The notes under the pieces: model-generated
What the model saw: the letters and a program-made list of their open reading frames with translations, nothing else
Database searches by the model: none
Told to the model about the DNA's origin: nothing
Made by a program: the position numbers and the translations under genes
Shown here: positions 1 through 64,000 of the stretch, in pieces
Layout: the number at the start of each line of letters is the position of its first letter
Position numbering within the stretch: the stretch's first letter is position 1
DNA from: Deltaproteobacteria bacterium
GTDB lineage: Bacteria > Myxococcota_A > UBA796 > GCA-2862545
Length of the DNA stretch: 64,000 nucleotides
NCBI GenBank assembly: GCA_006226595.1
Contig: SBGP01000098.1
Coordinates: 1 to 64,000 of the forward strand
Direction: 5' to 3'

Positions 1-42
1 AGCTAGCGCTAGCTTTACAGGGTGTCAAGCCACGGAGGCGGC

Positions 43-1236
43 ATGCGGGCGACGATCGACGGCAGCGCGACAGCCAGCGAGTCCTGGGGGACGGTCACGG
101 TCACCGGGCGGTGCTGCGGTGCCGGAAGTTGCCGCAACTATGCGCCGGATCTGTTGGTCGAACTCGACCCGGACGGATGCCAGGAGCTGGCCCCCGACGG
201 CCACGAGCCGGGCGCGTTCACCGGCGTGCGCCGCCAGCCGCGCAGCGCCGCCGAGTACCAACAGGCGCGTACCGCCGCCGCCGCGTGCGGCTTTGGCGCC
301 ATCAAGCTGGGAAAGCCCGCTCAGAAGCTACCGAGCGAGCTTCGCGGCTCCCCCTGGAAGCACTTTCCCCGCGAGCTCGAGCCGGGCGTGTGGATGCTCG
401 GCCAACCCTCGACGCGAAACTACGGAGCCACCGCCTTCTTCCTCGAGCGCGAGGGCGGTGGTGTGCTGGTCGACCTGCCCAAGCCGAGCAAGTCCCTGTT
501 CGCCTGGCTTCGCGAGCACGGCGGCGTGTCGCGCATCTTCCTCACCCATGCGGACCACGCGCAGCATCACGCCGAGTTCGTCGCGGCGTTTCCGGGCGCG
601 AAGCGCATGCTCGGGCGCCGCGACGTGAACAAGTACGCCCACGCCTACGCGGATGCGACGACGGAGGTCGAGCTGCTGCTCGATAGCGACGGTGGTCCGC
701 TGGACTTCGATGGCCACCCCCTGCCCGTCGAGCGCATGTCCGAGACCGAGCTCGTGCTCCTTCCTCAACCAGGGCACACGCCCGGGGGCTTCTGCCTTCT
801 GTACCGCGGACGCTACCTGTTCACCGGCGACCACCTCGCCTACTCCCATCGCCTCGGGCACCCGGTCGGCGCACGACTGCAGTGCTGGCAGGACTGGGAA
901 GTGCTCACCTCCTCGGTGGACCAGCTCGCGCACTGGGCCCACGCCGGGCATCTGCGCTTCGCATGGCTGCTTCCCGGACACGGCGAAGAGGCGCGTCTGT
1001 GCGAGGAGCCCGACGCCGACGCCGTCGCCGCCCAGCTCGACGCCGGGGTCGCGTGGATGCGCGAGCAGCCGCCCGGGCGAGTGTCGCTGCTTCGCTGGGT
1101 GCCGTTCGTGCTCGCGCGCACGGCTCCCGAGAGCTTCGTGGGCCGGGTGGTCAACGCCTTCGGCGAGCCAGCCTGGGTCCTGCCCAAGGCAGTGCGGCGC
1201 TACCTGACCACGTCGACCGCCCTGGCGCCGCGCTGA
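43..1236 (+). CDS. MBL-fold metallo-hydrolase with N-terminal ferredoxin-like segment
   Basis: A 397-residue protein. The N-terminus carries a ferredoxin-like cysteine pattern (CCGAGSCRNYAP, residues 24-35, with a later ACGFGAI), followed by a metallo-beta-lactamase fold from about residue 105. The fold shows a modified metal motif (THADHAQHH instead of THxHxDH), GHTPGG, TGDH and a late PGHGE. The closest architecture I know is the ferredoxin-MBL family, whose substrates are not established. I chose the ATG at 43 because GGAGG lies about 5 bases upstream; an in-frame GTG at 22 has no such site. Convergent with the SDR gene, with the stop codons adjacent. The irregular metal motif leaves activity uncertain. 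Confidence 0.8.
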   Translation: MRATIDGSATASESWGTVTVTGRCCGAGSCRNYAPDLLVELDPDGCQELAPDGHEPGAFTGVRRQPRSAAEYQQARTAAAACGFGAIKLGKPAQKLPSELRGSPWKHFPRELEPGVWMLGQPSTRNYGATAFFLEREGGGVLVDLPKPSKSLFAWLREHGGVSRIFLTHADHAQHHAEFVAAFPGAKRMLGRRDVNKYAHAYADATTEVELLLDSDGGPLDFDGHPLPVERMSETELVLLPQPGHTPGGFCLLYRGRYLFTGDHLAYSHRLGHPVGARLQCWQDWEVLTSSVDQLAHWAHAGHLRFAWLLPGHGEEARLCEEPDADAVAAQLDAGVAWMREQPPGRVSLLRWVPFVLARTAPESFVGRVVNAFGEPAWVLPKAVRRYLTTSTALAPR

Positions 1237-2022
1237 TCAGATCGCGTTCAGGCGCCCGCCGTCGACGGCGATGGACTGACCGCGCACGTAGCTGGCCGCC
1301 GGCGAGCACAAGAAGGCGATGACGTTCGCGAGCTCTTCGGGGCGACCCAGCCGACCCTCGGGCACCTTGGCGACCCACTCGTCGAACACGTCACTGGCCT
1401 CGACTCCAGAGCGCGACGCGCGCGCGGCGGCGAGCTCGGAGAGGCGGTCGGTGTCGGTGTAGCCCGGCATCACGTTGTTGATCGTGACCCCCGACGGCAG
1501 CTCACGCGACAGGGTCTTGCCCCAGGACGCCACCGCGGCCCGGGTCAGGTTGCTGACGCCGAGGTTCGGGATGGGCTCGCGCACCGAGGTCGAAGTGATG
1601 GTGATCACGCGACCGTAGCCGGCCTCGCTCATGCCCGGCAGGCACGCGCGCACGAGCAGATGAGCGGTGAGCAGGTGGCGCGAGAAGCCGGTGAGGATGT
1701 CGGACTCGGAGGCGTCGAGCAGGCGTCCGCCCTTCGGGCCACCGGTGTTGTGGACCAGCACGTGGACCGGGTGCGCGGCCACGAGCTCGGCGGCCTTGGC
1801 CGCCAGCCCCGCCCGGTCGTCGAAGTCGACGACGAGAGAGCGAACCGTCGAGGCCCCCGCCTCGCGCAGGTCGTCGTGCATGGCGTCGAGCACGTCCGCG
1901 GAGCGCGCGGCCACGGTGAGCTCGGCACCGAGCCCGGCGAGCGCGAAGGCGGTGGCGCGACCGATGCCCTTGCTGGCACCGGTGACGAGGGCGTGGCGAC
2001 CGGACAGAGACGTGGGGAGCAT
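1237..2022 (-). CDS. SDR-family oxidoreductase (FabG-like)
   Basis: A 261-residue short-chain dehydrogenase/reductase. The Rossmann glycine motif TGASKGIG lies near the N-terminus, the adenine-ring loop appears as NTGG, and the C-terminus has the usual GQSIAVDGG. At the place where classical SDRs have YxxxK this protein reads SNLTRAA, so the catalytic Tyr and Lys seem to be Ser and Arg. A known FabG-like subgroup has the same LSNxxRAA pattern, so this is a family trait rather than damage. The ATG is preceded by GGAGG. It is the last gene of a long minus-strand run, 47 bases after the Smr gene. Substrate unknown. Confidence 0.85.
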
Positions 2023-2069
2023 GCGGACCTCCAGGCCCCGTGCCCTAACTCGCTCGCGCGAGCGTGCCG

Positions 2070-2546
2070 TCAGGCGAGGCAGCCCCGAGCGAGCACCGTC
2101 GCGAGCGCTGCGAGCACGAACAGCCACCACGCCGTGATCAGCCAGTCCCCTCCTCCGGTGGCCGCCGCCGGAGCTCGCGCCGGGTCGACGACGAGCGCCA
2201 CCCGTCCGCGGGCCGCCATGCGCACCTTGTACGGACCCGCCGAGAGCGCCTTCGTCACCACACCCTGAAGCACTGGCGCCCCCGCAGAGTGCCGACCGAC
2301 GCCGACGACGAGGAGCACGGCGCCGCAGCGAAGCTTCTCCGCCACCTCGAGCACCTCCGCCGCCACCGCGGTCGCGAGCTTGGCGTTGAGGTCGTGGAGG
2401 TCGACCACCGCGAGTCCCTGCTCGGACCACACGTGCGTCTTGACGGTCCAGGGCCGTTCCTCCGCCCAGCGCAGCTCCTTGGCCCGGTCTTCGACCTTGC
2501 GCAGCGCCTTGGTGAGCAGGCGAGCGTCGCGCGCCTCGTCGGTCAC
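2070..2546 (-). CDS. Smr-domain protein with C-terminal membrane helix
   Basis: A 158-residue protein. An Smr-like domain is suggested by [12 protein letters not shown] and the later VVGVGRHS, which match the DLHG and TGxG positions of Smr endonuclease-like domains, though His-Gly of DLHG reads His-Asp here. A hydrophobic segment near the C-terminus ([19 protein letters not shown]) predicts a single membrane anchor. The GTG start overlaps the amidohydrolase stop as GTGA, implying translational coupling. Soluble Smr proteins act on nucleic acids; a membrane-tethered version in a catabolic operon is unusual, and its role cannot be read from the sequence. Confidence 0.65.
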
Positions 2547-3358
2547 GCGCCGAACACGCGGGCCGCGTTGCCGCCGAGGAACAAGGTGCGCGCTTCGTCG
2601 TCGAGCCCGAGCTGATCGACCTGTGCGAGGCACTGAGCCGGCTGGATCATCGGCCAGTTGCTGCCGAAGAGCACCTTGCGTCGGCCGTGGCGCTGCATGA
2701 ACTGCACGAGCTCCGGCGGGTAGCGACTCGGCTTGTAGGCGGAGGTGTCGATGTAGACGTTGTCGTACTTCGTGGCGAGCGCGATCATCTCGGTCGTCCA
2801 CGGGTAGCCGATGTGCCCGCCGACGATGACGAGCTCCGGGAAGTCGAGGGCCACGCGGTCGAGGTACGGAATGGGCCGCCCGGGCTCCGAGGGCATCAGT
2901 GGCCCGGTGTGACCCACCTGGAGGCAGAACGGCACGCCGAGGTCCACGCAGGCGGCGTAGATCGGGTAGTAGCGCCGATCGTCCGGCGGCAGCTCCCACA
3001 GCCACGGCAGCATGCGCACCGCGCGAAAGCCGTCCTCCTCGACGCAGCGCCGAAGCTCGCGGACGGCCGCCATCGGACGGCGCAGGTCGACGCTGCACGC
3101 GCCGATGAACCGGTCGGGATGGGCGCGGAGTGCGTCGGCGACCACCGCGTTCGGAAGCAGCGGCCCCTGCGGACCCCACCAGGCCGAGAGCACCGCCTTG
3201 TCCACGTGCGCGGCATCCATCGCCCCGAGCGTGAACCCGACCGGCAGCTCGGGGATCGCGTCCACGCTGTCGAGTCCCATCCACTTGCGCAGGGAGGCGA
3301 ACATGTCGTGGGCGAGGAAGGTCGGGGTCGGGTGCTGGATCCAGGCGTCGACGATCAC
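2543..3358 (-). CDS. Amidohydrolase, ACMSD-like (amidohydrolase-2) family
   Basis: A 271-residue TIM-barrel hydrolase or decarboxylase of the amidohydrolase-2 type. Visible landmarks are VDAWIQHP at the N-terminus (where an HxH metal motif is usual, here QH), [13 protein letters not shown] and the C-terminal FGSNWPM. The family includes 2-amino-3-carboxymuconate-semialdehyde decarboxylase and lactone hydrolases. The 2-aminomuconate-semialdehyde dehydrogenase just upstream makes a related substrate plausible, but this is inference. The GTG start overlaps the histidine kinase stop (GTGA), and its own stop overlaps the Smr start, so it sits in the middle of a coupled operon. The missing first His makes metal content uncertain. 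Confidence 0.8.
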
Positions 3359-5130
3359 GAAGGCTTCCGGGCTGCGGTGGCGAGGGCTCGCCCGAGCGTC
3401 TCGTAGTCGATGGGCTTGGCGAGCACGTCATCCATACCACTGGCCAAGCAGCGCTCGCGATCCGCGGGGAGCACGCTGGCGGTCAGCGCGAGCACGGGGA
3501 TGCCGTCGAGTCCGAGCTGTCCGCGCAGACGCCGGGTGGTCTCGAAGCCGTCGAGCTCGGGCATGTAGCAGTCCATGAGCACCACATCGAAGGTGCGGCG
3601 CTCGAGCAGCGCCAGCGCCTGAGCCCCGCCCTCGGCAACCGTGACGTGGTGACCGAGCTTCTCGACCATGGCCTCGGCGACGATGCGCATCATGCGGTCG
3701 TCATCGACGATGAGCACCTCGCGACGAGGCACACCATCGCCGTGGTCGAGCTCCGGCGTCTCGGTCGGCGGGTCCGCAAGCAACACGGGCCAGCACACGA
3801 CGAAGCACGCGCCGGAGTCTCCCTCCACCCACACACGACCGCCCACCGCCTCCACGAGCTTGCGGACAATCGCGAGCCCCAGGCCGGTTCCTCGCACGCC
3901 CGTCGCCGGAGCGCGCGCGCGCTCGAAGCGGGAGAACACGAGCTCCCGGTCCGACGCGGGTACGCCGGGACCCGAGTCCTCGACCTCGATCCGCAGCGCC
4001 CCGTCCACGAACTCGAGCCGAGCCCGGACCCAGCCGACCGACGTGTACTTCACCGCGTTGTCGACGAGGTTTGCGAGCACCTGCCGCAGTCTCAGGCCGT
4101 CGGCCATGACCCAAAGGTGATTGGCGGGCACATCGACGGACAGGGCCAGCCCCTTGCGCTCGGCGGTGGGCCGATGCATCGCGACGACATCCCGGACCAG
4201 GGCCACGGCATCCACGCGCTCGACGGCGTTGGCGAGGTGCCCCGACTCGAGACGCGACAGGTCGAGCACGTCGTCGATGATGCCGAGCAGGGCCGTCGCA
4301 GACCGATGCGCAAGCTCCAGGTGCTCGCGCTGCTTGGGCTCGAGGTCGGTGTCGAGCACCATGGACGTGAGGCCGAGCACTCCGTTCATGGGCGAGCGGA
4401 GCTCGTGGCTCATGTTGGCGAGGAACGCCTCCTTGGTCCGCGAGGCATCGAGGGCCTGGTCCTGCGCGCGACGAAGCTCCTGGTGGCGGACCTGCCACAG
4501 CCAGAGGTTCGTGTACATGAACCAGCCGAGCGTCAGCGTGACCACGAAGGCGAACACCAGCTCGAGCTCCGCGGTGTGCTCGACGTAGCGCGGCCCCGCG
4601 GAGATCCCGGCCCGATGCAGGCCATAGAGCAGGAGCCAGCCGAGCAGGGTGCCGGCGAACCACGGCGCGGCGCGACGCCCGAGCGTCGCCACCGACGCGG
4701 GCGCGATGAGCAGGAGCGAGCTGGCCGCCGGGATGGTGATCCCGCCGTTGCGGAACACGAGCAGCACCACGGGCAGGAAGGTGACGACCAGCGAGAGGTG
4801 CCCGACTGCGGGGAAGGTCAGCCGACGAGCCTGGCGAACGAAGGCGAAGGTCGCGGCGGCATACACCGCGAGCAACAGCGCCAGCGGTCCGTCGTGCACC
4901 AGGAAGGCGACGGGCGTGAGCAGCAGCGCGAGCGACCCCGACCACATCGGCATGAGCAGGGCCATGCGCGCCTGGGTCGCCTCGAGAGGCTCGAGATCTG
5001 GCGGCACGTACTCGCCGAGCAGCACGTGCAGCCGCGCGTCCGTCGGCAGGCGTTCGGCGAGGTCGCTCACCTCACCCGTCCCTCCGGCATCGGACTCTCG
5101 CTGCATCGACATGGACCGATCTTGGCACAT
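3355..5130 (-). CDS. Hybrid sensor histidine kinase with C-terminal receiver
   Basis: A 591-residue membrane kinase. Hydrophobic segments between about residues 57 and 210 form a multi-pass sensor region with no recognisable extracytoplasmic domain. The HisKA box is FLANMSHELRSP with phospho-acceptor His242. The ATPase has NLVDNAVKY (N box), DSGPGVP (G1) and GTGLGLAI (G2). A C-terminal receiver follows, with VDDDRMM, LMDCYMPELDG (acceptor Asp), LTAS and AKP all intact. It lies between the aldehyde dehydrogenase (40 bases upstream) and the amidohydrolase (overlapping), so it may sense a pathway compound. No partner regulator is adjacent; output may pass through a phosphorelay. Confidence 0.93.
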   Translation of the reverse strand: MCQDRSMSMQRESDAGGTGEVSDLAERLPTDARLHVLLGEYVPPDLEPLEATQARMALLMPMWSGSLALLLTPVAFLVHDGPLALLLAVYAAATFAFVRQARRLTFPAVGHLSLVVTFLPVVLLVFRNGGITIPAASSLLLIAPASVATLGRRAAPWFAGTLLGWLLLYGLHRAGISAGPRYVEHTAELELVFAFVVTLTLGWFMYTNLWLWQVRHQELRRAQDQALDASRTKEAFLANMSHELRSPMNGVLGLTSMVLDTDLEPKQREHLELAHRSATALLGIIDDVLDLSRLESGHLANAVERVDAVALVRDVVAMHRPTAERKGLALSVDVPANHLWVMADGLRLRQVLANLVDNAVKYTSVGWVRARLEFVDGALRIEVEDSGPGVPASDRELVFSRFERARAPATGVRGTGLGLAIVRKLVEAVGGRVWVEGDSGACFVVCWPVLLADPPTETPELDHGDGVPRREVLIVDDDRMMRIVAEAMVEKLGHHVTVAEGGAQALALLERRTFDVVLMDCYMPELDGFETTRRLRGQLGLDGIPVLALTASVLPADRERCLASGMDDVLAKPIDYETLGRALATAARKPS

Positions 5131-5170
5131 CGGCGCGCCGGGTTCGGCCTCCGTCCGCCGCGGGACAGCC

Positions 5171-6622
5171 CTACCAGGTGACGCAGATGTTCCGCTGCTC
5201 GGTGTAGAACTCGAGACTGTGGGCGCCGCCCTCCCGTCCGACGCCGCTGTCCTTCATGCCACCGAAGGGCACGCGCAGGTCGCGGAGCAGCCAGGTGTTC
5301 ACCCACACCATGCCGCAGTCGAGCGCGGCGGACACGCGGTGGGCGCGAGCGAGGTTGGTCGTCCACACGCTGGCGGAGAGCCCGTAGCGCACGCCGTTGG
5401 CGAGGCGAAGGACCTCTTCCTCGTCGTCGAAGACGTGCACGGTGACCACGGGACCGAAGATCTCCTCGGTGGCACAGCGCGCGTTCGCCGAGAGGCCGGT
5501 GACCACCGTGGGCTCGACGTAGTAGCCACCCGCGAGGGCCGCGGGCACGGCGGTGCGCCCCCCGCCGGCGACGAGGGTGCCGCCTTCTTCGCGGGCCAGG
5601 GCAATGTAGCCCTCGACCTTGTCCCGGTGCGCCGCGGAGATCAGCGCCCCCACGCGCGTCTGCGGCTGGGACGGGTCCCCGGCGGGAAGCTGCTGCACCG
5701 CGACCGTGAAGCGCTCGACAAAGGCGTCGTAGATGCCGCGCTGCACGAACAGGCGCGAGCCGCACAGGCAGACCTGGCCGGTATTGGTGAAGCCCGCACG
5801 CACCGCCCCTTCCACGGCGAGGTCGAGGTCCGCATCGTCGAAGACGATGGTCGGGTTCTTGCCGCCGAGCTCGAGCGACAGCTTCTTGAACCGAGGTGCC
5901 GCCGCCGCAGCGACGCGCGCGCCGGTTGCCGTGCCGCCGGTGAAGCTGATGGCGGCGACCTCGGGATGCTCGGTGAGCGGAGCGCCGACCTCGGGTCCGA
6001 GGCCGTGAACCAGGTTGAACACGCCGTCCGGTGCGCCGATGTCGCGAACGATGGCACCCAGTGCATCCGCGGTGAGCGGGGTCATCTCGGACGGCTTGGC
6101 GACCACCGCGTTGCCGCAGGCCAGCGCCGGCGCGACCTTCCACGAGAGCAGGTACAGCGGCAGGTTCCAGGGCGTGATCAGGCCCACCACGCCCAGCGGG
6201 CGACGCAGCGTGTAGTTCAGCCGGGAGCGGCCCATGTCGTGGCAGCCGGTCTCGTCGTGGCGCACGGCCCCCGCAAAGAAGCGGAAGTTCGCGACCGCGC
6301 GCGGAATGTCGACAGTCCGGGCCGTGGTGATCGGCTTGCCGCAGTCGAGGGACTCGAGCTCCGCGAGCTCGTCGAGGCGCGACTCGATGGCGTCGGCGAT
6401 GGCCTCGCACAGGTCCGCACGCTCCGCGGGCGTGCTCTGTGACCACGAGCCCGCCATCGCCGCCTGAGCAGCGGTGACCGCCGCGTCCACGTCCTCGGCG
6501 TCGCTCTTCGGGATGCGCGCGATGACCTCGCCCGTCGCCGGGCCGAAGTCGTCCATGTACGCGCCCTTCGCAGGCGGATGCTCGCGGTTGCCGACCCAGT
6601 TCTGGATGGTGCGCACACTCAT
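5171..6622 (-). CDS. amnC: 2-aminomuconate-semialdehyde dehydrogenase (ALDH8-like)
   Basis: A 483-residue NAD-dependent aldehyde dehydrogenase. It shows ITPWNLPLYLLSWK (Asn of the oxyanion hole), FTGGTATG, LELGGKNP (general-base Glu) and NTGQVCLCGSR (catalytic Cys), then EEIFGPV. The segment RTVDIPRAVANFRFFAG and the C-terminal VPFGGMKDSGVGREGG strongly resemble the ALDH8A1 / AMSDH / 2-hydroxymuconate-semialdehyde dehydrogenase group. That group oxidises 2-aminomuconate-6-semialdehyde to 2-aminomuconate. The aminophenol-type dioxygenase and deaminase at 28.8-31.1 kb support this substrate. Start and upstream stop overlap as ATGA with the asparaginase-like gene. A 2-hydroxymuconate substrate is the main alternative. 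Confidence 0.85.
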   Translation of the reverse strand: MSVRTIQNWVGNREHPPAKGAYMDDFGPATGEVIARIPKSDAEDVDAAVTAAQAAMAGSWSQSTPAERADLCEAIADAIESRLDELAELESLDCGKPITTARTVDIPRAVANFRFFAGAVRHDETGCHDMGRSRLNYTLRRPLGVVGLITPWNLPLYLLSWKVAPALACGNAVVAKPSEMTPLTADALGAIVRDIGAPDGVFNLVHGLGPEVGAPLTEHPEVAAISFTGGTATGARVAAAAAPRFKKLSLELGGKNPTIVFDDADLDLAVEGAVRAGFTNTGQVCLCGSRLFVQRGIYDAFVERFTVAVQQLPAGDPSQPQTRVGALISAAHRDKVEGYIALAREEGGTLVAGGGRTAVPAALAGGYYVEPTVVTGLSANARCATEEIFGPVVTVHVFDDEEEVLRLANGVRYGLSASVWTTNLARAHRVSAALDCGMVWVNTWLLRDLRVPFGGMKDSGVGREGGAHSLEFYTEQRNICVTW

Positions 6623-7755
6623 CGCGGTCCCCCGAAGCCCGCGCTCGGCGGGCGCATGCCGGTGTCGAGGTCGTGCTCGTACACCTCGGTGTTCGGGTCC
6701 CAGGCATCCCAGGTCGGGATCTGCTCGAGCAGCGCGAGGCGATCCGGCGGCACCACGCCCGGCACGAGGAAGGCCTTCTGGCGGTGCAGCGGATACGGGT
6801 TGCGCAGCTCGAAGCCGAGCACGCCGAGCACGGCCCGCGCGATGTACCAGGTCGCCTGCGCATTCCAGCCGTGGGCGATCTTGATGCAGATGCCGAGGCC
6901 CTCGGGGAAGTCCGGGTGGATGACCGCGAGGCCGAGCAGGCCGTCGGCCCCTTCCTTGGCGAGCACCTTGCCACCGCAGGCCTTGAGGATGGTCGAGTCC
7001 AGCCGGTTGAAGCCGCCGACGAGGTCGGGCTCGCGGACCATCGCCTCCCAGATCCAGTCCTCGTCCTTGTCGCGGGCGAGCCCCGAGAGGATGTGGGCGA
7101 GCTCGGTGACCGTGTTGCTCACGGTGGGCAGGCCGCAGCCGTCGCGGGCCACGCGCAGCGGACGCCAGTCCTCGCCGAGGTAGCGGCGGATCTGGTGGAT
7201 GTAGGCGTCGTAGAACGGATGGCTCGGCATCATGTAGCCGATGCGCGACCAGCCCTTGCCGCGGCAGCCCTTGAGGATGCCGGCGTGCTCACCCGAGCAG
7301 CAGTGGTACCAGCGCCGGGGCCGGCGGACCTGGCGACCGAACTGGACCAGTGGCACGTCGAGCGGCGTCTGCATCAAGCCCCACTCCCCTTCCGGAAGCA
7401 GGCTCTGGGCGGCGGCGAGGTGCTCGGTGGTGCCGTTGTGCGACGCCACGCAGATCGCCTTCTGCTGCCAGCTGCAGTCCGCGAGCTCGTCGGTGAACAC
7501 CTTCATCATCACCGGCTTCATCATCGAGCGGCCGTAGCAGAGCACGTTGCCGCCGAAGCTGTGCACGACCTTGCCACCCGAGGCCCATGCCACCGCGCCG
7601 TGGATGGTGGTCTCGCTCACGCCGTGGCGACGGTAGTCGATGAGCGGCTCCCACTCGACGTCGCGGCCGGTGGGCACGCCATCGCTGGTGCCCGCGCCAA
7701 GCGGGGAGGTCGGGTACAAGTCGCCGGCGGTCTTCGGGGTTCCGGGCGCGCTCAT
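6619..7755 (-). CDS. L-asparaginase II family protein (Rhizobium type)
   Basis: A 378-residue protein of the thermolabile asparaginase-II family. The tandem Ser-Lys catalytic elements are visible as GRSMMKP and SHNGTTEH, and the second metal Cys as DGCGLP. The third signature, usually CSGKH, reads CSGEH, so the Lys that helps bind zinc in Rhizobium enzymes of this family is replaced by Glu. It overlaps both neighbours by 4 bases (ATGA), between the flavin monooxygenase and the semialdehyde dehydrogenase, so it probably acts on the same pathway, perhaps as an amidase on an aromatic or muconic amide. That role is inference; ordinary asparagine hydrolysis is possible. Confidence 0.85.
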   Translation of the reverse strand: MSAPGTPKTAGDLYPTSPLGAGTSDGVPTGRDVEWEPLIDYRRHGVSETTIHGAVAWASGGKVVHSFGGNVLCYGRSMMKPVMMKVFTDELADCSWQQKAICVASHNGTTEHLAAAQSLLPEGEWGLMQTPLDVPLVQFGRQVRRPRRWYHCCSGEHAGILKGCRGKGWSRIGYMMPSHPFYDAYIHQIRRYLGEDWRPLRVARDGCGLPTVSNTVTELAHILSGLARDKDEDWIWEAMVREPDLVGGFNRLDSTILKACGGKVLAKEGADGLLGLAVIHPDFPEGLGICIKIAHGWNAQATWYIARAVLGVLGFELRNPYPLHRQKAFLVPGVVPPDRLALLEQIPTWDAWDPNTEVYEHDLDTGMRPPSAGFGGPR

Positions 7756-8975
7756 TGCAGGCCTCCGCGAACGATCGGGGCGACCTTCTCCATGAACGCC
7801 TCCATGTTGCGGACCACGCGATCGCTGTCGTGGTTGAAGAAGTCGAACCACAGCATGAGTCGGTCTTCCGGGTGGAAGCGCTCGAGGATCTGGGCGGCGA
7901 CGTCCTCCGCGGTACCCACGAGCGCGTTGTCCGCGGCATTCGCGATGCGCGAAGGGTCGATAGTGCCGGTCAGCGCCTTGAAGTAGGCCTCGTTTGCCGC
8001 CAGGGCCTCCTGCCGGGCCGCGTCGCGGCGCTGCTCCGGCGTGAGCCCCGCTTCCTCGTTGAGGAACACGAACACCGTGCGCGGCATGTACTGACGCCGC
8101 CAGGCCCCGCCATCGGCGTGGTACGCGGCGGACATGCGGCGGTGGGTGTCGTCGATGATCTCGGGCTTGGTGATCGACAGGTTGAACACCTGCACCGGGG
8201 CCCAGGCGTTCACCTTCTCCTGCACCTTGGGGTCGTGGCTGCCGATGATCAGCTGGACCAGCTCGCGACGCACGTCGGCGGGAATGATGCGGGTCGCCTC
8301 GAACTGCCAGAATGGCGGCACGGGCACGACGTCGTCGGTGGTCCCGGCCGCCTGCTGGACCTTGGCCCAGTCCTCGTCGCTGCGGAAGTCGGCGCGCGTG
8401 AACGACGTCTCCGAGAGCATCGAGGAGTCGAGGGTCTCGCCCTGGACGAGCCGGACGAAGATCTCGGCGGCCTGCTCGAAGATCTTGCCCTTCCACACGC
8501 GGCCCGCCGCTTCCTCGGCCGCGTTGCGCGGGACCACGCCAGTGACGCGGTTCATGAAGTCGAAGCGTCCAGCGGCGAAGCCGGCGTGCACGCGACGGGC
8601 CTCGGACGGGTCCAGGCCGTGGAGGGCCAGGAAGTAGCAGAGCTTCTCGGCCGCGGGGATCGGCCCGCCGTTGCACAGGATGTTCATGATCGCGGCGCCG
8701 ACCTCGATGCGCTCGGTGCGCGCGAAGATGGCGTGCGCGAGATGCAGCCAGTCGACGTTGAGGCCGATCTCGCCTTCCCAGTGGGGCACGACCGGCTGGG
8801 CGTGGGACTTCTGGGTCTGGGACGAGAAGTGGCTCTCGGCAATCCACGCGACCCCGAAGCCGAGGCGGTCGGCGGCCTCGACCTGCTGGAAGAAGTTCTC
8901 GAACATCTCGCGCTCGCTCGGCATGAAGCCATCGACGGGCGTCTGGGAGATGGAGAAGAAGACGTCGAAGTCCAT
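7752..8975 (-). CDS. LLM-class flavin-dependent oxidoreductase
   Basis: A 407-residue luciferase-like monooxygenase of the bacterial luciferase alpha type. The N-terminus reads MDFDVFFSISQTP, followed by WIAESHFSS (the EHHF-like signature of the fold), GAAIMNILCNGGPI and a C-terminal AEDVAAQILER segment typical of the family. These enzymes use reduced flavin from a separate reductase, which is not seen nearby. I chose the ATG at 8975, which has TGGAG about 9 bases upstream. It is the likely first gene of the minus-strand operon reaching to 1237. It may hydroxylate or cleave an N-containing aromatic feeding the dehydrogenase; substrate unproven. Confidence 0.85.
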   Translation of the reverse strand: MDFDVFFSISQTPVDGFMPSEREMFENFFQQVEAADRLGFGVAWIAESHFSSQTQKSHAQPVVPHWEGEIGLNVDWLHLAHAIFARTERIEVGAAIMNILCNGGPIPAAEKLCYFLALHGLDPSEARRVHAGFAAGRFDFMNRVTGVVPRNAAEEAAGRVWKGKIFEQAAEIFVRLVQGETLDSSMLSETSFTRADFRSDEDWAKVQQAAGTTDDVVPVPPFWQFEATRIIPADVRRELVQLIIGSHDPKVQEKVNAWAPVQVFNLSITKPEIIDDTHRRMSAAYHADGGAWRRQYMPRTVFVFLNEEAGLTPEQRRDAARQEALAANEAYFKALTGTIDPSRIANAADNALVGTAEDVAAQILERFHPEDRLMLWFDFFNHDSDRVVRNMEAFMEKVAPIVRGGLQ

Positions 8976-9062
8976 GTCGGCACTCCAGGCGGACACGGAC
9001 GGTATCACCAGGCGGTCGGTTCTGCCGGTGTCGGCTCGGCGACGCTCACGCTCGCGGGGGGG

Positions 9063-9776
9063 TCAGGGCGCGAAGTGCGACAGCCACTGGTCCTGGTAGG
9101 GCATGGTCGACGCCCGCACCGTGGCGATGTACGCCTCGACGTCGTAGCCGACCTGATGGATCGACACCGAGACCCCGTGCGGGCCGAGCTCGATCACGCC
9201 GTACTCGGCGAAGCGCAGGACCACGGGCCCCTGCTTGCCCCCGCGGAACACCTCCTCGAAACTCAGCCCCACGCTGCCCACGTTGACGATGAGCTGCTGG
9301 CCCAGGCGACGCACGAAGGGCGAGTGGGAGTGCCCGGCGACGACCACGTCGTGGTCGACCTCGGCGAGCATCTCCCGGTACCCGGCGGCGTCGACTTCCC
9401 CGTCGATGATCTCGGTGTTCGAGCGCGGCGAGCCGTGCACGCCGAGCAGTCGATGCCCGTGAGCCTCGCGCTCCAGCGAGAACGGCAGCGCATCGAGCCA
9501 GGCGCGTTGCTCATCGTCGAGGATTTCGCGGGTCCACCGCTCGACCGCGAGCAGCATCGGATGACGCGGCTGCTCGTCGAGGAAGTCGTGGTTTCCGCCG
9601 ATGCAGGCGATGCCGCGCTCGCGCAGCATGGTGACCACCTCGACCGGCTGGGGGCCGAGGTCGACGATGTCTCCGAGGCACACGACCTCGTCGACACTGC
9701 GCGCGTCGATGTCCGCGAGGACCGCGTCGAGAGCCGGGACGTTGCCGTGCAGGTCGGAGATGAACGCGATGCGCAT
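9063..9776 (-). CDS. Metallophosphoesterase (YfcE/MJ0936-like)
   Basis: A 237-residue calcineurin-like phosphoesterase with the full dinuclear metal signature: ISDLHGN (Asp, His), GDIVDLGP, IGGNHDF and VVAGHSHSP. The pattern fits the small YfcE-type group, which hydrolyses phosphodiesters in vitro. A GSVGLS motif near the C-terminal third is also typical. It sits 87 bases upstream of the flavin monooxygenase on the same strand and could lead that operon, but no functional link is evident. It is divergent from the oligopeptidase gene, with about 90 bases between starts. Confidence 0.9.
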   Translation of the reverse strand: MRIAFISDLHGNVPALDAVLADIDARSVDEVVCLGDIVDLGPQPVEVVTMLRERGIACIGGNHDFLDEQPRHPMLLAVERWTREILDDEQRAWLDALPFSLEREAHGHRLLGVHGSPRSNTEIIDGEVDAAGYREMLAEVDHDVVVAGHSHSPFVRRLGQQLIVNVGSVGLSFEEVFRGGKQGPVVLRFAEYGVIELGPHGVSVSIHQVGYDVEAYIATVRASTMPYQDQWLSHFAP

Positions 9777-9867
9777 GGACGAAGCCTACACCGGGGCGCG
9801 CGATTGTGGCGAGTCACGCAACACGAGTCCCTGTCGGTTATCAGGCGCCGCCAGAGAGGTAGTGTCC

Positions 9868-11910
9868 ATGACCAAGCCCCCCGTCGCCGAAAAGCGCCCC
9901 CACACCGTCTCGCTGCACGGCGAGACCTGGGAAGACCCGTGGTTCTGGCTCCGCGAGAAGGAGAACCCGGACGTCATCGCGCTGCTCGAGGCCGAGAACG
10001 CCTACTACCGGGAGAAGACGGCACACACGCTGCCGCTCCAGAAGGCGCTGTACGACGAGATGCTCGCGCGTATCCAGGAGGACGACAGCTCGGTGCCCGT
10101 GCGCAAGGGTCCATGGTCGTACTATTCGCGCACGGTCGAAGGAAAGCCCTACGGCATCTACTGTCGCAAGCCGGCCGAGGGCGGTGAGGAGCAGGTCCTG
10201 CTCGACATGAACGCCGAAGCCGAGGGCTTCGAGTTCTTCCAGCTCGGCGCGTTCGCGATCAGCCCCGACCACCGCTTCCTCGCGTACACCACCGACACCG
10301 ACGGCAGCGAGCGCTACGTCCTGCGCGTGCGCGACCTCAGCACCGGCGAGGAGGACCCGCACACGGTCGCCGACCTCAAGTGGAACATCGCGTGGGCCTC
10401 GGACAACGCGACCCTGTTCTACACGCTGTCGGACAAGGCGGACCGCCCGTACAAGGTGATGCGCCACCGCCTCGGCACGCCGGCGAGCGACGACGTGGAG
10501 GTCTTCCACGAGCCCGACGAGCGCTTCTTCGTGGGCGTCGGCCGCTCGAAGGACGGCCAGTTCGTGATCATCGACCTCGAGTCCAAGATCACGAGCGAGG
10601 TGTGGCTGGTGGACGCCACGGCGCCCGACACCGCGCCCAAGGTCGTGACCCCGCGTGAGCAGGGCATGGAGTACTCGGTCACCCCGCTCGGCGACACGCT
10701 GTACATCTGCACGAACGCCGACGGCGCGACCAACTTCAAGCTCATGAAGACCTCGACGGCGAGCACCGGCCGCGCGCAGTGGACCGAGGTGGTCGCGCAC
10801 CGCCCCGAGATCCTGCTGGTCGGCGTAGAGCCCTTCCGCGACCACCTCGTGCTGCTCGAGCGCCCCGACGGGCTGCCCAGCCTGCGCGTACTCGACCTCG
10901 CGAGCGGCGCGTCCCGCGACATTCGCTTCGACGAGGCCACCTGGGCCCTGGACCTCGGCAGCAACCCCGAGCTCGACGCGGGCTTCGTGCGCTTCAGCTT
11001 CGAGTCGCCGCGCACCCCGTCCACCGTCATCGACTGCGACCTGCGCACCCTCGAGCAGACCGTGCGCAAGGTGCAGCCCGTGCTCGGCGGCTTCGACCGC
11101 GAGAACTACGAGACGGCGCGTGTGTACGCGACCGCGCCCGACGGCGTGAAGGTGCCGATCAGCCTCGTGTACCGCAAGGACACGCCCCGTGATGGCAGCG
11201 CGCCGATGCTGCTCAACGGCTACGGCTCCTACGGTATCGACTACGACGCCAACTTTGCGACCACGAAGTTCTCGCTGCTCGACCGCGGTTGGGTGTGCGG
11301 CATCGCGCACATCCGTGGCGGCGGCGAGCTCGGCCGTCCCTGGTACGAGGCCGGCAAGTTCCTCACGAAGAAGACCACGTTCACCGACTTCGTGGCGTGC
11401 GCCCGGTACCTCGCGGACGAGGGCTGGACCTCGTCAGAGCGGCTCGCGGCGTGGGGCGGTTCGGCGGGCGGCCTGCTCATGGGCGCCTCGCTCAACCTCG
11501 ACGCGGACGCGTTTGGCGCCGTGGTCGCGCGGGTGCCGTTCGTCGACGTCATCCACACCATGATCGACCCCGAGCTCCCGCTGACCGTGATCGAGTGGGA
11601 GGAGTGGGGCAACCCGCTGCACGACCCCGAGTACTTCACGTACATGCGCAGCTACGCACCCTACGACAACGTGAGCGCCAAGGCCTACCCGCCGCTGTAC
11701 ATCACGGCCGGTCTCAACGACCCGCGCGTCGGCTACTGGGAGCCCGCCAAGTGGGCGCAGAAGCTCCGTGAGCTGAAGACCGACGACAACCCGGTGTACC
11801 TCGACTGCGAGATGGGCGCGGGACACGGCGGAAAGACCGGTCGCTACGGCCGCCTCGAGGACACGAGTCGCGCCTACGCATTCCTGCTCGACACCCTCGG
11901 CGAGGGCTGA
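9868..11910 (+). CDS. ptrB: Oligopeptidase B (prolyl oligopeptidase family, S9A)
   Basis: A 680-residue serine peptidase. An N-terminal beta-propeller region follows the typical HGETWEDPWFWLRE opening, and the C-terminal alpha/beta-hydrolase domain has the triad Ser532 (GGSAGG), Asp618 (GLNDPRVGYWEP) and His653 (GHGGKTGR). The segment RGGGELGRPWYEAGK is characteristic of the family. Oligopeptidase B cleaves short peptides after basic residues; the EEWGNP segment is consistent with that member. No signal peptide, so it is probably cytoplasmic. The ATG at 9868 follows an AGAGAGGTAG ribosome-binding region. A hairpin follows the stop. Confidence 0.93.
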   Translation: MTKPPVAEKRPHTVSLHGETWEDPWFWLREKENPDVIALLEAENAYYREKTAHTLPLQKALYDEMLARIQEDDSSVPVRKGPWSYYSRTVEGKPYGIYCRKPAEGGEEQVLLDMNAEAEGFEFFQLGAFAISPDHRFLAYTTDTDGSERYVLRVRDLSTGEEDPHTVADLKWNIAWASDNATLFYTLSDKADRPYKVMRHRLGTPASDDVEVFHEPDERFFVGVGRSKDGQFVIIDLESKITSEVWLVDATAPDTAPKVVTPREQGMEYSVTPLGDTLYICTNADGATNFKLMKTSTASTGRAQWTEVVAHRPEILLVGVEPFRDHLVLLERPDGLPSLRVLDLASGASRDIRFDEATWALDLGSNPELDAGFVRFSFESPRTPSTVIDCDLRTLEQTVRKVQPVLGGFDRENYETARVYATAPDGVKVPISLVYRKDTPRDGSAPMLLNGYGSYGIDYDANFATTKFSLLDRGWVCGIAHIRGGGELGRPWYEAGKFLTKKTTFTDFVACARYLADEGWTSSERLAAWGGSAGGLLMGASLNLDADAFGAVVARVPFVDVIHTMIDPELPLTVIEWEEWGNPLHDPEYFTYMRSYAPYDNVSAKAYPPLYITAGLNDPRVGYWEPAKWAQKLRELKTDDNPVYLDCEMGAGHGGKTGRYGRLEDTSRAYAFLLDTLGEG

Positions 11911-11923
11911 GCCTGTCGAAGCT

Positions 11924-11956
11924 CGTCACCCGGGGCATGCGATGCCACGGGTGACG
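11924..11956 (+). terminator. Hairpin after ptrB
   Basis: A nested stem-loop: CGTCACCC at 11924-11931 pairs with GGGTGACG at 11949-11956, and inside it GGCAT pairs with ATGCC. It starts 14 bases after the oligopeptidase stop codon. There is no following T-run, so termination may need Rho, or the hairpin may act as a 3' stability element or as a leader element of the next gene, whose start is at 11980. Confidence 0.45.
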
Positions 11957-11979
11957 CGGCGCCGAGATAGGGTGCGGCC

Positions 11980-13338
11980 ATGCGCACCGCCGCCCTCCTC
12001 TTCTTGCTCGCCTGCCGCGGCCCCGCCGACACGGGGACCGACACCGGCAGTGCGTCCGACACCGCGAGCAGCGCGGACAGCGGGACGAGCGAAGACACCG
12101 GCGAGCTGCGGCGCTTCCTGCGCGACGACGACGGCGACGGCTTCGCGCCGGCCGGCGGCGACTGCAACGACGAGTCCCCCGCGATTCGACCCGGCCGCCC
12201 CGAGGTCGACTGCGACGGCGTCGACCAGGACTGCGACGGCGTGGTCGACGAGGGCGGGCTGTGCGGGGACGACGATGGCGACGGCCTCTCGGATGCCGAG
12301 GGCGACTGCCATGACGGCGATGCGGCGGTCGGCCCCCAGGGCACCGAGATCCCGCTCAACGGCATCGACGACGACTGCGATGGCACCGTGGATGCGGGCT
12401 CGCTCGACCTCGACGGCGACGGCTGGGATCCCGGCCTCGACTGCGACGACGCGAACCCCGCGGTGAACCCGATCGCGCCGGAGCTTCCCGACGGCGAGGA
12501 CGACGACTGCGACGGGCGTATCGACGAGGGCACCCTCGCCTACGACGCGGATGGCGACTGCGCCTGCCCCCAGCTCGGCGGCGTGTGCACGGCGAGCGCG
12601 AACCCCGAGTGCACCGAGCTGCGCACGCGCGACTGTGACGACGGCGAGGCCCTGCGTTTTCCGGGCAACCCGGAAGTCGCCGACGACCTCGACAACGACT
12701 GCGACCTGCGCATCGACGAGGGCACGGGGGTGACCGCCGTCGATGCCGATGGCGACGGCACGAGCCCGGCGGGTGGCGACTGCGACGACGCGGACCCCGC
12801 TCGCTCCCCTGCCCTGCGCGAGACCGCCGACGGCACGGACGAGGACTGCGACGGGCGGGTCGACGAGGGCACCGCCGACTACGACGACGACGGCGACGGC
12901 ATGACCGAGAACCAGGGTGACTGCCACGACGGCGACCCCAGCGTGCGACGCGGCCTGCCCGAGATCGAGGGCAACGGCTACGACGACAACTGTGACGGCT
13001 TCTCGGCGAGCGCGATCGACCCCGACGGCGACGGGTTCACCGCAGTGGGCGGGGACTGCCAGGTCCTCGACCCAGCCTTCCACCCCGGGGCGCCGGAGCT
13101 CGCGGACGGCTGGGACAACGACTGCGACGGCATCATCGACGAGGACACCGCGCGCGACGACGTGGACGGCGACGGGTCGTGCCTCGGCGCCGACATCGAC
13201 GGCGACGGTACCCCCGAGTGCCGCGTGAATTCCGACGTCGTCGGCGACTGTGACGACGCCGACGACCGCGTGTGCCCGACGTGCAGTGTGGTCCGCGACA
13301 ACGGCAAGGACAACGACTGCAACGGCGAGGTCGACTAA
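11980..13338 (+). CDS. MopE-type metal-binding-motif repeat lipoprotein
   Basis: A 452-residue secreted lipoprotein: lipobox LLAC at residues 9-12, a Thr/Ser/Asp-rich linker, then about eight repeats. Each repeat centres on an Asp/Cys motif such as DQDCDGVVDEG or DDDCDGRIDEG, preceded by DGDG and GGDCDD segments. These match the putative metal-binding motif of MopE-like proteins abundant in myxobacteria; the DxDGDG runs look like calcium sites. Very acidic overall. It probably sits on the cell surface as a metal-loaded rod; its function is not established. The final repeat ends in DNDCNGEVD just before the stop. Confidence 0.85.
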   Translation: MRTAALLFLLACRGPADTGTDTGSASDTASSADSGTSEDTGELRRFLRDDDGDGFAPAGGDCNDESPAIRPGRPEVDCDGVDQDCDGVVDEGGLCGDDDGDGLSDAEGDCHDGDAAVGPQGTEIPLNGIDDDCDGTVDAGSLDLDGDGWDPGLDCDDANPAVNPIAPELPDGEDDDCDGRIDEGTLAYDADGDCACPQLGGVCTASANPECTELRTRDCDDGEALRFPGNPEVADDLDNDCDLRIDEGTGVTAVDADGDGTSPAGGDCDDADPARSPALRETADGTDEDCDGRVDEGTADYDDDGDGMTENQGDCHDGDPSVRRGLPEIEGNGYDDNCDGFSASAIDPDGDGFTAVGGDCQVLDPAFHPGAPELADGWDNDCDGIIDEDTARDDVDGDGSCLGADIDGDGTPECRVNSDVVGDCDDADDRVCPTCSVVRDNGKDNDCNGEVD

Positions 13339-13405
13339 CCGACGCCGAGCGTCGGAATCCGTCGAAGCCCGGGTTCGTCACTTCGTCGTTCTTCGCCGAT
13401 CGGGC

Positions 13406-13489
13406 GGTCTGACCCCTCGTTCCGCTCTGACCCCGGAGGGGGGTCTGACCCCACCCGGGGGTCAGACCCCCAGGTGGGGTCAGACCCCC
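13406..13489. repeat. Cluster of GGGGTCTGACCCC palindromic units (REP-like)
   Basis: Five copies of a short near-palindrome in 84 bases. GGTCTGACCCC-type units occur at 13406, 13425 (degenerate) and 13441, and the reverse complement GGGGTCAGACCCC type occurs at 13457 and 13476. Neighbouring units of opposite sense can form long hairpins. It fills the gap of 278 bases between the convergent MopE-like gene and the cytochrome-like gene. Such clusters resemble REP/BIME elements mobilised by TnpA-REP transposases; no such gene lies in the window. It could also act as a bidirectional transcript end. No gene is seen in the rest of 13339-13616. Confidence 0.75.
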
Positions 13490-13616
13490 GCGAGCCTATG
13501 GTTCATGCGCACTCGCGGAGGTCCCGCCCGCACGGAGTCGTCCCTTTCGCGCCGCGCGGGAACCGACTTCCCACGCCGACTCGGGCCTGCCTGGCCCGGT
13601 TCGTGCACCGTCGACG

Positions 13617-13976
13617 CTACTCGGGCGCTCCCGCGTCGATCCACGCCGCGAACAGGTCGATCTCCTCGTCGGAGAGCCAGCGACCGAGCGGCATGTTCGA
13701 CCCGGAGCCCTCGGCGAGCACCTGTGTGCCGTTGAGCTTGTGCCACAGGTAGCTCTCGAGCGCCGCGCCCGGCGCGACGAGCGGGTACTCGGACTGCGCC
13801 GAGCTCGCGTCGACCATCGCCCCGAACGCGTCGTCGTAGAGGTCGAAGCCCGCCTCGGCCTCGTCGCCCGCGTGGCAGCCGATGCACTCGTACTGGACGA
13901 TGGGCGCGATGTCCTCCTCGAAGGACAGCCCGTCGCTCGCACAGCCAACCAGGACCATCAGAGGGAGCCACCTCAT
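13617..13976 (-). CDS. Small c-type-cytochrome-like lipoprotein
   Basis: A 119-residue secreted lipoprotein (lipobox LVGC near residue 12) with one CxxCH haem-binding motif (CIGCH), preceded by DIAPIVQYE and followed by PLGRWLSDEEIDLFAAWIDAGAPE. This is the pattern of planctomycete/myxobacterial cytochrome C domains that accompany DUF1592 proteins. Its ATG overlaps the stop of the DUF1552 gene (ATGA). It probably forms an envelope redox unit with the two genes upstream, a role inferred from conserved gene pairing; the substrate is unknown. Confidence 0.8.
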   Translation of the reverse strand: MRWLPLMVLVGCASDGLSFEEDIAPIVQYECIGCHAGDEAEAGFDLYDDAFGAMVDASSAQSEYPLVAPGAALESYLWHKLNGTQVLAEGSGSNMPLGRWLSDEEIDLFAAWIDAGAPE

Positions 13977-15283
13977 GACAGGTCCACCAGGCCGGTGCTG
14001 TCCTGGCCGAACGAGCTCTCCGCGACGCCTGCCGCGTTCAGCATGGTCAAGAACAGGTTCGCCATCGGCGTTCCGGCAGGCAGCTCGACGTGACGCCCCG
14101 GGAGCACCGCGCCGCCGCCACCACCGGCGAGCAGCACGGGCAGATCGTTGTGGTTGTGCCAGTCGCCGTCGCTGATCTCGCTCGAGAAGTAGGCCAGCGT
14201 GTGGTCGAGCAGCCGCGAACCATCGGCTTCCTGCACCGCTCCGAGCTTCTGCACGAGGTCGGCGAACTGCGCGACCTCCCAGGTGTCGATGGTGGTCAGG
14301 TTGGCGAGGTTGGTCGCGTCGTTGCCATGGTGAGAGATCTCGTGATGCGCGCCCGTCACACCCAGGAAGTCGTAGGCGCGGTTGCTGCCGCCGTTGCCGA
14401 GCATGAACGTCGCGACCCGCGTCAGGTCGCACTGGAGCGCGAGCACCATCAGGTCGTTCATCGCCTGGACCCGCCCCTCGACGTCGAGTGAGGAGTCCGG
14501 CGCCTCTCCGGGCACGCACTGCTGGTCGCCGAGCAGCTCGATGCGGGTCTCGAGCTGGCGCACGGCGGTGAGGTACTCGTCGAGCTTGAGCTGGTCGGTG
14601 CGTCCGAGGCGTCCGTGGAGCGCATTCGCGTCCTCGAGCACGTAGTCGATCACCGACAGCCGCAGCTGCTTGCGTCGCTCGATCTCCTCGGCGGTAACCG
14701 TCGGGTCGTAGCCGGCGAACAGGCGCGAGAACGCGAGCCGCGGGTCCGTGATCTTCGGCAGCGGCGTGGCGACGCCAGCCCAGCTGATGTTGCGCACGTA
14801 GGCACACGAGTAGCCGCTGTCGCAGTCGCCGACGGCATCGCCGCCCTCGGTGCCCAGCTCGATACTCGGGAATGGCGTCTGCCCAGCGGTGGCCTGCGCG
14901 AACACCTGGTCGACGCTGATGCCGTTCTCGATGTCCGCACCCGCCGTCTGGGTGACCGTGCGACAAGTCAGGAAGCTGCCAGTGCCGCGGGCATGGTCGC
15001 CCGCGAGGGGCACGCTCGCCGCGGCGTTCTCGAGCCCGGTGAGCACGGTGACGTCGTCGCGCACGCCGGCCAGCGGCGCGGTGATCGTGTTCAGCGTGTA
15101 GTCGAAGCCCGTGGACAGCGGACGGAAGCGGTCCATCACCATGCCGTTGGGCACGTACCAGAACACCAGCCGAACCGGGGGCGTCCCGGGAGCGCCCGCC
15201 CATGCTGCCCGCGGCAGGGCCGAAGTCAGGGTCGGGAGCGCGAGGGTCGCGGCGGCGGAGCGAAGGAAGGTGCGGCGGTTCAT
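13973..15283 (-). CDS. DUF1552 protein with Tat signal
   Basis: A 436-residue exported protein beginning MNRRTFLRSAAATLALP, a twin-arginine-type signal. The body matches DUF1552, a sulfatase/DUF1501-like alpha/beta fold, with FWYVPNGM, GDHARGTGSFLT, HHEISHHGND and a C-terminal NLFLTMLNAAG. DUF1552 proteins occur almost always next to a DUF1592-type partner, as here, in planctomycetes and myxobacteria. Both ends overlap their neighbours by ATGA, so the three proteins are likely made together. Export folded through Tat suggests a cofactor or metal. No biochemical role is established. Confidence 0.88.
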   Translation of the reverse strand: MNRRTFLRSAAATLALPTLTSALPRAAWAGAPGTPPVRLVFWYVPNGMVMDRFRPLSTGFDYTLNTITAPLAGVRDDVTVLTGLENAAASVPLAGDHARGTGSFLTCRTVTQTAGADIENGISVDQVFAQATAGQTPFPSIELGTEGGDAVGDCDSGYSCAYVRNISWAGVATPLPKITDPRLAFSRLFAGYDPTVTAEEIERRKQLRLSVIDYVLEDANALHGRLGRTDQLKLDEYLTAVRQLETRIELLGDQQCVPGEAPDSSLDVEGRVQAMNDLMVLALQCDLTRVATFMLGNGGSNRAYDFLGVTGAHHEISHHGNDATNLANLTTIDTWEVAQFADLVQKLGAVQEADGSRLLDHTLAYFSSEISDGDWHNHNDLPVLLAGGGGGAVLPGRHVELPAGTPMANLFLTMLNAAGVAESSFGQDSTGLVDLS

Positions 15284-17301
15284 GGGCTCACCTCCCCGCG
15301 GCGGCTGCGGAAGGGCTCGGAGAGTGCGATGGCCACGGCCAGATCCTCGAAGCGGTGCTCCCCGCTCGCGAACCGCTGCTCGATGGTGTCGAGGTAGGGC
15401 CAGTCGTGGACCCCCGGCGGTCGCCCGAGTCCGTAGGTGAAGGTCTTGATCGCGATGCACCGCGGGAACTTCGGGTCCTCGGCGAGGTACCCGGTGAGCT
15501 CGCGCGGCGTGTGGAAGGTGAAGCCCGACGGAAGCTCACCGCTGGCATCGATGCTCTGGCCGAGCTCGTCGGTGTTGCGCCACATGCCGATGCCGTCGAA
15601 GTTCTCGAGGCCGAGACCGATGGGGTCCATCGACTGATGGCAGCTCGCGCACACCGGGTCGGCGCGGTGCCGCTCGAGCTGCTCTGTCAGCGACTGTCCC
15701 CCCGTCGCGTCGCCGGTGTCGAAGAACGTGTCGACGTTCTCGGGCGGCGGGGCCGGGCTCTCGCACATCAGGTTCGACAGCACCCACTTGCCGCGTCGCA
15801 CCGGGCTCGTGCGCCCGGGGTAGCTGGTCGCGGTCAGCAGTCCGCCCGTGGTCAGCCAGCCGCTGCGCTCGGTGTCCGCCAGGCTCACGCTCTCCCACGC
15901 GCTCGCCGGCGCCGGGAGCCCGTAGTGCTCGGCCAGCCGCGCGTCGATCTCGGTCTCTTCCGTGGTGAGCAGCTCGAGCATCGAGTGGTCGCCTAGGAAC
16001 ACGCGGGTCGCCATGCGCCGCATCTCCTCCTCCATGGACGCGCGCAGGGTCTCGTCCCAGTCCGGGAACGAGGCCACGTCCGGGAACGCGTCCTTCACCG
16101 CGCGCACGTGCAGCCACTGTCCGGCGAGGTTGTCGACGAGCGCCGCAGCCTTGGGGTCGGCGAGCATGCGCCGCACCTGTGCCTCGAGCACCTCGTCCTC
16201 GAGGAGCGTGCCGTCCTCGGCTCGGGCGAACAGCTCGTCGTCGGGCATGGACGACCACAGGAAGTAGGACAGGCGGGACGCGAGCTCGTAGGCGCCGAGC
16301 GGATGCGGGGTCACGTCGGCGGGGTCGGCGTCGAGCTCGACCCGGTACCAGAAGTGCGGGGACATGAGGATGCCCTTGGCCATGAGACCAATCGCTTCCT
16401 CGAAGCTGCCGCCGCTGTCGATGGAGGTCTGGTACAGCGCGACGAGACGCGTGACCTCGGCATCCTCGAGAGGACGGCGCCAGGCCTTTCCACCGAAGGT
16501 GCGCGCGATCTCCGCGGCGCAGCTCGCCTCGGCTCCGGCGCTGGGCTCGCAGCTGAACAGCCGCCCGTAGTTCGCCGGACGCCCCGTGGAGGCGCCAATC
16601 GGACCGGTGACCTCGATCCAGTCGACGACGAGGTTGCGGTCGTCGCCGGTCACCGAGTCGACGTAGTCGTTGGTGAATGCCGCGAAGAAGCGGTGCGCGC
16701 CGGCCGTGGCCTGGAGGCTCACCGTGAAGGTCTCGGCGTTGTCGGCGGAGTCCGGGGCAACCGCGAAGGACTGAGCAACGTTCCCGTCGAGACCGACGTC
16801 CATGGCGACGAGGTCGGGCCCCGCCTGGGTGCCCCACGCGCGCACGGTGAGCTGGTAGGTGCCGTCTGCCGGCAAGTCGAGGGTGTAGCCAATCGAGCCG
16901 TTGGACCACACCATCCACCCGCCGCAGCACTCGCCGCCGGCCGTGGTGTCGATGCCGGCATCGCCGGACTCGGCCTCGACCCACCAGGTTCGCGCCGGCG
17001 CCACGCCAGGCAGCATCTCCGTCGCGAGCAGCTCGTCGGTCGCCGCCTCGAGCATCTCGAGATGCAGCGGCGAGGTCGACAAGACATCCGCGATGTTGTC
17101 GAAGCCGTAGCCCGAGTCATCCGACGGGAAGTTCCGGGCGGGCTGCTGCGCGGTCCCGGTGAGGTCCCGCCAGGTGTTGTCGAGCTCGGCGCGGTTCAGG
17201 CGGTGCAGGGTGACCGTGCCCGGGTCGCGTTCGGCGAGCGGGTCCGGCTCCCCCTGGCCGCATCCGGCGAGGAGAAACAGAAGAAGAGAGCGGTGCTGCA
17301 T
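15280..17301 (-). CDS. DUF1587/1595/1592/1588/1585 multidomain lipoprotein with carbohydrate-binding-like module
   Basis: A 673-residue secreted lipoprotein (lipobox LAGC). In order: DUF1587 near residues 30-95 (LHRLNRAELDNTWRDL), an inserted carbohydrate-binding-like beta-sandwich at about 105-205 (WWVEAESGDAG, YTLDLPADGTYQLTVRAWG), DUF1595 (FGGKAWRRPL), DUF1592 (SPHFWYRVE, LASRLSYFLWSSMPDD), DUF1588 with a haem-type CASCH, and DUF1585 at the C-terminus (KTFTYGLGRP). This architecture is classed with cytochrome-linked envelope proteins. It is the first gene of the DUF1552 trio, and a 228-base gene-free stretch upstream holds its promoter region. Function unknown; an oxidoreductive role on a polymer is a guess. 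Confidence 0.85.
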   Translation of the reverse strand: MQHRSLLLFLLAGCGQGEPDPLAERDPGTVTLHRLNRAELDNTWRDLTGTAQQPARNFPSDDSGYGFDNIADVLSTSPLHLEMLEAATDELLATEMLPGVAPARTWWVEAESGDAGIDTTAGGECCGGWMVWSNGSIGYTLDLPADGTYQLTVRAWGTQAGPDLVAMDVGLDGNVAQSFAVAPDSADNAETFTVSLQATAGAHRFFAAFTNDYVDSVTGDDRNLVVDWIEVTGPIGASTGRPANYGRLFSCEPSAGAEASCAAEIARTFGGKAWRRPLEDAEVTRLVALYQTSIDSGGSFEEAIGLMAKGILMSPHFWYRVELDADPADVTPHPLGAYELASRLSYFLWSSMPDDELFARAEDGTLLEDEVLEAQVRRMLADPKAAALVDNLAGQWLHVRAVKDAFPDVASFPDWDETLRASMEEEMRRMATRVFLGDHSMLELLTTEETEIDARLAEHYGLPAPASAWESVSLADTERSGWLTTGGLLTATSYPGRTSPVRRGKWVLSNLMCESPAPPPENVDTFFDTGDATGGQSLTEQLERHRADPVCASCHQSMDPIGLGLENFDGIGMWRNTDELGQSIDASGELPSGFTFHTPRELTGYLAEDPKFPRCIAIKTFTYGLGRPPGVHDWPYLDTIEQRFASGEHRFEDLAVAIALSEPFRSRRGEVSP

Positions 17302-17529
17302 ACGAAATCCGGCGCCAAGCGGGCGAAGGAGACCAGAGCACGACCGGGAAAAATGCCCCGGCCGCGGAGAACGCGGTCACCGAGAGGATACCGCCCTTTC
17401 CTGGCGATCTGGCATGCCGCGCCGTCAAGATGCCGTCGCGATCCGGGAGATCCGGGAGCGAGGCCGCTCGGCTCGCCGCGCGAGCCCCCGGCGCGGAGGC
17501 CAGGGGCAAGCCCTTCCCGCGGCATCGGC

Positions 17530-18396
17530 TCACACCACCTCGGGTCGAACGCCGTCGACGCCGAGATGGCGCAGGAAGAGGGCCGCTCCCTTGCCCAGCG
17601 GCACGGAGGCGCGTCGAGCGACGACCGGCGCGTAGGTCCACTCGGCAACCTCGGCCTCCACGGGGGCAAGTCGCCCGTGCGCCAGGTCGTCCGTGACGAG
17701 GTGCTCGGGAAGCCACCCGAAGCCGACGCCTTCGAGCAGCGCGGTGCGCTTGCTGTGGAAGTCCGGCAACCACGCGACCTCGCGTCCGCCCGAGAAGCTT
17801 CGCCCGTCCACGCCAGGGCTCGAGTCCCGCACCGCGAGCTCGAGTCCGGTCCCGGGCGCCTGGCCCGAGCCCGGCGCGGCGACGAGCACCATGCGCAGTG
17901 GAGCCAGCTCGAACAGCTCGAAGGCCTCGGTGTCCTCGCCGGGGTCGAAGCCGATGAGCAGCATCAGATCGGCGCTCGCGTCCGCGAACCGCCGCAGGAC
18001 GCCCTGCTTGTACTCGACGTCCACGCGAAGCCGCGTGGGCACCGTTGGATCCGCGAAGCTCGGATACGCGCGGAGCACGGGCCCCATGGGCAGCACCCCG
18101 TCGACCACCACGTGAAGCTCGGGCTCCCAGCCCGTCGCGAGCTGCGCGGCGAGTGCATCGAGGCGCGCCGACTCGCGAAGCAGGCGGCGTCCCTCCTCGA
18201 GCAGGCGATACCCGGCCGGGGTGAACGACGCCTTGCGCGCGCTGCGGTCGAAGATCGGAAAGCCCGCCTCTTCCTCTGCCTGACGCACGGCGTAGCTCAC
18301 CGCCGAGGGCACGCGGTGGAGTTCGTGGGCGGCCTCGGCAAACGAAGCGCAGCGGTCGATGGCGTCGAGGACGCGCAGTTGGTCGATCGAGAGCAT
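17530..18396 (-). CDS. LysR-family transcriptional regulator
   Basis: A 288-residue LysR-type regulator. The N-terminal winged helix-turn-helix reads LRVLDAIDRCASFAEAAHEL with AVSYAVRQAEEEAG, followed by a periplasmic-binding-like effector domain (VVDGVLPMGPV, LMLLIGFDPG). It is divergent from the lipoprotein gene starting at 18486, and the intervening 89 bases carry a repeated CATATCG, so it probably controls that gene and itself. Its other neighbour is the DUF1552 trio on the same strand, 228 bases downstream. No effector can be inferred. Confidence 0.9.
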   Translation of the reverse strand: MLSIDQLRVLDAIDRCASFAEAAHELHRVPSAVSYAVRQAEEEAGFPIFDRSARKASFTPAGYRLLEEGRRLLRESARLDALAAQLATGWEPELHVVVDGVLPMGPVLRAYPSFADPTVPTRLRVDVEYKQGVLRRFADASADLMLLIGFDPGEDTEAFELFELAPLRMVLVAAPGSGQAPGTGLELAVRDSSPGVDGRSFSGGREVAWLPDFHSKRTALLEGVGFGWLPEHLVTDDLAHGRLAPVEAEVAEWTYAPVVARRASVPLGKGAALFLRHLGVDGVRPEVV

Positions 18397-18404
18397 GGTT
18401 CAAG

Positions 18405-18434
18405 CATATCGAACATTCGCTTCAGATCATATCG
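18405..18434. promoter_or_regulatory. Divergent promoter region with CATATCG direct repeats
   Basis: The heptamer CATATCG occurs at 18405-18411 and again at 18428-18434, 23 bases apart (about two helical turns), in an unusually AT-rich patch for this genome. It lies between the divergently transcribed LysR gene and the lipoprotein gene. The placement suggests a LysR binding site overlapping both promoters; this is inference from position and repetition. Confidence 0.5.
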
Positions 18435-18485
18435 CTTTTGCGGAATCCGATGCTCCCGTACAACCTCTTCATACCGGGAGATTCC

Positions 18486-19442
18486 ATGCGTACCCCCCTG
18501 CTTCTCGTCGCCGCCTTCGCCCTCTCCGCCTGCAGCCAGGACCTCATCCTCCAGGAGCTCCCGGACGGCGCGGACAGCCCGGGCAACCTCCCCGAGGAGC
18601 AGCCGCCGGTGGACGGTGGAAGCGACGTGGTGGACGACGGAACCACCGATCCGGTCGACGACAGCACCACCGACCCGGTCGACGACACCGGCACCGACCC
18701 GGTCGACCCCTCCCCCGCCGATCCGCCGCCGGCCGACGACTGCGCCGAGACCACGGACCTCGTGTACGTCATCGATCGGGCCGACGAGGCGATCTACACC
18801 TTCGACCCCGAGACGGCTCAGTTCGCGTTCGTGGGTGCGCTGGACTGCGGCATGTTCGAGGGTACGCCCGCGTCGATGGCGGTCGGCCGCGATGGCGTCG
18901 CGTGGGTCCGCTACTCCTCGAACACCCTGTTCGCCGTTGACCTCGCGACGATGGACTGCACGCCGACGTCGATGGGCAGTGGCTTCGGCTCCTACGGCAT
19001 GGGCTTCGCGACCGAGAACGCGGAGACCTGGCGCGACGAGCTGTTCCTCGCCAACCGCAACCAGCTCGCCCGCCTCGATCCGATGACCGGCGGCCTCGAG
19101 AACCTCGGAGCCCTGCCGAGCCAGTCCGAGCTCACCGGCAACGCCGCTGGCGAGCTGTGGGCCTTCCTGCCGCTGGAGATGCCGGCCCGCCTGGTGCGAC
19201 TCGACAAGCAGACCGCTGCCCCGGTCGAGGGCTACAGCCTGCCCGCGTTCACCACCGCAGACCTCGACACCTTCGCGTTCGCGACCTGGGGAGAGGACTT
19301 CTACCTGTTCATGCGCTTCTACGGCATGGGCAACAGCACCGACGTGTACAAGGTCGACGCCAACGGCACCATGACCCTGCTCGCCGGCGACACCGGCATG
19401 GACGTGGTCGGGGCGGGCGTGAGCACCTGCGCCCCGTCCTAG
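18486..19442 (+). CDS. Secreted lipoprotein with beta-propeller-like body
   Basis: A 318-residue lipoprotein. The signal peptide ends in the lipobox LSAC (residue 15), followed by a low-complexity linker with repeated DDxTTDPVDD units (about residues 30-80). The globular part reads like blades of a propeller (VYVIDRADEAIYTFDPET, VGRDGVAWVRYSS, NAAGELWAFLPL). The ATG at 18486 follows GGGAGA. I do not recognise a functional family; it is probably displayed on the outer membrane. It is divergent from the LysR regulator, which may control it, and nearly abuts the convergent ABC ATPase gene. Confidence 0.75.
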   Translation: MRTPLLLVAAFALSACSQDLILQELPDGADSPGNLPEEQPPVDGGSDVVDDGTTDPVDDSTTDPVDDTGTDPVDPSPADPPPADDCAETTDLVYVIDRADEAIYTFDPETAQFAFVGALDCGMFEGTPASMAVGRDGVAWVRYSSNTLFAVDLATMDCTPTSMGSGFGSYGMGFATENAETWRDELFLANRNQLARLDPMTGGLENLGALPSQSELTGNAAGELWAFLPLEMPARLVRLDKQTAAPVEGYSLPAFTTADLDTFAFATWGEDFYLFMRFYGMGNSTDVYKVDANGTMTLLAGDTGMDVVGAGVSTCAPS

Positions 19443-19451
19443 CAGGCCCTG

Positions 19452-20135
19452 CTAGGCCTCGGCCTCGATCTGGCCGTCCTTGAGCCGCACGAGCCGCTTC
19501 GCCTGGTCGATGACGTGCGCGTCATGCGACGAGAACACGAAGGTCGTGCCGAGCTCCTCGTTGAGGGCCCGCATCTGGCTGACCAGCGCGGTCGCGGTCT
19601 CGCTGTCGAGGTTCGCGGTCGGCTCGTCGGCGAGGACCAGCGCTGGCCTCGGCGCGAGCGCGCGCACGATGGCGACCCGCTGCTGCTGGCCGCCGGACAG
19701 CTCCCGAGGAAAGCGTGCCCCCAGGCCCGCCAACCCGACCTTGTCCATGAGCTCGTCCACGCGCCGCTTGCGCTCGTCGGCGGGCATGCCCTGGAGCAGG
19801 CAGATCAGCTCGGCGTTCTCGAAGGCGGTGAGCACGGGCACGAGGTTGTAGGCCTGGAACACGAAGCCGATGCGGTCTCGCCGCAGGTCCGCGAGGTCCC
19901 GCTTGCTCATGCCGGCCAGGCGCTGGTCTCCGACGAACACCTCGCCCTTCGTGGGGGTGTCGAGGGCGCCGAGCTGGTTGAGCAGCGTGCTCTTGCCCGA
20001 GCCCGAAGGCCCGGCGAGCACGGTGAACTCGCCCCGCTCGATGGTGAGGTCGACGCCGCGCAGCGCGTGAACCTGCAGGTCGCCCTGCTGGTAGGTCCGC
20101 CACAGGCCCTGGGTACGAAGAACGGTCTCAGACAT
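19452..20135 (-). CDS. ABC transporter ATP-binding protein (LolD/MacB type)
   Basis: A 227-residue ATPase with Walker A AGPSGSGKST, the Q-loop in FVFQAYNLVPV, signature LSGGQQQR, Walker B LVLADEPT and the D-loop NLD, ending with a switch His (FSSHD). The sequence fits the type VII (LolD/MacB/FtsE) class. It overlaps the upstream permease gene by 8 bases and is the last gene of a TetR - LolA-like - permease - permease - ATPase operon. With a LolA-like protein in the set, the complex may move lipids or lipoproteins towards the outer membrane, which is inference from context. Confidence 0.92.
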   Translation of the reverse strand: MSETVLRTQGLWRTYQQGDLQVHALRGVDLTIERGEFTVLAGPSGSGKSTLLNQLGALDTPTKGEVFVGDQRLAGMSKRDLADLRRDRIGFVFQAYNLVPVLTAFENAELICLLQGMPADERKRRVDELMDKVGLAGLGARFPRELSGGQQQRVAIVRALAPRPALVLADEPTANLDSETATALVSQMRALNEELGTTFVFSSHDAHVIDQAKRLVRLKDGQIEAEA

Positions 20136-21348
20136 GGCGCATGGCCTCCACCGGGGGGATGCGGGTCGCCGACCACGCCGGGTACAGCGCGGCGAGCACG
20201 GCGAGGGTGGGCACGAGGGCCAGGGAGCGGAAGGTTCGCTCCGCCGGCAGGTAGGGATACAGGGCGCCGGCGAGCTGGTAGCCCCCCACGTCCATGCGCT
20301 CGAGGCCGCTGATCGCGTACACGTCGATGCCGACGTCCCCGAGCCAGGCGACGACCGCCCACGCGACGACCGCTCCGAGCGTGGTCGAGATCAGCGCGAG
20401 CATCGCGCTCTCGAGCAGGACCACCGTGAACAGCAGCCTCGGGCGCGTGCCGACGGCGAGGAGCACGCCAAACTCGCGGGTGCGCTCGAAGACGCTCATC
20501 AGCACCGCGTTGAGGATGGCCAGGGACACGAGGCCGAAGAGCACGAAGAACGACAGGTTCGCGCCGGTTCGGTCGAGGGTGACGAAGTCCCCGAGCGCGG
20601 GGACCGCCTGCGCCCAGGTGAGCACCTCGGACTCGGGCAAGGCAGCGGACAGCTTGCGGGCCACCGCGTCGACCTCGTCGATGTCGTCGAGGACCACGGC
20701 GATCTCGTCCATGCCGCCCTCGGCGCCCACCAGCTCCCCGAGCACGGGACGCTCGACGACGACGAGGTTCGCATCGACGTCGTCCGACCCGACCTCGAAG
20801 ATGCCGGTCACCCGGGTGAGCACGGTGTTCACCTGGCCGTCCCGCGATGCGGAGAGCACCAGGCGGTCGCCGAGGGACAAGCCGTTCTGACGCGCGAAGA
20901 CCCCTCCGATCACCGAGGAAGCCACTCTCCCGTCCTTCTCGAACCAGCTGCCCTGGGTCGTCGCCTCGGGCAGCACGCTGGTGTGGCGCTCGGCCTCCGG
21001 GTCCACGCCGAGGGCGACCACCGTGGCGGCGCCGCCGCTGCCCTGGGCGAGCACCAGCCGCTTGAGGCGGGGCACCGCGTGGCCGTCGACCGCGGCGACC
21101 GCGGCCATCGCCTGCTCGGAATGGGCGAGCACCGCCGGTTCGACGAGGTCCGCACCGGGCTCGCGAACGACCACGTGCCCGCTGCCCGAACGCGCGGCGG
21201 TGTTGACCACCTCGCGGTACGAGCCCTCGGACACGCCGATGGTGAGCAGCATCATGAACACGCAGCCGGCGATGGTGATCGCGGTGATCAGCGAGCGTCG
21301 TGCGTGTCGGCGCACATTGCGCAGCGCCATGCGTAGAGCGAGGGTCAC
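20128..21348 (-). CDS. ABC transporter permease (FtsX/MacB type)
   Basis: A 406-residue permease. One N-terminal membrane helix (LITAITIAGCVFMMLLTIGV), a large extracytoplasmic domain of about 200 residues, then three C-terminal helices, the topology of FtsX/LolC/MacB permeases. The cytoplasmic loop FERTREFGVLLAVG is the typical coupling element. The GTG start overlaps the stop of the neighbouring permease (GTGA), and the stop overlaps the ATPase start. It pairs with the permease at 21345-22643 as a heterodimer, like LolC/LolE. Confidence 0.9.
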   Translation of the reverse strand: MTLALRMALRNVRRHARRSLITAITIAGCVFMMLLTIGVSEGSYREVVNTAARSGSGHVVVREPGADLVEPAVLAHSEQAMAAVAAVDGHAVPRLKRLVLAQGSGGAATVVALGVDPEAERHTSVLPEATTQGSWFEKDGRVASSVIGGVFARQNGLSLGDRLVLSASRDGQVNTVLTRVTGIFEVGSDDVDANLVVVERPVLGELVGAEGGMDEIAVVLDDIDEVDAVARKLSAALPESEVLTWAQAVPALGDFVTLDRTGANLSFFVLFGLVSLAILNAVLMSVFERTREFGVLLAVGTRPRLLFTVVLLESAMLALISTTLGAVVAWAVVAWLGDVGIDVYAISGLERMDVGGYQLAGALYPYLPAERTFRSLALVPTLAVLAALYPAWSATRIPPVEAMRHV

Positions 21349-22643
21349 GAGCGCCTCCCCATGGCGTCGACGGGGTCGAGCCTGGCTGCGCGAATCGCGG
21401 GGAACAGGGATGCGGCCACGGCGATGACGACGAGCAGCACCGCCGGGACGAGAAAGGCCTCGACGCTCATGCGACCGACGAGGACCGGGGGAACGGCGAC
21501 GCCCGCGTACTGGATGTCTCCGTAGCCACTGGACAGGTCGAGCCCGACGTGCGCGAGGTACCCACCGCCGATCACGCCGAGGGGCAGGCCGAAGGCCGTC
21601 GCGAGCAGCGACAGGGCAAGGCTCTCGGCGAGGACCATGGCGACGACCGCGCGAGGTGCGAGCCCGACCGCAAGCAGGATGCCGAGCTCGCGGGTGCGCT
21701 CGAGCACGCTCATCAGCATGGTGTTCATCGCGCCCATACCGGCGGTGATCAGCACGATGCCCGCCGAGAGCAGCGACCACACCTTCGAGATGTCCACGGT
21801 GCTGGCGATGGTCGGGTTCGCCGCCCGCCACGAGCGGGCGACCACCGCGGCCTCGGCCTCGACCGGGGTTCGCGTGGGGTCGTCGGCCTCGCCCTCGAGA
21901 TCGGCGAACACCCCGGTCCAGCCGTCCCGGGCCGCGAGATCGCGCACGACCGCGGCGGTGTCGTCCCCGCGATCGAGGCGAATCATCAGTCGGTGCGGCC
22001 CGTCGAGGGTAAGCAGGTCCAGGGCATCGGCGGTGTCGAGCCATGCCGTGGAGCGGTCGACCTCACCCTGTCCGGTGACGAGCAGTCCCTGGACCGTGTA
22101 CACGGCCGCCGCGGGCGAGCCGTCCGCGGACTGCGACAGCAGGGTCACTTCGCTGCCGACCTGCGCTTCGAGCCGCCGTGCGAGGCCTTCTCCGAGGAGG
22201 ATCTGCCCTGGTTCCGCCAGCCATCCGCCCTCGCGGACCTGCTCTGGCAGACGGGTGACGCCACCCTCGCGCTCGGCATCGAGTCCGACGAGGACCGCGC
22301 CGACGGCGTCCCCATCGGTGGCGAGCAGGCCCGCGCCATCGACCCGCGAGGTCACGCCGAGCACGCGCGGGTCGGCCTCGATGGACGCCGGGTCGACGCC
22401 GACCACCACGTCCCAGGGGTTCTTCTCGGCGAGCTGCCCCGGGTGCACCACCTGCACGTGCCCGGTGCTCCCACCGACCAGGGCGGCGACCGTGCCGTCC
22501 ATCACGCCGTCGACGAGCACCCAGGTCACCGAGGACAGCGCCAGGCCGCCGCCGAGCGCGAGGGCGGTGATCGCGGTGCGACGGGGATTTCGTCGCAGGT
22601 TTCGCGAGCCGATGGCCCACAGCCGTGAGAGTGCTTCGGCCAT
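21345..22643 (-). CDS. ABC transporter permease (FtsX/MacB type)
   Basis: A 432-residue permease with the same layout as its neighbour: a helix near residues 22-45 (ITALALGGGLALSSVTWVLV), a large periplasmic domain, and three C-terminal helices. The coupling loop is LERTRELGILLAVG. The ATG touches the stop of the LolA-like gene (TGATG). The two permeases are clearly related but diverged, as expected of a heterodimeric LolCDE-like exporter. Substrate unknown. Confidence 0.9.
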   Translation of the reverse strand: MAEALSRLWAIGSRNLRRNPRRTAITALALGGGLALSSVTWVLVDGVMDGTVAALVGGSTGHVQVVHPGQLAEKNPWDVVVGVDPASIEADPRVLGVTSRVDGAGLLATDGDAVGAVLVGLDAEREGGVTRLPEQVREGGWLAEPGQILLGEGLARRLEAQVGSEVTLLSQSADGSPAAAVYTVQGLLVTGQGEVDRSTAWLDTADALDLLTLDGPHRLMIRLDRGDDTAAVVRDLAARDGWTGVFADLEGEADDPTRTPVEAEAAVVARSWRAANPTIASTVDISKVWSLLSAGIVLITAGMGAMNTMLMSVLERTRELGILLAVGLAPRAVVAMVLAESLALSLLATAFGLPLGVIGGGYLAHVGLDLSSGYGDIQYAGVAVPPVLVGRMSVEAFLVPAVLLVVIAVAASLFPAIRAARLDPVDAMGRRS

Positions 22644-23347
22644 CACTCCTCCCCGACGCGCACACCACCCTCGCGGGTGGGCACGAACAGCTCGGGGGCG
22701 AGCGGCACGTCGAGCTCGAGACTGTGCCAGACCACGCGCGTGTACTCCTCGGGCGCGTCGGCCGGTCGCACCTCCATCGCGAAGGCCATGGGGCGGCCAC
22801 CGATGTCGCGAATGTCGTCGAAGCGCAACGTGCGCACCCGCTCGCCTGACTCGAAGTACGCGATCTCGAGCGGCGCGAGGTCCTCGGCACGGACCTCGGC
22901 GCGGACCTCGTCCCAGGGCACGCCCGTCTCGGGTCGCGGCGTGCAGGAGACGGTGGTCTCCCCTGCCATGCTGCACGCGTAGTCGTCCGAGAAGCGCGCA
23001 GCCTTGAGCATGTCGTCCTGGGTGAGGTGCGAGCCCATCCACCTGGAGCCGAGCATCATCGCGGGCAGCCGCATCACCTTGGCCAGACTGGGCAGGATGC
23101 TGTAGCTCTCGCCATCGACGAGCAGCGTGGTCACGCCGCGGTCCTTCGCGGGCTCGACGATGGTCAGGCGGGTCCGTTCCGCACCCTCGGCCCACACCTC
23201 CATGGTCATCGAGCGGTCGATGCGCGCGGTGCGCACCGAGACCTCCATCACGCCGTGGCTGGTACCTCCGCGCCACTGGTCGTCCAAAGAGGCGAGCACG
23301 TCGGGAAGCTCGGCGGCCGAAGCGGCCAGAGCCAGGAGCGCGATCAT
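22643..23347 (-). CDS. Outer-membrane lipoprotein-sorting (LolA-like) protein
   Basis: A 234-residue secreted protein with a short signal peptide (MIALLALAASAA). The body resembles the LolA-like outer-membrane lipoprotein-sorting family: TMEVWAEGAERTRLTIVEPAKDRG, SYSILPSLAKVMRLP and a C-terminal VVWHSLELDVPLAPELF. Such proteins have a half-barrel that binds acyl chains. It lies between the TetR regulator and the two permeases, so it is probably the periplasmic carrier or partner of the exporter. It overlaps the TetR stop by ATGA-type coupling. Confidence 0.82.
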   Translation of the reverse strand: MIALLALAASAAELPDVLASLDDQWRGGTSHGVMEVSVRTARIDRSMTMEVWAEGAERTRLTIVEPAKDRGVTTLLVDGESYSILPSLAKVMRLPAMMLGSRWMGSHLTQDDMLKAARFSDDYACSMAGETTVSCTPRPETGVPWDEVRAEVRAEDLAPLEIAYFESGERVRTLRFDDIRDIGGRPMAFAMEVRPADAPEEYTRVVWHSLELDVPLAPELFVPTREGGVRVGEE

Positions 23348-23985
23348 GGGGCCTCCTCGCCGTCGCCGGAGGGCGCGACCAGGCGCTTCATCATGTCGAG
23401 GAAGGTCTCGCCGATGCCGGCGAGCTCGCGTCCCTGCAGCACCGCATCGACCACCCAGCGGTCGAGGGCGAGGCCGAGCGCGAAGGTCGAGTGCGCCAGC
23501 AGCGTGAGCGGCATGTCGCTGCGCACCGCCCCGTTCTGCTGCCCGCTGACGAGGACCGCCGTGAGCAGGTCACGCGCCTCGTCGAGCAGCTCCGCCACCA
23601 CGCGAGGGGCCTGTGCGTCGCCACTCAGCTGGTAGAAGGCCTTGGCGAGCTGCATGCCCTCGGGGTCCTCCTGGACCAACCGCATGCCATCCCGCGTGAG
23701 CCGCGCGATCTCGGACCAGAACGCGCCGCGCGACGTCGGCCAGGTCTCGGGCCATCCGACCTCCTCGGCCCAGTGAGCCAGGGACTGCCGCACGGTCGTG
23801 GCGAACAGATCCGCCTTGTCCTCGAAGGAGTAGTACACCGCCCCCTTCGAGGTCCCGGCTGCCGCGATGATGCGGTTGAGCGAAGCGCCGTGGAAGCCTT
23901 CGGCGGCGAACTCGGCGCGTGCTGCCTCGAAGAGGCGCTGTTTGACGACGCCGTCGAGACGTTCGTAGCGAGGAAGGGGTGGCAT
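23344..23985 (-). CDS. TetR-family transcriptional repressor
   Basis: A 213-residue TetR regulator. The N-terminal helix-turn-helix reads LFEAARAEFAAEGFHGASLN and AAGTSKGAVYYSFEDKADLF, a canonical TetR pattern; the C-terminal ligand domain is variable. It is the first gene of the exporter operon, and its start lies only 11 bases from palindromic sites at 23997-24033, indicating autoregulation and repression of the LolA-like and ABC genes. The ligand is probably a lipid-like or toxic compound, unproven. Confidence 0.92.
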   Translation of the reverse strand: MPPLPRYERLDGVVKQRLFEAARAEFAAEGFHGASLNRIIAAAGTSKGAVYYSFEDKADLFATTVRQSLAHWAEEVGWPETWPTSRGAFWSEIARLTRDGMRLVQEDPEGMQLAKAFYQLSGDAQAPRVVAELLDEARDLLTAVLVSGQQNGAVRSDMPLTLLAHSTFALGLALDRWVVDAVLQGRELAGIGETFLDMMKRLVAPSGDGEEAP

Positions 23986-23996
23986 CGGACCTCCGG

Positions 23997-24033
23997 TCAG
24001 ACCACCGGTCTGAACTCTTCAGACTACTGGTCT
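23997..24033. promoter_or_regulatory. Probable TetR operators
   Basis: A perfect palindrome with arms TCAGACC / GGTCTGA and a 3-base centre lies at 23997-24013. A second copy, AGACTactGGTCT with one mismatch, lies at 24021-24033, and a weaker ACCATCGGTCC follows. They sit immediately upstream of the TetR start, where a self-repressing TetR protein binds. The same region leads into the divergent gene at 24102, which may share control. Confidence 0.75.
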
Positions 24034-24101
24034 AACCATCGGTCCGAGGCATGCAAGAAATCTGTCGCGCACATCGGAAGAATTTCGGTAGAATCCCCGA
24101 C

Positions 24102-24515
24102 ATGTCTGACGACACCACGCAGCTGAAGGACTTCCTCGGCGGTGCGACGCCCGCGCCGTCGCCCCGCAGGCTTCCCGCGGAGCTCGAGGAGACGCGTACC
24201 GCCGCCACCCAGAGCATGGGCACGTTCCTCGACGCCGTAGGCGCCGACCTCGAAGAGGCACCGGCGACCCCGAATCGCGCCGAGGCGACGTTCGACCCGA
24301 GTCAGTCGCTGGCTGGCGAGGACCCGCCGGAAGACCACCGCAGCTTCCTCGCGTCGATGGGTGTGCCGGTCACCCCGGCACCGGTGCAGCGGCGCACCCG
24401 GGTCGCCGCCGCCGCGCGAAAGGCCGCGGAGGTCGCAGAGAAGAACATGGTGCCGTCGCTGCTCATGGCGATCGCGTTCTCGCTGATCACCTTCTGGCTC
24501 GTCGGCATCTTCTAG
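24102..24515 (+). CDS. Tail-anchored protein of unknown function
   Basis: A 137-residue protein I do not recognise. It is acidic and Pro/Ala-rich for about 100 residues, with two similar segments (TQSMGTFLDAVGADLEE and HRSFLASMGVPVTP), and ends in a single hydrophobic helix (MVPSLLMAIAFSLITFWLVGIF). No signal peptide, so it is likely a C-terminally anchored inner-membrane protein with its body in the cytoplasm. Divergent from the TetR gene across the operators. The two half-similar xFLxxxG segments may be short linear binding motifs. Confidence 0.7.
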   Translation: MSDDTTQLKDFLGGATPAPSPRRLPAELEETRTAATQSMGTFLDAVGADLEEAPATPNRAEATFDPSQSLAGEDPPEDHRSFLASMGVPVTPAPVQRRTRVAAAARKAAEVAEKNMVPSLLMAIAFSLITFWLVGIF

Positions 24516-24524
24516 CGGGCGGCC

Positions 24525-25502
24525 CTACCAGAGTCGCTGCAGGTACGCAGAGACCTCGGAGCGGTCGAGCCCCAGCACCTCCGCCGCCTCCTTGAGCACG
24601 CGAAGCTCGCGGACCTCGAGCCGGCCATCGGCGTAGCAGGCCGCATAGAACGTCGACAACAGGCCGAGCTTCTCGTGATGGCCGAGCAATCCCGCGAGCT
24701 GCTGCTCGGCCTCCGCGAGGACCGCCGCTCGTGCATCCCCGTCGACGCCGAGCTCGGCGAGGCGCTGCTCTGGAAAGCGCTCGGTGAGGAACTGTTGCTC
24801 GCCGTCGTCGATGACGCCGTCAGCCTGGACGATGCGGGTCGCCACGGAGTGCGCGAACACGAGCTTCAGGCGCTCGACCCGGCGCCGCTCATCGGGATTC
24901 GGGGTCGCGAGGCGGCACACGGCGTGCCCGGCCTCGGCGAGGAAGTCCATCGGCTCGGCCTGCTCGGCGACGTGACGCCGCCACCCGACCTGCTCCGCGA
25001 ACGCGAGTCCGTAGGCCACCACGCCGTCTGGACGCCGGAGCCACACCTGGACGAGCTCGCCATCGACGATCGCGAGCACCGGGCGAGCCGTGCGCGGACG
25101 CTTCATCACCCCGTCCACGGACCACGCGAGCCCGGAGCCGGCAAGCGCGGGCTCGAACGCGGCGAGGTCGTCGCGACTCGCGCGCGCATCGGTCGAGAAG
25201 TACACGGCGAGCAACAACGTCGGCTGCTTGCTGCGGTCCCACCACTGGGTCAGGTCCAGCGAGCACAGCGCGTCGGCCCCGGACTGCTTGTGGAAGTTGC
25301 GCAGGCTGGCGCCGAGCACGCGCAGGATGTGCTCCCACAGGCCATCGAACGACCGCGGCAGCTTCGAGGTGTCCAGGGAATAGGACACCGACTCGCTGGC
25401 TCGCGCGACGGACAGTTCCTGGGACACGTCGATCAAGCGGCTTCCCGGTGGTGCGGTGGACCTTGCAAGGCTACCCCAGCGGATCTCCACTGAGGTGCTC
25501 AT
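24525..25502 (-). CDS. TerB-like domain protein
   Basis: Up to 325 residues. The C-terminal third resembles a TerB-like helical domain (VQADGVIDDGEQQFL and later AACYADGRLEVRELRVLKEAAEVLG, two acidic-helix repeats). The N-terminal two thirds have no family I recognise. The start is doubtful: the ATG at 25502 shares bases with the divergent dehydrogenase start at 25501 and has only a distant GGAG; a GTG at 25427 would leave room for promoters. Convergent with the tail-anchored protein gene. TerB domains occur in stress and membrane-associated systems; nothing here specifies a role. Confidence 0.65.
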   Translation of the reverse strand: MSTSVEIRWGSLARSTAPPGSRLIDVSQELSVARASESVSYSLDTSKLPRSFDGLWEHILRVLGASLRNFHKQSGADALCSLDLTQWWDRSKQPTLLLAVYFSTDARASRDDLAAFEPALAGSGLAWSVDGVMKRPRTARPVLAIVDGELVQVWLRRPDGVVAYGLAFAEQVGWRRHVAEQAEPMDFLAEAGHAVCRLATPNPDERRRVERLKLVFAHSVATRIVQADGVIDDGEQQFLTERFPEQRLAELGVDGDARAAVLAEAEQQLAGLLGHHEKLGLLSTFYAACYADGRLEVRELRVLKEAAEVLGLDRSEVSAYLQRLW

Positions 25503-26859
25503 GTCCGCGCTCGTCTCCTATGACCCGGCCACTGGCGAAGTCGTCGGCCAGGTCGAGATCACCGACCCGAACTCGATTCCCGCCATGGTGGCGCGCGCCC
25601 GGGAGGCTGGCGAGGGCTGGGCAGCGATGAGCCTCACCGAGCGCCGCGATCTCCTGCTCGAAGCGGGCAAGGTCATCGCCGCGAACGCCGAGGCCATCGG
25701 CGAGCAGCTGTGCCGCGAGATGGGCAAGCCGCTGCGCGAGGCGATCGGCGAGGTGCGCTCTTGCGCCCACATGGCCGACGAGCTCGACGAGATGTGCGAG
25801 GCGCTCGCGCCCGAGGTCATCGACGACGGCCGCTCGCGAAGCACGCTGTACCGCGACCCCTTCGGTGTGGTCGCCGCGATCACGCCGTGGAACTTCCCCT
25901 TCTCGATGCCGCACTGGATGGTGCTTCCCTCGCTGATGGCCGGCAACGCGGTGATCCTCAAGCCCTCCGAGGAGACCCCGCTCACGGCACAGGCCTACGT
26001 CGACGCGCTCAACGCCACGCTTCCCGAGGGCGTGCTCCAGATCGTCCACGGCGCCGACGTGCAGGGCAAGGCGCTCGTCAACGCCGACGTCGACCTCGTC
26101 GCGTTCACCGGCTCGCGCGCGGCCGGCATCCACATCCTCACCGCCGCGGGCCAGGACCTGAAGCGCGTCATCCTCGAGCTGGGCGGCAAGGACCCGATGG
26201 TGGTCCTGCCCGGCGCCGACCTGCCGCGGGCCGCCAGCTTCGCGGCGCGCAACTCGTTCCGCAACGCGGGCCAGGTCTGCGTGTCGACCGAGCGCATCTA
26301 CGTCCACCAGGAGCTGTACGAGCCCTTCCTGGACGCGCTCGTCGCCGAGACCGCCAAGCTTCGCCAGGGTCATGGCCTCGACGAGGGCGTGGAGATCGGT
26401 CCGATGATCAACGCGCGGCAGCGGGACTGGGTGCTGCGCCAGATCGACGAGGCGGTCGCGGCAGGCGCCAGGGTGCTCGCCGGCGGCGAGGGTCACGAGG
26501 GCAACTTCATCCGTCCCACGGTGCTCGCGGACGTCACCCATGAGATGGGCATCGCCGTCGACGAGACCTTCGGCCCGGTCGCGTGCGTGACCCCGGTCGC
26601 CGACGACGCGGAAGCGCTCCGCATGGCCAACGACACGCCCTATGGCCTCGGGGCCAGCGTGTGGGGCGAGACGGAGCGCGCCGAGAAGGTCGCGCGCGGT
26701 ATCCGCGCCGGCATGATCGGGATCAACCGCAGCTGCGGCGGCGCCGCGGGCACTCCGTGGGTGGGCGCCCGCCAGTCCGGCTACGGCTTCCACTCCTCGA
26801 AGGAAGGGCACCGCCAGTTCGCCCAGGTCCGGGTGCTGACGACCGTCGCCGATCGCTGA
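25501..26859 (+). CDS. Aldehyde dehydrogenase (succinate-semialdehyde dehydrogenase-like)
   Basis: A 452-residue NAD(P)-dependent aldehyde dehydrogenase. Motifs: ITPWNFPFSMPHWM, FTGSRAAG, LELGGKDP (general-base Glu), NAGQVCVSTER (catalytic Cys) and DETFGPV. The short N-terminus and this motif set fit the succinate-semialdehyde / broad acyl-aldehyde dehydrogenase group, clearly different from the 2-aminomuconate-semialdehyde type at 5.2-6.6 kb. The ATG at 25501 follows TGAGGTG. It is monocistronic, with 167 bases before the next gene. Physiological aldehyde not determinable. Confidence 0.88.
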   Translation: MSALVSYDPATGEVVGQVEITDPNSIPAMVARAREAGEGWAAMSLTERRDLLLEAGKVIAANAEAIGEQLCREMGKPLREAIGEVRSCAHMADELDEMCEALAPEVIDDGRSRSTLYRDPFGVVAAITPWNFPFSMPHWMVLPSLMAGNAVILKPSEETPLTAQAYVDALNATLPEGVLQIVHGADVQGKALVNADVDLVAFTGSRAAGIHILTAAGQDLKRVILELGGKDPMVVLPGADLPRAASFAARNSFRNAGQVCVSTERIYVHQELYEPFLDALVAETAKLRQGHGLDEGVEIGPMINARQRDWVLRQIDEAVAAGARVLAGGEGHEGNFIRPTVLADVTHEMGIAVDETFGPVACVTPVADDAEALRMANDTPYGLGASVWGETERAEKVARGIRAGMIGINRSCGGAAGTPWVGARQSGYGFHSSKEGHRQFAQVRVLTTVADR

Positions 26860-27026
26860 TCGACGGCCTCCGTCCGACGAGGGCGGCGAACGCGACGTTG
26901 CGAATCGTGCACAAGGGCGTTTCCGGGTCCTTTTCGTGGATCTGACTGAAGGATTGCCCTTGTCCATGAAACAATACGTGTGAACCGTTCGTACCCATCG
27001 TGCACCTATGGAACCAGGAGGCTCAC

Positions 27027-27482
27027 ATGCGCGTGCTCATGACAGCACTGATGCTCTCGCTGAGCCCGGCCTTCGCGGCCGGTAGCCCGGTTCTGGACGA
27101 GCTGCGTCCGCCGGCCGCCGCGGCCCTCGACCACCGTCGCGAGGTCGACTGGTTCCAGATGCAGACCAGCGAGGTCCACCGCCGATGGATGGAGAGCCTG
27201 CATCGCCTGCCCTCCCCGACCGTTCAGGCCGCCGAGGGTAGCCGAGCCCGCGTCGACGTCCGCATCGACGGCAAGGGCCATGTGGTCGGCGCGGCGGTCG
27301 GTCGCTCCACCGGAAGCGCGACCATCGACCAAGAGCTGCTCGACGCTCTCGAAGGCGCCGTGCTCGCGCCTCCGCCGGAGTCGCTTCCCGACGAGCAGGG
27401 CATCGTTCGCTTCAGCGTGTACTTCGATGTCACGGCGCGCGTGGACCGTCCCGAAGACGAAGAGAGTCCGGTCGACGCGTGA
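27027..27482 (+). CDS. Secreted TonB C-terminal-domain-like protein
   Basis: A 151-residue protein with a cleavable signal peptide (MRVLMTALMLSLSPAFAA). The C-terminal half resembles a TonB-C fold: ARVDVRIDGKGHVVGAAVG, a helix with IDQELLDAL, then VRFSVYFDV. It lacks the N-terminal membrane helix and the proline-rich spacer of true TonB, so it is a periplasmic stand-alone domain. A strong AGGAGG precedes the ATG. The gene sits alone; its partner is unknown. Confidence 0.72.
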   Translation: MRVLMTALMLSLSPAFAAGSPVLDELRPPAAAALDHRREVDWFQMQTSEVHRRWMESLHRLPSPTVQAAEGSRARVDVRIDGKGHVVGAAVGRSTGSATIDQELLDALEGAVLAPPPESLPDEQGIVRFSVYFDVTARVDRPEDEESPVDA

Positions 27483-27542
27483 GCGGCCCATGCCGCGAGT
27501 GGCTGCGCTGACGTCGGGGCCGGCTCGGGATAGCCGCGTCGC

Positions 27543-28196
27543 ATGAACGGTTCCGCCCACTTCTCTCGTGTCGTGCTCTCCGTGGCCCTGGCCATCGGCG
27601 GCGGTGTGCTCGGCTTCATGCTGTTCTGCTTCGTGACCGGGCAGTTCCTCGATCCGCACATGGAGATCACGGTCGAGCGCGAGCTCGATGCGCCACCCGA
27701 GGCGGTTGCCGCGTTGGTCACCTCGCCCGAGGGCGCGCTCCGCTGGTGGAAGCAGGCCGGCGAGCTGCACGGCGAGAACCGCATCTCGGAGCGCATCACC
27801 GTCGAGCAGATCGACAACGGCCTGGAGTTCCGCGCGGGCACCGCCGTGTTCGAGCAGTGGACCCTGATCGAGGCGGACGAGACCTCCGCCAGCTGGTCGA
27901 TCGACTTTCAGAAGGACATGACCTCGACGCGCGACCTGAGCGTGTCGCCTGCCGCGGACGGCAAGTCCCTGCTCGTGTGGCGCGAGTCCGTCGAGATCGA
28001 CAGCCCCTACCTGCGGTGGATGGCGCGCCTTCCCCAGCAGAACCTCGAGGCGAACTTCCAGAGCGCGATGCACATCGCCGAGGTGGCGGCGCAGACCCCT
28101 CCCGCCGAAGAGCTCGCCGACGAGCCGGAAGCCGAACCCGCCGACGACACCGAGGGCAGCGAGGCCGACGCACCCGAGGCCGAGGACGCCGAGTAG
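27543..28196 (+). CDS. Membrane-anchored SRPBCC-like protein
   Basis: A 217-residue protein. An N-terminal membrane helix (VVLSVALAIGGGVLGFMLFC) is followed by a START/SRPBCC-type domain (ITVERELDAPPEAVAALVTSP, GALRWWKQAGE), the fold used to bind hydrophobic ligands. The last 40 residues are an acidic Glu/Ala/Asp tail without structure. The helix orientation suggests the domain faces the periplasm. It starts 60 bases after the TonB-C-like gene on the same strand. Ligand unknown. Confidence 0.72.
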   Translation: MNGSAHFSRVVLSVALAIGGGVLGFMLFCFVTGQFLDPHMEITVERELDAPPEAVAALVTSPEGALRWWKQAGELHGENRISERITVEQIDNGLEFRAGTAVFEQWTLIEADETSASWSIDFQKDMTSTRDLSVSPAADGKSLLVWRESVEIDSPYLRWMARLPQQNLEANFQSAMHIAEVAAQTPPAEELADEPEAEPADDTEGSEADAPEAEDAE

Positions 28197-28199
28197 CGG

Positions 28200-28718
28200 C
28201 TACGCGACCGCAGCCCGCGCGCGCTCGAACACCTGGTTGCCCGAGTGGTGGCCGCGCAGCCCGCGCGCGAACGCGGTGCCCAGCGCTTCGGCGTGCTCGA
28301 CGAGACTCGGCGCCGGATTGATGGCGGGCCGCTGCACGACGAACCGCCCGTTGGCCTGCAGGTACGGCAGCGCGATCGAGCCTGCCGGCCCCTTTCCGTA
28401 CACGGCGATGTCCACGATCAGCGCATCCTGGGCGCCGCCCGAGAACCACGCACGGCCATCCGAGAGCAGCGCGGCGACCTCGGCCTTGCCGCGATTGCTG
28501 CCGAACCAGCGCCGCGCCTGGCTGATCGCCGGCTCCCACAGGTTGTCGGTGAAGCGCACGATGCCGCGCCGATCCGGCGAGATGTAGGCCCCCATCGGCA
28601 ACACGGGCGCGTTGTCCGCGATGTACCAGAGCCCGTGGGCCAACAGGAAGCCGGCGAGCTCGTAGGCGGCGAGGTGCTGGGGATGGGGCGTGTCTGCCAC
28701 GACTGAATCGTACCTCAT
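28200..28718 (-). CDS. Conserved hypothetical protein
   Basis: About 172 residues, no recognised domain. Visible features: LAAYELAGFLLAHGLWYIAD near the N-terminus, a PMGAYISPD segment, DALIVDIAVYGKGPAGSIALPYLQ in the middle and a basic C-terminus. No signal peptide. The ATG at 28718 lacks a clear ribosome-binding site; a GTG 18-21 bases further in is an alternative. It is divergent from the aminophenol dioxygenase genes, with an 83-base gap, so it may share their promoter region. Confidence 0.6.
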   Translation of the reverse strand: MRYDSVVADTPHPQHLAAYELAGFLLAHGLWYIADNAPVLPMGAYISPDRRGIVRFTDNLWEPAISQARRWFGSNRGKAEVAALLSDGRAWFSGGAQDALIVDIAVYGKGPAGSIALPYLQANGRFVVQRPAINPAPSLVEHAEALGTAFARGLRGHHSGNQVFERARAAVA

Positions 28719-28801
28719 GACCCGGCGCTCTGCTGCTGAAACCACATCGTGACCGCGCGCGTGCACGCGAGTGATACAACCCCTCCCCACCCGGAGGAAC
28801 C

Positions 28802-29701
28802 ATGAGCGGAAGCATCGTCGCCGGCGTGCTCGCGCCGCACCCGCCGCACCTGGTGTACGCGGAGAACCCGCCCCAGAACGAGCCCCGCGCCGAGTGCGGC
28901 TGGGAGGGCCTGCGCTGGGGCTACGAGCGCCTGCGCAAGAGCCTCTCCGACCGCGACTTCGACGTGATCGTCGTGCACTCCCCGCACTGGAAGACCGTCG
29001 TCGGCCACCACATCCTCGGACTGCCGCACTTCAAGAGCAAGTCGGTCGACCCGATCTTCCCGAACCTGTTCCGGTTCAACTACGACGTGTCCGTGGACGT
29101 CGACCTCTCCGAGGCCATCGCCGCCGAGGCGAGCGCGGATGGGCTGACGACCAAGCTCATGCGCAACCCGGACTTCCGCGTCGACTACGGCACAATCATC
29201 GCTTGCCACCTCGCGAACCCCGCGTGGGACAAGCCGATCGTCGCCATCTCGAGCAACCGCTCGCACTACTACTTCAGCAACGAGGTCGGCGAGGCCGAGC
29301 AGCTGGCCCTGGGTCGAGCCACGGCCCGCGCCATCGAGAAGAGCGGCAAGCGTGCCCTGCTGCTCGCGAGCAACAGCCTCTCGCACCGCCACTTCACCGA
29401 GGAAGGCGAGCTGCCCGAGGACATGAGTGCCGAGCACATCTACCACCACGGCCAGTACCTGTGGGACATGCGCGTGCTCGAGCTCATGAAGCAGGGCCGT
29501 ATTCGCGAGCTGCTCCACGAGATGCCGGACTTCATCGAGCAGAGCGTGTCCGAGTGCAAGGAAGGCAGCCTGACCTGGCTGTTCGGCGCCCTCGGCATTC
29601 CCGACTACCCGGCCGAGGTGCACGCCTACGGCACCGTGATCGGCACCGGAAACGCCGTGGTCGAGTGGGATCCGCGCCGGGCCCTCGTGGAGGCCAAGTG
29701 A
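28802..29701 (+). CDS. amnB: 2-aminophenol 1,6-dioxygenase beta (catalytic) subunit-like protein
   Basis: A 299-residue class III (LigB-fold) extradiol dioxygenase. The iron ligands known for AmnB fall at the same positions here: His13 in APHPPHL, His62 in VHSPHWK and Glu251 in SVSECKEG. Other family blocks are KSVDPIFPN, MRNPDFRVDYGTI and YGTVIGTGNAVVEWD. AmnB opens the ring of 2-aminophenol to 2-aminomuconate-6-semialdehyde; a substituted aminophenol is equally possible. A CGGAGGAACC site precedes the ATG. Its stop overlaps the GTG of the alpha-subunit gene, so the two subunits are co-translated. Confidence 0.9.
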   Translation: MSGSIVAGVLAPHPPHLVYAENPPQNEPRAECGWEGLRWGYERLRKSLSDRDFDVIVVHSPHWKTVVGHHILGLPHFKSKSVDPIFPNLFRFNYDVSVDVDLSEAIAAEASADGLTTKLMRNPDFRVDYGTIIACHLANPAWDKPIVAISSNRSHYYFSNEVGEAEQLALGRATARAIEKSGKRALLLASNSLSHRHFTEEGELPEDMSAEHIYHHGQYLWDMRVLELMKQGRIRELLHEMPDFIEQSVSECKEGSLTWLFGALGIPDYPAEVHAYGTVIGTGNAVVEWDPRRALVEAK

Positions 29702-31137
29702 GCGTCAGCAAGGGCTTCATCGTCCCAGGTCGTCCCCACCCGCTGCTCGCACCCGAGCAAAGCCCCGGCTGGCAGCGCCTTCGCGAGGGCTTCGACGCCG
29801 CGCGTCGCTCGCTCGAGGCATCGGACGCCGACCTGCTCGTCCTGTACAGCACCAGCTGGCCCTCGGTCATCGGCCACCAGATCCAGGCCGACCCCGAGCC
29901 GGAGTGGATCCACGTCGACGAGGAGTTTCACGAGCTGGGCTCGATCCCGTACAAGTTCCGGATCGACGCCGAGTTCGCCAAGCTGTACCAGAAGACCGCC
30001 ACCCGCCGCGGCCTGCACGCGCGGACCGTCGCGTACCACGGCTTCCCGATCGACACGGGCACCATCGTCGCGCTCAAGCTGCTCAACCCGAACAACCGCA
30101 TCCCGGCCACCGTGGTCAGCTGCAACATGTACGCGGACCGCGGCGAGACGCTGGTACTCGGCAAGGCCGCACGCGACGCCGTGGACCAGCTCGGCCGCAA
30201 GGCGGCGTTCGTGAGCGTCACCGCCCTGTCCAACCGCATGTGGACCGAGTGGATCGACCCCGCCGACGACCGCGTGTCCTCCGACAAGGACGACGAGTGG
30301 AACCGCAAGCTGCTCGAGTTCCTCGGTGAAGGCCGTCTCGAGGACAGCTCCCAGCTGATGCGCACGTTCACGCGCGAGGCCAATGCCGACTCCAAGGGCA
30401 AGGCCATCTGGTGGCTCGCCGCGGCGATGGGCCAGGACAACCGCTACGCCGGCACCGTGCACGCCTACGAGGGCCTGTGGGGAACCGGCGCGGCGGTGGT
30501 CGAGCTCGTGCCCGACGCGCATGCCGCCGCGGATCAAGAGTTCGACGAGGACGACGTCGAGGTGTACGGCGGTGACCGCAACGTGCTCGACAGCGACCCC
30601 TCCGCTCCGCCGGCGCCCGCGCCCGCGGCCCCCGTGCCCGCGGTGTCGCCCAGCTTCGCGGCTGCTCCCGCAGCGACGGTCCCCTCGCCAAGGCCGGCTC
30701 CAGCCGCATCCCGCGAGGACGTGCGCACCTCCACCGCACCCAAGCCCGTAGGGCCGTACCCGCACGCCAGGCGCTTTGGCGACCTGCTGTTCGTGAGCGG
30801 CATGGGCCCGCGCCAGCCCGGCACCGATGCCATTCCCGGTGGGCCGGTTCGCGACGCCGACGGCCAGCCGCTCGACTACGACGTCGCCGCCCAGACGCGC
30901 GCGACCATCGAGAACATCCAGGCCGTGCTCGAGGCCGCCGGAAGCGGGCTCGAGGCGGTGGTCGACATCACGTGCTTCCTCATCGACATGGACCGCGACT
31001 TCGCCACCTTCAACAAGGTGTACGGCGAGTACTTCGCGGAGATCGGCCCGACGCGCACCACCCTCGAGGTTCGCGCGCTGCCGACGCCCATCGCGGTGGA
31101 GCTCAAGGCCATCGCCCGCGCACCGGGTGCGGAGTGA
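29698..31137 (+). CDS. amnA-amnD: 2-aminophenol dioxygenase alpha subunit fused to a 2-aminomuconate deaminase (RidA-type) domain
   Basis: A 479-residue fusion. Residues 1 to about 285 match the non-catalytic LigB-fold alpha subunit (IVPGRPHPLL, LYSTSWPSV, HGFPIDTGTI, YEGLWGTGAAVVE) and lack the iron-ligand His of APHPPH. A Pro/Ala/Asp linker runs to about residue 345. Residues 350-479 are a RidA/YjgF domain (FGDLLFVSGMGPRQPG, VDITCFLIDMDRDF, TRTTLEVRALP) like 2-aminomuconate deaminase. The fusion would couple ring opening to a later step that releases ammonia. Elsewhere these are normally separate genes as far as I know. GTG start overlaps the beta-subunit stop. Confidence 0.88.
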   Translation: MSVSKGFIVPGRPHPLLAPEQSPGWQRLREGFDAARRSLEASDADLLVLYSTSWPSVIGHQIQADPEPEWIHVDEEFHELGSIPYKFRIDAEFAKLYQKTATRRGLHARTVAYHGFPIDTGTIVALKLLNPNNRIPATVVSCNMYADRGETLVLGKAARDAVDQLGRKAAFVSVTALSNRMWTEWIDPADDRVSSDKDDEWNRKLLEFLGEGRLEDSSQLMRTFTREANADSKGKAIWWLAAAMGQDNRYAGTVHAYEGLWGTGAAVVELVPDAHAAADQEFDEDDVEVYGGDRNVLDSDPSAPPAPAPAAPVPAVSPSFAAAPAATVPSPRPAPAASREDVRTSTAPKPVGPYPHARRFGDLLFVSGMGPRQPGTDAIPGGPVRDADGQPLDYDVAAQTRATIENIQAVLEAAGSGLEAVVDITCFLIDMDRDFATFNKVYGEYFAEIGPTRTTLEVRALPTPIAVELKAIARAPGAE

Positions 31138-31574
31138 GCGCGAGCTGTCCGGCCTGCGTACCGCGCTCGACCTCGTGGTCTGGCGCCGACATCGACTTCG
31201 TGCGCGAGGCGATTCCGGGCGGCACGCGCGAGTGGTTCGCGGAGGACGGCAACTACCCCAGCGTCGACCTGGTGCGCTGCGCCAGCTGCGGGCAGCTGTG
31301 GATGGCCGAGCACCACTACCCCGACCGACCGCCCTACGCGTGCTGGCTGAAGCAGGTGGACGAAGCCGACGCCGACCTCGCGAAGGCCGGTGGACTCGAC
31401 GCCTTCTTCGCCCTGGTCGCGAAGCAGGGGTCCATGCCCGAGCTTCGCGGCCTCGTGCTCGGTGTGGCCCTCAACGCCACGGCCGACACGCGCCTGGCGA
31501 TCCGGCAACATCCGGACTTTCCCGAGCGCATCGCCGACTACTGGGACCGTCTGGTCAGCTGGGGCACGCTCTAG
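31134..31574 (+). CDS. Zinc-ribbon-like hypothetical protein
   Basis: A 146-residue protein translationally coupled (GTGA) to the dioxygenase-deaminase gene. Two CxxC pairs, CPAC near the N-terminus and CASC about 35 residues later, suggest one zinc-ribbon site. The rest is helical with no family I recognise (LWMAEHHYPDRPPYACW, GLVLGVALNATADTRLAI). As the third gene of the aminophenol operon it may be an accessory or metal-handling factor; that is context only. The start is fixed by the overlap. Confidence 0.7.
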   Translation: MSASCPACVPRSTSWSGADIDFVREAIPGGTREWFAEDGNYPSVDLVRCASCGQLWMAEHHYPDRPPYACWLKQVDEADADLAKAGGLDAFFALVAKQGSMPELRGLVLGVALNATADTRLAIRQHPDFPERIADYWDRLVSWGTL

Positions 31575-31580
31575 CCAGCA

Positions 31581-31654
31581 GCGGGCCCCTTCGGGTGCAA
31601 AGCGGCCCGCGTCGACGAGACAGCCGGAGACGCGGGCCACCGTGCACCCGAAGG
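31581..31654. terminator. Nested inverted repeat between convergent genes
   Basis: A perfect 12-base inverted repeat (CCTTCGGGTGCA at 31588-31599, TGCACCCGAAGG at 31643-31654) encloses a second perfect 10-base one (GGCCCGCGTC at 31604-31613, GACGCGGGCC at 31629-31638). GCGGGCC at 31581 can also pair with 31604-31610, giving an alternative fold. It lies between the aminophenol operon and the convergent kynB gene, 7 bases after the first stop. It probably acts as a bidirectional transcript end; no T-run is present. Confidence 0.6.
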
Positions 31655-31745
31655 TGACCCCCATGGTCAACTTCGCTGTGCATGTGTCGCGGCGCCGATC
31701 TCGGTTCGCAGAAAGTCGAAGTTTCTCGCGAACCCGCTCGGGGAC

Positions 31746-32369
31746 TCACTCCGCGACGAGCACCGCCCGCACTGGGCTCGCGTCGACGCCGGGCAGGTTC
31801 AGCGGCAGCGCGATGAGCGTGTACACGCCCTCGGCGACGTGGCCGAGCACCACCCCCTCGAGGATGGCCATGTCGCGCACCGCGATGGCAGTGTGCGAGA
31901 GCAGGACCTTGTCGTCGCACAGGTCCACGCTCGGCGTGTCGAGGCCGATCAAGCGGACCCCCGCGTCGTGCACGAAGGCGACGAGCTCGGGCGAGAGCGC
32001 CGCGAAGTCCGTGTTGAAGTGGTTCGGATCCGGAAAGCTGTCCGTGCGCAGCAGCAGCCGCTCGGCGCGGATCGGCCCGGGCAGGTCCTCGGGGAGCACG
32101 CGATGGCCACGGGGCACGGGCACGTGCATCACCTGGCAGGGTCCGTAGTACAGCGACAGCGGGCGTTCGCCGATACCCGGGGCATCCGCGGCGTAGTGGG
32201 ACGGCGCGTCGGTGTGCGCCCCCACGTGCACGGTCGTGGTGATGCTCGACAGATCGAGGTTCGCGCCGTCGGCGATGGCGCAGGCCACGCTCCGCGAGAA
32301 CGGCGTGTCTCCCGGCCACACGGCGATGTCGGGAGTGATCGGCGGCGAGATGTCGATGAGCTCGGGCAT
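31746..32369 (-). CDS. kynB: Kynurenine formamidase (KynB-type cyclase-family hydrolase)
   Basis: A 207-residue metal hydrolase. The zinc motif HVGAHTDAPSHY (HxxxHxD), the opening IDISPPITPDIAVWPGDTPF and GLDTPSVD match bacterial arylformamidase KynB, which converts N-formylkynurenine to kynurenine in tryptophan breakdown. The cyclase superfamily also includes isatin hydrolase, the main alternative. The ATG follows GGGAGG. It is convergent with the aminophenol dioxygenase-deaminase operon, which together with the semialdehyde dehydrogenase at 5.2 kb hints at a kynurenine-derived aminophenol route. Confidence 0.87.
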   Translation of the reverse strand: MPELIDISPPITPDIAVWPGDTPFSRSVACAIADGANLDLSSITTTVHVGAHTDAPSHYAADAPGIGERPLSLYYGPCQVMHVPVPRGHRVLPEDLPGPIRAERLLLRTDSFPDPNHFNTDFAALSPELVAFVHDAGVRLIGLDTPSVDLCDDKVLLSHTAIAVRDMAILEGVVLGHVAEGVYTLIALPLNLPGVDASPVRAVLVAE

Positions 32370-32411
32370 GCCTCCCGCTAACCTGGGCTCGGGTACGGGT
32401 CCGGAGGTCCC

Positions 32412-32714
32412 ATGCGTCTTCTCCCCTTCTTGGTGCTCGTCGGCTGCGCGAGCGAGGCCTCGGTCCAGGCGCGCTGGGATGCGTTCGTCGACGAGCACGC
32501 GTCGTGCGACACCGTGGACGACTGCGCGGTCGTGTACCCAAGCTGTCCCCTCGGCTGCTACGAAGCCGTGTCCGCCGATGCCGTCGACGAGGCCAATGCG
32601 GAGGCCGATCGCCTGATCCGCGCGTACGAGCGCGGTGGGCGCGGCTGCGACTACGACTGCGACATCGAGCCGGCCCTCACGTGCGATGCGGGACGCTGCG
32701 GTTTCGCGGAGTAG
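32412..32714 (+). CDS. Small cysteine-rich lipoprotein
   Basis: A 100-residue secreted lipoprotein: signal peptide ending in VLVGC, then a compact domain with Cys in CDTVDDC, YPSCPLGC, GCDYDC and CDAGRC. The even spacing suggests several disulphides outside the cytoplasm. This CxTxxDC / CPxGC arrangement is common in small myxobacterial lipoproteins, without known function. Divergent from kynB with about 40 bases between starts. Confidence 0.72.
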   Translation: MRLLPFLVLVGCASEASVQARWDAFVDEHASCDTVDDCAVVYPSCPLGCYEAVSADAVDEANAEADRLIRAYERGGRGCDYDCDIEPALTCDAGRCGFAE

Positions 32715-32803
32715 CTGACCGAAGGTGACCGGCTCGGGACAGCGCGCGCGTGCGACGGTATGGGAGTGTCGACCTGGGCTCCCCTCGCCCACGGAGGATG
32801 CAC

Positions 32804-33715
32804 ATGGACCTCGCCGGCACCACCATCGCGCTCACCGGAGCCACGGGCTTTCTCGGCTCGCACATCGCCATCGAGCTCGCCCGACGCGGGGCTCACGTGC
32901 GCGGGGTCGTGCGCACGCCGTCGAAGGGCGACTGGCTGGCGGAGGCGCACGGGGTGCGCTTCGCTCGCGCCGACCTCGGGGACCGCGACTCCCTGAAGGC
33001 CGCGTTCGACGGCGCGGACATCGTCGTCAGCAACGCGGCGGCCGTCGGCACGGGCAAGACCTACGAGGCGTTCTACGAAGCGAACGTGCAAGGCACCGAG
33101 AACGTGATGCAGGCCATCGCCGAGGCGGGCGTGCCCCGGGCCGTCGTCGTGAGCACCATCGGCGTGTACAAGACCCGCCTGCTCGGGCGCAACGACGAGA
33201 GCACTCCGATGCTCCAGGGCCGCGAGCGCGCGCTCTCTTCGCTGTTCACGGACTGGCGCTACTCCTCGACCAAGGCCGAGGCCGAGCGTCGCGCGTGGGA
33301 CCTCGCCGCCGAGCACGGCATCGACCTGACCACCGTGCGCCCCGGCCCGATCTACGGCGAGCGCGACGACAAGCTGACGACCCGCTACGCCAAGGCGCTG
33401 AAGCGCCGGGTCGTCTTCGCCCCCACCCTGAAGCTGCCGCACGTGCACGCCGGCGACGTGGCCCAGGTCATCGCCGCGGCTCTGGAGCGTGAGATCAGCG
33501 TCGGGCGCGCCTACAACGTCGTCGGCGACAACTACTCGCCGCACCGCATCGCGCACACCTGGCGACGGCTGGCAGGCACGGGCCCGACCATCGTGCCGTT
33601 GTTCGTACCGCTCTCTGGACGGTTCGACGACCAGCGCGCGCGCGAGGAGCTCGGCTACCGGCCACGCAGCCTCGAAGAGGGCCTGGCCGGCTGCGTCGCG
33701 GAGCACGCTACCTGA
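32804..33715 (+). CDS. NAD-dependent epimerase/dehydratase-family (extended SDR) protein
   Basis: A 303-residue extended SDR. The nucleotide motif TGATGFLGSH lies at the N-terminus, the catalytic Tyr/Lys appears as YSSTKAEAE, and VRPGPIYGERDD follows, as in dihydroflavonol-reductase and 3-beta-hydroxysteroid-type enzymes. The ATG at 32804 is chosen over one 6 bases upstream because GGAGG is correctly spaced only from it. Substrate unknown. The C-terminus overlaps the convergent TonB-like gene by 8 bases. Confidence 0.85.
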   Translation: MDLAGTTIALTGATGFLGSHIAIELARRGAHVRGVVRTPSKGDWLAEAHGVRFARADLGDRDSLKAAFDGADIVVSNAAAVGTGKTYEAFYEANVQGTENVMQAIAEAGVPRAVVVSTIGVYKTRLLGRNDESTPMLQGRERALSSLFTDWRYSSTKAEAERRAWDLAAEHGIDLTTVRPGPIYGERDDKLTTRYAKALKRRVVFAPTLKLPHVHAGDVAQVIAAALEREISVGRAYNVVGDNYSPHRIAHTWRRLAGTGPTIVPLFVPLSGRFDDQRAREELGYRPRSLEEGLAGCVAEHAT

Positions 33716-34460
33716 GCTTGTAGTTCACCCGGAGCACGAACTGCGCGCGGACCGGCGTACCGCCGACCTTCGCGGGCCGGAATCGCCACTTCATGAGCGC
33801 GCGCACCGTCTCGTCGTGGAACTCTTCCGGGCAGTCGAGGACCTCGACTCGCTCCGGGTTTCCGCTGGGGTCGATGGTCATGCGCGCCTTGCAGGTCATC
33901 GCGTCGATGCCCAGAGGCCGTGCCTGGTCGGGGTAGCGCGGGGAGACCTTGCGCACGGGCACGACCTCGCTGTGGTGGAAGCTGTGCACGTCCTCGCCGC
34001 CGCCGACGTGGCAGTCGCCGCTCGCGCAGTCCTCGCCAGTCCCGTTGACCACTCCGCCGGTCTTGCCGCCGTCGACCCCGTTGTCGTCGCCATCCGCGGT
34101 GCCGCCGCTGGCCACGGCGACGGTCTGCGGGACCTCGGTCTTGAGCGGCGCCGGGTCCTCCGGCGGTTCGTCGGGCACGGGCGTCGCGGTCTCGGTCTTC
34201 GGTTCCTCGCTCGCGCGGGCGCGGCGCGGGGGCGGAGGCGGCGCCTCGAGAGGCGGCGGAGGCTCCACGGCACCGATGAGTTCGAAGCCGATGGGCTCGG
34301 GGTCCTCGCTGTCCACCTCGTCGGGCGGCCGGACCTGGGCGAGCAGCACGATGCCGACCATGCACGCGCCCGTGAACCCGATGAGGCTGGTGAGGACCAG
34401 CGACTGGGCGCTTCGCCGCGTCGCCTCCTCGTCTCGACTGATACCGACGCCTTCGAACAT
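33708..34460 (-). CDS. TonB-like energy transducer
   Basis: A 250-residue protein: cytoplasmic N-terminus, one membrane helix (LVLTSLIGFTGACMVGIVLLA), a long Pro/Glu-rich spacer with PPPPP runs, a Gly/Asp linker with CASGDC, and a TonB C-terminal domain (RKVSPRYPDQARPLGIDAM, LMKWRFRPAKVGG). This is the classic TonB plan for passing ExbB/ExbD energy to outer-membrane receptors, but neither partner genes nor receptors are in the window. The ATG at 34460 follows GGGAGGTCGAG. Confidence 0.88.
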   Translation of the reverse strand: MFEGVGISRDEEATRRSAQSLVLTSLIGFTGACMVGIVLLAQVRPPDEVDSEDPEPIGFELIGAVEPPPPLEAPPPPPRRARASEEPKTETATPVPDEPPEDPAPLKTEVPQTVAVASGGTADGDDNGVDGGKTGGVVNGTGEDCASGDCHVGGGEDVHSFHHSEVVPVRKVSPRYPDQARPLGIDAMTCKARMTIDPSGNPERVEVLDCPEEFHDETVRALMKWRFRPAKVGGTPVRAQFVLRVNYKLR

Positions 34461-34588
34461 CTCGACCTCCCGGGTGCTGTGACCGGCGGTGCCCACCGCG
34501 GTTCCCTCAAGGGGTGCGGACGCCGCGCGCTCCGTAAACGCGCCGTGGTGCCAGGGCTTACGCGACGCCCTCGGGCTAAGCTCCGCCC

Positions 34589-35506
34589 ATGCTCCTCCTC
34601 CTCGCCACCCTCAGCGCCGCGGCCACCGAGTGGTACGCCGACCTCGGCGGACAGTTCGACGCCGATGGACACGGGATCGCCAGCGTGGTGATGAAGGACG
34701 GTCCGTGGTCGGTCGCCCTGTACACCGACACGCTCGAGCTTCGCGCCGCACCGGAGCTCGATCGGGGTCGCGCCTGGGCCGCGGTCCGTGCCGAGGCGGG
34801 TGCCGCGGGCCTGCTGATCTCACCGTGGGAAGACGGCGCCCCAGCCCCCGAACAGGCGCTGATCGCCGGCTACTTCGGCGCAGATGGCGGGGCGGTGCGC
34901 TACCTGCCGCACGGGCTGTGGGTCGGCGGCGAGCTCCGCACGCGCGCGTGGTGGTTCCTGCCCATGGAGAGCACGACCATCGAGGTCCCCGGGTGGACGA
35001 ACGTCGCCACGGTCGATGCCCTGGCAGGCTGGTGGACGACCCCGGCATCGGTGGACGTCGCGCTGGGCACGGACCTCCGCGACGACCGACTGTCCCCCCA
35101 CGTGACCCTGCGCGCCCGATGGACGCCCGAGTGGACCGTCCGCCCCGTGGTTCGGGTGTGGGCCGGATGGGCCGACGGGCAGGACCGCCTCACGCGAACG
35201 AGGCTCGGCGGGCTGAACCCCTACGTCGTGCCGCTCGCAGGCGCCGCGTGGGCCGAGTTCCTCGTCGAGGACTACGCCGCCGCCCAGGTCGGCCCCGAAC
35301 TGCATCTGGAGCGCTGGAGCCTCGCGCTCCTCGCGGATGTGGCACACTTCTCCCGACGCACGGAGCTCGGCCTGGAGCCGAGGCTGCGCGTCCAGCCCGG
35401 CAAGCTCGGCTTCGACCTCGCCTTCGGCTACGCACCGACTCTCGAACGCCAGCAAGGCACCGCGCTCTCCGCCTACGCGCTCGTCCACTGGAGACACAGC
35501 CCATGA
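34589..35506 (+). CDS. Predicted outer-membrane or surface beta-rich protein
   Basis: A 305-residue protein with a short signal peptide (MLLLLATLSAAA). The mature part alternates polar and hydrophobic residues in many strands ending in aromatic residues, with WHLR-like turns (TLRARWTPEWTVRPVVRVWAG, LHLERWSLALLADVAHFSRR), consistent with a small beta-barrel. No family recognised. Its stop overlaps the next start (ATGA), so it is the first gene of a three-gene unit with two membrane proteins. Confidence 0.7.
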   Translation: MLLLLATLSAAATEWYADLGGQFDADGHGIASVVMKDGPWSVALYTDTLELRAAPELDRGRAWAAVRAEAGAAGLLISPWEDGAPAPEQALIAGYFGADGGAVRYLPHGLWVGGELRTRAWWFLPMESTTIEVPGWTNVATVDALAGWWTTPASVDVALGTDLRDDRLSPHVTLRARWTPEWTVRPVVRVWAGWADGQDRLTRTRLGGLNPYVVPLAGAAWAEFLVEDYAAAQVGPELHLERWSLALLADVAHFSRRTELGLEPRLRVQPGKLGFDLAFGYAPTLERQQGTALSAYALVHWRHSP

Positions 35507-35958
35507 CCGACGCGACGCCCGAACTCTCCGAAGCCGACATCGTCCGCAAGATCATCCAGCCGAGCCTGACGATGACGGTCGCGGGCAACGGCATGGTCGG
35601 CGTCGCCTGGTCCGCGCTGTTCGCGGCGGTCGCGTTCGGCACGGGCATGGGTCGCCCCGAGAAGGTCGGGCCGATGATCGTGGGCCTGGCGATGCTGCGC
35701 ATGATGCCGCCCTACCTGCTCGCTGCCGTCGGCTACGCCTCGGTGGTCAAGGCAGACCGCCTCGCGGCCGCGGCCCTCGTGCTCGCACCGCTCTCGGGCC
35801 TGTTCGCTTCGATGCTCGGCCTGCAGCTCACGCCGGCCCTCCCCCTGGTCGAGCTTCCCCTGCACCTGCTCACCACGATCACGGGCTTCGTGACGGCGCG
35901 AAGGCTGCTCAACTCCACGCCCGAGGAGCTGGCGCAGGAGGCCGCATCGATGAAGTGA
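35503..35958 (+). CDS. Small integral membrane protein
   Basis: A 151-residue protein with about four predicted membrane helices (for example MVGVAWSALFAAVAFGTGMG and LAAAALVLAPLSGLFASMLG). No recognised family or motif. It is coupled at both ends: ATGA with the barrel-like protein and GTGA with the next membrane protein. The N-terminus ADIVRKIIQPSLTMTVAGN resembles the matching region of the next gene, so the two may be distant paralogues forming one complex. Confidence 0.7.
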   Translation: MTDATPELSEADIVRKIIQPSLTMTVAGNGMVGVAWSALFAAVAFGTGMGRPEKVGPMIVGLAMLRMMPPYLLAAVGYASVVKADRLAAAALVLAPLSGLFASMLGLQLTPALPLVELPLHLLTTITGFVTARRLLNSTPEELAQEAASMK

Positions 35959-36461
35959 CGGCGGTCGACGAGGCCGCGCTCGAGACCGACAGCGAGCGCC
36001 GCATCCGTCTGGCCCGGGCCACCGCCGCCAACACGTTCACGATGACCGCGAACTTCTACCTCGCGGCCACGGTCGTCACCGCCATCGGCGAGGTGTTCTT
36101 CGTCTGCGCTGGCACTCTCCTCACCCTGCTCGTCGGCACCGAGACCGCGTGGACGGTGTACGGCGTCGGCATGGGCTTTCTGCTCTCGAACCACCTGGTC
36201 GCCTTCGCCGCCAGTGTGAGCCTGCGCATGCTCGCCGTCATGACCCGCCGCACCGGCGGACCGCCGGCCATCGTCGCCGGCCTGCTCGCGGCGGTGCTTC
36301 CCGCGGTGGAGGTCGCGCTGGCGCTCCCCGCGAGCTTCTGCGTCGCCGGCGTGCAGCTCGCGCTGTGGATTGCGGTGTGGGGACTCGGTCTCGCCAGCGC
36401 CTGGCGCGCCGTTCAGCTGATTCGCCTCGAGCGGGAGGTCATCCTCGCCGAAGAGCGGTGA
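35955..36461 (+). CDS. Small integral membrane protein
   Basis: A 168-residue protein with four predicted membrane helices (LAATVVTAIGEVFFVCAG, VYGVGMGFLLSNHLVAFAA and two C-terminal ones). Size and helix plan are similar to the gene just upstream. GTG start overlapping the previous stop. Its 3' end runs 23 bases into the convergent exonuclease gene. Function not recognised. Confidence 0.7.
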   Translation: MTAVDEAALETDSERRIRLARATAANTFTMTANFYLAATVVTAIGEVFFVCAGTLLTLLVGTETAWTVYGVGMGFLLSNHLVAFAASVSLRMLAVMTRRTGGPPAIVAGLLAAVLPAVEVALALPASFCVAGVQLALWIAVWGLGLASAWRAVQLIRLEREVILAEER

Positions 36462-37338
36462 GCTTCGCGATCAGCGCGAGGTCGACCCCCGCATCGACCG
36501 CGGAGGGCAGCGGGGCCCTGGGCCGAAGGTCGCCGAGCGTGACGCCGTCGAGGTCGGGTACGGCGACGTCGGGGCGCAAGCGGACCAGCTCTCGGGAGAG
36601 CAGCACCTGATCGCGCTGTTCGACGATCTTCCGCACGGCGGAAGCCGCCCCCCGCACGGGGGCACCGCCCGCGTCCTCGGGGTCCGCGAAGATCGCATCG
36701 AGCGTCCCCATGTGCGCGAGCAGGCCCATCGCAGTCTTCGCGCCCACGCCCTTCGCGCCGGGAATGCCATCCGAGCTGTCGCCCGTGAGCGCGAGCCAGT
36801 CGACGATCTGGTCGGGCCGAACGCCGACGCGGGCCTCGACCCCGTCGGCATCCTCGAGGGCGAAGTCCGCTGGATCGGCTCGGTACACGCCTTCGCCGAC
36901 GAGCTGGAGCACGTCCTTGTCTGGCGACACGATCACCACCTCGAGTCCTGCGCGCCGCCCCCGCTGCGTCGCCGCTGCGAGCAGGTCGTCGGCCTCGACC
37001 CCAGGGGTACGCGCCACCTTCAACCCGAGGGCCCGGGCGACCTCGGGGCCGTGGTCCGCGAGCACGGCCAGCCCGGGTGGAGGCGGCTTTCGGTGCGCCT
37101 TGTACGCCGGAAACAGCTGGTGGCGGACGGTCAGGCCTCCGCCGTCGAACACCGCCACGGCGAAGGCCGGACGCACGTCGGCGAGCATGCGACCGAGGAC
37201 TGCGGCGAAGGCCGCTCCACCCGCCTGTCGAGCCTGTTCGGGCGCTTCAGGCCCCTCGCCGCCGCGAAAGGCGCCGTACCAGGCACGATGCAGCATCGAG
37301 GTCGCGTCGATCAGGGACAGAGTGCGGGCCGGATCCAT
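36439..37338 (-). CDS. Stand-alone 5'-3' exonuclease (flap-endonuclease family)
   Basis: A 299-residue nuclease matching the N-terminal exonuclease domain of DNA polymerase I. Landmarks: LIDATSMLHRAWYGAF, VFDGGG, AYKAHRKPPP (substrate-binding Lys/Arg), GVEADDLLA, SPDKDVLQLV and TGDSSDGIPGAKGVG with the helix-hairpin-helix. The acidic metal-binding residues appear intact. Stand-alone forms process flaps or RNA-DNA primers. The ORF overlaps the convergent membrane protein gene by 23 bases. Divergent from the secreted protein at 37421. Confidence 0.9.
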   Translation of the reverse strand: MDPARTLSLIDATSMLHRAWYGAFRGGEGPEAPEQARQAGGAAFAAVLGRMLADVRPAFAVAVFDGGGLTVRHQLFPAYKAHRKPPPPGLAVLADHGPEVARALGLKVARTPGVEADDLLAAATQRGRRAGLEVVIVSPDKDVLQLVGEGVYRADPADFALEDADGVEARVGVRPDQIVDWLALTGDSSDGIPGAKGVGAKTAMGLLAHMGTLDAIFADPEDAGGAPVRGAASAVRKIVEQRDQVLLSRELVRLRPDVAVPDLDGVTLGDLRPRAPLPSAVDAGVDLALIAKLTALRRG

Positions 37339-37420
37339 GGCCAGACCCTAACCCAGGCCCTGACCCATCTCGGACACCTGTACACAGGGACCTGGCTACA
37401 CTCCCGCGCCAGGAGAACCG

Positions 37421-39160
37421 ATGACCCGTCACCTGCTCGCCAGCCTCGCCCTGCTCGCCACGTCCGCCGCGCTCGCCGGCATCCCGGCGATCGCCGATCT
37501 TCCGCTTCCCGCGGGTCAGGCGAGCGCGGTGCACCTGTACGTGCCCGGCGCCGCCTCTCCGGATGACCTGAAGATCAAGGCCAAGGGCGGCGAGGTCCGC
37601 ACCGTCGAGGTGAAGGGTGGCGGCATGGTCATCCTCGGCGTGGTTGCCGAGCCCGGCGCCAGCGAGCTCGCGCTCAAGGTGAAGGCGCCGGGGGCGAAGG
37701 GCTCGCTCACCTTTCCCACCGCCCGCGCGGAGGGGGGCAGCCTGGCGATGACCATCGAGCCGAGCCGACTGCGCATCGGCCGGGGCGGCGCCGTGGTCAA
37801 GATCGAGGGCGACGGCCTGCCCGAGGACGCGAACATCGAGCTCGTCGCGAGCATCGGCGAGCTCGGCCCGCTCGCGAAGACCGGCAGCGGGTGGATTGCC
37901 CCCTGGACGCCGCCGGACCGCGTCAACTCCCCCCTGCCCGTGCTCTTCGTGGCCAGCGACCTCTCCCGTCCCGGAAGCACCGTGGCCTCGACCATGCTCG
38001 AGATCGGCGTGCCCGAGAAGGTCAGCGTCGACGGCCCGATGCAGGGCGAGGTCAGCCTCGCCATCGGCGACCGCAGCTTCGGCAAGCAGCAGCTCGGCCA
38101 GCGTACGTCCACCGTGTTCGAGATCATCCGCTTCCCTTCGGACACCAAGGCCGATGTCGTCGCAACGTCCCTGGACGACGGCAGTGTGGAGAAGGTCATC
38201 GACCTGCCGCCCTCCGGTGCCGCGCAGATCCGCCTCGCCCCGCTCCCGAAGGAGGTCGGCTGGCCCGCCGGCGACGAGGTCACCGTGATGCTCGCCGCCG
38301 TCGACAACGCCGGAAAGCCCCTCGAGAACCCCTCCGCGATCGAGATCAACGCCCCGTCCAAGGTGCGTGTCGAGCCCAAGGGCGACGGGTGGTTCGCGCT
38401 GCATTTCCAGGCGCCGGTCGCCGAGGAGCCCTGGTCGCTGACCGCCAAGCTCCTCGACTCGATCACGTGGATGGGCGGCCGCTCGGTCCCCGACGTGCCA
38501 CGAGCGGAGATCAGCCTCGACCCGACCCCCGCACCCACCGGCAGCGGCAACGCCGAGATCGTCATCGGCTCGCGCAGCGGCCAGGGTCAGGCGTGGACGG
38601 GCGCGTTCACCGCGGTGGGCCAGGGCTTCTCCCTGGCTGGTGACGCGACCACTGCCGCGGACGGCGCCACCGTGCTGCCCGTCGTCACCTCGGGAAGCGA
38701 CCCGCTCGCCGTCTGCGCCGAGCCCCTGCTCGAGGCCAGCGGACTGCCGCCGGTCCGCGTGCGCGTGTGGTCGGACCGCAACGCCATCGGCAACGGCGAG
38801 TCCGCATTCGTGCACGCCATCGCCGAGGACGCGCTGGGACTTCCCGTGCCTGCGACCGTCGAGCTCACCGCGAGCCAGGGCACGCTCGTGCCCGTCGCGA
38901 GCACCGACAGCGGCCACACGATCGCCACGTGGAGCGGCAGCGCGGCGGGCCCCGTCGAACTCGTCGCCACCCTCGGCGCCCTCACCGACCGGTCGGCCCT
39001 GTGGGTCGGCAGCAGCGCCCAGGGCGCGGCCCCTGTCGGAACCCGAGAAGAAGCGGATGGCGAGCGCAGGTGGCGCAGCGCAGCACCGTGCGTGACCGTG
39101 GAGCGGGCCGAAGCCACCCCGGCCGAGCCGGCCGAAGCCACGGACGCACCTGCCGAGTAG
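37421..39160 (+). CDS. Large secreted protein with Ig-like beta domains
   Basis: A 579-residue exported protein (signal peptide ending ATSAALA). The body is beta-rich, with several segments like bacterial Ig-like domains (RIGRGGAVVKIEGDGLPEDAN, DEVTVMLAAVDNAGKPLENP, AFVHAIAEDALGLPVPATVEL). The last two resemble invasin/Big-1-type modules that describe allowed change in a following domain. A Pro/Ala/Glu tail ends the protein. No catalytic motif. Probably a periplasmic or surface structural protein; AGGAGA precedes the ATG. Confidence 0.72.
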   Translation: MTRHLLASLALLATSAALAGIPAIADLPLPAGQASAVHLYVPGAASPDDLKIKAKGGEVRTVEVKGGGMVILGVVAEPGASELALKVKAPGAKGSLTFPTARAEGGSLAMTIEPSRLRIGRGGAVVKIEGDGLPEDANIELVASIGELGPLAKTGSGWIAPWTPPDRVNSPLPVLFVASDLSRPGSTVASTMLEIGVPEKVSVDGPMQGEVSLAIGDRSFGKQQLGQRTSTVFEIIRFPSDTKADVVATSLDDGSVEKVIDLPPSGAAQIRLAPLPKEVGWPAGDEVTVMLAAVDNAGKPLENPSAIEINAPSKVRVEPKGDGWFALHFQAPVAEEPWSLTAKLLDSITWMGGRSVPDVPRAEISLDPTPAPTGSGNAEIVIGSRSGQGQAWTGAFTAVGQGFSLAGDATTAADGATVLPVVTSGSDPLAVCAEPLLEASGLPPVRVRVWSDRNAIGNGESAFVHAIAEDALGLPVPATVELTASQGTLVPVASTDSGHTIATWSGSAAGPVELVATLGALTDRSALWVGSSAQGAAPVGTREEADGERRWRSAAPCVTVERAEATPAEPAEATDAPAE

Positions 39161-39279
39161 AAATCTACCCAGCAGCACCACAAAGACACGAAAGATCGAA
39201 ATCAAGCCCCGAAAGGCCCAGTTTCGCTCGGATTCGTTGGCACGGAAGTTGAATCTCCGAGGGCAACCCGGAGGTTTCC

Positions 39280-39513
39280 ATGTTCCGCTGGCTCTTCTCC
39301 AAGCCCACTCCCCCCGCTCCGACCCCGCTCAGCGAGGCTCTCGACAGTGAGCCCGGCACCGCTGTTCGCACCGAGGATGGCGTGCTCGGCACCCTCACCG
39401 CGCTGTTCGAGCTCGACGGTCGCCCCTGGGCGCGCGTCGTGTTCTGCGGCCACCAGAACTCCTGGGTCGAGCTCATGGACGCGTCGCGCCTCGTGGTCGC
39501 CTCCCCCGCCTGA
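39280..39513 (+). CDS. Small hypothetical protein
   Basis: A 77-residue protein. After a short Pro-rich start (MFRWLFSKPTPPAP) it has a compact beta-rich core: TAVRTEDGVLGTLTALFELD, RPWARVVFCGHQNSWVEL. The core resembles a small barrel of the PRC/SH3-like kind but is not a match I can name. A good GGAGG stands 8 bases before the ATG. Gap on each side; no operon partner. Codon usage and third-position GC fit a real gene. Confidence 0.6.
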   Translation: MFRWLFSKPTPPAPTPLSEALDSEPGTAVRTEDGVLGTLTALFELDGRPWARVVFCGHQNSWVELMDASRLVVASPA

Positions 39514-39616
39514 CCCCACGTCTCGCGAGGTCGGTTGTGAAGGGCCAGTGACAGATGTCAGCGAGTGCTGGCAACGGCAACTTCCTGCGGTATCTGGGGG
39601 CCACCTCGGAGGCCCG

Positions 39617-40492
39617 ATGATTCGCACCTTGCCGCTTCTCCTGCTCCTTGCCTGCTCGAACGACTCCGCCAACGGCGAAGACACCGGCTCGGTCGAGGCC
39701 GGTCCGGAGCCGACTCCCGTGTCGGCCCCGTCGAACGGCGAGTGCCCGACGCTCACCGCGGGCGGCACGATGAGCTTCCAGTCGGCGGACGTCGAGCGCA
39801 CCATTCAGGTGTTCCTGCCCGGTGGCGACACCCAGGACCTGCCGCTGCTGTTCCTGTGGTACCCGGTCGGCTGGAACGCCACCCAGTTCGCGCAGGCCAC
39901 CAACGCGGCCCAGCTGGCGATCGACCTGAACATGGTCGTCGTTCTCCCCGAAGAGACCGACGGCAACCTGTTCGCATGGGAGTTCGTCAACCACCCGGCC
40001 CCGCACGACCTCACCCTCTTCGAGGACGTCCGCAGCTGCGCCTCCGACCAGCTTGGTATCGACCTCAAGCGCGTGTACACGAGCGGCATGAGCGCCGGCG
40101 CCTTGTGGAGCACCTACCTGACCATGCACCGCGCGGATGCGCTCGCGGCCTCGCTGATCCTCTCCGGCGGTACCGAGCCCGCGATGGAGTACGAGTCCCC
40201 CGCCGAGGACATCCCGGTCCTCATGTTCCACGGCGGCCAGAACGACATCTGGGACGGCGGCATGATCAGCTTCAACTTCTACGATGCGACCATGGCCGCC
40301 GCCGACGACTTCGTCGACGACCTCAGCACCGTGGTCGTGTGTAGCCATACCGGCGGCCACAACTTCCCGCCGAGCCAGTTCCAGACCGTGGAGACCTGGC
40401 TGCTGCAGCACACCTTCGGCCAGCCCTCCCCGTTCGAGGGCGGTGACCTCTCGACGCTCCCGGCCGGCTGCACCAAGTGGGCCGCGCAGTAG
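39617..40492 (+). CDS. Secreted esterase / polyhydroxybutyrate-depolymerase-like lipoprotein
   Basis: A 291-residue lipoprotein (lipobox LLAC) with an alpha/beta-hydrolase domain. The nucleophile elbow is SGMSAGAL, the acid lies in FHGGQNDIWDG and the base in SHTGGHNFP, the layout of the LpqC / PHB-depolymerase / feruloyl-esterase family. The opening QVFLPGGDTQDLPLLFLWYP replaces the usual YxPxG. It acts outside the cytoplasm on an ester or polyester. The ATG at 39617 follows CTCGGAGG. A strong hairpin follows the stop. Confidence 0.82.
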   Translation: MIRTLPLLLLLACSNDSANGEDTGSVEAGPEPTPVSAPSNGECPTLTAGGTMSFQSADVERTIQVFLPGGDTQDLPLLFLWYPVGWNATQFAQATNAAQLAIDLNMVVVLPEETDGNLFAWEFVNHPAPHDLTLFEDVRSCASDQLGIDLKRVYTSGMSAGALWSTYLTMHRADALAASLILSGGTEPAMEYESPAEDIPVLMFHGGQNDIWDGGMISFNFYDATMAAADDFVDDLSTVVVCSHTGGHNFPPSQFQTVETWLLQHTFGQPSPFEGGDLSTLPAGCTKWAAQ

Positions 40493-40502
40493 CCGTCGCC
40501 TT

Positions 40503-40533
40503 GGGGCCCCGCGCCACGCGGTGCGTGGGCCCC
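40503..40533. terminator. Hairpin between convergent genes
   Basis: GGGGCCC at 40503-40509 pairs with GGGCCCC at 40527-40533, and inside it CACGC (40515-40519) can pair with GCGTG (40523-40527) as an alternative inner stem. It occupies most of the 46-base gap between the esterase gene and the convergent gene ending at 40539, so it probably ends both transcripts. No T-run. Confidence 0.55.
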
Positions 40534-40538
40534 GCTCA

Positions 40539-42125
40539 CTAGTCCGGAAGCTCGAACTCGTCCGGCGGAGCCGGGTCGACCCACTCGAGGTCGAACTTCA
40601 CCTTGGCGACGCCGCACTTCTGCCACTCGCGCGCGAGCAGATCCGCGATCTTGAGCTCGCAGAACGCGATGGTCTCGCGGTTGTCGAGGTCGATGTCCGC
40701 GACGGTGACGATGATCTCGGGGCGGCCGTTGCGGAACACCGCGTCGGTCTGCCAGCGCCAGGTGTGGTCGAGCTTGTCCTGCGCGGTCTCGAGGTCGCCG
40801 ATGGTGCCGTTGATGTCGACCCGCATGGACAGATCCGGCTCGGGCCCGTCCTCTTCGGTCGGCTCGTCGAACGGCGAGCGATCGCTACGCGACGCCGGGA
40901 CCTGCACGTGCGGCTGCTGCAGGCGCCACACCCCCGTGAGCGTCTGGATGCTCTCCTGCTCCTGATCCTCGCGGACCTCGGCCCAGGTGCGCAGCGGCGG
41001 AACCGAGGGCTCCGGGGAGCCCGGCCGAGCGATGATGCCCACCGGCTGAAGCAGGCTTCCGGGCATGCGCGCGCGTACGCCCGCCGCCTTGAGCAGGCCG
41101 CGCAGCATCAGCGTCGCCGGACGGGGGTCGACGGTGAGCGAGTCGGAGAACTCGGGCTCGCGCTCGTTGGTGACGACGCGCTCCTGCTCGGTGGCGAGCA
41201 CGCTCACGCGCTTCTCCGAGCCCTCGCCGGTGAGGCTGAAGGTGACGACGTGCATGCGCTCCCAGCGCGCCCACTCCCCGGTCTTCGGGTTGCCGCGCGC
41301 CTCGGAGACCCGTCGCCGGGCGATGATCTGGTCCGCGGTCGCCTCGAGCTCGAAGCCCTCCGGCGCCGCGGCCTTCATCAGGCGCTTGGCCTCGGTGGGA
41401 GCGAGGATGACCGCCGTCATGTCGATGGTTTCCTGCTCGAGGCGCGCCAGCTCGCCCTCGAGGTTCAGCTCGAGCGGCTCGGCCTCGGTCTTCCAGATCG
41501 GCTCGCCCTTACCACCGTAGTAGCGGCGAACGCCGACCTCGCGCTTCGGCGAGACGCTGACGAACGGGCCCGGAGAGACCTCGATGACCAGGCGCTCGCG
41601 GCGCTGCTCGTGCCACTCGCCGACGCCCTCCTCGATGCCCTCGGAGGTCGACCACAGGTAGTCGGTCGCGATGTGCTCGACGTCCGCCTCGACGATCTCG
41701 GCCTCGGGCGGCAGCGCCGACGCGGCGAGCGCCCCCACGTCGGTGCGCACCATCCAGTAGGAGTCCTCGCGCTTGAACTCGGCCAGGCGCTTCTGCAGGT
41801 CCTGCTCGTAGCGGTTGGCGAGGGCTTCGACGTCCTTGAGCGGGCTCTTGGAGCGCTTCGCGTCCTCGGGCAGGCCCGTGCCTGCGAGATCCCCGCCCCC
41901 GAAGTCGAGGGTGACGGCCGGGTCCTTGGACCGCACGTCGACCACCGCGTCCCACTTGAGCTTGACCGCCTTTCCGTCGGCGCCGCGGACCATGTAGAAC
42001 TTGTCGAGCTTGTACTTCACCAGCTCGCCCTCGACGGTCTCGCCCGAGTCGAGGAGGACGACGACGTCCTGGGCCGCGGCGGGCGCCGCCCACGCGAGAG
42101 CCAAAGCCACCAGTAGCGTTCGCAT
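40539..42125 (-). CDS. Secreted hypothetical protein, 528 residues
   Basis: A 528-residue exported protein (signal peptide MRTLLVALALAWAAPAAA). The first mature segment (VVVLLDSGETVEGELVKYKLDKFYMVRGADG) looks like a small SH3/Sm-like strand unit seen in DUF-type envelope proteins. The remainder has mixed helix and strand with no known family, including a PLELNLEGELARLEQET segment and a C-terminal EIIVTVADIDLDNRETIAFCEL region. Acidic overall. Convergent with the esterase gene and divergent from the kinase gene at 42297. Confidence 0.7.
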   Translation of the reverse strand: MRTLLVALALAWAAPAAAQDVVVLLDSGETVEGELVKYKLDKFYMVRGADGKAVKLKWDAVVDVRSKDPAVTLDFGGGDLAGTGLPEDAKRSKSPLKDVEALANRYEQDLQKRLAEFKREDSYWMVRTDVGALAASALPPEAEIVEADVEHIATDYLWSTSEGIEEGVGEWHEQRRERLVIEVSPGPFVSVSPKREVGVRRYYGGKGEPIWKTEAEPLELNLEGELARLEQETIDMTAVILAPTEAKRLMKAAAPEGFELEATADQIIARRRVSEARGNPKTGEWARWERMHVVTFSLTGEGSEKRVSVLATEQERVVTNEREPEFSDSLTVDPRPATLMLRGLLKAAGVRARMPGSLLQPVGIIARPGSPEPSVPPLRTWAEVREDQEQESIQTLTGVWRLQQPHVQVPASRSDRSPFDEPTEEDGPEPDLSMRVDINGTIGDLETAQDKLDHTWRWQTDAVFRNGRPEIIVTVADIDLDNRETIAFCELKIADLLAREWQKCGVAKVKFDLEWVDPAPPDEFELPD

Positions 42126-42296
42126 GCAGTCTCCGGTCGGCGACCGTAGCAGATGTTCGTGGATGCGCCACGTACAAGCTCTGCAACACATGGCGGCGCG
42201 GCGCACCCCACGCTTGCGGCCCGCCTGGGGTAGGCTCGCCACCGCGACGAGGCCCGTGGTTGGACCGGGCATCTGGTCGCTGTACAGGAGGTCGGA

Positions 42297-43295
42297 GTGC
42301 TCGAGTCGGGCACAGAGTTGGGGGAAGGCCGCTACCGGATCACGGGCGAGATCGCGCGTGGGGGCATGGCCACCGTGTACCGAGCCCTGGACGCGGAGCT
42401 CAAGGAGGTCTGCGCGATCAAGGTCCTCCGGCCGCGCGAGGAAGCGGACAAGGATCAGCTCCATCGGCGCTTCCACCGCGAAGCGGCGATGATGACGCGC
42501 CTGCGCCACGAGAACATCGTGCGCGTCTACGACACCGGCGCCTCGAAGGTCGGCCCGTACCTCGTCATGGAGCTCGCCGAGAGCGGCAGCGCCTGGGACT
42601 GGGTCCAGCGCCACGGACCGATGCCGCCGCGGCTCGCGGTTCAGGTCGTGATCCAGGTGCTCGCGGGCCTCGGGCACGCGCACACCCACGGGGTGGTCCA
42701 CCGCGACGTGAAGCCGCAGAACATCCTCTTCGACTGGATGGGCACCCCCAAGCTCTCGGACTTCGGCGTCGCCCGCATCGCCGACACGGCCGGCTCGGCC
42801 ACGACGACCACGAGCGGCACCATCCTCGGGACCTACCACTACCTGGCCCCCGAGATCCGCGAGGACGCGCGCAAGGCCACCGAGGTGAGCGACATCTACG
42901 CCACCGCCGGCTGCCTGTATGCCTTGCTCGTCGGGCGCCACCCGCGCGAGCTCCACGGTGCCGACGCCTTTCCCGACGTACTACAGGGCGTTCCGCCCGT
43001 CCTGCAGCCCGTGATCAAGCAGGCGACGCGCTACGAGCCGGACGAGCGCTACCCGTCGGCCGAAGCCCTGGTCGCGGCCCTGCGCGAGGCCGAGTCCGAG
43101 CTGCCCGAGCTCGAGGAGTCCGCCTCGCTCGGCATCGGCGGCGAGACGGGGGGCCCACCCGAGTCCCGGCTGTACCGGGCGAGCGACAGCCATCGGCCCT
43201 CCCCACCCGAGCCGGAAGTGCCGCTGGTGGCCGTCCTCGTCGCGGCGGCCATCGTCGCGCTCGCTCTCGTGATGGGCGCCATCGCTTCCGGGTGA
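42297..43295 (+). CDS. Eukaryotic-type Ser/Thr protein kinase with C-terminal membrane anchor
   Basis: A 332-residue Hanks-type kinase. P-loop at residues 17-28 (GEIARGGMATVY), catalytic Lys42 (CAIKVL), HRDVKPQN with Asp137, DFG at 155-157 and APE in the activation segment, all intact. A disordered linker (about 265-300) leads to one hydrophobic helix near the C-terminus (VAVLVAAAIVALALVMGAIA) with no extracytoplasmic domain beyond it. GTG start preceded by AGGAGG. The next gene encodes a secreted protein and may be a linked function. Such kinases are very numerous in myxobacteria. Confidence 0.93.
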   Translation: MLESGTELGEGRYRITGEIARGGMATVYRALDAELKEVCAIKVLRPREEADKDQLHRRFHREAAMMTRLRHENIVRVYDTGASKVGPYLVMELAESGSAWDWVQRHGPMPPRLAVQVVIQVLAGLGHAHTHGVVHRDVKPQNILFDWMGTPKLSDFGVARIADTAGSATTTTSGTILGTYHYLAPEIREDARKATEVSDIYATAGCLYALLVGRHPRELHGADAFPDVLQGVPPVLQPVIKQATRYEPDERYPSAEALVAALREAESELPELEESASLGIGGETGGPPESRLYRASDSHRPSPPEPEVPLVAVLVAAAIVALALVMGAIASG

Positions 43296-43340
43296 ATACG
43301 GCGCGGTCTCACGCGTCCAAGCCGTTCACGTGGAGACTGC

Positions 43341-43907
43341 ATGTTCCTGCTCCTGCTCGCCTCGCTGACCCTCGCGAATCCTCCCGCCGAGGAGGCGCCG
43401 ACGGCGACCCCGGGCACCGTCGACAACCCGGTGTCGGCCAGCAAGCTCCCGGGCACGGTGGACAAGCCGCTCCGCATCCGCGTGACCCGCACCTCGGTCG
43501 AGAGGGCCAACGACACGCTCCAGCGCGAGTGGGGCAAGGTCGAGCGCGCCCTGCTCGACCTCCAGGCGTCGCTGTACGGCGAGACCGACCGCGCGAGTCG
43601 CTCCGCGGGCCTCGAGCCCGGCAAGCCCCTTCGAGTGCGCGTCGAACGCGATCTTCAGGTACACGTCGAGGTGTTCGAGGCCGAGCAGGGCTGGCGCAAC
43701 GTGCGCCTGCGGGTCGAGGACGACGCGGGCGAACCGGTCGCCGACGTCACCCGGGCCACCGTCCAGACCCCGGGCGCCGACGAGAAGGAGCTGCAGCTCG
43801 CCTCCTCGGGCGAGGTCGTCATCGAGAACCTCGAGTACGCCGAAGGCACCGCGGTTCGCTTGTACATCGGCGACGGCGACGTCGTGCTGATCTGGCTCGA
43901 GGAATAG
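43341..43907 (+). CDS. Secreted hypothetical protein
   Basis: A 188-residue protein with a very short signal peptide (MFLLLLASLTLA), a Pro/Thr-rich linker (NPVSASKLPGTVDKPL), a helical stretch (VERANDTLQREWGKVERALLDLQ) and a beta-rich C-terminal half (VHVEVFEAEQGWRNVRLRVEDD). No family recognised. 45 bases after the kinase gene on the same strand, so probably co-transcribed; GTGGAGA precedes the ATG. Confidence 0.68.
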   Translation: MFLLLLASLTLANPPAEEAPTATPGTVDNPVSASKLPGTVDKPLRIRVTRTSVERANDTLQREWGKVERALLDLQASLYGETDRASRSAGLEPGKPLRVRVERDLQVHVEVFEAEQGWRNVRLRVEDDAGEPVADVTRATVQTPGADEKELQLASSGEVVIENLEYAEGTAVRLYIGDGDVVLIWLEE

Positions 43908-43985
43908 CCCGAGATCTTCCGCGAACTGTCACCGTGCGTAAGCGATGACAGAACCGCCTGAGACCCGGTGCTCATCGGCACTTTC

Positions 43986-44123
43986 GACCGGTCGGTCAAC
44001 GGTGCGAAGCAGGCTTCGCACTCGTCGGAAATGCCGAGTGGAGCGGATGTTCCAAAATCTGACCGGCACGAAGGTTTCCGACCCCCGACTGAGTCACCAT
44101 TCATTCCGACCAGTCGGTCGGAA
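43986..44123. promoter_or_regulatory. Palindromic operator-like sites upstream of the FAAL cluster
   Basis: The 378-base gap 43908-44285 holds no gene but has two copies of GACCrGTCGGTC, at 43986-43997 and 44108-44119. The first contains the perfect palindrome CGACCGGTCG (43985-43994); the second is centred in a 20-base palindrome with arms TTCCGACC / GGTCGGAA (44104-44123). A further TTTCCGACC half-site lies near 44074. The GACC...GGTC pattern is typical of TetR-family fatty-acid regulators. It is likely the control region of the FAAL-ACP-PKS operon; no regulator gene is adjacent. Confidence 0.6.
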
Positions 44124-44285
44124 GCGGCAGGTTGGACACCGCCGAAAACGCAGGGTCTTCCACGCTTGCGCGCCGACCGACGCCGACCTATTAGCCCCCC
44201 CCAAGAGGTCCTTCCTCGCGCCCGGATGACCCGGGTCCCTCCCCGACACGTCCCCTCCTCCCCCGGAACGCCCACAGGAGTCACG

Positions 44286-46061
44286 ATGCAGACGAGCTAC
44301 CGCACGATCGCAGAAGCCATCGCGAACATCGGCCAGGAATGGCCCGACAAAGGCTTCGTCTTCCAGGACGCCAAGGGCGAGGAGCGTCGCTACAGCTTCC
44401 CGGAGGTCGAGGAGGAGACGGCTCGCCGCGCCGCCGGCCTGCAGCAGATGGGCCTCGAGAAGGGCGACCGCTTCGGCCTCATCGTGATCGAGCCGGAGGA
44501 CTTCGTCCTCGACTTCCTCGCCGCGCTCCGCGTCGGCATCCTCCCGGTTCCGCTGTACCCGCCGCTGTCCATGGGCAGCCTCGACGCGTACGCCGACCGC
44601 ACCGCGCTGATCCTGTCGACCGCCAAGGCCAAGGTGCTCGTCGCGAGCGAGAAGCTCCAGAACGTGCTCTGGTCCCTCGTCGACCGCGTCCCGACCCTCG
44701 AGAAGCTGGTCCGCGCCGAGACCCTCGGCCAGACCACCGCCAAGCCGGTCTACCCGACCATCGAGCCCGACGACCTCGCGTTCCTGCAGTACACCTCGGG
44801 CTCGACCAGCGACCCGAAGGGCGTCATGGTCACCCACGGCTCGCTCATCGCGAACGTCAACGGCATCATGGGCCCCAACGGCCTCAACATGAACCCGGCC
44901 GTCGACAAGGGCTGCAGCTGGCTGCCGCTCTACCACGACATGGGCCTCATCGGCTTCGTGATCTCCCCCATCGTGTGGGGCGTCGAGGTCGTGTTCATCC
45001 CGACCATGCGCTTCATCCGCCGCCCGAACACCTGGATGGACACCATCCACCGCCACCGGGCCACCGCGACCTTCGCGCCGAACTTCGCGTACGCGCTGAT
45101 CACCCGCCGCTGCAAGGACAACGACCTCTCCAAGTGGGACCTGTCGTGCCTCAAGGCCTGTGGCTGCGGCGCCGAGCCCATCCACCCGGACACCATGCGG
45201 GAGTTCACCGCGCTCTTCTCCGAGAAGTGCGGCATGCCCGAGAACGCCATCCTGCCCGCGTACGGCATGGCCGAGGCCACCCTCGCCATCAGCCTCAAGG
45301 ACGTGGACAAGCCGATGCGCACCATCGTCGTCGACGCGCAGAGCTTCGAGGACGAGGGCGTGGTCAAGGCGCCCGAGGGCGATGACACCGTGGTCCTCGA
45401 GCACGTGTGCTGTGGCCCGGCCTTCCCCGGCCACGAGGTCGCCGCGTTCGACGGCGATACCCGCCTCGCCGAGGGCGTCGAGGGCGAGCTGTGCGTCCGC
45501 GGCCCGAGCGTGACCCCCGGCTACTTCGAGAACCCCGAGGCCACCGCGTCGACCTTCCGCGACGGCTGGCTGCGCACCGGCGACCTCGGCTACCTCGTCG
45601 ACGGTGACATCGTGATCACCGGTCGCCTCAAGGACCTGATCATCTTCAACGGCCGCAACATCCACCCGCAGAGCGTGGAGTGGGTTGCCGCCGAGATCGA
45701 CGGCGTCCGCAAGGGCAACGTGGTTGCGTTCTCCCGTCCCGGCGCGTCGAGCGAGGAGCTGGTGCTCGCGCTCGAGACCCGTGCGGCGGACAAGGAGCAG
45801 CTCGTCAAGCTCGTGAAGCAGGCCGTGCAGCGCGAGATGAGCCTGACCATCAGCGAGGTCGTGTGCCTCGAGCCCGGCTCGCTCCCGAAGACCAGCTCCG
45901 GCAAGCTGCAGCGTCGCAAGACCCGCCAGCAGTTCATGAACGGCAGCCTCGGCACCGAGGGCAGCCGCGCCATGGGCAGCAACGCGGACAAGGTGACGCT
46001 CGCCAAGCACGTCGCCAAGTCCCTGTGGAGCCGCGCCAAGGCGCGCGTGCTCGCCAAGTAG
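44286..46061 (+). CDS. Fatty acyl-AMP ligase (FAAL)
   Basis: A 591-residue adenylate-forming enzyme. Core motifs: YTSGSTSDPKGVMVTH (P-loop), WLPLYHDMGLIG, YGMAEATLA, RTGDLGYLVDGD and the C-terminal GRLKDLIIFNGRNIHPQ. The WLPLYHDMGLIG and NIHPQ forms are characteristic of FAALs, which make acyl-adenylates and pass the acyl chain to an acyl carrier protein rather than to CoA. It is the first gene of the FAAL - ACP - PKS/AOS cluster and most likely loads the starter fatty acid onto the carrier encoded at 46131. AGGAG precedes the ATG. Confidence 0.93.
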   Translation: MQTSYRTIAEAIANIGQEWPDKGFVFQDAKGEERRYSFPEVEEETARRAAGLQQMGLEKGDRFGLIVIEPEDFVLDFLAALRVGILPVPLYPPLSMGSLDAYADRTALILSTAKAKVLVASEKLQNVLWSLVDRVPTLEKLVRAETLGQTTAKPVYPTIEPDDLAFLQYTSGSTSDPKGVMVTHGSLIANVNGIMGPNGLNMNPAVDKGCSWLPLYHDMGLIGFVISPIVWGVEVVFIPTMRFIRRPNTWMDTIHRHRATATFAPNFAYALITRRCKDNDLSKWDLSCLKACGCGAEPIHPDTMREFTALFSEKCGMPENAILPAYGMAEATLAISLKDVDKPMRTIVVDAQSFEDEGVVKAPEGDDTVVLEHVCCGPAFPGHEVAAFDGDTRLAEGVEGELCVRGPSVTPGYFENPEATASTFRDGWLRTGDLGYLVDGDIVITGRLKDLIIFNGRNIHPQSVEWVAAEIDGVRKGNVVAFSRPGASSEELVLALETRAADKEQLVKLVKQAVQREMSLTISEVVCLEPGSLPKTSSGKLQRRKTRQQFMNGSLGTEGSRAMGSNADKVTLAKHVAKSLWSRAKARVLAK

Positions 46062-46130
46062 TTTCCACGCCGCTCCCGTACACAGGGAGCGCCATCCCCT
46101 CGCCGCGCGCGCGGCACACTGGAGTACCCG

Positions 46131-46376
46131 ATGACCGACGAGAAGGTCCTCTCCCTCATCAAGGAAGCCCTCTTCGACGTGGCCCCGAGCCGCAAGGAGG
46201 AGTTCGAGGACATCCAGATCTCCACCACCATCGAGGATCTGGCGCTGGACTCCATCGCCACGATGGAGATGGTCGGCTTCCTCGAGGACAAGACCGACAT
46301 GACCTTCCCCGACGAGGAGCTCGCGAAGGTCCAGTCGCTCGACGACCTCGCGAAGATGATCCGCGCCGCCGCGTGA
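46131..46376 (+). CDS. Free-standing acyl carrier protein
   Basis: An 81-residue four-helix carrier protein. The phosphopantetheine site is LALDSIATMEM, with the DS(I/L) serine near residue 41. Very acidic around helix II. It lies 69 bases after the FAAL gene, so it is the natural acceptor of the FAAL-activated fatty acid and donor to the ketosynthase of the next gene. The PKS has its own internal carrier domain, so this one most likely serves loading. Confidence 0.9.
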   Translation: MTDEKVLSLIKEALFDVAPSRKEEFEDIQISTTIEDLALDSIATMEMVGFLEDKTDMTFPDEELAKVQSLDDLAKMIRAAA

Positions 46377-46437
46377 TCTTCGCGCTCCGTTCGGCCGCTT
46401 CGGCGGTCGGGCGGGACCAAAGTCTGTCTTCGGACGC

Positions 46438-46571
46438 GTTTCGAGTTTCGAGTTTCGAGTTCCGAGGACGAGGCAGTGAGGCCCCGCCGCCATCTTTGTG
46501 CGGTACGGGGCCTTGCGACCTGTAGGGCTTCCCTCCGGTAGCTCACTCGAAACTCGAGACGGACTCGAAAC
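46438..46571 (+). repeat. Long imperfect hairpin with TTTCGAG repeats in the ACP-PKS gap
   Basis: The 268-base gap 46377-46644 has no gene. It contains GTTTCGAG repeated in tandem (46438-46462, three near copies) and, about 90 bases later, the inverted form ACTCGAAAC-type repeats (46546-46571). Between them AGGCCCCG pairs with CGGGGCCT, with CCGC/GCGG inside. The whole can fold into one long stem-loop. It may be a small mobile repeat (MITE- or REP-like), or a leader that sets expression of the giant synthase relative to FAAL and ACP. Orientation is not determined by sequence. Confidence 0.6.
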
Positions 46572-46644
46572 CCGCCCCGGCACGCTCCGCCCGCAGAATC
46601 ACTCGCGAGGCCGCAAAAGCCGGAACACACACGAGGATTCCATC

Positions 46645-49600
46645 GTGTCTGCCATTGCTATCGTCGGTATGGGCTGTCGCTTCGCCGGAGCCCGGGACCT
46701 CCACGAGTACTGGGAGCTGACCCGCGAGGGGCGCCACGCCTTCTCCGAGCCCCCGGCCGACCGCTGGAACCACGAGGTCTTCTTCTCGACCTCGCGCCGT
46801 GCCACCGACACCAGCTACGCCCCCAAGGGCGGGTTCATCCAGGACGTGAAGTCCTTCCCCGCGCTGGCGCTCGGCCTGCCCCCGCGGCGCGTCGAGGTCA
46901 TGGACCCCCAGCAGCGCTTCGTGCTCGAGTCCGCGATGCAGGCCATCGAAGACGCCGGCGGCGACGTCCCCTACCGCACGGGCGTGTTCGTCGGCGTCAC
47001 CGCCATCGAGTGGCGCTCGCTGATGGCGACCCGCATCATGGCCCGGCTCATGGCCGCCGGTGACCTCGGCGAGGCTCCCGCGGACCCGGTGGCGATCGCC
47101 GAGTCCGTCGAGAACGTCGTGCCCTCGCGCCCGTTCTCGGCCCCCGGCGTGCTCGGCAACATGAACGCGGCGACCATCGCCCAGGAGCTCGACCTCCACG
47201 GTCCGGCCTTCTCGGTGGATGCGGCGTGCGCCTCGGCGCTGATCGCGGTGAACAACGCGATCACCCAGCTCCGCACGGGCCAGATCGACGCGGCCCTCGC
47301 GGGCGGCGTGTACCTGTGCCTCACCCCCGAGCACCACGTCGCGTTCTCGCGGATCGGCGCGATGAGTGCGTCGGGCGAGGCGCGTCCCTTCGATGCCCGC
47401 GCCGACGGCTTCGTGCAGGGCGACGGCGCCGGCATGATCCTGCTCAAGCGTCTCGAGGATGCCCAGCGGGACGGCGATCGCGTCTACGCCGTGCTCCACG
47501 GCGCGGCCTACAACAACGACGGCCGCGGCGATGGCCCGATGGCCCCGGTCCAGGCCGGCCAGACCGACTGCATCGAGCTGGCGTGGAAGGACGCGGGCGT
47601 CGACCCCGCGCAGCTCGGCTACGTCGAGACCCACGGCACCGGTACCGGCGTCGGTGACATCACCGAGTTCAACGGCCTGATGGACGCGATCGGCGGCCAG
47701 GTCAAGCACGCAGCCCTCGGCTCGTCCAAGGCCAACGTCGGCCACACCATGTCCGCCGCGGGCATCGCCGGCGTGATCCGCGCCGCGCTCGCCATCCACC
47801 ACCAGACGATCCCGCCGATGGCCGGCTTCGAGTCCCCGAAGCCCGACCTTCCGATCGACGGCAGCCCGTTCCACATCCCGACGAGCTGCGAGGCCTGGGA
47901 AGGCCCGAACCGCCTCGCCGGCGTGAGCAGCTTCGGCTTCGGCGGCACCAACGCCCACGTCGTGCTCGGCAGCGTCGACAGCGCGACCGAAGTCCCCGCT
48001 CAGGCCGAGCTGGTGCTGATGTCCGCGCCCGACGAGCCCAAGCTCCGCGATCTGGCCAAGCGCACCGCCGCCGCCATCGCCGCCGACCCGACGATCACCG
48101 TCGCCGGCGTCGCTCGCGCGTGGGCCCTGCGTCGGCACCAGCCGGCGCGACTCGGCGTGGTCGCCACCAGCCGCGAGGAGCTGATCACCGCCCTCGAGGG
48201 CATCGGCGCCGGCGAGTATCCGGCCGGAGCCCAGATCGGCACCGCCGACGGCGAGGTCAAGCTCGCCTACCTGTACCCGGGCCAGGGTGCCCAGCGGACG
48301 GGCATGCTCGCCGACATCAAGCAGCGCTTCGGCGTGGTCTCCGAGACCCTCGACGCCATCGAGTCCGAGCTCGACGGCGAGCTCGCCCTGCCGCTGACCC
48401 ACCTCATCTACCCCGAGCTGCGCGAGACCGCGGTCGACGAGGACACCGCCAGCGCCGAGCTCACCGCGACCGAGAACTGCCAGCCGGCGCTGCTCTCGAC
48501 GGGCATGGCGCTCACCGCACTGCTCGACACCGTCGGCGTGAAGCCCACCGTGGTCGTCGGCCACAGTCTCGGCGAGTTCACCGCTGCCGCCGCGGGTGGC
48601 GTGCTCTCCGCCGCCGACGCCGCCCGCTTCGTGGCCCGTCGGGGCAAGGCGATGGCCGACCTCGCGGGCGATCCCGGCACCATGGCCGCGGTCATGGCCG
48701 AGCGCGAGATCGTCGAGCAGCTGCTCGTCGACGGCGCGGTGATCGCGAACGTGAACCATCCGCGGCAGATCGTCGTCTCCGGTGCGACCGAGGCGGTGAA
48801 GCAGGTGGTCGCCAACGCCGAGGCCAAGGAGGTCAAGGCCAAGCTCCTGACCGTGTCCCACGGCTTCCACAGCCCCGCCCTCGCGGGACTCGATACCGAC
48901 GGCATCGTCGACGCGCTCGAGCTGTCGAACCCGTCGGTGACCGTCGCCTCGGGCATCGCCGACCGCCCGTACCGCGACGCGACCGACGCGCGCGACGTGT
49001 TCCGCCGCCACGCCGTGTCCCCCGTGGACTTCGTGCAGGCGCTGGCCCAGTGCCGCGAGGCGGGCGCGAACCTGTTCCTTCAGGTCGGCGCGGGCGGCCC
49101 GCTCGCCGCCTTCGCGCGCGGCGCCATGGATCGCGACCACAAGGGCATCGTGTCCCTCGCGGGCATGAACGACCACGACGGGGGCGCCAGCCTCCTCGAG
49201 GCGCTCGCTCGCCTGTACATCGCCGGCGTGAACGTCGACGTTCGCCCGATCACGGCCCAGGCTCCCTTGGCGTCGGTGCCTCCGGTCGTGCTGCCGCGCG
49301 AAGAGTACTGGGCGATCAAGGACGAGCCGCAGCTCGCGCTCAACCTGCAGGGTCTGAACGCCGAGCCTCGCGAGCGCAAGGAGCGTCCGGTCACCGCGAA
49401 GAACGTCGAGGCCCCCGCGGTCGAGGAGCCCGTCGCCGCTGACGGCGACCCGATCGAGGAGAAGGTGCTCGGCATCGTCGCCAAGGTCAGCGCCTACCCG
49501 CGCGCGGCACTGCGCGTCGACATGGCACTCGTCGACGACCTCGGCTTCGACTCGCTGATGGTCGGCGACCTCGCGACCGGCCTCGCCGAGGCCTTCCCCG

Positions 49601-52600
49601 GTATCGGCGGCATCCCGCAGGAGATGCTGATCAACCGCCCGACGGTGCAGGACCTCGTGGACTTTGCGCGCGGGCAGGGCCAGGGCGGCAACGTCGACGT
49701 CGACGACGACGCACCGCTCACCGCCTATGCGCCCGTGTGGCGTCCCACCCCGCTCCCGGCCGAGACCCGCGAGCTGCAGTGGCCCGTGTACACCGAGCAC
49801 GCAGGCCTCGCCGCGATGCTCGACGCCGAGGGCATCGCCCGCACCGACGACCTCGCGAAGGCGAAGACCGTGCTCGTGCAGCTCGGCACCGCGCCCAGCG
49901 TGCAGGCCGTCGCCGAGGGCACGCCGTGGCCCGACACGGCCGCCCCGGTGATCGCCATCGCGGACGCGCTCGCCAAGGCCAACCGCAGCGCCGACCTGTT
50001 CGTGCTCGGCGGCACGGACCCGTGGGCCGAGGGTGCCTTCGGTGCGGTGCGCGCCATCGCCCGCGAGTGGCCGACCCAGGTGGTCAAGGCGCTGCACGTC
50101 GACGGCGCGCTCGACGCGGACCGCCTGCTCGCCGAGCTTCGTTCCGCCGACGTCTCGGTGGACGTGCGTCTCACCGCCGAGGGCCGCGACGTGCTCGGTC
50201 TCGAGCCGGCCGCGGACGAGGTCACGTGGACGCCGTCCGACAAGGACACGGTGCTGATCACGGGTGGTACCCGCGGACTCGGCGCGCGCATCGCGAAGCA
50301 GATGGTCGATGCCGGCGCCCAGGTCGTGCTCGTCGGTCGCGGCTCCCCGGGTGCCGAGGCCCAGGCGCTCATCGATGCCTCCGAGGGGCGCGCGGTGGCC
50401 ATCGCCGCCGATGTCACCGACAAGGATGCGCTGCTCGCCGCCGCTACGCCGCACGGCCCGTACACCGCGGTCGTGCACAGTGCCGGCGTGCTCGCCGATG
50501 GCGCGCTCGGCCAGGTCGACGCCGCCCGTGGCGAGAAGGCCCGCAAGGTCAAGGTCGATGGCTGGCTCAACGCCATCGCCGCCGCGCCCGAGGCCACCGT
50601 CGCCTTCGGTCTCGGCTCCTGGGCGGGCCGCTTCGGCAACCGCCACCAGGCGCACTACGCTGCCGCGAACAGCCTGCTCGCCGCCCTCACCCAGGGCTTC
50701 GCGGGCCGCGCGGTGGTCGGCGAGTTCGGTCCGTGGACCGGCACCGAGATGGTCGACACCATCCCCGCGCCGGTGCAGGCCGCCATGCGCTCCGAGGGTA
50801 TCGACTTCGTCGGACCCGAGGCCGGCGCCGCGGCGATTGCCACACTGATGGGCGGCGCGTCGGGCACTCGCGTGCTCGGCCGCGACCTCACCCGCACCCT
50901 GCGCAGCTTCGCGTGGACCGAGACGCTGTCCACCGAGACGCACCCGTTCCTGCTCGACCACGCGGTGCAGGGCGTGCCCGTGCTCCCGCTCGCCTCCGCC
51001 ACCGACCTGCTCGCGTGGGGAGCCGGGGTGCATGCACCGTTCGAGATCGTCGACCTGCGCCTGTTCCAGGGCATCACCGTGCGTGAGCCCACCCGGATCC
51101 GGGTGCGCGTAGACGGCGAGTCCGCGTCGATCACGGTCGGTGAGCGCGACGCGCTCGCGTACAAGGCGCGCGTGCGTCGGATCGACGGCGACTACGACGA
51201 CCCGGGCATGCTCACCGACGGCGCCGAGCCGATGATGTCGCTCGCCGACTTCTACGACGGCAAGACCTTCCACGGTCCGCTGCTCCAGGGCATCACCCGC
51301 ATCGACGCCGTGTCCGAGGACTTCGTGCGCGGCAAGGTGCGCATCGGTCAGCCCCGCGAGTGGATCCCCGGCACCCGTCGCGAGGCGTGGAGCGTGGACC
51401 CGCTGGCCATGGACTCGGCCATGCAGCTCTCCGCGTACGTGGCGTGGCTGCGCTACGGCCGCGCCGGCACCCCGGTCGGGCTCGGTCGCTACGTGCAGCT
51501 CGCGCCGCTCCCGGCCTCCGGAGAGATCGTCGCCGAGGTCACCTTCGGCGAGGCCGAGGACAACCGCTTCACCGGCACCCTGTGGCTGCGCGCCCTCGAC
51601 GGCACGCTGCTCGCGGTGGCCGAGGACGTGGTCGCCGAGCTCCGCAAGGTCGAGGACGGCGCCGAGGACGAGGACGAGGACGACTTCGAGGTGAAGCCCG
51701 AGTGGGTGGACCCCTCCACGTGGCCCGCGTACAAGGACCTGATGCAGCGCCTGACCATGGCCGAGATGGTGGGCATCAAGAACCCGTACTTCACGGTGCA
51801 CGAGGGCACGGCTCGCAACGTCACGAGCGTCGAGGGCCGCGAGCTGGTCAACTACTCCTCGTACAACTACCTCGGCCTCTCCGGCGAGCCCGAGGTCCTC
51901 GCGGCAACCCGCGAGGCGGTGGACAAGTACGGCACCAGCGTGTCCGCCTCTCGCGTCGCCAGCGGCGAGCGTCCGTTCCACCAGGAGCTCGAGGCCAAGC
52001 TCGCCAAGGCGCAGGACACCGAAGACTCGCTGCTGTTCACCGCGGGCCACGCGACGAACGTGACCACCATCGGTCACCTGTTCGGACCCGAAGACCTGAT
52101 CATGCACGACGAGCTCATCCACGACTCGGCGCTGCAGGGCATCAAGCTCTCGGGCGCCTCCCGTCGCGCGTTCAAGCACGACGACCCGGCGAACCTCGAG
52201 GCCCAGCTCAAGCAGCTGCGCAAGCACTACCAGAAGGTGCTCATCGTCGTCGAAGGCGTGTACTCGATGGACGGCGACATCTGCGACGTGCCCGCGTACA
52301 TCGCGCTCAAGAAGAAGTACGGCTGCATGCTCATGGTCGACGAGGCGCACAGCTTCGGCGTGGTCGGCGCGACCGGCTGCGGCGTTCGCGAGCACTTCGG
52401 CTTCCCCGGCACCGACGTCGATATCTGGATGGGCACGCTGTCCAAGAGCCTCGCGAGCTGCGGCGGCTGGATCGCGGCCAAGAAGGACCTGGTCACGTAC
52501 CTGCGCTACACCGCGCCGGGCTTCGTGTACTCGGCGGGCCTGACCCCGGCGAACGGCATGGCGGCCCTCAAGGCCCTCGACAAGATGCTCGACGAGCCGG

Positions 52601-52920
52601 AGCGCGTGCAGACGCTGCAGGACAACGCGCAGTACTTCCACGACGAGCTCGTCAAGCGCGGCCTGGACACCGGCCCAGCGCTCGGCGGCAGCGCGGTCAT
52701 CCCGGTCGTCACCGGCAACTCGATGCACGCCCTGATGCTGTCCCAGCGGCTGGTCGAGCAGGGCATCAACGTGCAGCCGATCGTGTACCCGGCGGTGGCG
52801 GACGACGCGGCCCGGCTGCGCTTCTTCCTGTCGTCGACGCACACGCGCGAGCAGCTGCTGTGGACCGCCCAGACGGTGGCCGACACCCTCGCCAGCGTGC
52901 GCGCCGACTTCGCGGTCTGA
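46645..52920 (+). CDS. Polyketide synthase-alpha-oxoamine synthase fusion (KS-AT-ACP-KR-DH-AOS)
   Basis: A 2091-residue megasynthase. Ketosynthase: Cys195 (VDAACAS), His330 (ETHGTGTG), His367 (ANVGHTM). Acyltransferase: Ser641 (GHSLGE), His742 (GFHSPA), malonyl-like. Carrier: Ser970 (LGFDSLM). Ketoreductase: TGGTRGLG near 1206, Tyr1338 (YAAAN). Dehydratase: His1439 (HAVQGVPVLP), Asp1590 (DSAMQ). C-terminal PLP enzyme from about 1690: DEAHSFG, Lys1934 (LSKSLASCGG). No thioesterase and no enoylreductase. Predicted work: accept an acyl chain from the FAAL/ACP pair, add one malonyl unit, then release by decarboxylative condensation with an amino acid, giving an alpha-amino ketone. The GTG start follows GAGGA. 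Product not identified. Confidence 0.92.
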   Translation: MSAIAIVGMGCRFAGARDLHEYWELTREGRHAFSEPPADRWNHEVFFSTSRRATDTSYAPKGGFIQDVKSFPALALGLPPRRVEVMDPQQRFVLESAMQAIEDAGGDVPYRTGVFVGVTAIEWRSLMATRIMARLMAAGDLGEAPADPVAIAESVENVVPSRPFSAPGVLGNMNAATIAQELDLHGPAFSVDAACASALIAVNNAITQLRTGQIDAALAGGVYLCLTPEHHVAFSRIGAMSASGEARPFDARADGFVQGDGAGMILLKRLEDAQRDGDRVYAVLHGAAYNNDGRGDGPMAPVQAGQTDCIELAWKDAGVDPAQLGYVETHGTGTGVGDITEFNGLMDAIGGQVKHAALGSSKANVGHTMSAAGIAGVIRAALAIHHQTIPPMAGFESPKPDLPIDGSPFHIPTSCEAWEGPNRLAGVSSFGFGGTNAHVVLGSVDSATEVPAQAELVLMSAPDEPKLRDLAKRTAAAIAADPTITVAGVARAWALRRHQPARLGVVATSREELITALEGIGAGEYPAGAQIGTADGEVKLAYLYPGQGAQRTGMLADIKQRFGVVSETLDAIESELDGELALPLTHLIYPELRETAVDEDTASAELTATENCQPALLSTGMALTALLDTVGVKPTVVVGHSLGEFTAAAAGGVLSAADAARFVARRGKAMADLAGDPGTMAAVMAEREIVEQLLVDGAVIANVNHPRQIVVSGATEAVKQVVANAEAKEVKAKLLTVSHGFHSPALAGLDTDGIVDALELSNPSVTVASGIADRPYRDATDARDVFRRHAVSPVDFVQALAQCREAGANLFLQVGAGGPLAAFARGAMDRDHKGIVSLAGMNDHDGGASLLEALARLYIAGVNVDVRPITAQAPLASVPPVVLPREEYWAIKDEPQLALNLQGLNAEPRERKERPVTAKNVEAPAVEEPVAADGDPIEEKVLGIVAKVSAYPRAALRVDMALVDDLGFDSLMVGDLATGLAEAFPGIGGIPQEMLINRPTVQDLVDFARGQGQGGNVDVDDDAPLTAYAPVWRPTPLPAETRELQWPVYTEHAGLAAMLDAEGIARTDDLAKAKTVLVQLGTAPSVQAVAEGTPWPDTAAPVIAIADALAKANRSADLFVLGGTDPWAEGAFGAVRAIAREWPTQVVKALHVDGALDADRLLAELRSADVSVDVRLTAEGRDVLGLEPAADEVTWTPSDKDTVLITGGTRGLGARIAKQMVDAGAQVVLVGRGSPGAEAQALIDASEGRAVAIAADVTDKDALLAAATPHGPYTAVVHSAGVLADGALGQVDAARGEKARKVKVDGWLNAIAAAPEATVAFGLGSWAGRFGNRHQAHYAAANSLLAALTQGFAGRAVVGEFGPWTGTEMVDTIPAPVQAAMRSEGIDFVGPEAGAAAIATLMGGASGTRVLGRDLTRTLRSFAWTETLSTETHPFLLDHAVQGVPVLPLASATDLLAWGAGVHAPFEIVDLRLFQGITVREPTRIRVRVDGESASITVGERDALAYKARVRRIDGDYDDPGMLTDGAEPMMSLADFYDGKTFHGPLLQGITRIDAVSEDFVRGKVRIGQPREWIPGTRREAWSVDPLAMDSAMQLSAYVAWLRYGRAGTPVGLGRYVQLAPLPASGEIVAEVTFGEAEDNRFTGTLWLRALDGTLLAVAEDVVAELRKVEDGAEDEDEDDFEVKPEWVDPSTWPAYKDLMQRLTMAEMVGIKNPYFTVHEGTARNVTSVEGRELVNYSSYNYLGLSGEPEVLAATREAVDKYGTSVSASRVASGERPFHQELEAKLAKAQDTEDSLLFTAGHATNVTTIGHLFGPEDLIMHDELIHDSALQGIKLSGASRRAFKHDDPANLEAQLKQLRKHYQKVLIVVEGVYSMDGDICDVPAYIALKKKYGCMLMVDEAHSFGVVGATGCGVREHFGFPGTDVDIWMGTLSKSLASCGGWIAAKKDLVTYLRYTAPGFVYSAGLTPANGMAALKALDKMLDEPERVQTLQDNAQYFHDELVKRGLDTGPALGGSAVIPVVTGNSMHALMLSQRLVEQGINVQPIVYPAVADDAARLRFFLSSTHTREQLLWTAQTVADTLASVRADFAV

Positions 52921-53098
52921 CGCACGTCAGCGAGCTACCCGCGAGGCCCCGCTTGTCGCGTTGACACCGGGGTCTCGCGGTGGCATGCTGCGCCCATCGT
53001 ACGCCCTACGGTCCCATCGAGTCTCTTGCTGCCTCGATGGGCAATCGCCGACCTTCGCGGCTCTAGGCCGCTCGGTGCCCTCGGCAGGGAGCTCCTCC

Positions 53099-54271
53099 AT
53101 GATCGCCTCTCTCGTTCGGACCAGCCTCCTCGGGTCTGTCGCCCTCCTCGCCATCGGCTGTGGCTGCCGACAGGACTATGACCTCGTCGCGCCCATCGAC
53201 AACTCGCCCGAGGCGGACTGGGGCCAGTGGCTGTCCATGGACACCACCCCTGACGGGCGCCTGGCGATCACCTACTACACCACCGACCAGAACGGCTCGA
53301 TTCGCTTCGCTGCCGGCTCCCCGCGCTCCGATGGCTCGGTGGTCTGGGACCACGAGGACGTGGACGGTGGACCGGTCGACGGCCTGAACCCCGGTGACCG
53401 CGGCAAGTACACGTCCATGCGCGTCGCCGAGAGCGGCACGGTGTGGGCGAGCTACCACGACGAGGCCCTCGGCACCCTGCGCGTCGCCCAGCGCGTGAGC
53501 CCGGACAACTGGGTCTCCGACGTCGCCGACCAGGGCGGTGGCCTCGCGCCGAAGTACGGCATGTGGTCCTCCCTCGACCTCGACGCCGACGAGCACCCGG
53601 TCGTCGCCCACTACGACGGCGACAAGCAGGAGCTGCGCGTCGCGCACTTCGACGGCGAGGCGTGGTCCGCCGAGACCATCGACCAGGGTCAGGACAACAT
53701 CTACGTCGATCCCGAGACCGCCGAGACGATCACGGTCGATGCCGACGTCGGCAAGTACGCCAAGATCATGATCCACGACGGCACCGAGTACATCGCGTAC
53801 TACGACGCCGCCTACGGCACGCTCAAGCTCGCGGAAGGCTTCGCCGGCGCGTACACCACTTCGGTGATCTACGACGTCCAGGGCGTGGACGCGGGCCAGT
53901 GGCCCGACCTGTGGACCGACGGCACCAGCCTGGTCGTCACCTTCCAGGACGTCACCAACCAGGACCTGATCATGGGTACCCGGACCGGCGGCGTGTGGAC
54001 CTTCGAGACCATCGACGACAGCATCTTCGCGGGCGCTGACACCGAGGTCGTCCAGAAGGACGGGGACTTCGCGGTGGTGTACTTCGACGGCCACAACAAC
54101 GACATGCGCCTCGCCGAGCGCGTGAGCGGCGCGTGGGAGACGACTCGCCTGGGCGGCACCAACGCGGCGGTGGGCTTCCACAACGAGATCACCCAGGCCG
54201 GCGACGGTACCTGGTGGGTCGCGAGCTTCGACTACACGAACCGGAACCTGTTCGTCCGCCCGATCGACTAG
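53099..54271 (+). CDS. Secreted propeller-like lipoprotein
   Basis: A 390-residue lipoprotein (lipobox LAIGC near residue 21, then GCRQ). The mature protein has repeated blade-like units such as GRLAITYYTTDQNGSIRFA, GTVWASYHDEALGTLRVAQ and TEYIAYYDAAYGTLKLAEG, about 45-60 residues apart, predicting a six- or seven-bladed propeller. No catalytic motif. The ATG at 53099 follows GGCAGGGAG. It lies 178 bases after the megasynthase with no sign of co-transcription. Confidence 0.75.
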   Translation: MIASLVRTSLLGSVALLAIGCGCRQDYDLVAPIDNSPEADWGQWLSMDTTPDGRLAITYYTTDQNGSIRFAAGSPRSDGSVVWDHEDVDGGPVDGLNPGDRGKYTSMRVAESGTVWASYHDEALGTLRVAQRVSPDNWVSDVADQGGGLAPKYGMWSSLDLDADEHPVVAHYDGDKQELRVAHFDGEAWSAETIDQGQDNIYVDPETAETITVDADVGKYAKIMIHDGTEYIAYYDAAYGTLKLAEGFAGAYTTSVIYDVQGVDAGQWPDLWTDGTSLVVTFQDVTNQDLIMGTRTGGVWTFETIDDSIFAGADTEVVQKDGDFAVVYFDGHNNDMRLAERVSGAWETTRLGGTNAAVGFHNEITQAGDGTWWVASFDYTNRNLFVRPID

Positions 54272-54337
54272 CGCGAGTCCGGGGGACTCCGAACGCAGTT
54301 TCGTCGGGGTCGCCCACTCGGTCCCCGAGGTGACTGC

Positions 54338-55366
54338 GTGCTCCTGAGCCTGCTTCTCGGCCTGATTGGCGGCGTAGCCTCGGCGGGTGATGTCGTCATC
54401 GACTTCCTCGATGTCGGCCAGGGCGACAGCACGCTGATCCGCGGTGGTGGAAAGGCGGTGCTCATCGACGCCGGAATCGCAGATGCTCGCGTCGCCGGCC
54501 AGCTCAAGAGCCTCGGCGTTCGCCAGCTCGACCTGGTCGTCGCGACTCATGCCCACGCCGACCATATCGGCGGCATGGCGGACGTCCTGGGCCTGCTCGA
54601 CGTGAAGCTGTACGTCGACAGCGGCCTTTCCCACGAGACGCGCGCCTACGACCGCACGATGGAGCAGGTCGAGGCCAAGCACATCAAGCACCTGCGCGCG
54701 CGGACCGACATGACGCTGCGCATGGGCGACGAAGCCATCCTCCACGTGCTGTGGCCGGGCGAGACCTACCTCAAGGACACCCGCTCGGACCTCAACAGCA
54801 ACTCCGTGGTGATCTGGCTCGAGCACGGTGAGATCGACGCCCTGTTCACCGGAGACGCGGAAGAGCCAACCGAGCACGCGCTGCTGCGCGGCAAGCTTCC
54901 CGAGGTCGAAGTGCTCAAGGTCGCCCACCACGGCTCGGCCCACAGCAGCACCCCGGCCTTCCTCGCCCGTACCTCCCCCGAGATCGCGGTGATCTCCTGC
55001 GGCAAGGACAACCGCTACGGCCATCCGGATGCGGGAACGGTCAAACGGCTCGCGAGCCACGGAGCGATGGTGTTCCGCACCGATCTCTCCGGACAGGTGC
55101 GGGTGATCAGCAACGGCTCCGAGGTCGAGGTGATGGAGGGCGACCTGTCGCTGTTCCGCACCGCGCCCAGCGCCGTGGCCACGCAGGACGACAAGCCGAT
55201 GCTCGCCGCCCAGGCGCCACAGCCCGCTCCGAGCAAGCCCGAGCCCACGACCACCGAAGCCCCCGAGGACGTCGCGAGCTGGCTCTCCGGCGTCAGGCCG
55301 AGCACCGGTGTCCCCGAAGAGGACACGGGCAAGAAGAAGAAGAAGAAGAAGAGGACGAAGCCATGA
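54338..55366 (+). CDS. ComEC-type MBL-fold hydrolase with signal peptide and poly-lysine tail
   Basis: A 342-residue exported protein (signal peptide MLLSLLLGLIGGVASA). The domain matches the metallo-hydrolase part of ComEC: FLDVGQGDSTLI, VVATHAHADHIGG (THxHxDH metal site), LFTGDAEEP, VAHHGSAHSS and YGHPDAGTV. Proteins of this kind may degrade the non-transforming DNA strand. The C-terminal 40 residues are Pro/Glu-rich and end in seven consecutive lysines then RTKP, perhaps binding DNA or wall polymers. GTG start with GAGGTG upstream. Coupled to the DUF3006 gene (ATGA). Confidence 0.88.
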   Translation: MLLSLLLGLIGGVASAGDVVIDFLDVGQGDSTLIRGGGKAVLIDAGIADARVAGQLKSLGVRQLDLVVATHAHADHIGGMADVLGLLDVKLYVDSGLSHETRAYDRTMEQVEAKHIKHLRARTDMTLRMGDEAILHVLWPGETYLKDTRSDLNSNSVVIWLEHGEIDALFTGDAEEPTEHALLRGKLPEVEVLKVAHHGSAHSSTPAFLARTSPEIAVISCGKDNRYGHPDAGTVKRLASHGAMVFRTDLSGQVRVISNGSEVEVMEGDLSLFRTAPSAVATQDDKPMLAAQAPQPAPSKPEPTTTEAPEDVASWLSGVRPSTGVPEEDTGKKKKKKKRTKP

Positions 55367-55560
55367 GAGCCGTGGTCGACCGAATCGAAGGCGAGTTCGC
55401 GATCCTCGAGATCGAGGGAATCACCATCGACTTTCCCGTGTCCCTGCTTCCTGCGGACACGCGCGAGGGGCACGTGTTCAGCTTGAGCCTCGAGCGCGTC
55501 CAGACCCCTGTACCCACCGAGGATGAGCGCCCCGACGAGATCCTCGACATCCAGCTGTGA
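55363..55560 (+). CDS. DUF3006 protein
   Basis: A 65-residue acidic protein matching DUF3006: RAVVDRIEGEFAILEIEGI, a short beta-barrel-like motif, and a C-terminal DEILDIQL. DUF3006 genes commonly sit beside ComEC-like MBL hydrolases, as here, where the ATG overlaps the upstream stop. No signal peptide, so it would act in the cytoplasm, perhaps on the mRNA or on the precursor of its neighbour. Role unknown. Confidence 0.82.
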   Translation: MRAVVDRIEGEFAILEIEGITIDFPVSLLPADTREGHVFSLSLERVQTPVPTEDERPDEILDIQL

Positions 55561-55571
55561 GTGGAGCCCCC

Positions 55572-56117
55572 ATGCGCGTGATCTTCCTCCTCCTCGGACT
55601 GCTTCTCTCGGGCATCGCCTGGGCGGGCGTGAACATCAACACCGCGACGGTCGAGGAGCTCGACAGCCTGCCGGGCATCGGGCCGAGCAAGGCCGAGGCG
55701 ATCGTCGCCTACCGCCAGGAGAACGGCCCGTTCGCCAGCGTCGATCAGCTCGACGCGGTGCCGGGCATCGGGCCCGCGACCCTTGCGAACCTGCGCGACC
55801 TCATCGAGGTCGGCCCGGGCGGCACCGCCCCCGCAGCGCCGGCCCCTACCGCCGCCGCGAGTGCCACGCCGCCGCCGCCGGCCGCTCCGGACAACTCTCC
55901 CCTGCCCTCGTCCACCGGACTCATCGACGTGAACACGGCGGGTGCGGACCAGCTGACCTCGCTGCCAGGCATCGGACCGACCAAGGCGGCCGCCATCGTC
56001 GCCGATCGCGAGCAGAACGGTCCCTACAGCTCGTGCCAGGACCTCACGCGGGTCACGGGCATCGGCTCCGCGACGGTCACCGCCATCGCCAAGCAGTGCA
56101 CGGCTAGCGGCCAGTAG
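55572..56117 (+). CDS. ComEA-like secreted protein with two helix-hairpin-helix domains
   Basis: A 181-residue exported protein (signal peptide ending IAWA). Two ComEA-type HhH units are separated by a Pro/Ala linker: VNINTATVEELDSLPGIGPSKA and later DVNTAGADQLTSLPGIGPTKAA. HhH units bind double-stranded DNA without sequence preference. With the ComEC-type hydrolase and DUF3006 just upstream, the set looks like envelope DNA-handling components. The ATG at 55572 has GGAG upstream; a GTG at 55557 overlaps the previous stop and is possible. Confidence 0.88.
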   Translation: MRVIFLLLGLLLSGIAWAGVNINTATVEELDSLPGIGPSKAEAIVAYRQENGPFASVDQLDAVPGIGPATLANLRDLIEVGPGGTAPAAPAPTAAASATPPPPAAPDNSPLPSSTGLIDVNTAGADQLTSLPGIGPTKAAAIVADREQNGPYSSCQDLTRVTGIGSATVTAIAKQCTASGQ

Positions 56118-56157
56118 GACTGCGGCGCGTCACGCGAAGGCACTGCGCGGAACGCGC

Positions 56158-57240
56158 CTACAGGACGAACGCGTAGAGGATGCCGGCGAGGCCCGAGCAT
56201 CCCCCGCAGATCGCGCAGAACGCGAAGAAGGCACCGAGCGCGTACAAGAAGGTGTTGTTGCCGGTCGCGTCGTTGCGGAGCACCACCCGGGCGACCGCCT
56301 GACCGTCCGCCTTGGCGGCGATGACCGCCGAACGCAGGAGCACCTGGTCCACCTGCACGTTGCACGCCCAGCTGCTGTTGCCGCGCCCGAAGCCAGGGTT
56401 GGTGCGCCACGAGCCGCCGACCGTGAGGTTCACACGGTTGGCGTCGCCCTCCTCGAGGCCGATACCCAGCATGCCGCCGACCCCGAAGGCGACGTCGCCG
56501 ATGTCGCGATGCAGCTCGATCACGCCGCCACGCTGGTCCGTCCACAGCTCGACCGCCCACACCTGCCGGTCCCCGACCAGGACTGCGGCGACGACGCCGT
56601 CGTCGGCCACCTCGACCTGCCGCGTCCCTGGAGCGAGCAACATCGCGCGAAGGACCTGAAGGGCGGCCGGCTGCTCGCCCTGTGCGGCCCCGAGAGCCAC
56701 CTGGAACAGCTGGCCGTTGGACAGCGCGACCCAGCGCCCAAGCCCCGACCAGGCCACGTCGACGAGGGGCTGGCCGAGCGAGAGCTGCTGCGCGACCTGC
56801 CCGGTCGTCACGTCGAAGACCGTGATCATGCCCTGGGCATCGACCACAGCAAGCTGAGTCTCGCCTTGCCCGCCAAAGCTCGCAGCCACGCCCCCAGCGT
56901 GTTCGAGGCGGTACGACTCGCCATCCCGCGACACGAGCAGCACGCAGTCGGTCGCGATGACGGCGACGCGGCCATCACGCGCCCCGCACATCGAGACGGG
57001 CTGGACCCCGAGGTTGGTGTCGACGATCTGGGTGCCGTCGTGGGCCATGAAGCTGACCAGGCGACCGTCGCTGTCGAGGGTGACGACCAGCTGGCCCCCC
57101 GCGTGCACCGCTACCGCGATGCCCTGCAGGAAGCTCTTCCACATGGGCACGCCCTCGCCCGAGTAGACGAGGACCTCGGGTCCGTCGAGACAGACCTGGA
57201 TCGAGCCGCTGCGGTCGAAGCTGTACGGGGCGACGCTCAT
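56158..57240 (-). CDS. Propeller-like protein with C-terminal membrane helix
   Basis: A 360-residue protein without signal peptide. The first 250 residues repeat WD/PQQ-like blade units (GQLVVTLDSDGRLVSFMAHDG, TQLAVVDAQGMITVFDVTTG, GRWVALSNGQLFQV). A segment with GSWRTNPGFGRGN follows, and a C-terminal hydrophobic region rich in Gly/Cys (FLYALGAFFAFCAICGGC) anchors it. It probably faces the cytoplasm. Its ATG overlaps the TPR gene stop, so the two are co-expressed. Confidence 0.75.
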   Translation of the reverse strand: MSVAPYSFDRSGSIQVCLDGPEVLVYSGEGVPMWKSFLQGIAVAVHAGGQLVVTLDSDGRLVSFMAHDGTQIVDTNLGVQPVSMCGARDGRVAVIATDCVLLVSRDGESYRLEHAGGVAASFGGQGETQLAVVDAQGMITVFDVTTGQVAQQLSLGQPLVDVAWSGLGRWVALSNGQLFQVALGAAQGEQPAALQVLRAMLLAPGTRQVEVADDGVVAAVLVGDRQVWAVELWTDQRGGVIELHRDIGDVAFGVGGMLGIGLEEGDANRVNLTVGGSWRTNPGFGRGNSSWACNVQVDQVLLRSAVIAAKADGQAVARVVLRNDATGNNTFLYALGAFFAFCAICGGCSGLAGILYAFVL

Positions 57241-58709
57241 TCACTCTCCTCGGGGTCCACGACCGACGGCACCGCCACGTCCGCAGCCACCGGCTCGGCG
57301 TGGAGCCCCGTGGGCTCGTCCAGCGGGTCACCACCCGCCGGAGGCCGGAGCATATCGGACAGCGCCAGCTGGAGTGCGCCGAGCGCGCCCTCGATGGTGC
57401 TCATCTCCTCCAGATCGAGTCCCCCGGAACCGGCGGGAAGCTCGGAAGCCGCGAGAACTCCGGCCGTACGCAGCGCGGACTCTCGCTGCAGATCATCCGG
57501 GTCCAGCGCCTCGAGCTCGAACACCCACGCGGCGGGCAGGTGCTCGCGGTAGTACGTGGCTACCGCCTTCGCGTTGGGCTGGATGTCGCCGGCAATGTGC
57601 TCGCGGGCCAGGGCGGCGGTGAGCGCTTCGCGGTAGTGCCCGAGCGCCGCGAGCGACTTCACGACCATGCGCAGGGCCTGTCCGACCCCACGCCGAGGGT
57701 CGGCATCGCTCCACATCCGTCGCGCGACCTCGGCGGCCAGCAGGGCGGCGAGCGGACGCTCGACCCGGAAGCAGTGCTCGCTGACCCGGTGCATGCCGCC
57801 GGCGATCCCGTGGTGATGGCCGAGCTCCGCGAGGATGCCGATGCCGGCGGTGAGGTGCTCCTCCGCGCCAGGCAGCTGGGCACGCGACATGGCCTGCCCC
57901 AGCCCGAGGCGCACGAAGCCCTCCATCTCGCGGTCCCCGGCCTGGCGAACGCGTGGCAGCGCCTCCTCGTACAGGCTCACCGCTGCGGACGGCCGCGGGA
58001 TCTGCAACATCACGGCGCCGAGCCCCGCAAGTACGCGCGCGACGAGCAGCGGACTCTCCGCGTCGTGTGCGAGCGGCCGTGCCGCCTCCAGCGCCCGCTC
58101 GGCGTCTTCGAGGCGACCCTCGATCCGGTACAGCTCCGAGAGCTGCAGCCAGGTGCCGACCTGACCCGCCAGATGCCCCGCCTGACGGTGTGCGGAGAGT
58201 GCCTTGAGGAACGCCTCCTCAGCCGCGCGGTAGCGGCCCTCGCGCAGCGCGACCCGCCCCATGCCCGCCAGCGCCCCCGCCGCGGCCCCGGTGCCGAGGT
58301 CCTGGTAGATCGCACGGGCGTAGGACAGGCTCTCGCGCGCCTCGCTCCCCCGCCCCTCGCGCAACAGGATCTCGGCGAGCAACACCAGGCTGGCGGCCTC
58401 GGCCTCGAGCGCGTCTCGCCACAGGACCGCGTGCGCGGCCCGGCCATCGCCGGTCTCGAGCTGGGTCCGCAAGCGCTGGTACAGCGAGACGGCCTCGCGC
58501 GCGTGCATCTCGGAGTCCGCAGTGTGACCCGCGGCGAGCAGACACTGGGCCAGCCCTCGCACCGCATGGCCCTCCGCGAGGCGAAGCGCCGGTGAGCGCA
58601 GGCCCGCGAGCGCGGCCTCGAACTCGGCCTGCGCCCCGGGAAGTCCCCGCACCAGGGCCTGGTCGCCTCGAGCAAGCGCTTCGAGCGCCTCGGTCACATC
58701 CGCACTCAT
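57237..58709 (-). CDS. TPR-repeat protein
   Basis: A 490-residue, all-helical protein made of tetratricopeptide-like repeats with alternating A/G/Y positions (for example [55 protein letters not shown]). No catalytic or signal sequence; an acidic Pro-rich tail ends the protein. TPR scaffolds bind partner proteins; the coupled propeller protein is a candidate partner. GGAGGT precedes the ATG at 58709. Divergent from the cyclase gene. Confidence 0.85.
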
Positions 58710-58787
58710 GGGCACCTCCGTGGGCACAGTGTACGCCGGAGATGCAGGCGGCGCGTTTCGGTGGCACCCTCGCCCCGTGGAGTGTGC

Positions 58788-60002
58788 ATGCAAGGAGCGG
58801 AAGCGCTGGCTCGCGCGGTGGATCGGCAGCGGCTGGACAACGCCCATCGCGTCAACCTGGTCCGACTGATCGGGGTCGGCGGATGGATGGTGTTCTGCCT
58901 GATCTTCGGGCTCGGATGGGGCAAGCCGTTCTTCACCGAGGCGCTGCCGACGGTGGCCGTGTACCTCATTGTCGCGACGGTCCTCTACTTCGGCGCTCGG
59001 TCGCGAGAGGCCATGGCCCAGGCCAGCGCCTACGCCCCTGCCCTGCTCGATCTGCCCGCCATCTTCCTGATCACGCGCCCGCTCGTGCGCCTCGCCGACG
59101 ACCCGGACGCCACCGCCGCCCAGACCGTCTCCATCCTCATGGTCGTGGTGGTCCTCACCGTGCTCGGTCTGCGTCAAAGCCTGCTGTGGCTCGCGTGCGC
59201 CATGGCCGCGACGATGGCCGCCTTCCTGCACTGGGAGGTGGGCTCCCCCGTGGTGACGATGATCACCGGGGCCTTCGTCGTGTTCCTGCTCGCCATCGTG
59301 TCGCAGTACGTGCAGGAGCGACTGCTGCAGCTCGCACAACGCCTCGCCGCCGAGCAGATCGCCCTGTCCCGCCTCGGTCGCTACTTCTCACCTGCCGTCG
59401 CCCAACGGATCCGTCGCGACCATCGCGACGACGCCAGCCTCGAGGAGCGCGACGTCTCGATCCTGTTCTGCGACATCCGGGGCTTCACGCGCCTCGCCTC
59501 GGAGCTCGACCAGGCCGACGTCGCCGATGTGCTCAACGCGTACCTCGCGCGCATGGTCGAGGTGATCTTCGAGCACGAAGGCACCCTCGACAAGTTCATG
59601 GGCGACGGCATCCTCGCGTACTTCGGCGCCCCGCTGACCCAGCCGGACCACGCCGATCGCGCGGTCGCGTGCGGCCTCGGCATGCTTGCCGCTCTCGACG
59701 AGGTGAACGCGACCTTCGCCGAGGCGGGACTGCCGCAGCTGCGCGTCGGCATCGGCATTCACTCGGGCCCTGCCCTCGTCGGCAACATCGGCCCGGCGCT
59801 GCGCAAGGAGTTCACGGTCATCGGCGACAGCGTGAACCTCGCGTCCCGCATCGAAGGACTGACGAAGGTGCACGGCGAGGCCCTGCTCGTCTCGGAGGCC
59901 ACCCGCGAGCGCATCGAAGGCCGCGACTGGCGCCCCATCAAGGCCACGCCGGTCCGCGGTCGCGTGGACCCGGTCCAGACCTGGGTTCCCCTCGCGCACT
60001 GA
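58788..60002 (+). CDS. Class III adenylate/guanylate cyclase with membrane region
   Basis: A 404-residue protein. Five or six hydrophobic helices span about residues 28-172, then a helical linker ([25 protein letters not shown]) and a class III cyclase domain. Metal-binding Asp229 (LFCDIRGFT) and Asp273 ([12 protein letters not shown]) are present, and the transition-state region reads [12 protein letters not shown] with Asn and Arg. It should make cAMP (or cGMP). ATG at 58788 follows GTGGAG. Convergent with the RNA candidate on the other strand; only 8 bases separate its stop from the terminator tail. Confidence 0.92.
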
Positions 60003-60010
60003 GCGCACCC

Positions 60011-60050
60011 GAAACGAAAGAACCCCCGAGATCCGAAGATCCCGGGGGTT
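60011..60050 (-). terminator. Intrinsic terminator read on the minus strand
   Basis: A 13-pair stem (60021-60033 with 60038-60050, one G-U pair) closed by a C(UUCG)G tetraloop when read on the minus strand, followed by CTTTCGTTTC. The T-rich side and the stable loop exist only in that orientation; the plus-strand reading has an A-rich approach and no T-run. As no minus-strand protein gene ends nearby, it marks the 3' end of the RNA gene candidate. Confidence 0.85.
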
Positions 60051-61257
60051 CATGATGACATCCGAACGGCCCGTGGAACGTCCCTGCAGAGGCTTGCGCA
60101 TCACCCGGGATTCGCGACTGCAAGCAGTCGCGGCAGCTCCTGAAGTTCGCCTGTTCTTCAGGGTCCCGGACGCAGCCGAACTGGTCGTCCATCGAACCGT
60201 CGCGTAGCGGGTGGTCTGGGTTCTTTCCCGCTCCCCTCGTGACCTTCCGCTGTCGCCAGCCGGGCCTCCAGGGTCTTCCGCGACGGTCCAGCGCGCGAGG
60301 CTGTCTCCAGTCTCGCGTGCGAACCCTCTGAACTTGGCGCTGCATGAGCGCTCTCGTGTGAGCCGGCTCGTGGTGTCGAGCCATCCTCTCGTGGGATTCG
60401 TTCGAGTGCGTGCCCCGCTGCCGACGGCACTGGGGGAGTCGCGCATCCGAGGCGGCCCCCAGGCCATCCTCGCGCTTCCGTCCTCGTGGTTTCGCACCAC
60501 CTCGACGGTTTCCTCCTCCCTCCAGCTTGCGGGCTTGTTGCATCCCACAGCCAGCCGGGGTTCGACGCGTTTCCGCGGACACCCGCCTCGGACCTCTCGG
60601 CACCGAGAACGAGCATGCGCTTTCCCGCATCGCTGTTCACACCCTTCGAAGAATACCCCTCACCGGCAGCCGTACCGCATCACTGCGGCCGTTACCCCCC
60701 TGGTGTTCCCTCGCTCGCCGCCGAAGCGGCGAACCGGTCAGGCGCCGAGGCTCCGGTCCGAAGACCTCCACGTCGACGCGGGACCTGCGCTGTCGCATCC
60801 AGGCTCCACCGCAAGCGGCTTCACCCGGGGCTCGAGCGGAGCGTCACCTTCGAGGTGTTGCTCCACCGATGAGTCCGTAGCATCCCCGAGCGTTGCCGCT
60901 CGTAGGACGCCCTATCCTTCCATGGGCTTGGTTCCCCTCCAAGGTCCGACCACGGCGTCCGAAGACGTCGCCTCCGCCCGCTCACCGTTCGCGCAAGCAC
61001 GAGCGGCTGTGGCCACCCGAGAACGGGGACCACCGAAGCGCCTGTGAGGCGCCCGACCGCGATGCCTCGCGGCCGACGACATCCCGGCGTGGGTTCCAGC
61101 GCATGAGCGCCTGCCCAGACCGTCTGTCCGGAGGTGTCGGTGCAGCCATTCGACGTCCCGAGGGACGCGGTCGACTGCCGACCTTCATGGGGTTTGTGAC
61201 GTCAAAGAGCGCTCCGAGGAGCGTTCCCTCGGTCGACACCGGTCGCCCGGAAGTCAC
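60011..61257 (-). ncRNA. Candidate large structured noncoding RNA (about 1.25 kb)
   Basis: No open frame here has the codon character of the neighbours. On the minus strand the stretch is dense in stable hairpins: C(UUCG)G loops at 60716-60731, 60755-60766, 60956-60967 and in the terminator; G(CUUG)C loops at 60113-60132 and 60809-60818; a GUGA loop at 60675-60688; long stems at 61038-61052, 61155-61166 and 61210-61223. On the other strand the UUCG loops would be CGAA, so strand choice is clear. A sigma54 promoter predicts a start near 61257 and an intrinsic terminator ends it. It is not RNase P, tmRNA, 6S or rRNA by any motif I know. The 1,489 bases 60003-61491 hold nothing else but the promoter region. 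Confidence 0.7.
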
Positions 61258-61266
61258 TTCCCAGCA

Positions 61267-61284
61267 ATGCAGGCGGCGTGCCAA
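61267..61284 (-). promoter_or_regulatory. Sigma54 (-24/-12) promoter
   Basis: Read on the minus strand the sequence is TTGGCACG-CCGC-CTGCA. It matches the sigma54 consensus YTGGCACG-N4-TTGCW at every position but one, and the GG and GC pairs are exactly 10 bases apart as required. It predicts transcription starting near 61257 and running towards lower coordinates into the structured region. The adjacent upstream gene on the same strand encodes a sigma54 activator. Confidence 0.82.
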
Positions 61285-61326
61285 CTCGCGCGAACGACGA
61301 AAGCTCGGTTTTCGCGGATTGCGGTG

Positions 61327-61462
61327 GGATCTGAACTTCCCGGGCTGCTCTTCGTCAGCTGTCCGGCTCGTGCGGACTCGCGGCGATCCCAGGCGCGAAG
61401 TGCCGCATCGTTACTGGCTCCTCGCCGCTGTGGCGAGCGCGGAACGCAGCGGGATCTGGACT
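61327..61462 (-). promoter_or_regulatory. Candidate enhancer sites for the sigma54 activator
   Basis: Upstream of the sigma54 promoter are three kinds of symmetric or repeated sequence: the direct repeat AGTyCAGATCCC (minus strand) at 61327-61338 and 61451-61462; the inverted repeat GTCCG-N7-CGGAC at 61361-61377; and CTCGCC-N5-GGCGAG at 61421-61437. They lie about 70-205 bases before the predicted start, the usual range for activator sites. Which one is bound cannot be told from sequence. Confidence 0.45.
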
Positions 61463-61491
61463 GCCCAAATGCGGATTGTGAAAACGACGGC

Positions 61492-62910
<1,419 letters not shown>

Positions 62911-62934
62911 GCGTTGCCCTCGCTGCACGCACGG

Positions 62935-63555
62935 TCACACGGAAGACGCGTCGGATCCAGGCGGCCGCCAGCCGGCAATCCGCTCGGCCCACCCCTCGCC
63001 GGTCTCTTCGAGCACCGTGACGGTCGCGTTGTCCACGCGGTACTTGCGCCAGTGGCGCAAGGGCGCACCCGCGATCGCCGCCCGCAGCGAAGCGATGACC
63101 ATCTGATGACTGACCATCGCCGTCCTGCCCGGAGGGGCCTCGCTCAGGACGCCAAGCGCGCGCGACTGCAGGGTGCCGAGGCTCTCCCCGCCGGGCACCA
63201 CCACCGCATCCGGCTCGGAGGCGAAGTCCCGAAAGAACTCGGGCCAGCGCGCGAAAGCGGTCGGGCCGTCGAGCCCCTCGAGCAAGCCCTGGTCGAGCTC
63301 GATCAGCGCGTCGACGATCTCGGGCGAGCTTCCGAGTGCTTCCGCCGTCTGGCGCGCCCGGGACAGCGGTGAGCACCACACCCGGTCGACCTCCTCGGCC
63401 AGTCCGAACAGCCCGCGCGCCTGCGCGATCCCCACCTCGTCGAGGCCGACGTCCGTCCTGCCGAGGAAGCGCTGCTGCGCGTTCCAGGACGTTCGTCCAT
63501 GGCGAACGAGCACGACGATCCGCCCCGCATGTGACGTCCTCCACGGCCATTCCAT
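62935..63555 (-). CDS. Histidine-phosphatase family protein
   Basis: A 206-residue phosphoglycerate-mutase-like phosphatase. The catalytic motif is LVRHGRTSWN, with the second Arg in CSPLSRARQTA, the acid in DQGLLEGLDG and the second His in MVSHQMV. This pattern fits small-molecule phosphatases of the CobC / GpmB type; the substrate cannot be assigned. It lies 24 bases upstream of the sigma54 activator gene on the same strand, so the two are probably co-transcribed. Confidence 0.88.
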   Translation of the reverse strand: MEWPWRTSHAGRIVVLVRHGRTSWNAQQRFLGRTDVGLDEVGIAQARGLFGLAEEVDRVWCSPLSRARQTAEALGSSPEIVDALIELDQGLLEGLDGPTAFARWPEFFRDFASEPDAVVVPGGESLGTLQSRALGVLSEAPPGRTAMVSHQMVIASLRAAIAGAPLRHWRKYRVDNATVTVLEETGEGWAERIAGWRPPGSDASSV

Positions 63556-63635
63556 GATCCGCCCCCGAGATCGCTTCGCCCGAAGTCAGGCACGGTGTAG
63601 TCTTAGCATCCACGCCCCCCCGAACCGACGGACCG

Positions 63636-64000
63636 ATGGCAAGAAAGTCGACTGACCCGGCAAACGCCCCCCTGCCTCGCATCATCTCCTCCGACCTCGA
63701 CGACGCCGACTTCGGGGACGAGGACGACGAGGTCGTCGAGGTTCGAAGCCACGCGGAGGGCGGTGCCCCGCGCGCCCCGTGGGTTCCACCGACTCTCACC
63801 GAGGACGCGAGCGCGGCGGGCCCAGCGCCATCCGAGGACTCCCAGTCCACGCTGCGACCGGCGGACGAGAGCCAGCCGCCAGAAGAGGACGAGCCCGCAC
63901 CGAGCCGCCCCGTGGTCATCACACAGACCCGCGGCAGCAAGGCGAAGAAGGCGAAGGCTGCGCCAGCACCGGCTCCGGCTCCGACCGCAGCCGCCGCACC
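63636..64000 (+). CDS. N-terminal part of an acidic, disordered protein (runs off the window)
   Basis: An open frame from the ATG at 63636 to the window end, at least 121 residues. It is rich in Asp/Glu (SSDLDDADFGDEDDEVVEV), then Pro/Ser/Glu, then basic (TRGSKAKKAKA) and Ala/Pro repeats at the cut end, with no hydrophobic segment so far. Third-position GC fits a coding gene. Such N-termini often precede kinase, FHA or polar-localisation domains in myxobacteria, but the rest is not visible. Divergent from the phosphatase gene, 80 bases between starts. Confidence 0.6.
   Translation, partial: MARKSTDPANAPLPRIISSDLDDADFGDEDDEVVEVRSHAEGGAPRAPWVPPTLTEDASAAGPAPSEDSQSTLRPADESQPPEEDEPAPSRPVVITQTRGSKAKKAKAAPAPAPAPTAAAA

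What the first reader, a model, noticed from the sequence alone, without database searches (positions are those of the whole stretch)
44286..52920. FAAL - ACP - PKS/alpha-oxoamine synthase cluster for a sphingoid-like amino ketone
Three genes give a complete logic: activate a fatty acid as acyl-AMP, load it on a free ACP, extend by one malonyl unit with ketoreduction and dehydration, then release it by PLP-dependent condensation with an amino acid. The synthase ends in the alpha-oxoamine synthase and has no thioesterase or enoylreductase. The product should be an unsaturated long-chain alpha-amino ketone, a polyketide route to sphingoid-type lipids. No known product cluster with this exact fusion comes to mind.
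Basis: partly seen in the sequence, partly recalled or inferred. Interest (0 to 1): 0.72.

Follow-up and report, generated by a model that had tools for sequence, protein, structure and literature searches.

The report
Polyketide-built sphingosine-like lipid synthase
Three neighbouring bacterial genes form an assembly line that probably takes a fatty acid, lengthens it by one unit, leaves a double bond in it and joins it to the amino acid serine; this would be a desaturase-free route to the backbone of sphingosine, and it is conserved across much of one order of little-studied bacteria.

Summary
In detail: a fatty acyl-AMP ligase (44286-46061), a free ACP (46131-46376) and a 2091-residue KS-AT-ACP-KR-DH-AOS synthase (46645-52920). 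Catalytic motifs are intact, there is no enoylreductase or thioesterase, and the DH folds confidently as a PKS dehydratase. In the order, 45 of 63 genomes carry the synthase, nearly always with the FAAL beside it. The AOS groups with PKS-partnered AOS enzymes (SgaB/RkpG type), not with Kbl, BioF or HemA; SgaB is a proven serine palmitoyltransferase (2025). A ketosphinganine-reductase-like SDR co-occurs, next to the FAAL in two relatives and elsewhere in the window's own genome.

Best reading: FAAL and ACP load a fatty acid; one malonyl extension with KR and DH gives a trans-2-enoyl thioester; the fused AOS condenses it with serine to a 3-keto-4-ene sphingoid base. New variant of a known kind: FAAL-loaded, ER-less and fused, predicted to install sphingosine's 4,5-double bond without a desaturase. 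Substrate, number of rounds and product are untested.

The parts
44286..46061 (+). Fatty acyl-AMP ligase (FAAL): activates a fatty acid as acyl-AMP and loads it on an ACP
   Evidence: Pfam AMP-binding 225 bits; NCBIfam best NF006624 fatty acyl-AMP ligase, 487 bits, below its curated cut-off of 600; PDB matches led by FAAL 3pbk, E 4e-98; start codon by comparison with L040
46131..46376 (+). Free acyl carrier protein, 81 aa
   Evidence: PF00550, E 1.2e-07; between FAAL and synthase in most relatives
46645..52920 (+). Synthase KS-AT-ACP-KR-DH-AOS, 2091 aa (ORF open from 46498)
46651..48105 (+). Ketosynthase domain; catalytic Cys and two His present
   Evidence: Pfam; motifs DAACASA, HGTGT, KANVGH conserved in relatives
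48268..49164 (+). Acyltransferase domain, malonyl-type motifs (GHSLGEF, HGFH/HAFH)
49459..49665 (+). Internal ACP domain (DLGFDSL), placed before KR and DH as in PfaA
50248..50700 (+). Ketoreductase domain, catalytic part; K, S, Y, N present; Asp of VLADG and no A-type Trp suggest B-type
   Evidence: Pfam KR 80 bits; motifs; type assignment is inference from known fingerprints
50815..51663 (+). Dehydratase domain; His (DHAxxGxPxxP) and Asp (DSAxQ) invariant
   Evidence: PKS_DH_N; invariant H49 and D200 in A1; AlphaFold2 pLDDT 91.6; best Foldseek hits are PKS dehydratases, E 1.4e-14
51694..52917 (+). Alpha-oxoamine synthase domain, SPT-like; PLP Lys in MGTLSKSL at 52444-52446

Best explanation
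A dedicated long-chain-base synthase. (1) FAAL activates a free fatty acid and transfers it to the stand-alone ACP. (2) The KS takes the acyl chain, the AT supplies malonyl, and one decarboxylative extension occurs on the internal ACP. (3) KR and DH reduce and dehydrate to a trans-2-enoyl thioester; with no ER in the protein, the double bond stays. (4) The C-terminal AOS, an SPT-type PLP enzyme, condenses the enoyl thioester with L-serine, losing CO2, and releases a 3-keto-4-ene sphingoid base (3-ketosphingosine-like). (5) A separately encoded KDSR-like reductase, in this genome at G000:C115:5841-6659, reduces the 3-ketone to a sphingosine-type amino diol, presumably a membrane-lipid precursor. 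Shown here by sequence and comparison: the anatomy, intact catalytic residues, operon conservation, AOS affiliation and the co-occurring reductase. Inferred: chain length, one round of extension, E geometry, serine as substrate and the fate of the product. My estimates: sphingoid-type amino ketone 0.85; serine 0.75; double bond retained in the product 0.6.
For: Anatomy and intact active sites; DH fold; FAAL identity. AOS domain about 50-54% identical to PKS-partnered AOS of Pseudomonas (SgaB-like by gene context), Paraburkholderia, Methylobacterium, Streptomyces and Planktothrix, and placed in their clade (97/97), next joined by plant LCB2 (98/96), apart from Kbl, BioF and HemA (96/99). The residue before the conserved Arg is Ser (SAS-R), as in SPTs, BioF and SgaB-like enzymes, not Val (Kbl) or Thr (HemA). 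SgaB itself uses serine almost exclusively (PMC12134224). KDSR-like SDR with a PP[DNT]TxTP motif beside the FAAL in L054 and (cut by the contig end) L046, and about 4 kb from it in L049; the C-terminal part of one such SDR matches Tsc10 best in the PDB. In the order: synthase+/SDR+ 38, synthase+/SDR- 8, synthase-/SDR+ 4, synthase-/SDR- 13. Acyl-ACP synthetase + special ACP + SPT is experimentally established in Caulobacter and relatives (PMC9386255).
Against: No member of this exact type has been assayed. The AOS reaches no curated SPT cut-off (318, 280 and 216 bits against 640, 500 and 670) and scores slightly higher on the BioF model (344, also below its cut-off). The SDR lies in trans in most genomes and is absent at my threshold in 8 carriers, including G023, a 99% complete one. 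The association is confounded by ancestry (families f5 and f6 lack both), and KDSR-type SDRs occur without the synthase in family f3 (G013, G031). Four genomes of the order carry sphingolipid Delta4-desaturase-like (Lipid_DES) matches, three of them synthase carriers, so a saturated PKS product is not excluded there.
Confidence: 0.68

Rival explanations
1. Same pathway, but the product is a saturated sphingoid base: an enoylreductase acting in trans (for example FabI/FabV-like) removes the double bond before the AOS step, or the DH is skipped.
For: Relatives of the SgaA and RkpA type have an ER, and SgaAB makes saturated sphinganines. Trans-acting ERs are known in other PKS systems (general knowledge). 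Lipid_DES-like proteins exist in a few carriers.
Against: No ER family in any of 22 synthases and none recognised among the genes next to the operon in the loci I read (read by eye, not all scanned). DH residues are invariant.
Confidence: 0.25
2. The AOS uses another amino acid (alanine, glycine, cysteate or similar), so the product is a deoxy-sphingoid or sulfonolipid-type base or another alpha-amino ketone.
For: AOS enzymes are a diverse superfamily; the BioF (alanine) model scores as high as SPT models; BioF also has Ser at the substrate position.
Against: Tree position with SgaB/RkpG-type AOS and LCB2; SgaB strongly prefers serine over alanine and glycine (PMC12134224); the MGTLSKSLASCGG motif is shared with SgaB-like and RkpG-like AOS and in large part with LCB2.
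Confidence: 0.15
3. The PKS works iteratively and makes a longer, polyunsaturated aminoketone, with FAAL supplying only the primer.
For: SgaA is iterative (PMC12134224); the domain order KS-AT-ACP-KR-DH is that of PfaA, an iterative PUFA synthase subunit (TIGR02813, 531 bits, below its cut-off of 1010).
Against: A dedicated FAAL and free ACP suggest a long primer, which needs only one extension to reach sphingoid length; no PfaB/C/D-like partners were recognised beside the window operon.
Confidence: 0.15

Closest known systems
PfSgaA/PfSgaB(/SgaC) of Pseudomonas fluorescens MYb115 (PMC12134224)
   Same: Type I PKS feeding an SPT-type AOS, then a KDSR homologue; gives sphingoid bases
   Different: SgaAB is two separate genes and makes saturated C24-C28 sphinganines; a related Pseudomonas plasmid PKS has DH, ER and KR. 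Here the AOS is fused, the ER is absent, the domain order is KS-AT-ACP-KR-DH, and a FAAL and ACP load the primer.
RkpA/RkpG-type and Sga-type capsule-locus PKS + AOS (+ SDR) in Sinorhizobium, Rhizobium, Shinella, Paraburkholderia, Caballeronia
   Same: PKS plus AOS of the same AOS clade; the SDRs of S. meliloti and Shinella carry a PPDTxTP motif
   Different: Capsule genes around them; the S. meliloti PKS is fully reducing; AOS not fused. The rkp names are my identification from content and general knowledge; the records carry generic product names.
Planktothrix agardhii plasmid p3 PKS (WP_042158693) with FAAL
   Same: AOS fused at the C-terminus of a PKS, FAAL gene nearby
   Different: KS-AT-DH-ER-KR-ACP-AOS order, fully reducing; glycosyltransferases around; no product known to me
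AasR-AcpR-SPT of Caulobacter and other Rhodobacteria (PMC9386255)
   Same: Acyl-ACP synthetase + specialised ACP feeding an SPT
   Different: No PKS extension; stand-alone SPT
Fungal fumonisin (FUM1/FUM8) and sphingofungin (Sph) pathways
   Same: PKS chain released by an AOS, with a KDSR homologue (FUM13, SphF; PMC12134224)
   Different: Fungal highly reducing PKS, separate AOS, toxin products
PfaA-type PUFA synthase
   Same: KS-AT-ACP-KR-DH order
   Different: Score below the PfaA cut-off, one internal ACP instead of a tandem array, AOS instead of PfaB/C/D partners

Membership tests
PKS-partnered AOS clade (SgaB/RkpG type) | AOS phylogenetic placement in the clade | tested here: met
   43-row clade with support 97/97
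SgaAB/RkpAG-type gene pair | Fully reducing PKS (DH, ER, KR) and separate AOS gene | tested here: not met
   No ER in 22 relatives, AOS fused in all; contrast
SgaAB/RkpAG-type gene pair | Capsule/LTA-synthase gene neighbourhood | tested here: not met
   No such genes recognised next to the window operon or the relatives read; contrast
Serine palmitoyltransferase (NCBIfam equivalogs NF047599/600/603) | Curated score cut-off | tested here: not met
   280/318/216 bits against 500/640/670
Serine palmitoyltransferase (function) | PLP Lys, stacking His, Asp, conserved Arg, Ser at the substrate-carboxylate position | tested here: met
   MGTLSK, IHDS, VDEAH, LRFFL, SAS-R; residue roles from general knowledge
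Serine palmitoyltransferase (function) | Serine used as substrate | not testable with these tools
   needs an enzyme assay
Fatty acyl-AMP ligase | Closest characterised structures are FAALs | tested here: met
   3pbk best, FadD23/28/32 among the rest
3-ketodihydrosphingosine reductase (in-trans SDR) | PP[DNT]TxTP motif and best similarity to Tsc10 | tested here: inconclusive
   Motif in 17 of 18 SDRs examined, own genome YPPTTDTP; C-terminal fragment of one (L108) matches Tsc10 8jat best; over the full length of the L054 SDR general SDRs rank higher
PfaA PUFA synthase | TIGR02813 cut-off and tandem ACPs | tested here: not met
   531 against 1010 bits, one internal ACP

The most novel reading that the evidence does not exclude
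A polyketide module builds sphingosine's 4,5-trans double bond before the serine condensation, so the bacterium makes 3-ketosphingosine directly, with no Delta4-desaturase, and much of an order of bacteria uses this as its standard route to long-chain bases.
Probability: 0.45. Interest if true: 0.78.

Novelty: new variant of a known kind. Interest (0 to 1): 0.62.

Why it matters
It would add an order of bacteria that, so far as I know, has not been examined for sphingolipids to the likely producers, show a desaturase-free way to make 4-ene sphingoid bases, and offer a compact three-gene system for making such bases. Screens for sphingolipid producers that rely on curated SPT cut-offs would miss it.

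Tried and rejected
One search used an out-of-frame translation by mistake; it is not used as evidence. A phylum-wide search with the whole synthase failed and was replaced by the AOS domain, whose weaker hits (35-42% identity) are other AOS enzymes. Considered and rejected: PfaA-type PUFA synthase (score and partners); Kbl, BioF or HemA identity of the AOS (tree; the own genome has a separate Kbl and a probable BioF gene); prodiginine PigH-type (separate branch); the long antisense ORFs as genes (shadow frames in 70% GC DNA). Eukaryotic-type ceramide synthase (PF03798) was sought in the order and not found above cut-off; bacterial ceramide synthase was not sought. No paper on FAAL-ACP-PKS-AOS clusters was found; the library is incomplete.

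Full report
Observation. The window (about 70% GC) carries three co-directional genes at 44286-52920. The synthase is open from 46498, but relatives begin at the residue corresponding to GTG 46645, so I take 2091 aa. Pfam gives KS, AT, ACP, KR, PKS_DH_N and AOS in that order. The PLP lysine, KS Cys/His/His, AT Ser/His, both ACP serines, KR Lys/Ser/Tyr/Asn and DH His/Asp are all present.

Conservation. In the order, 45 of 63 genomes hold the synthase at E<=1e-180, and scattered genomes elsewhere in the phylum do too. In the fetched loci the FAAL is next to it in nearly all complete cases and the ACP usually lies between; L059 has the synthase without either, and a few loci have no ACP that similarity finds. 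Across 33 full-length proteins the catalytic motifs hold. None of 22 scanned has an ER. The DH model (pLDDT 91.6) matches PKS dehydratases, with the GphF, AlnB, CurJ and PpsC DH domains among the best. The KR has the Asp of VLADG and no Trp at the A-type position, which by published fingerprints (general knowledge) suggests a B-type KR and hence a trans double bond; this is inference.

Which amino acid. By HMM the AOS is undecided: BioF 344, SPT 318, Kbl-like 314 bits, none above its cut-off. By tree it lies with AOS enzymes that partner PKSs: a Pseudomonas plasmid pair (SgaB-like by context), Burkholderiaceae, rhizobial RkpG-type, Planktothrix and Streptomyces, with plant LCB2 the next relative among my references but one, and away from Kbl, BioF and HemA. 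Several long branches are flagged in that tree. SgaB of P. fluorescens MYb115 binds serine, uses it almost exclusively over alanine and glycine, and makes 3-ketosphinganines (PMC12134224). This makes serine the best guess.

The reductase. A neighbour-gene comparison turned up an SDR beside the FAAL in L054 and at the contig end in L046, and about 4 kb from the FAAL in L049. Such SDRs carry a PP[DNT]TxTP motif, and the C-terminal part of one matches fungal Tsc10 best among solved structures. Homologues occur in 42 of 63 genomes at E<=1e-50, including the window's own (G000:C115:5841-6659, YPPTTDTP). The 2x2 table with the synthase is 38/8/4/13, Fisher p 2.4e-5. That p-value ignores shared ancestry and overstates the case; I read it as supportive only. 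S. meliloti and Shinella PKS-AOS clusters have an SDR with the same motif directly downstream; the SDRs of the Pseudomonas and Burkholderiaceae clusters lack it.

Function. The FAAL-ACP pair parallels AasR-AcpR, which feeds SPT in Caulobacter and relatives (PMC9386255). The PKS step then adds one C2 unit and leaves an alpha,beta double bond. Serine condensation of such a thioester puts the double bond at C4-C5, as in sphingosine. A Delta4-desaturase signature (Lipid_DES) is not found in G000 or in 59 of the 63 genomes, so if 4-ene bases are made there, the PKS is the obvious candidate source. The alternative, a saturated base through a trans-acting ER, stays open.

Known versus new. Bacterial PKS-derived sphingoid bases (SgaAB), fungal ones, and a fused PKS-AOS with a FAAL in Planktothrix are precedents. 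What differs is the ER-less, PfaA-ordered module with fused SPT-type release and FAAL-ACP loading, conserved in one order. One relative in the same family (G002) has a contig of the same length, 802,519 bases, as a record deposited as Proteobacteria bacterium DTSAM18, an unclassified Pseudomonadota, and is probably that genome.

Noticed in passing
L054:13340-14257 (-): Cyclopropane-fatty-acid-synthase-like methyltransferase between FAAL and ACP in one relative; might modify the chain.
   Followed up: partly
L065:17663-19452; also L068, L071: A chalcone/stilbene-synthase-like ketosynthase, paired with an enoyl-CoA hydratase in L065 and L071, lies upstream of the FAAL in genomes of family f2. 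Assignment by eye; no domain scan was run.
   Followed up: no
L125 (Planktothrix agardhii plasmid p3) 124-13203: FAAL plus fused KS-AT-DH-ER-KR-ACP-AOS with glycosyltransferases: a fully reducing cousin.
   Followed up: partly
L120 (Streptomyces anthocyanicus plasmid) 7800-15209: KS-AT-ACP-AOS protein without KR or DH, divergent from an MMPL transporter gene.
   Followed up: partly
L140, L141, L142 (G025, G030, G037); also G009: Lipid_DES (sphingolipid Delta4-desaturase N-terminal) matches above cut-off in four genomes of the order.
   Followed up: no
L074:7004-8299 (G000:C117): A further stand-alone AOS of unclear kind in the same genome; no NCBIfam cut-off met.
   Followed up: partly
window 52961-54271: Putative lipoprotein-like gene just downstream, with similar genes at the same place in several relatives of the family.
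   Followed up: no
window 54338-56117: ComEC-C-terminal-like metallo-beta-lactamase-fold protein followed by a short protein that looks like a helix-hairpin-helix (ComEA-like) one.
   Followed up: no

Follow-up and report, generated by a model that had tools for sequence, protein, structure and literature searches.

Bacteria have only a handful of described classes of very large non-coding RNA, and what these RNAs do is poorly understood (PMC12286853). OLE, GOLLD and ROOL assemble into RNA-only complexes. The OLE RNA studied is 577 nt long, and OLE is implicated in cellular stress adaptation; the ROOL RNA studied is 659 nt long, and ROOL is found in phages and prophages; GOLLD occurs in prophages and phages, often near tRNAs, and many of its members exceed 800 nt (PMC12286853).

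Here, these RNAs are compared with a locus in the window, that is, the whole 64-kb stretch of DNA analysed, from the genome of a Deltaproteobacteria bacterium. We read the locus as a gene in its own right, the product of which is a large non-coding RNA that is extensively structured, acts in trans and belongs to a family absent from Rfam 15. The features of the gene and its surroundings are listed in Table 1, where the ends of what appears to be a complete non-coding transcription unit are predicted from the promoter and the terminator.

Table 1. Positions of the RNA gene, its conserved and predicted elements, and the adjoining genes in the window.
Feature	Position	Strand	Remarks
Nucleotide-cyclase gene	58761-60002	plus	Other neighbour of the RNA region
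Large non-coding RNA gene	60012-61257	minus	About 1.24 kb, from the predicted +1 (61257) through the terminator
Intrinsic terminator	60010-60051	minus	14-bp stem with UUCG loop at 60020-60051 (GAACCCCCGGGATC-UUCG-GATCTCGGGGGTTC); tail UUUCGUUUCG
Terminal conserved block	60069-60090	minus	UCUGCAGGGACGUUCCACGGGC; common to the window and its syntenic orthologue L035
Conserved 3' domain (model R1)	60471-60709	minus	GNRA hairpin, long-range helix round a variable insert, two more hairpins
Conserved block 2	60838-60946	minus	CCUUGGAGGGGAACCAAGCCCAUGGAAGG, then GNRA (GGCAAC)-capped helix, then ACGGACUC..GGAGCAA
Conserved block 1	61176-61235	minus	Contains GCUCUUUGACGUCACAAACCCCAUGAAGG; about 60-130 nt past the promoter in relatives
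Sigma-54 promoter (predicted)	61268-61284	minus	TTGGCACGCCGCCTGCA (GG-N10-GC); score 25 of 26.5
UAS palindrome (predicted)	61325-61342	minus	CGGGAAGTTCAGATCCCA; 18 bp; agrees with the consensus at 11 of 12 positions; 40 bp upstream of the promoter
Possible second, distal UAS	61450-61467	minus	TGGGCAGTCCAGATCCCG; 10 of 12 positions
Response regulator with sigma-54 activator domain and Fis HTH	61492-62928	minus	Adjoins the RNA gene upstream

The preliminary description had likened the region to OLE, GOLLD and ROOL, a likeness that holds for size and complexity only, with no homology to any of them. The covariance models of OLE, GOLLD, ROOL, HEARO and the other large RNAs in Rfam did not match. 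No Rfam 15 family was found in the region at E ≤ 5 except at the terminator hairpin (a chance match to the His leader), none at the gathering threshold in the window and its homologues, and none at E ≤ 1 in the sister-clade and distant loci. Like GOLLD, the RNA is very large and ornate; it differs in that it matches no Rfam model, that no tRNA was found in the window and that no relative was found on phages, plasmids or viral contigs, as well as in the greater length of its family (1.1-2.7 kb, against more than 800 nt for many GOLLD) and in its predicted sigma-54 promoter. As with ROOL, it is a large structured RNA that stands alone and for which no protein partner is known, but it does not match the ROOL model; the ROOL studied is 659 nt long, and ROOL is borne by phages and prophages (PMC12286853). 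Similarly, it is large and highly structured like OLE (577 nt in the RNA studied; PMC12286853), but matches no OLE model and has no conserved partner gene beside it. The phage or prophage location, often near tRNAs, that marks GOLLD and ROOL was not observed, and a viral, plasmid or phage origin was rejected since no relative was found in phage, plasmid and viral (IMG/VR) collections, the viral scans being made with strict patterns. By its size (more than 500 nt), covariation-supported structure and non-coding nature, the RNA belongs to the broad kind of large ornate bacterial RNAs, which is not a homology family. No earlier description was found in a literature search that reached few subscription papers and preprints.

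The four C(UUCG)G hairpins noted previously were recovered on the minus strand (stem of at least 4 bp), compared with 0.03 in 500 dinucleotide shuffles and none on the plus strand. The folding energy of the minus strand is −650 kcal/mol, compared with −593 ± 13 kcal/mol for dinucleotide shuffles (z = −4.3). The plus strand also folds below its shuffles (z = −3.3), and the folding energy alone would therefore not decide the strand. The earlier view that the structures make sense on the minus strand only thus rests on the tetraloops, the promoter and the terminator, which together assign the RNA to that strand. The terminator had been called textbook; its UUCG-loop hairpin stands, but its U-tract is broken up. 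Similar terminators are located at the homology ends of many paralogues.

The structure is conserved by compensatory change. In the 3' domain (60471-60708 of the window), the alignment of 20 copies has 32 predicted pairs, 21 of which show at least one double-sided compensatory change; another count for this domain gives 19 of 31 pairs changed on both sides. Across 17 copies, 97.0% of the cells are paired, compared with 83.9% in partner-shuffled and 34-47% in slid controls, and the covariation score is 0.482, compared with 0.213 and 0.06-0.09, respectively. None of 500 shuffles reaches any of the observed pairing or covariation measures, and the covariation of this domain is overwhelming. A GNRA hairpin caps another covarying helix, in block 2, where pairs 27-30/58-61 and 39-40/49-50 have changes on both sides in 6 to 12 sequences each, given as raw counts. 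A fold of the whole RNA from 12 copies has 244 pairs, 104 of them with double-sided changes, and is illustrative because the structure was drawn from the same alignment; the alignment that mixes clades (A3) is poor where the RNA is variable. Among 15 copies, CUUCGG occurs 71 times on the sense strand against 9.6 expected, GNRA hairpin closings are enriched on the same strand, and the motif CCCANGRNAG, which lies inside the conserved structured blocks, occurs 21 times against 1.3 in shuffled sequences. These elements may be the building blocks of a compact tertiary structure.

The alternative that the region encodes a fast-evolving protein could draw on open reading frames that reach 278 aa on the antisense strand and 204 aa on the sense strand. 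These frames differ from copy to copy and are attributable to chance in GC-rich DNA. The three frames tested have no Pfam match, no conserved protein was found, and no codon periodicity is evident in the substitutions among homologues (p = 0.20 and 0.34). Of the 31 indels that separate the 94.5% identical pair of copies, only 3 are in frame, and 79 of 82 are out of frame between L032 and L033, which indicates that the paralogues are non-coding. A protein-coding reading of either strand was therefore rejected; it is refuted in practice, its probability being negligible, in agreement with the earlier statement that no credible frame is present. That the locus is a real conserved gene for a structured RNA can hardly be doubted, and the earlier suggestion of an undescribed family is supported by the lack of an Rfam match, by the homologues and by the strong covariation.

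A blastn search of the window's own genome found further copies, and the proposed search of related genomes found homologues, with 26 of 94 genomes matching initially (the window's own counted). The covariance model R1 matched 43 of the 94 relatives, with E-values down to 1e-69. A broader model, R2, matched 58 of 284 genomes sampled across the phylum, where the matches are mainly sequence evidence because the R2 consensus structure is poor (9 pairs). The matches of the two models span about 41 genera, and each genome has one to six copies in unrelated neighbourhoods; six were counted in a sister-clade genome, G063. By a tally of R1 matches and promoter patterns, the order has about 40 carriers among the 63 genomes, a count affected by contigs that often break inside the RNA and by a first-look filter that scores few candidates. 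A gene with several copies would be expected to cause such breaks in a draft assembly. In the window's genome, the ends of contigs C110 and C42 bear complementary parts of the RNA, so that this genome probably has three copies. The carriers are a group of soil and water bacteria, and those named in the contig scan (strict pattern, 7 records) are uncultured genomes labelled 'Deltaproteobacteria' or 'Proteobacteria'; their phylum is probably Myxococcota.

The homologous matches comprise four blocks, the order of which is constant among relatives, separated by spacers of about 100 nt to about 1.5 kb. The paralogues resemble one another from just upstream of the promoter to the terminator and then diverge, with the copies lying in unrelated contexts. 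The unit length ranges from about 1.08 kb, in a compact copy of genome G053, to 2.71 kb, with 1.24 kb in the window. The comparison of copies delineates a conserved unit that consists of a putative enhancer palindrome, a predicted sigma-54 promoter, an RNA of 1.1-2.7 kb with structured blocks and variable inserts, and a terminator. In three copies of genome G003 (L032, L033 and L034), blocks 2 and 3 are set apart by an additional insert of about 1.4 kb, which brings these RNAs to about 2.7 kb; no consistent or conserved frame was found in this insert when it was inspected by eye for an open reading frame in the style of HEARO or a group II intron.

The presence of several copies in unrelated contexts, with a large conserved RNA core and variable inserts, would also be expected of a mobile element or an intron-like ribozyme, such as a degenerate group II intron, that had multiplied within the genome. 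A recent near-identical pair in genome G048 (L097 and L098, 94.5% identical over 1.5 kb in unrelated gene contexts) points the same way, and would result from the unit between promoter and terminator having been duplicated, or altered by gene conversion, in recent times. Nevertheless, the copies in the order are preceded by a conserved sigma-54 promoter of their own, mostly accompanied by a UAS, and many end in an intrinsic terminator, features that mark a gene and not an intron. Moreover, no group I or group II intron was matched in Rfam at E ≤ 5, no protein common to the inserts or flanks was found, and one copy is syntenic between genera (the window and L035). A mobile origin is accordingly considered very unlikely. 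In three sister-clade genomes, one copy (L085, L091 and L095) lies beside what seems to be the same M24-type aminopeptidase gene, forming an orthologous locus.

The 5' end of the gene is predicted at 61257, 12 nt past the −12 GC of the promoter, and coincides with the boundary given in the preliminary description. The promoter has a GG-N10-GC element near the consensus TTGGCACG-N4-TTGCA, and the order-level copies examined have TTGGCACG-N4/5-TGCA with GG-N10-GC upstream of block 1. In 745 kb of the window and the loci, both strands included, only 23 sites score at least 23 of 26.5, and 21 of them are promoters of RNA copies in the correct place and orientation, where the score uses the published consensus but was framed, like the palindrome consensus, after the first sites had been seen. 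The site in Table 1 is the only one of this score in the whole window. Most copies have the palindrome TGGGAW-N6-WTYCCCA, in the sequence form TGGGAAATNNATTTCCCA, 36-42 bp upstream of the promoter, the match being weak in L034, L035, L045 and L093. Second sites matching at least 10 of 12 positions are also located at L038, L041, L096, L097, L098, L099, L101 and L103. The window (61450-61467), L041, L096, L099, L101 and L103 have a further palindrome, located about 115-165 bp ahead of the promoter, and in most copies a conserved A-rich element, CGAAAAnnGnGGTTC, lies in the stretch from the palindrome to the promoter.

When the 63 genomes of the order were searched with the combined pattern of palindrome and promoter, 24 matches were obtained, compared with 0 for the reversed control. 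Block 1 follows in 21 of these; two more, in G058, have matches to the RNA model (one cut by a contig end), and at the remaining one, in G021, the contig ends 52 nt downstream. All 24 are consistent with copies of the large RNA. No other gene with the combination was found in these genomes, which suggests a putative dedicated sigma-54 switch for the RNA. Control by sigma-54, as predicted from these elements, is considered very probable, and the same high confidence applies to the conserved structured RNA gene and its sigma-54 control taken jointly. CrcZ/CrcY and GlmY are also non-coding RNAs made from a −24/−12 promoter with an activator-binding site, as is predicted here. Those RNAs are a few hundred nt or less in length and simple in structure, whereas the present family is 1.1-2.7 kb long with a conserved multi-domain structure.

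The gene adjoining the RNA upstream encodes a sigma-54 activator on the same strand, and its stop codon is about 207 bp ahead of the promoter. This arrangement would allow the RNA to be a long 3' UTR of the activator gene or a read-through product, a reading that is highly improbable given the sigma-54 promoter between the two and the unrelated genes upstream of the other copies. By its position only, the activator is a possible candidate for the regulator of the RNA. It is one of 24 similar proteins in the window's genome, and no such gene lies beside the other copies; as a dedicated regulator it was rejected. No Pfam family was found in more than 3 of the 49 flanking proteins, so that a shared neighbour as functional partner was also rejected. 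Since the flanking genes are not shared, the RNA probably acts in trans.

In the sister clade, which is separated at the class level, the homologous RNA has no sigma-54 site. In nine sister-clade loci, a sigma-70-like TTGCCN-N17-TASTNT precedes the first conserved block, as found with a loose pattern used without a background control; sigma-70-like loci are listed in genomes G063, G066 and G067 (L084-L091, L094 and L095). The promoter appears to have been switched between the sister clade and the window's order during evolution. The RNA is therefore probably older than its sigma-54 control, which is probably the younger feature.

A possible course of events is as follows. In the window's order, sigma-54 RNA polymerase would be poised at the RNA promoter, and an enhancer-binding protein recognising TGGGAW-N6-WTYCCCA would turn the gene on under some signal. 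The RNA core would then fold and act as a structural particle or scaffold, either alone or with proteins, and the variable inserts may form peripheral arms. The scaffold or particle role, suggested by analogy with OLE, GOLLD and ROOL, is judged to have somewhat less than an even chance. The wider proposal, of a class of giant RNAs that extends across the phylum, reaches 2.7 kb and forms an RNA particle or RNP, which one order would have placed under a dedicated sigma-54 enhancer-binding protein and would make on a signal, is more tentative still.

The main rival for the role of the RNA is that of a sponge, decoy or antisense RNA, which would pair with mRNAs or sequester a regulator. Small RNAs controlled by sigma-54 or its activators are known to act in this way, CrcZ/CrcY being sigma-54-dependent decoys. 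GlmY is reported to act as a decoy (PMC7073468). The repeated CCCANGRNAG could likewise be protein-binding sites. However, the motif is part of the conserved structured blocks, and the size of the RNA and its phylum-wide structural conservation go beyond the needs of a decoy, a role which is regarded as rather unlikely.

The RNA family of the window is longer than OLE, ROOL and GOLLD. It is so widespread that cultured relatives probably exist, and its conserved regulatory switch should predict when the RNA is made. If this reading is true, no ornate large RNA with a sigma-54 switch of its own has, to our knowledge, been known before. With a predicted switch and a defined gene, the long-standing question of what a giant RNA does can be put to a direct test by way of the rpoN regulon, the palindrome-binding activator and the deletion of the gene.

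Follow-up and report, generated by a model that had tools for sequence, protein, structure and literature searches.

The minus-strand -24/-12 element near the end of the window (the whole stretch of DNA analysed, 64,000 nt, positions 1 to 64,000 of contig SBGP01000098.1 of GCA_006226595.1) is very probably a genuine sigma54 promoter. It would drive a stand-alone, untranslated and highly structured RNA of ~1.24 kb, for which we propose a mode of working that combines an activator-operated switch, a boxA-type leader and a product acting in trans. Every copy of the RNA that could be checked in the window's order follows the same rare promoter of an on/off type, which speaks for a large structural RNA that is new and under tight control.

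Kilobase-scale structured bacterial RNAs are few, and how such RNAs are switched on and how they are transcribed without translation are mostly open questions. For the present RNA, comparative sequence shows all five parts, from promoter and activator site through leader and body to the end, and the type of promoter varies among lineages while the RNA core stays. RpoN, the activator, boxA and the function of the RNA are each directly testable by knockout and reporter. The features are listed in Table 1.

Table 1. Features of the RNA locus in the window, with 3' palindromes of two other genomes
Feature	Position	Strand	Basis
Sigma54-type -24/-12 promoter, TTGGCACG-CCGC-CTGCA-T	61267..61284	minus	sequence and conservation in homologs
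Putative transcription start (+1)	61257	minus	spacing from -12 only (C of GC at -12)
BoxA-like element, CTCTTTGA	61202..61209	minus	conservation, rRNA leader comparison, outgroups
Conserved GCGCTCTTTGACGTC enclosing the boxA-like element	61212..61198	minus	
Dyad CGGGAA-GTTCAG-ATCCCA (2 mismatches to TGGGAA-N6-TTCCCA), proposed bEBP site	61325..61342	none	
Weaker second dyad, TGGGCAGTCCAGATCCCG (3 mismatches), centre about -176	61450..61467	none	
Response regulator gene just upstream of the RNA	61492..62928	minus (same strand)	domain matches
Structured noncoding RNA, ~1.24 kb, putative +1 to terminator hairpin	60020..61257	minus	
Conserved block B, covarying helices	60840..60950	minus	
Conserved block C, covarying helices	60470..60715	minus	
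114-nt core, covariance model R1	60465..60578	minus	
Terminator-like hairpin, GAACCCCCGGGATC-TTCG-GATCTCGGGGGTTC, then TTTCGTTTCG	60020..60051	minus	
Convergent gene, adenylate/guanylate cyclase domain	58761-60002	plus	
3' palindrome sites	G049:C7:3983-4000; G053:C19:32711-32728, C53:43861-43878, C196:879-896		

The -24/-12 motif, its dyad and its leader

Read from 61284 to 61267, the motif is TTGGCACGCCGCCTGCAT, with 10 nt between the GG (61282-61281) and the GC (61270-61269), which is the right spacing for a -24/-12 element. It departs once from the sigma54 consensus TGGCACG-N4-TTGCA, as C replaces the first T of TTGC. The consensus is written as TGGCACN5-7TTGCT in PMC12316311. A sequence-only reading of this DNA had claimed a minus-strand match with correct GG/GC spacing, and the letters are present with this single departure; the start of the RNA predicted from the -12 position agrees with the one given there.

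That reading had also called the match unlikely by chance, which stands for the exact match. TGGCACGN5TGCA occurs once without mismatch in the window, and the stricter TTGGCACGN4YTGCA has 2 sites in the 7.23-Mb genome, compared with 0 and 0 in the pattern-reversed control. When up to 2 mismatches are allowed, the window has 17 matches to TGGCACGN5TGCA, fewer than the shuffle mean of 24.8, so that it is the near-perfect match alone that stands out. The motif by itself is thus good, yet not conclusive as proof of a promoter, and it is raised above chance because it is conserved in front of homologous RNAs. The genome's only other strict site (L216, G000:C3:29987-30003) is followed by sequence that resembles coding sequence by eye.

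Conservation in the window's order was scored with 46 full-length copies of the core, taking the best -24/-12 match within 2,500 nt upstream and requiring both GG and GC. In six of the 46 the contig stops 58-485 nt upstream, and these were left unscored. A site with at most 2 mismatches was found in 40/40 scorable copies, compared with 2 on the reverse strand and 0 in shuffles. Core and promoter are 387-2,074 nt apart in these 40, about 700 nt in the window and 2,042-2,074 nt in three copies from one genome (G003). Thirty-four of the scored copies have at least 2,200 nt upstream (34/34 with a site), and the other six, with shorter upstream sequence, were counted since the site was present. Because 22 of the 40 were first reached by a blast query containing the promoter, 11 were also found by a promoter-containing pattern scan and one is the window itself, the copies reached by the core alone are given separately; the site is present in 6/6. 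Two copies outside the 46-copy set, in G036 and a second one in G009 (G009:C41), were scored on their own and both carry the site, while weak core matches in G009, G052 and G000:C91 were left out of promoter scoring. GG and GC are invariant in 36/36 rows of alignment A2, whose rows were picked partly by blast or by the promoter-containing pattern.

Conservation of the motif before homologous RNAs, proposed as a check by the sequence-only reading, is thus seen throughout the scorable copies of the order but not across the phylum, where many genomes keep the core without the site (see below).

Upstream of the promoter, the centre of the dyad is 51 nt from the -24 TGG in the window. Among 39 promoters of the order, TGGGAA-N6-TTCCCA with at most 2 mismatches lies at -55 to -45 from the -24 TGG in 28 and anywhere within 300 nt in 31, and 11 have no dyad at the fixed place. 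In a first set of 54 regions, in which a few places occur twice and 8 regions are outgroups, the dyad occurred with at most 2 mismatches in 37/54 vs 1/54 in shuffles, the best match having 0 mismatches in 20 regions, 1 in 9 and 2 in 8. The N6 spacer gave these 37/54, compared with 12 or fewer for other spacers. The second dyad recurs at -174 to -177 in several relatives, and across the order's promoters its copies lie at about -127, -155 or -175.

A genome-wide dyad search with at most 1 mismatch in five genomes returned 35 places, of which 17 were taken as loci and 16 scored, L231, itself a copy of the RNA, being dropped as falling outside the centre rule. Among the 16 scored places, a sigma54 site 50-51 nt from the dyad occurs only at the RNA genes. 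L224, which is not an RNA gene, has a weaker sigma54 site 31 nt from its dyad.

We propose that TGGGAA-N6-TTCCCA is the expected site of a sigma54 activator, an enhancer-binding protein (bEBP). The product of the gene just upstream has receiver, sigma54-interaction and Fis-type HTH domains, and it is a candidate activator only, since the gene is not a conserved neighbour. Incidentally, G049 and G053 also have a palindrome of TGGGAA/TTCCCA type ~220-245 nt beyond the core, which places it within or close to the 3' part of the RNA.

The leader contains TCTTTGACGT, starting ~60-110 nt after the -12 element and hence ~50-100 nt into the predicted RNA. When duplicates by core sequence are removed, [CT]CTTTGA lies within 230 nt of the promoter in 20/22 order loci. 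For comparison with rRNA leaders, 16S genes were located in 5/38 and 5/27 genomes. Two rRNA leaders of the window's order contain GGTCTTTGAAA, sharing TCTTTGA with the RNA, and the following letters differ, GAAA in the rRNA leaders vs GACGT in the RNA. Two genomes of family f16 have GCTCCTTGAAAACT (TCCTTGA) in the rRNA leader vs TTCTTTGAAACTCT in their RNA. The likeness of the RNA leader to rRNA boxA rests on ~7 nt; TCTTTGA may be a boxA as in rRNA leaders.

RNAalifold found no covarying structure in block A (promoter plus leader), so its columns are conserved as sequence. Folded as single sequences, 35 leaders form hairpins, with the ACCG arm paired in 22/35 and a mean z of -1.9 vs mononucleotide shuffles.

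The RNA body

Conserved blocks of the RNA are colinear, with spacers between them that are very variable in length. In blocks B and C, RNAalifold finds helices with many double changes. Pairing in the core is kept in 98.8% of 489 cells vs 25-41% with slid partners, and double changes occur in 11/14 core pairs. For block B the corresponding values are 86.4% and 35-43%. The fold energy alone is modest (z of -3.6 with 20 shuffles). In addition, the RNA strand carries on average 1.9 purine-rich modules like AACCYCANGRRAG per RNA, whereas the other strand has 0.0 and mononucleotide shuffles have 0.09 (55 loci); they were counted with a regular expression that was written after viewing the sequences and has only one match in the window's copy.

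The window and 20 loci were compared with 4,227 Rfam families, none of which reached its gathering score; with the RNA region at E≤10 all matches were sub-threshold and none was credible. In G009, weaker core matches (G009:C41:590-726 and G009:C55:16079-16216) lie ~260 nt, start to start, upstream of strong ones, suggesting that the core domain is duplicated within one RNA.

At the 3' side, the convergent cyclase-domain gene shares the terminator-like hairpin with the RNA at its own end, and the hairpin could serve this plus-strand gene too. A crude-rule search for terminators in the 900 nt after the core was positive in 38/67 loci at varying distances; thus the 3' end of the RNA is not uniformly supported.

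Distribution, neighbours and promoter types

With blastn, the RNA stretch had matches in 23 of 58 genomes, its own included, and further copies were found in its own genome on contigs C1, C42 and C110. The core covariance model was searched in genomes of Myxococcota at E≤0.001 with stricter filters, the own genome being counted each time. Matches were obtained in 31/58 relatives, 40/71 genomes of the class and 69/377 genomes sampled from the phylum, with up to six in a single genome (G068).

The promoter-plus-leader pattern hit 37 stretches in a named genome collection, 33 of which also match the block A profile, though pattern and profile are not independent because the profile contains the pattern. 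Four hits without a profile match (L067, L083, L088 and L090) were treated as chance and rejected as RNA loci. The promoter-leader block is also carried by L089, titled a Klebsiella pneumoniae MAG, and by L087, an Oligoflexia MAG that has blocks B and C as well; the bins holding these two are probably mislabelled or mixed.

Assembly contigs often end beside or inside the RNA genes (L066, L072, L089, L093, L094, L098 and L099), and two contigs of G053 (C176 and C186) start near the dyad. Near-identical copies probably break assemblies, so that copy numbers are underestimated.

Several paralogs per genome, together with contigs that end beside or inside copies, could also mean that a mobile or phage-borne RNA element spreads its copies along with the promoter. 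We regard this as unlikely. Blastn against 50,697 phage records gave no match to the RNA, and two exact patterns gave none in IMG/VR. Gene neighbours are shared across three genera of the sister family f9, suggesting vertical inheritance, and no neighbour family was seen to recur when unannotated ORFs were clustered.

The neighbourhood also bears on a reading of the RNA as a large cis-acting leader or as antisense to its neighbours rather than as acting in trans, for which its convergence with the cyclase-domain gene ending at 60002 can be cited. This is decidedly unlikely, as clustering of neighbouring ORFs yielded small clusters only, mostly of relatives, leaving no conserved neighbour gene beyond small groups. 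Moreover, the genome has paralogs on further contigs, and the window's copy is closed by the terminator-like hairpin.

Promoters were compared more widely at 66 core loci, of which 15 belong to the window's order; nine of those 15 had also turned up in the promoter-containing scan. A sigma54 site with at most 2 mismatches is present in 27/66, whereas reverse strand and shuffles give 3 each. In sister family f9, which belongs to the same class, 1/15 loci has a site, and that one is a weak core match with an equal match on the other strand. In the rest of the phylum 11/36 loci have a site; 8 of these sites (families f24, f29, f36 and f41) keep a constant distance of 459-525 nt to the core, and 3 lie elsewhere. 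Altogether, 39/51 core loci outside the order lack a site at this threshold, the 51 covering all six f9 genomes and 28/30 other genomes of the phylum with a core match. As many genomes outside the order thus keep the core without the site, sigma54 control is lineage-specific rather than universal by the criterion of the sequence-only reading, which had named loss of the motif where the RNA is kept as counting against it. That lineages without the site lack RpoN was considered and ruled out, since RpoN is present in 34/34 genomes checked, these lineages and the window's genome included.

Among 38 loci without a sigma54 site, boxA-like [CT]TCTTT[GC]A occurs at -900 to -200 of the core in 20, a number that falls to 2 on the reverse strand and to 0.3 in shuffles. 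For 11 of the 20, a sigma70-like pair with at least 8/12 letters, a figure without shuffle control at this threshold, starts 154-171 nt before the boxA-like element; the pair is at 181 nt in one of the remaining loci, at 80 nt in another and absent in seven. At 9/12 letters anywhere upstream, 17/38 loci have such a pair vs 6/38 when shuffled. The eight outgroup loci with sigma54 sites at constant position have neither a dyad (≤2 mismatches) nor TCTTT in the 700 nt before the core, and so the set of promoter, dyad and boxA-like element is not universal. From these sequences, the RNA looks older than its sigma54 control, which would stem from a promoter swap in particular lineages; some other lineages have sigma70-type promoters.

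That some lineages of this phylum have the core without any sigma54 site does indicate that the RNA does not need sigma54 everywhere. It would also fit the -24/-12 match and the dyads being unconnected with the RNA, which would then be transcribed from elsewhere, e.g. by readthrough from the upstream regulator gene. We give this very little credence, because the order keeps dyad, promoter, leader and RNA together despite different neighbours, and because the sigma70-like pair standing at its place before the boxA-like element elsewhere is as if promoters had replaced each other.

Least credible of all is that the stretch is a protein gene or a decayed one whose mRNA the promoter serves: internal ORFs reach 278 aa (plus strand) and 160 aa (minus strand), with longer ones extending over the ends, but ORFs are expected in such GC-rich DNA, three of those inside or overlapping the stretch matched no Pfam family, no ORF family common beyond small groups spans it, double changes preserve base pairs and the spacers between conserved blocks vary greatly in length. 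A long RNA with covarying structure and, by Pfam on the three ORFs, no coding function has the properties of a large structured noncoding RNA, as the sequence-only reading had placed downstream of the promoter. The comparisons support that reading as a whole, in that a structured noncoding RNA would stand under a sigma54 promoter; the motif exists, and its meaning is most probably the one proposed there. The dyad and the boxA-like leader are further parts of the promoter region that the reading had missed.

Proposed working and known systems

We propose the following course for the promoter and the RNA. A bEBP would occupy the promoter-proximal dyad, and probably the second one farther up as well, and loop to RpoN-RNA polymerase parked on the -24/-12 element. 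ATP hydrolysis by the bEBP would then open the promoter, an all-or-none switch, with transcription starting at about 61257. The nascent leader would present hairpins and then the boxA-like UCUUUGA, on which NusB/NusE (S10) could assemble as on rRNA, so that Rho would not stop the polymerase within the more than 1 kb of RNA that is not translated. The terminator-like hairpin would end transcription. The RNA would be made only under the activator's signal. The promoter, the dyad, the leader element and the conserved, colinear and covarying RNA are established by sequence comparison, and RpoN dependence, bEBP binding, antitermination and the two ends of the RNA are inferred.

The product would be a multi-domain folded RNA acting in trans, as a structural RNA, i.e. 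an RNP scaffold or an RNA assembly. Function is the least certain part and the weakest link of the model, the analysis having turned up no conserved partner gene. We favour a structural or RNP role on account of the likeness to OLE, ROOL and GOLLD in covariation, size and free-standing position.

On a wider scale, we lean modestly towards a new class of giant structured RNA across Myxococcota, with one to several copies per genome and a body older than its control. Such an RNA may be an rRNA-like, antiterminated and switchable machine or scaffold, having a housekeeping-type promoter and a boxA leader in some lineages, and sigma54 with its own dyad in the window's order.

A literature search found no description of this RNA, and the main text of a 2025 survey of sigma54 regulons has none of the words 'noncoding', 'non-coding' and 'sRNA' (PMC12316311); the same survey says that M. 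xanthus does not survive loss of sigma54. Sigma54 control of noncoding RNAs is described for Qrr1 of Vibrio fischeri, a small RNA dependent on sigma54 and two activators (PMC10162802), and for GlmY, a sigma54-dependent small regulatory RNA (PMC6075780). The present RNA is like them in having a sigma54 promoter and upstream activator sites before a noncoding RNA. It differs from these small regulatory RNAs by its kilobase length, its structure and the boxA-like element in its leader.

The Pxr sRNA of Myxococcus xanthus is about one tenth as long as the present RNA, and PxrR is a sigma54 activator. According to PMC5684412, the small RNA Pxr consists of three stem loops, and a sigma54 promoter and an enhancer binding region are predicted for it, with the end of pxrR upstream. 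The two RNAs share the phylum, a predicted sigma54 promoter and a regulator gene upstream, but the upstream regulator of the present RNA is not a conserved neighbour.

In rRNA leaders, hairpins come before boxA. A CUCUUU-type stretch preceded by hairpins makes the leader of the present RNA, a predicted long transcript without translation, resemble those of rRNA operons with boxA (PMC4807359), and UCUUUGA is common to it and the rRNA leaders of two genomes in the order. The present RNA is unlike rRNA operons in that it is not rRNA, has sigma54 or other promoters and continues with ACGU after the element, where rRNA has AAA.

OLE, ROOL and GOLLD are, like the present RNA, large and highly structured bacterial noncoding RNAs with conserved structure, and they form homo-oligomeric complexes (PMC12286853). 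No homology of the present RNA to these three was found by Rfam at gathering score, in the window and 20 loci. What distinguishes it from them is its sigma54 promoter, its activator-type dyads and its boxA-like leader.
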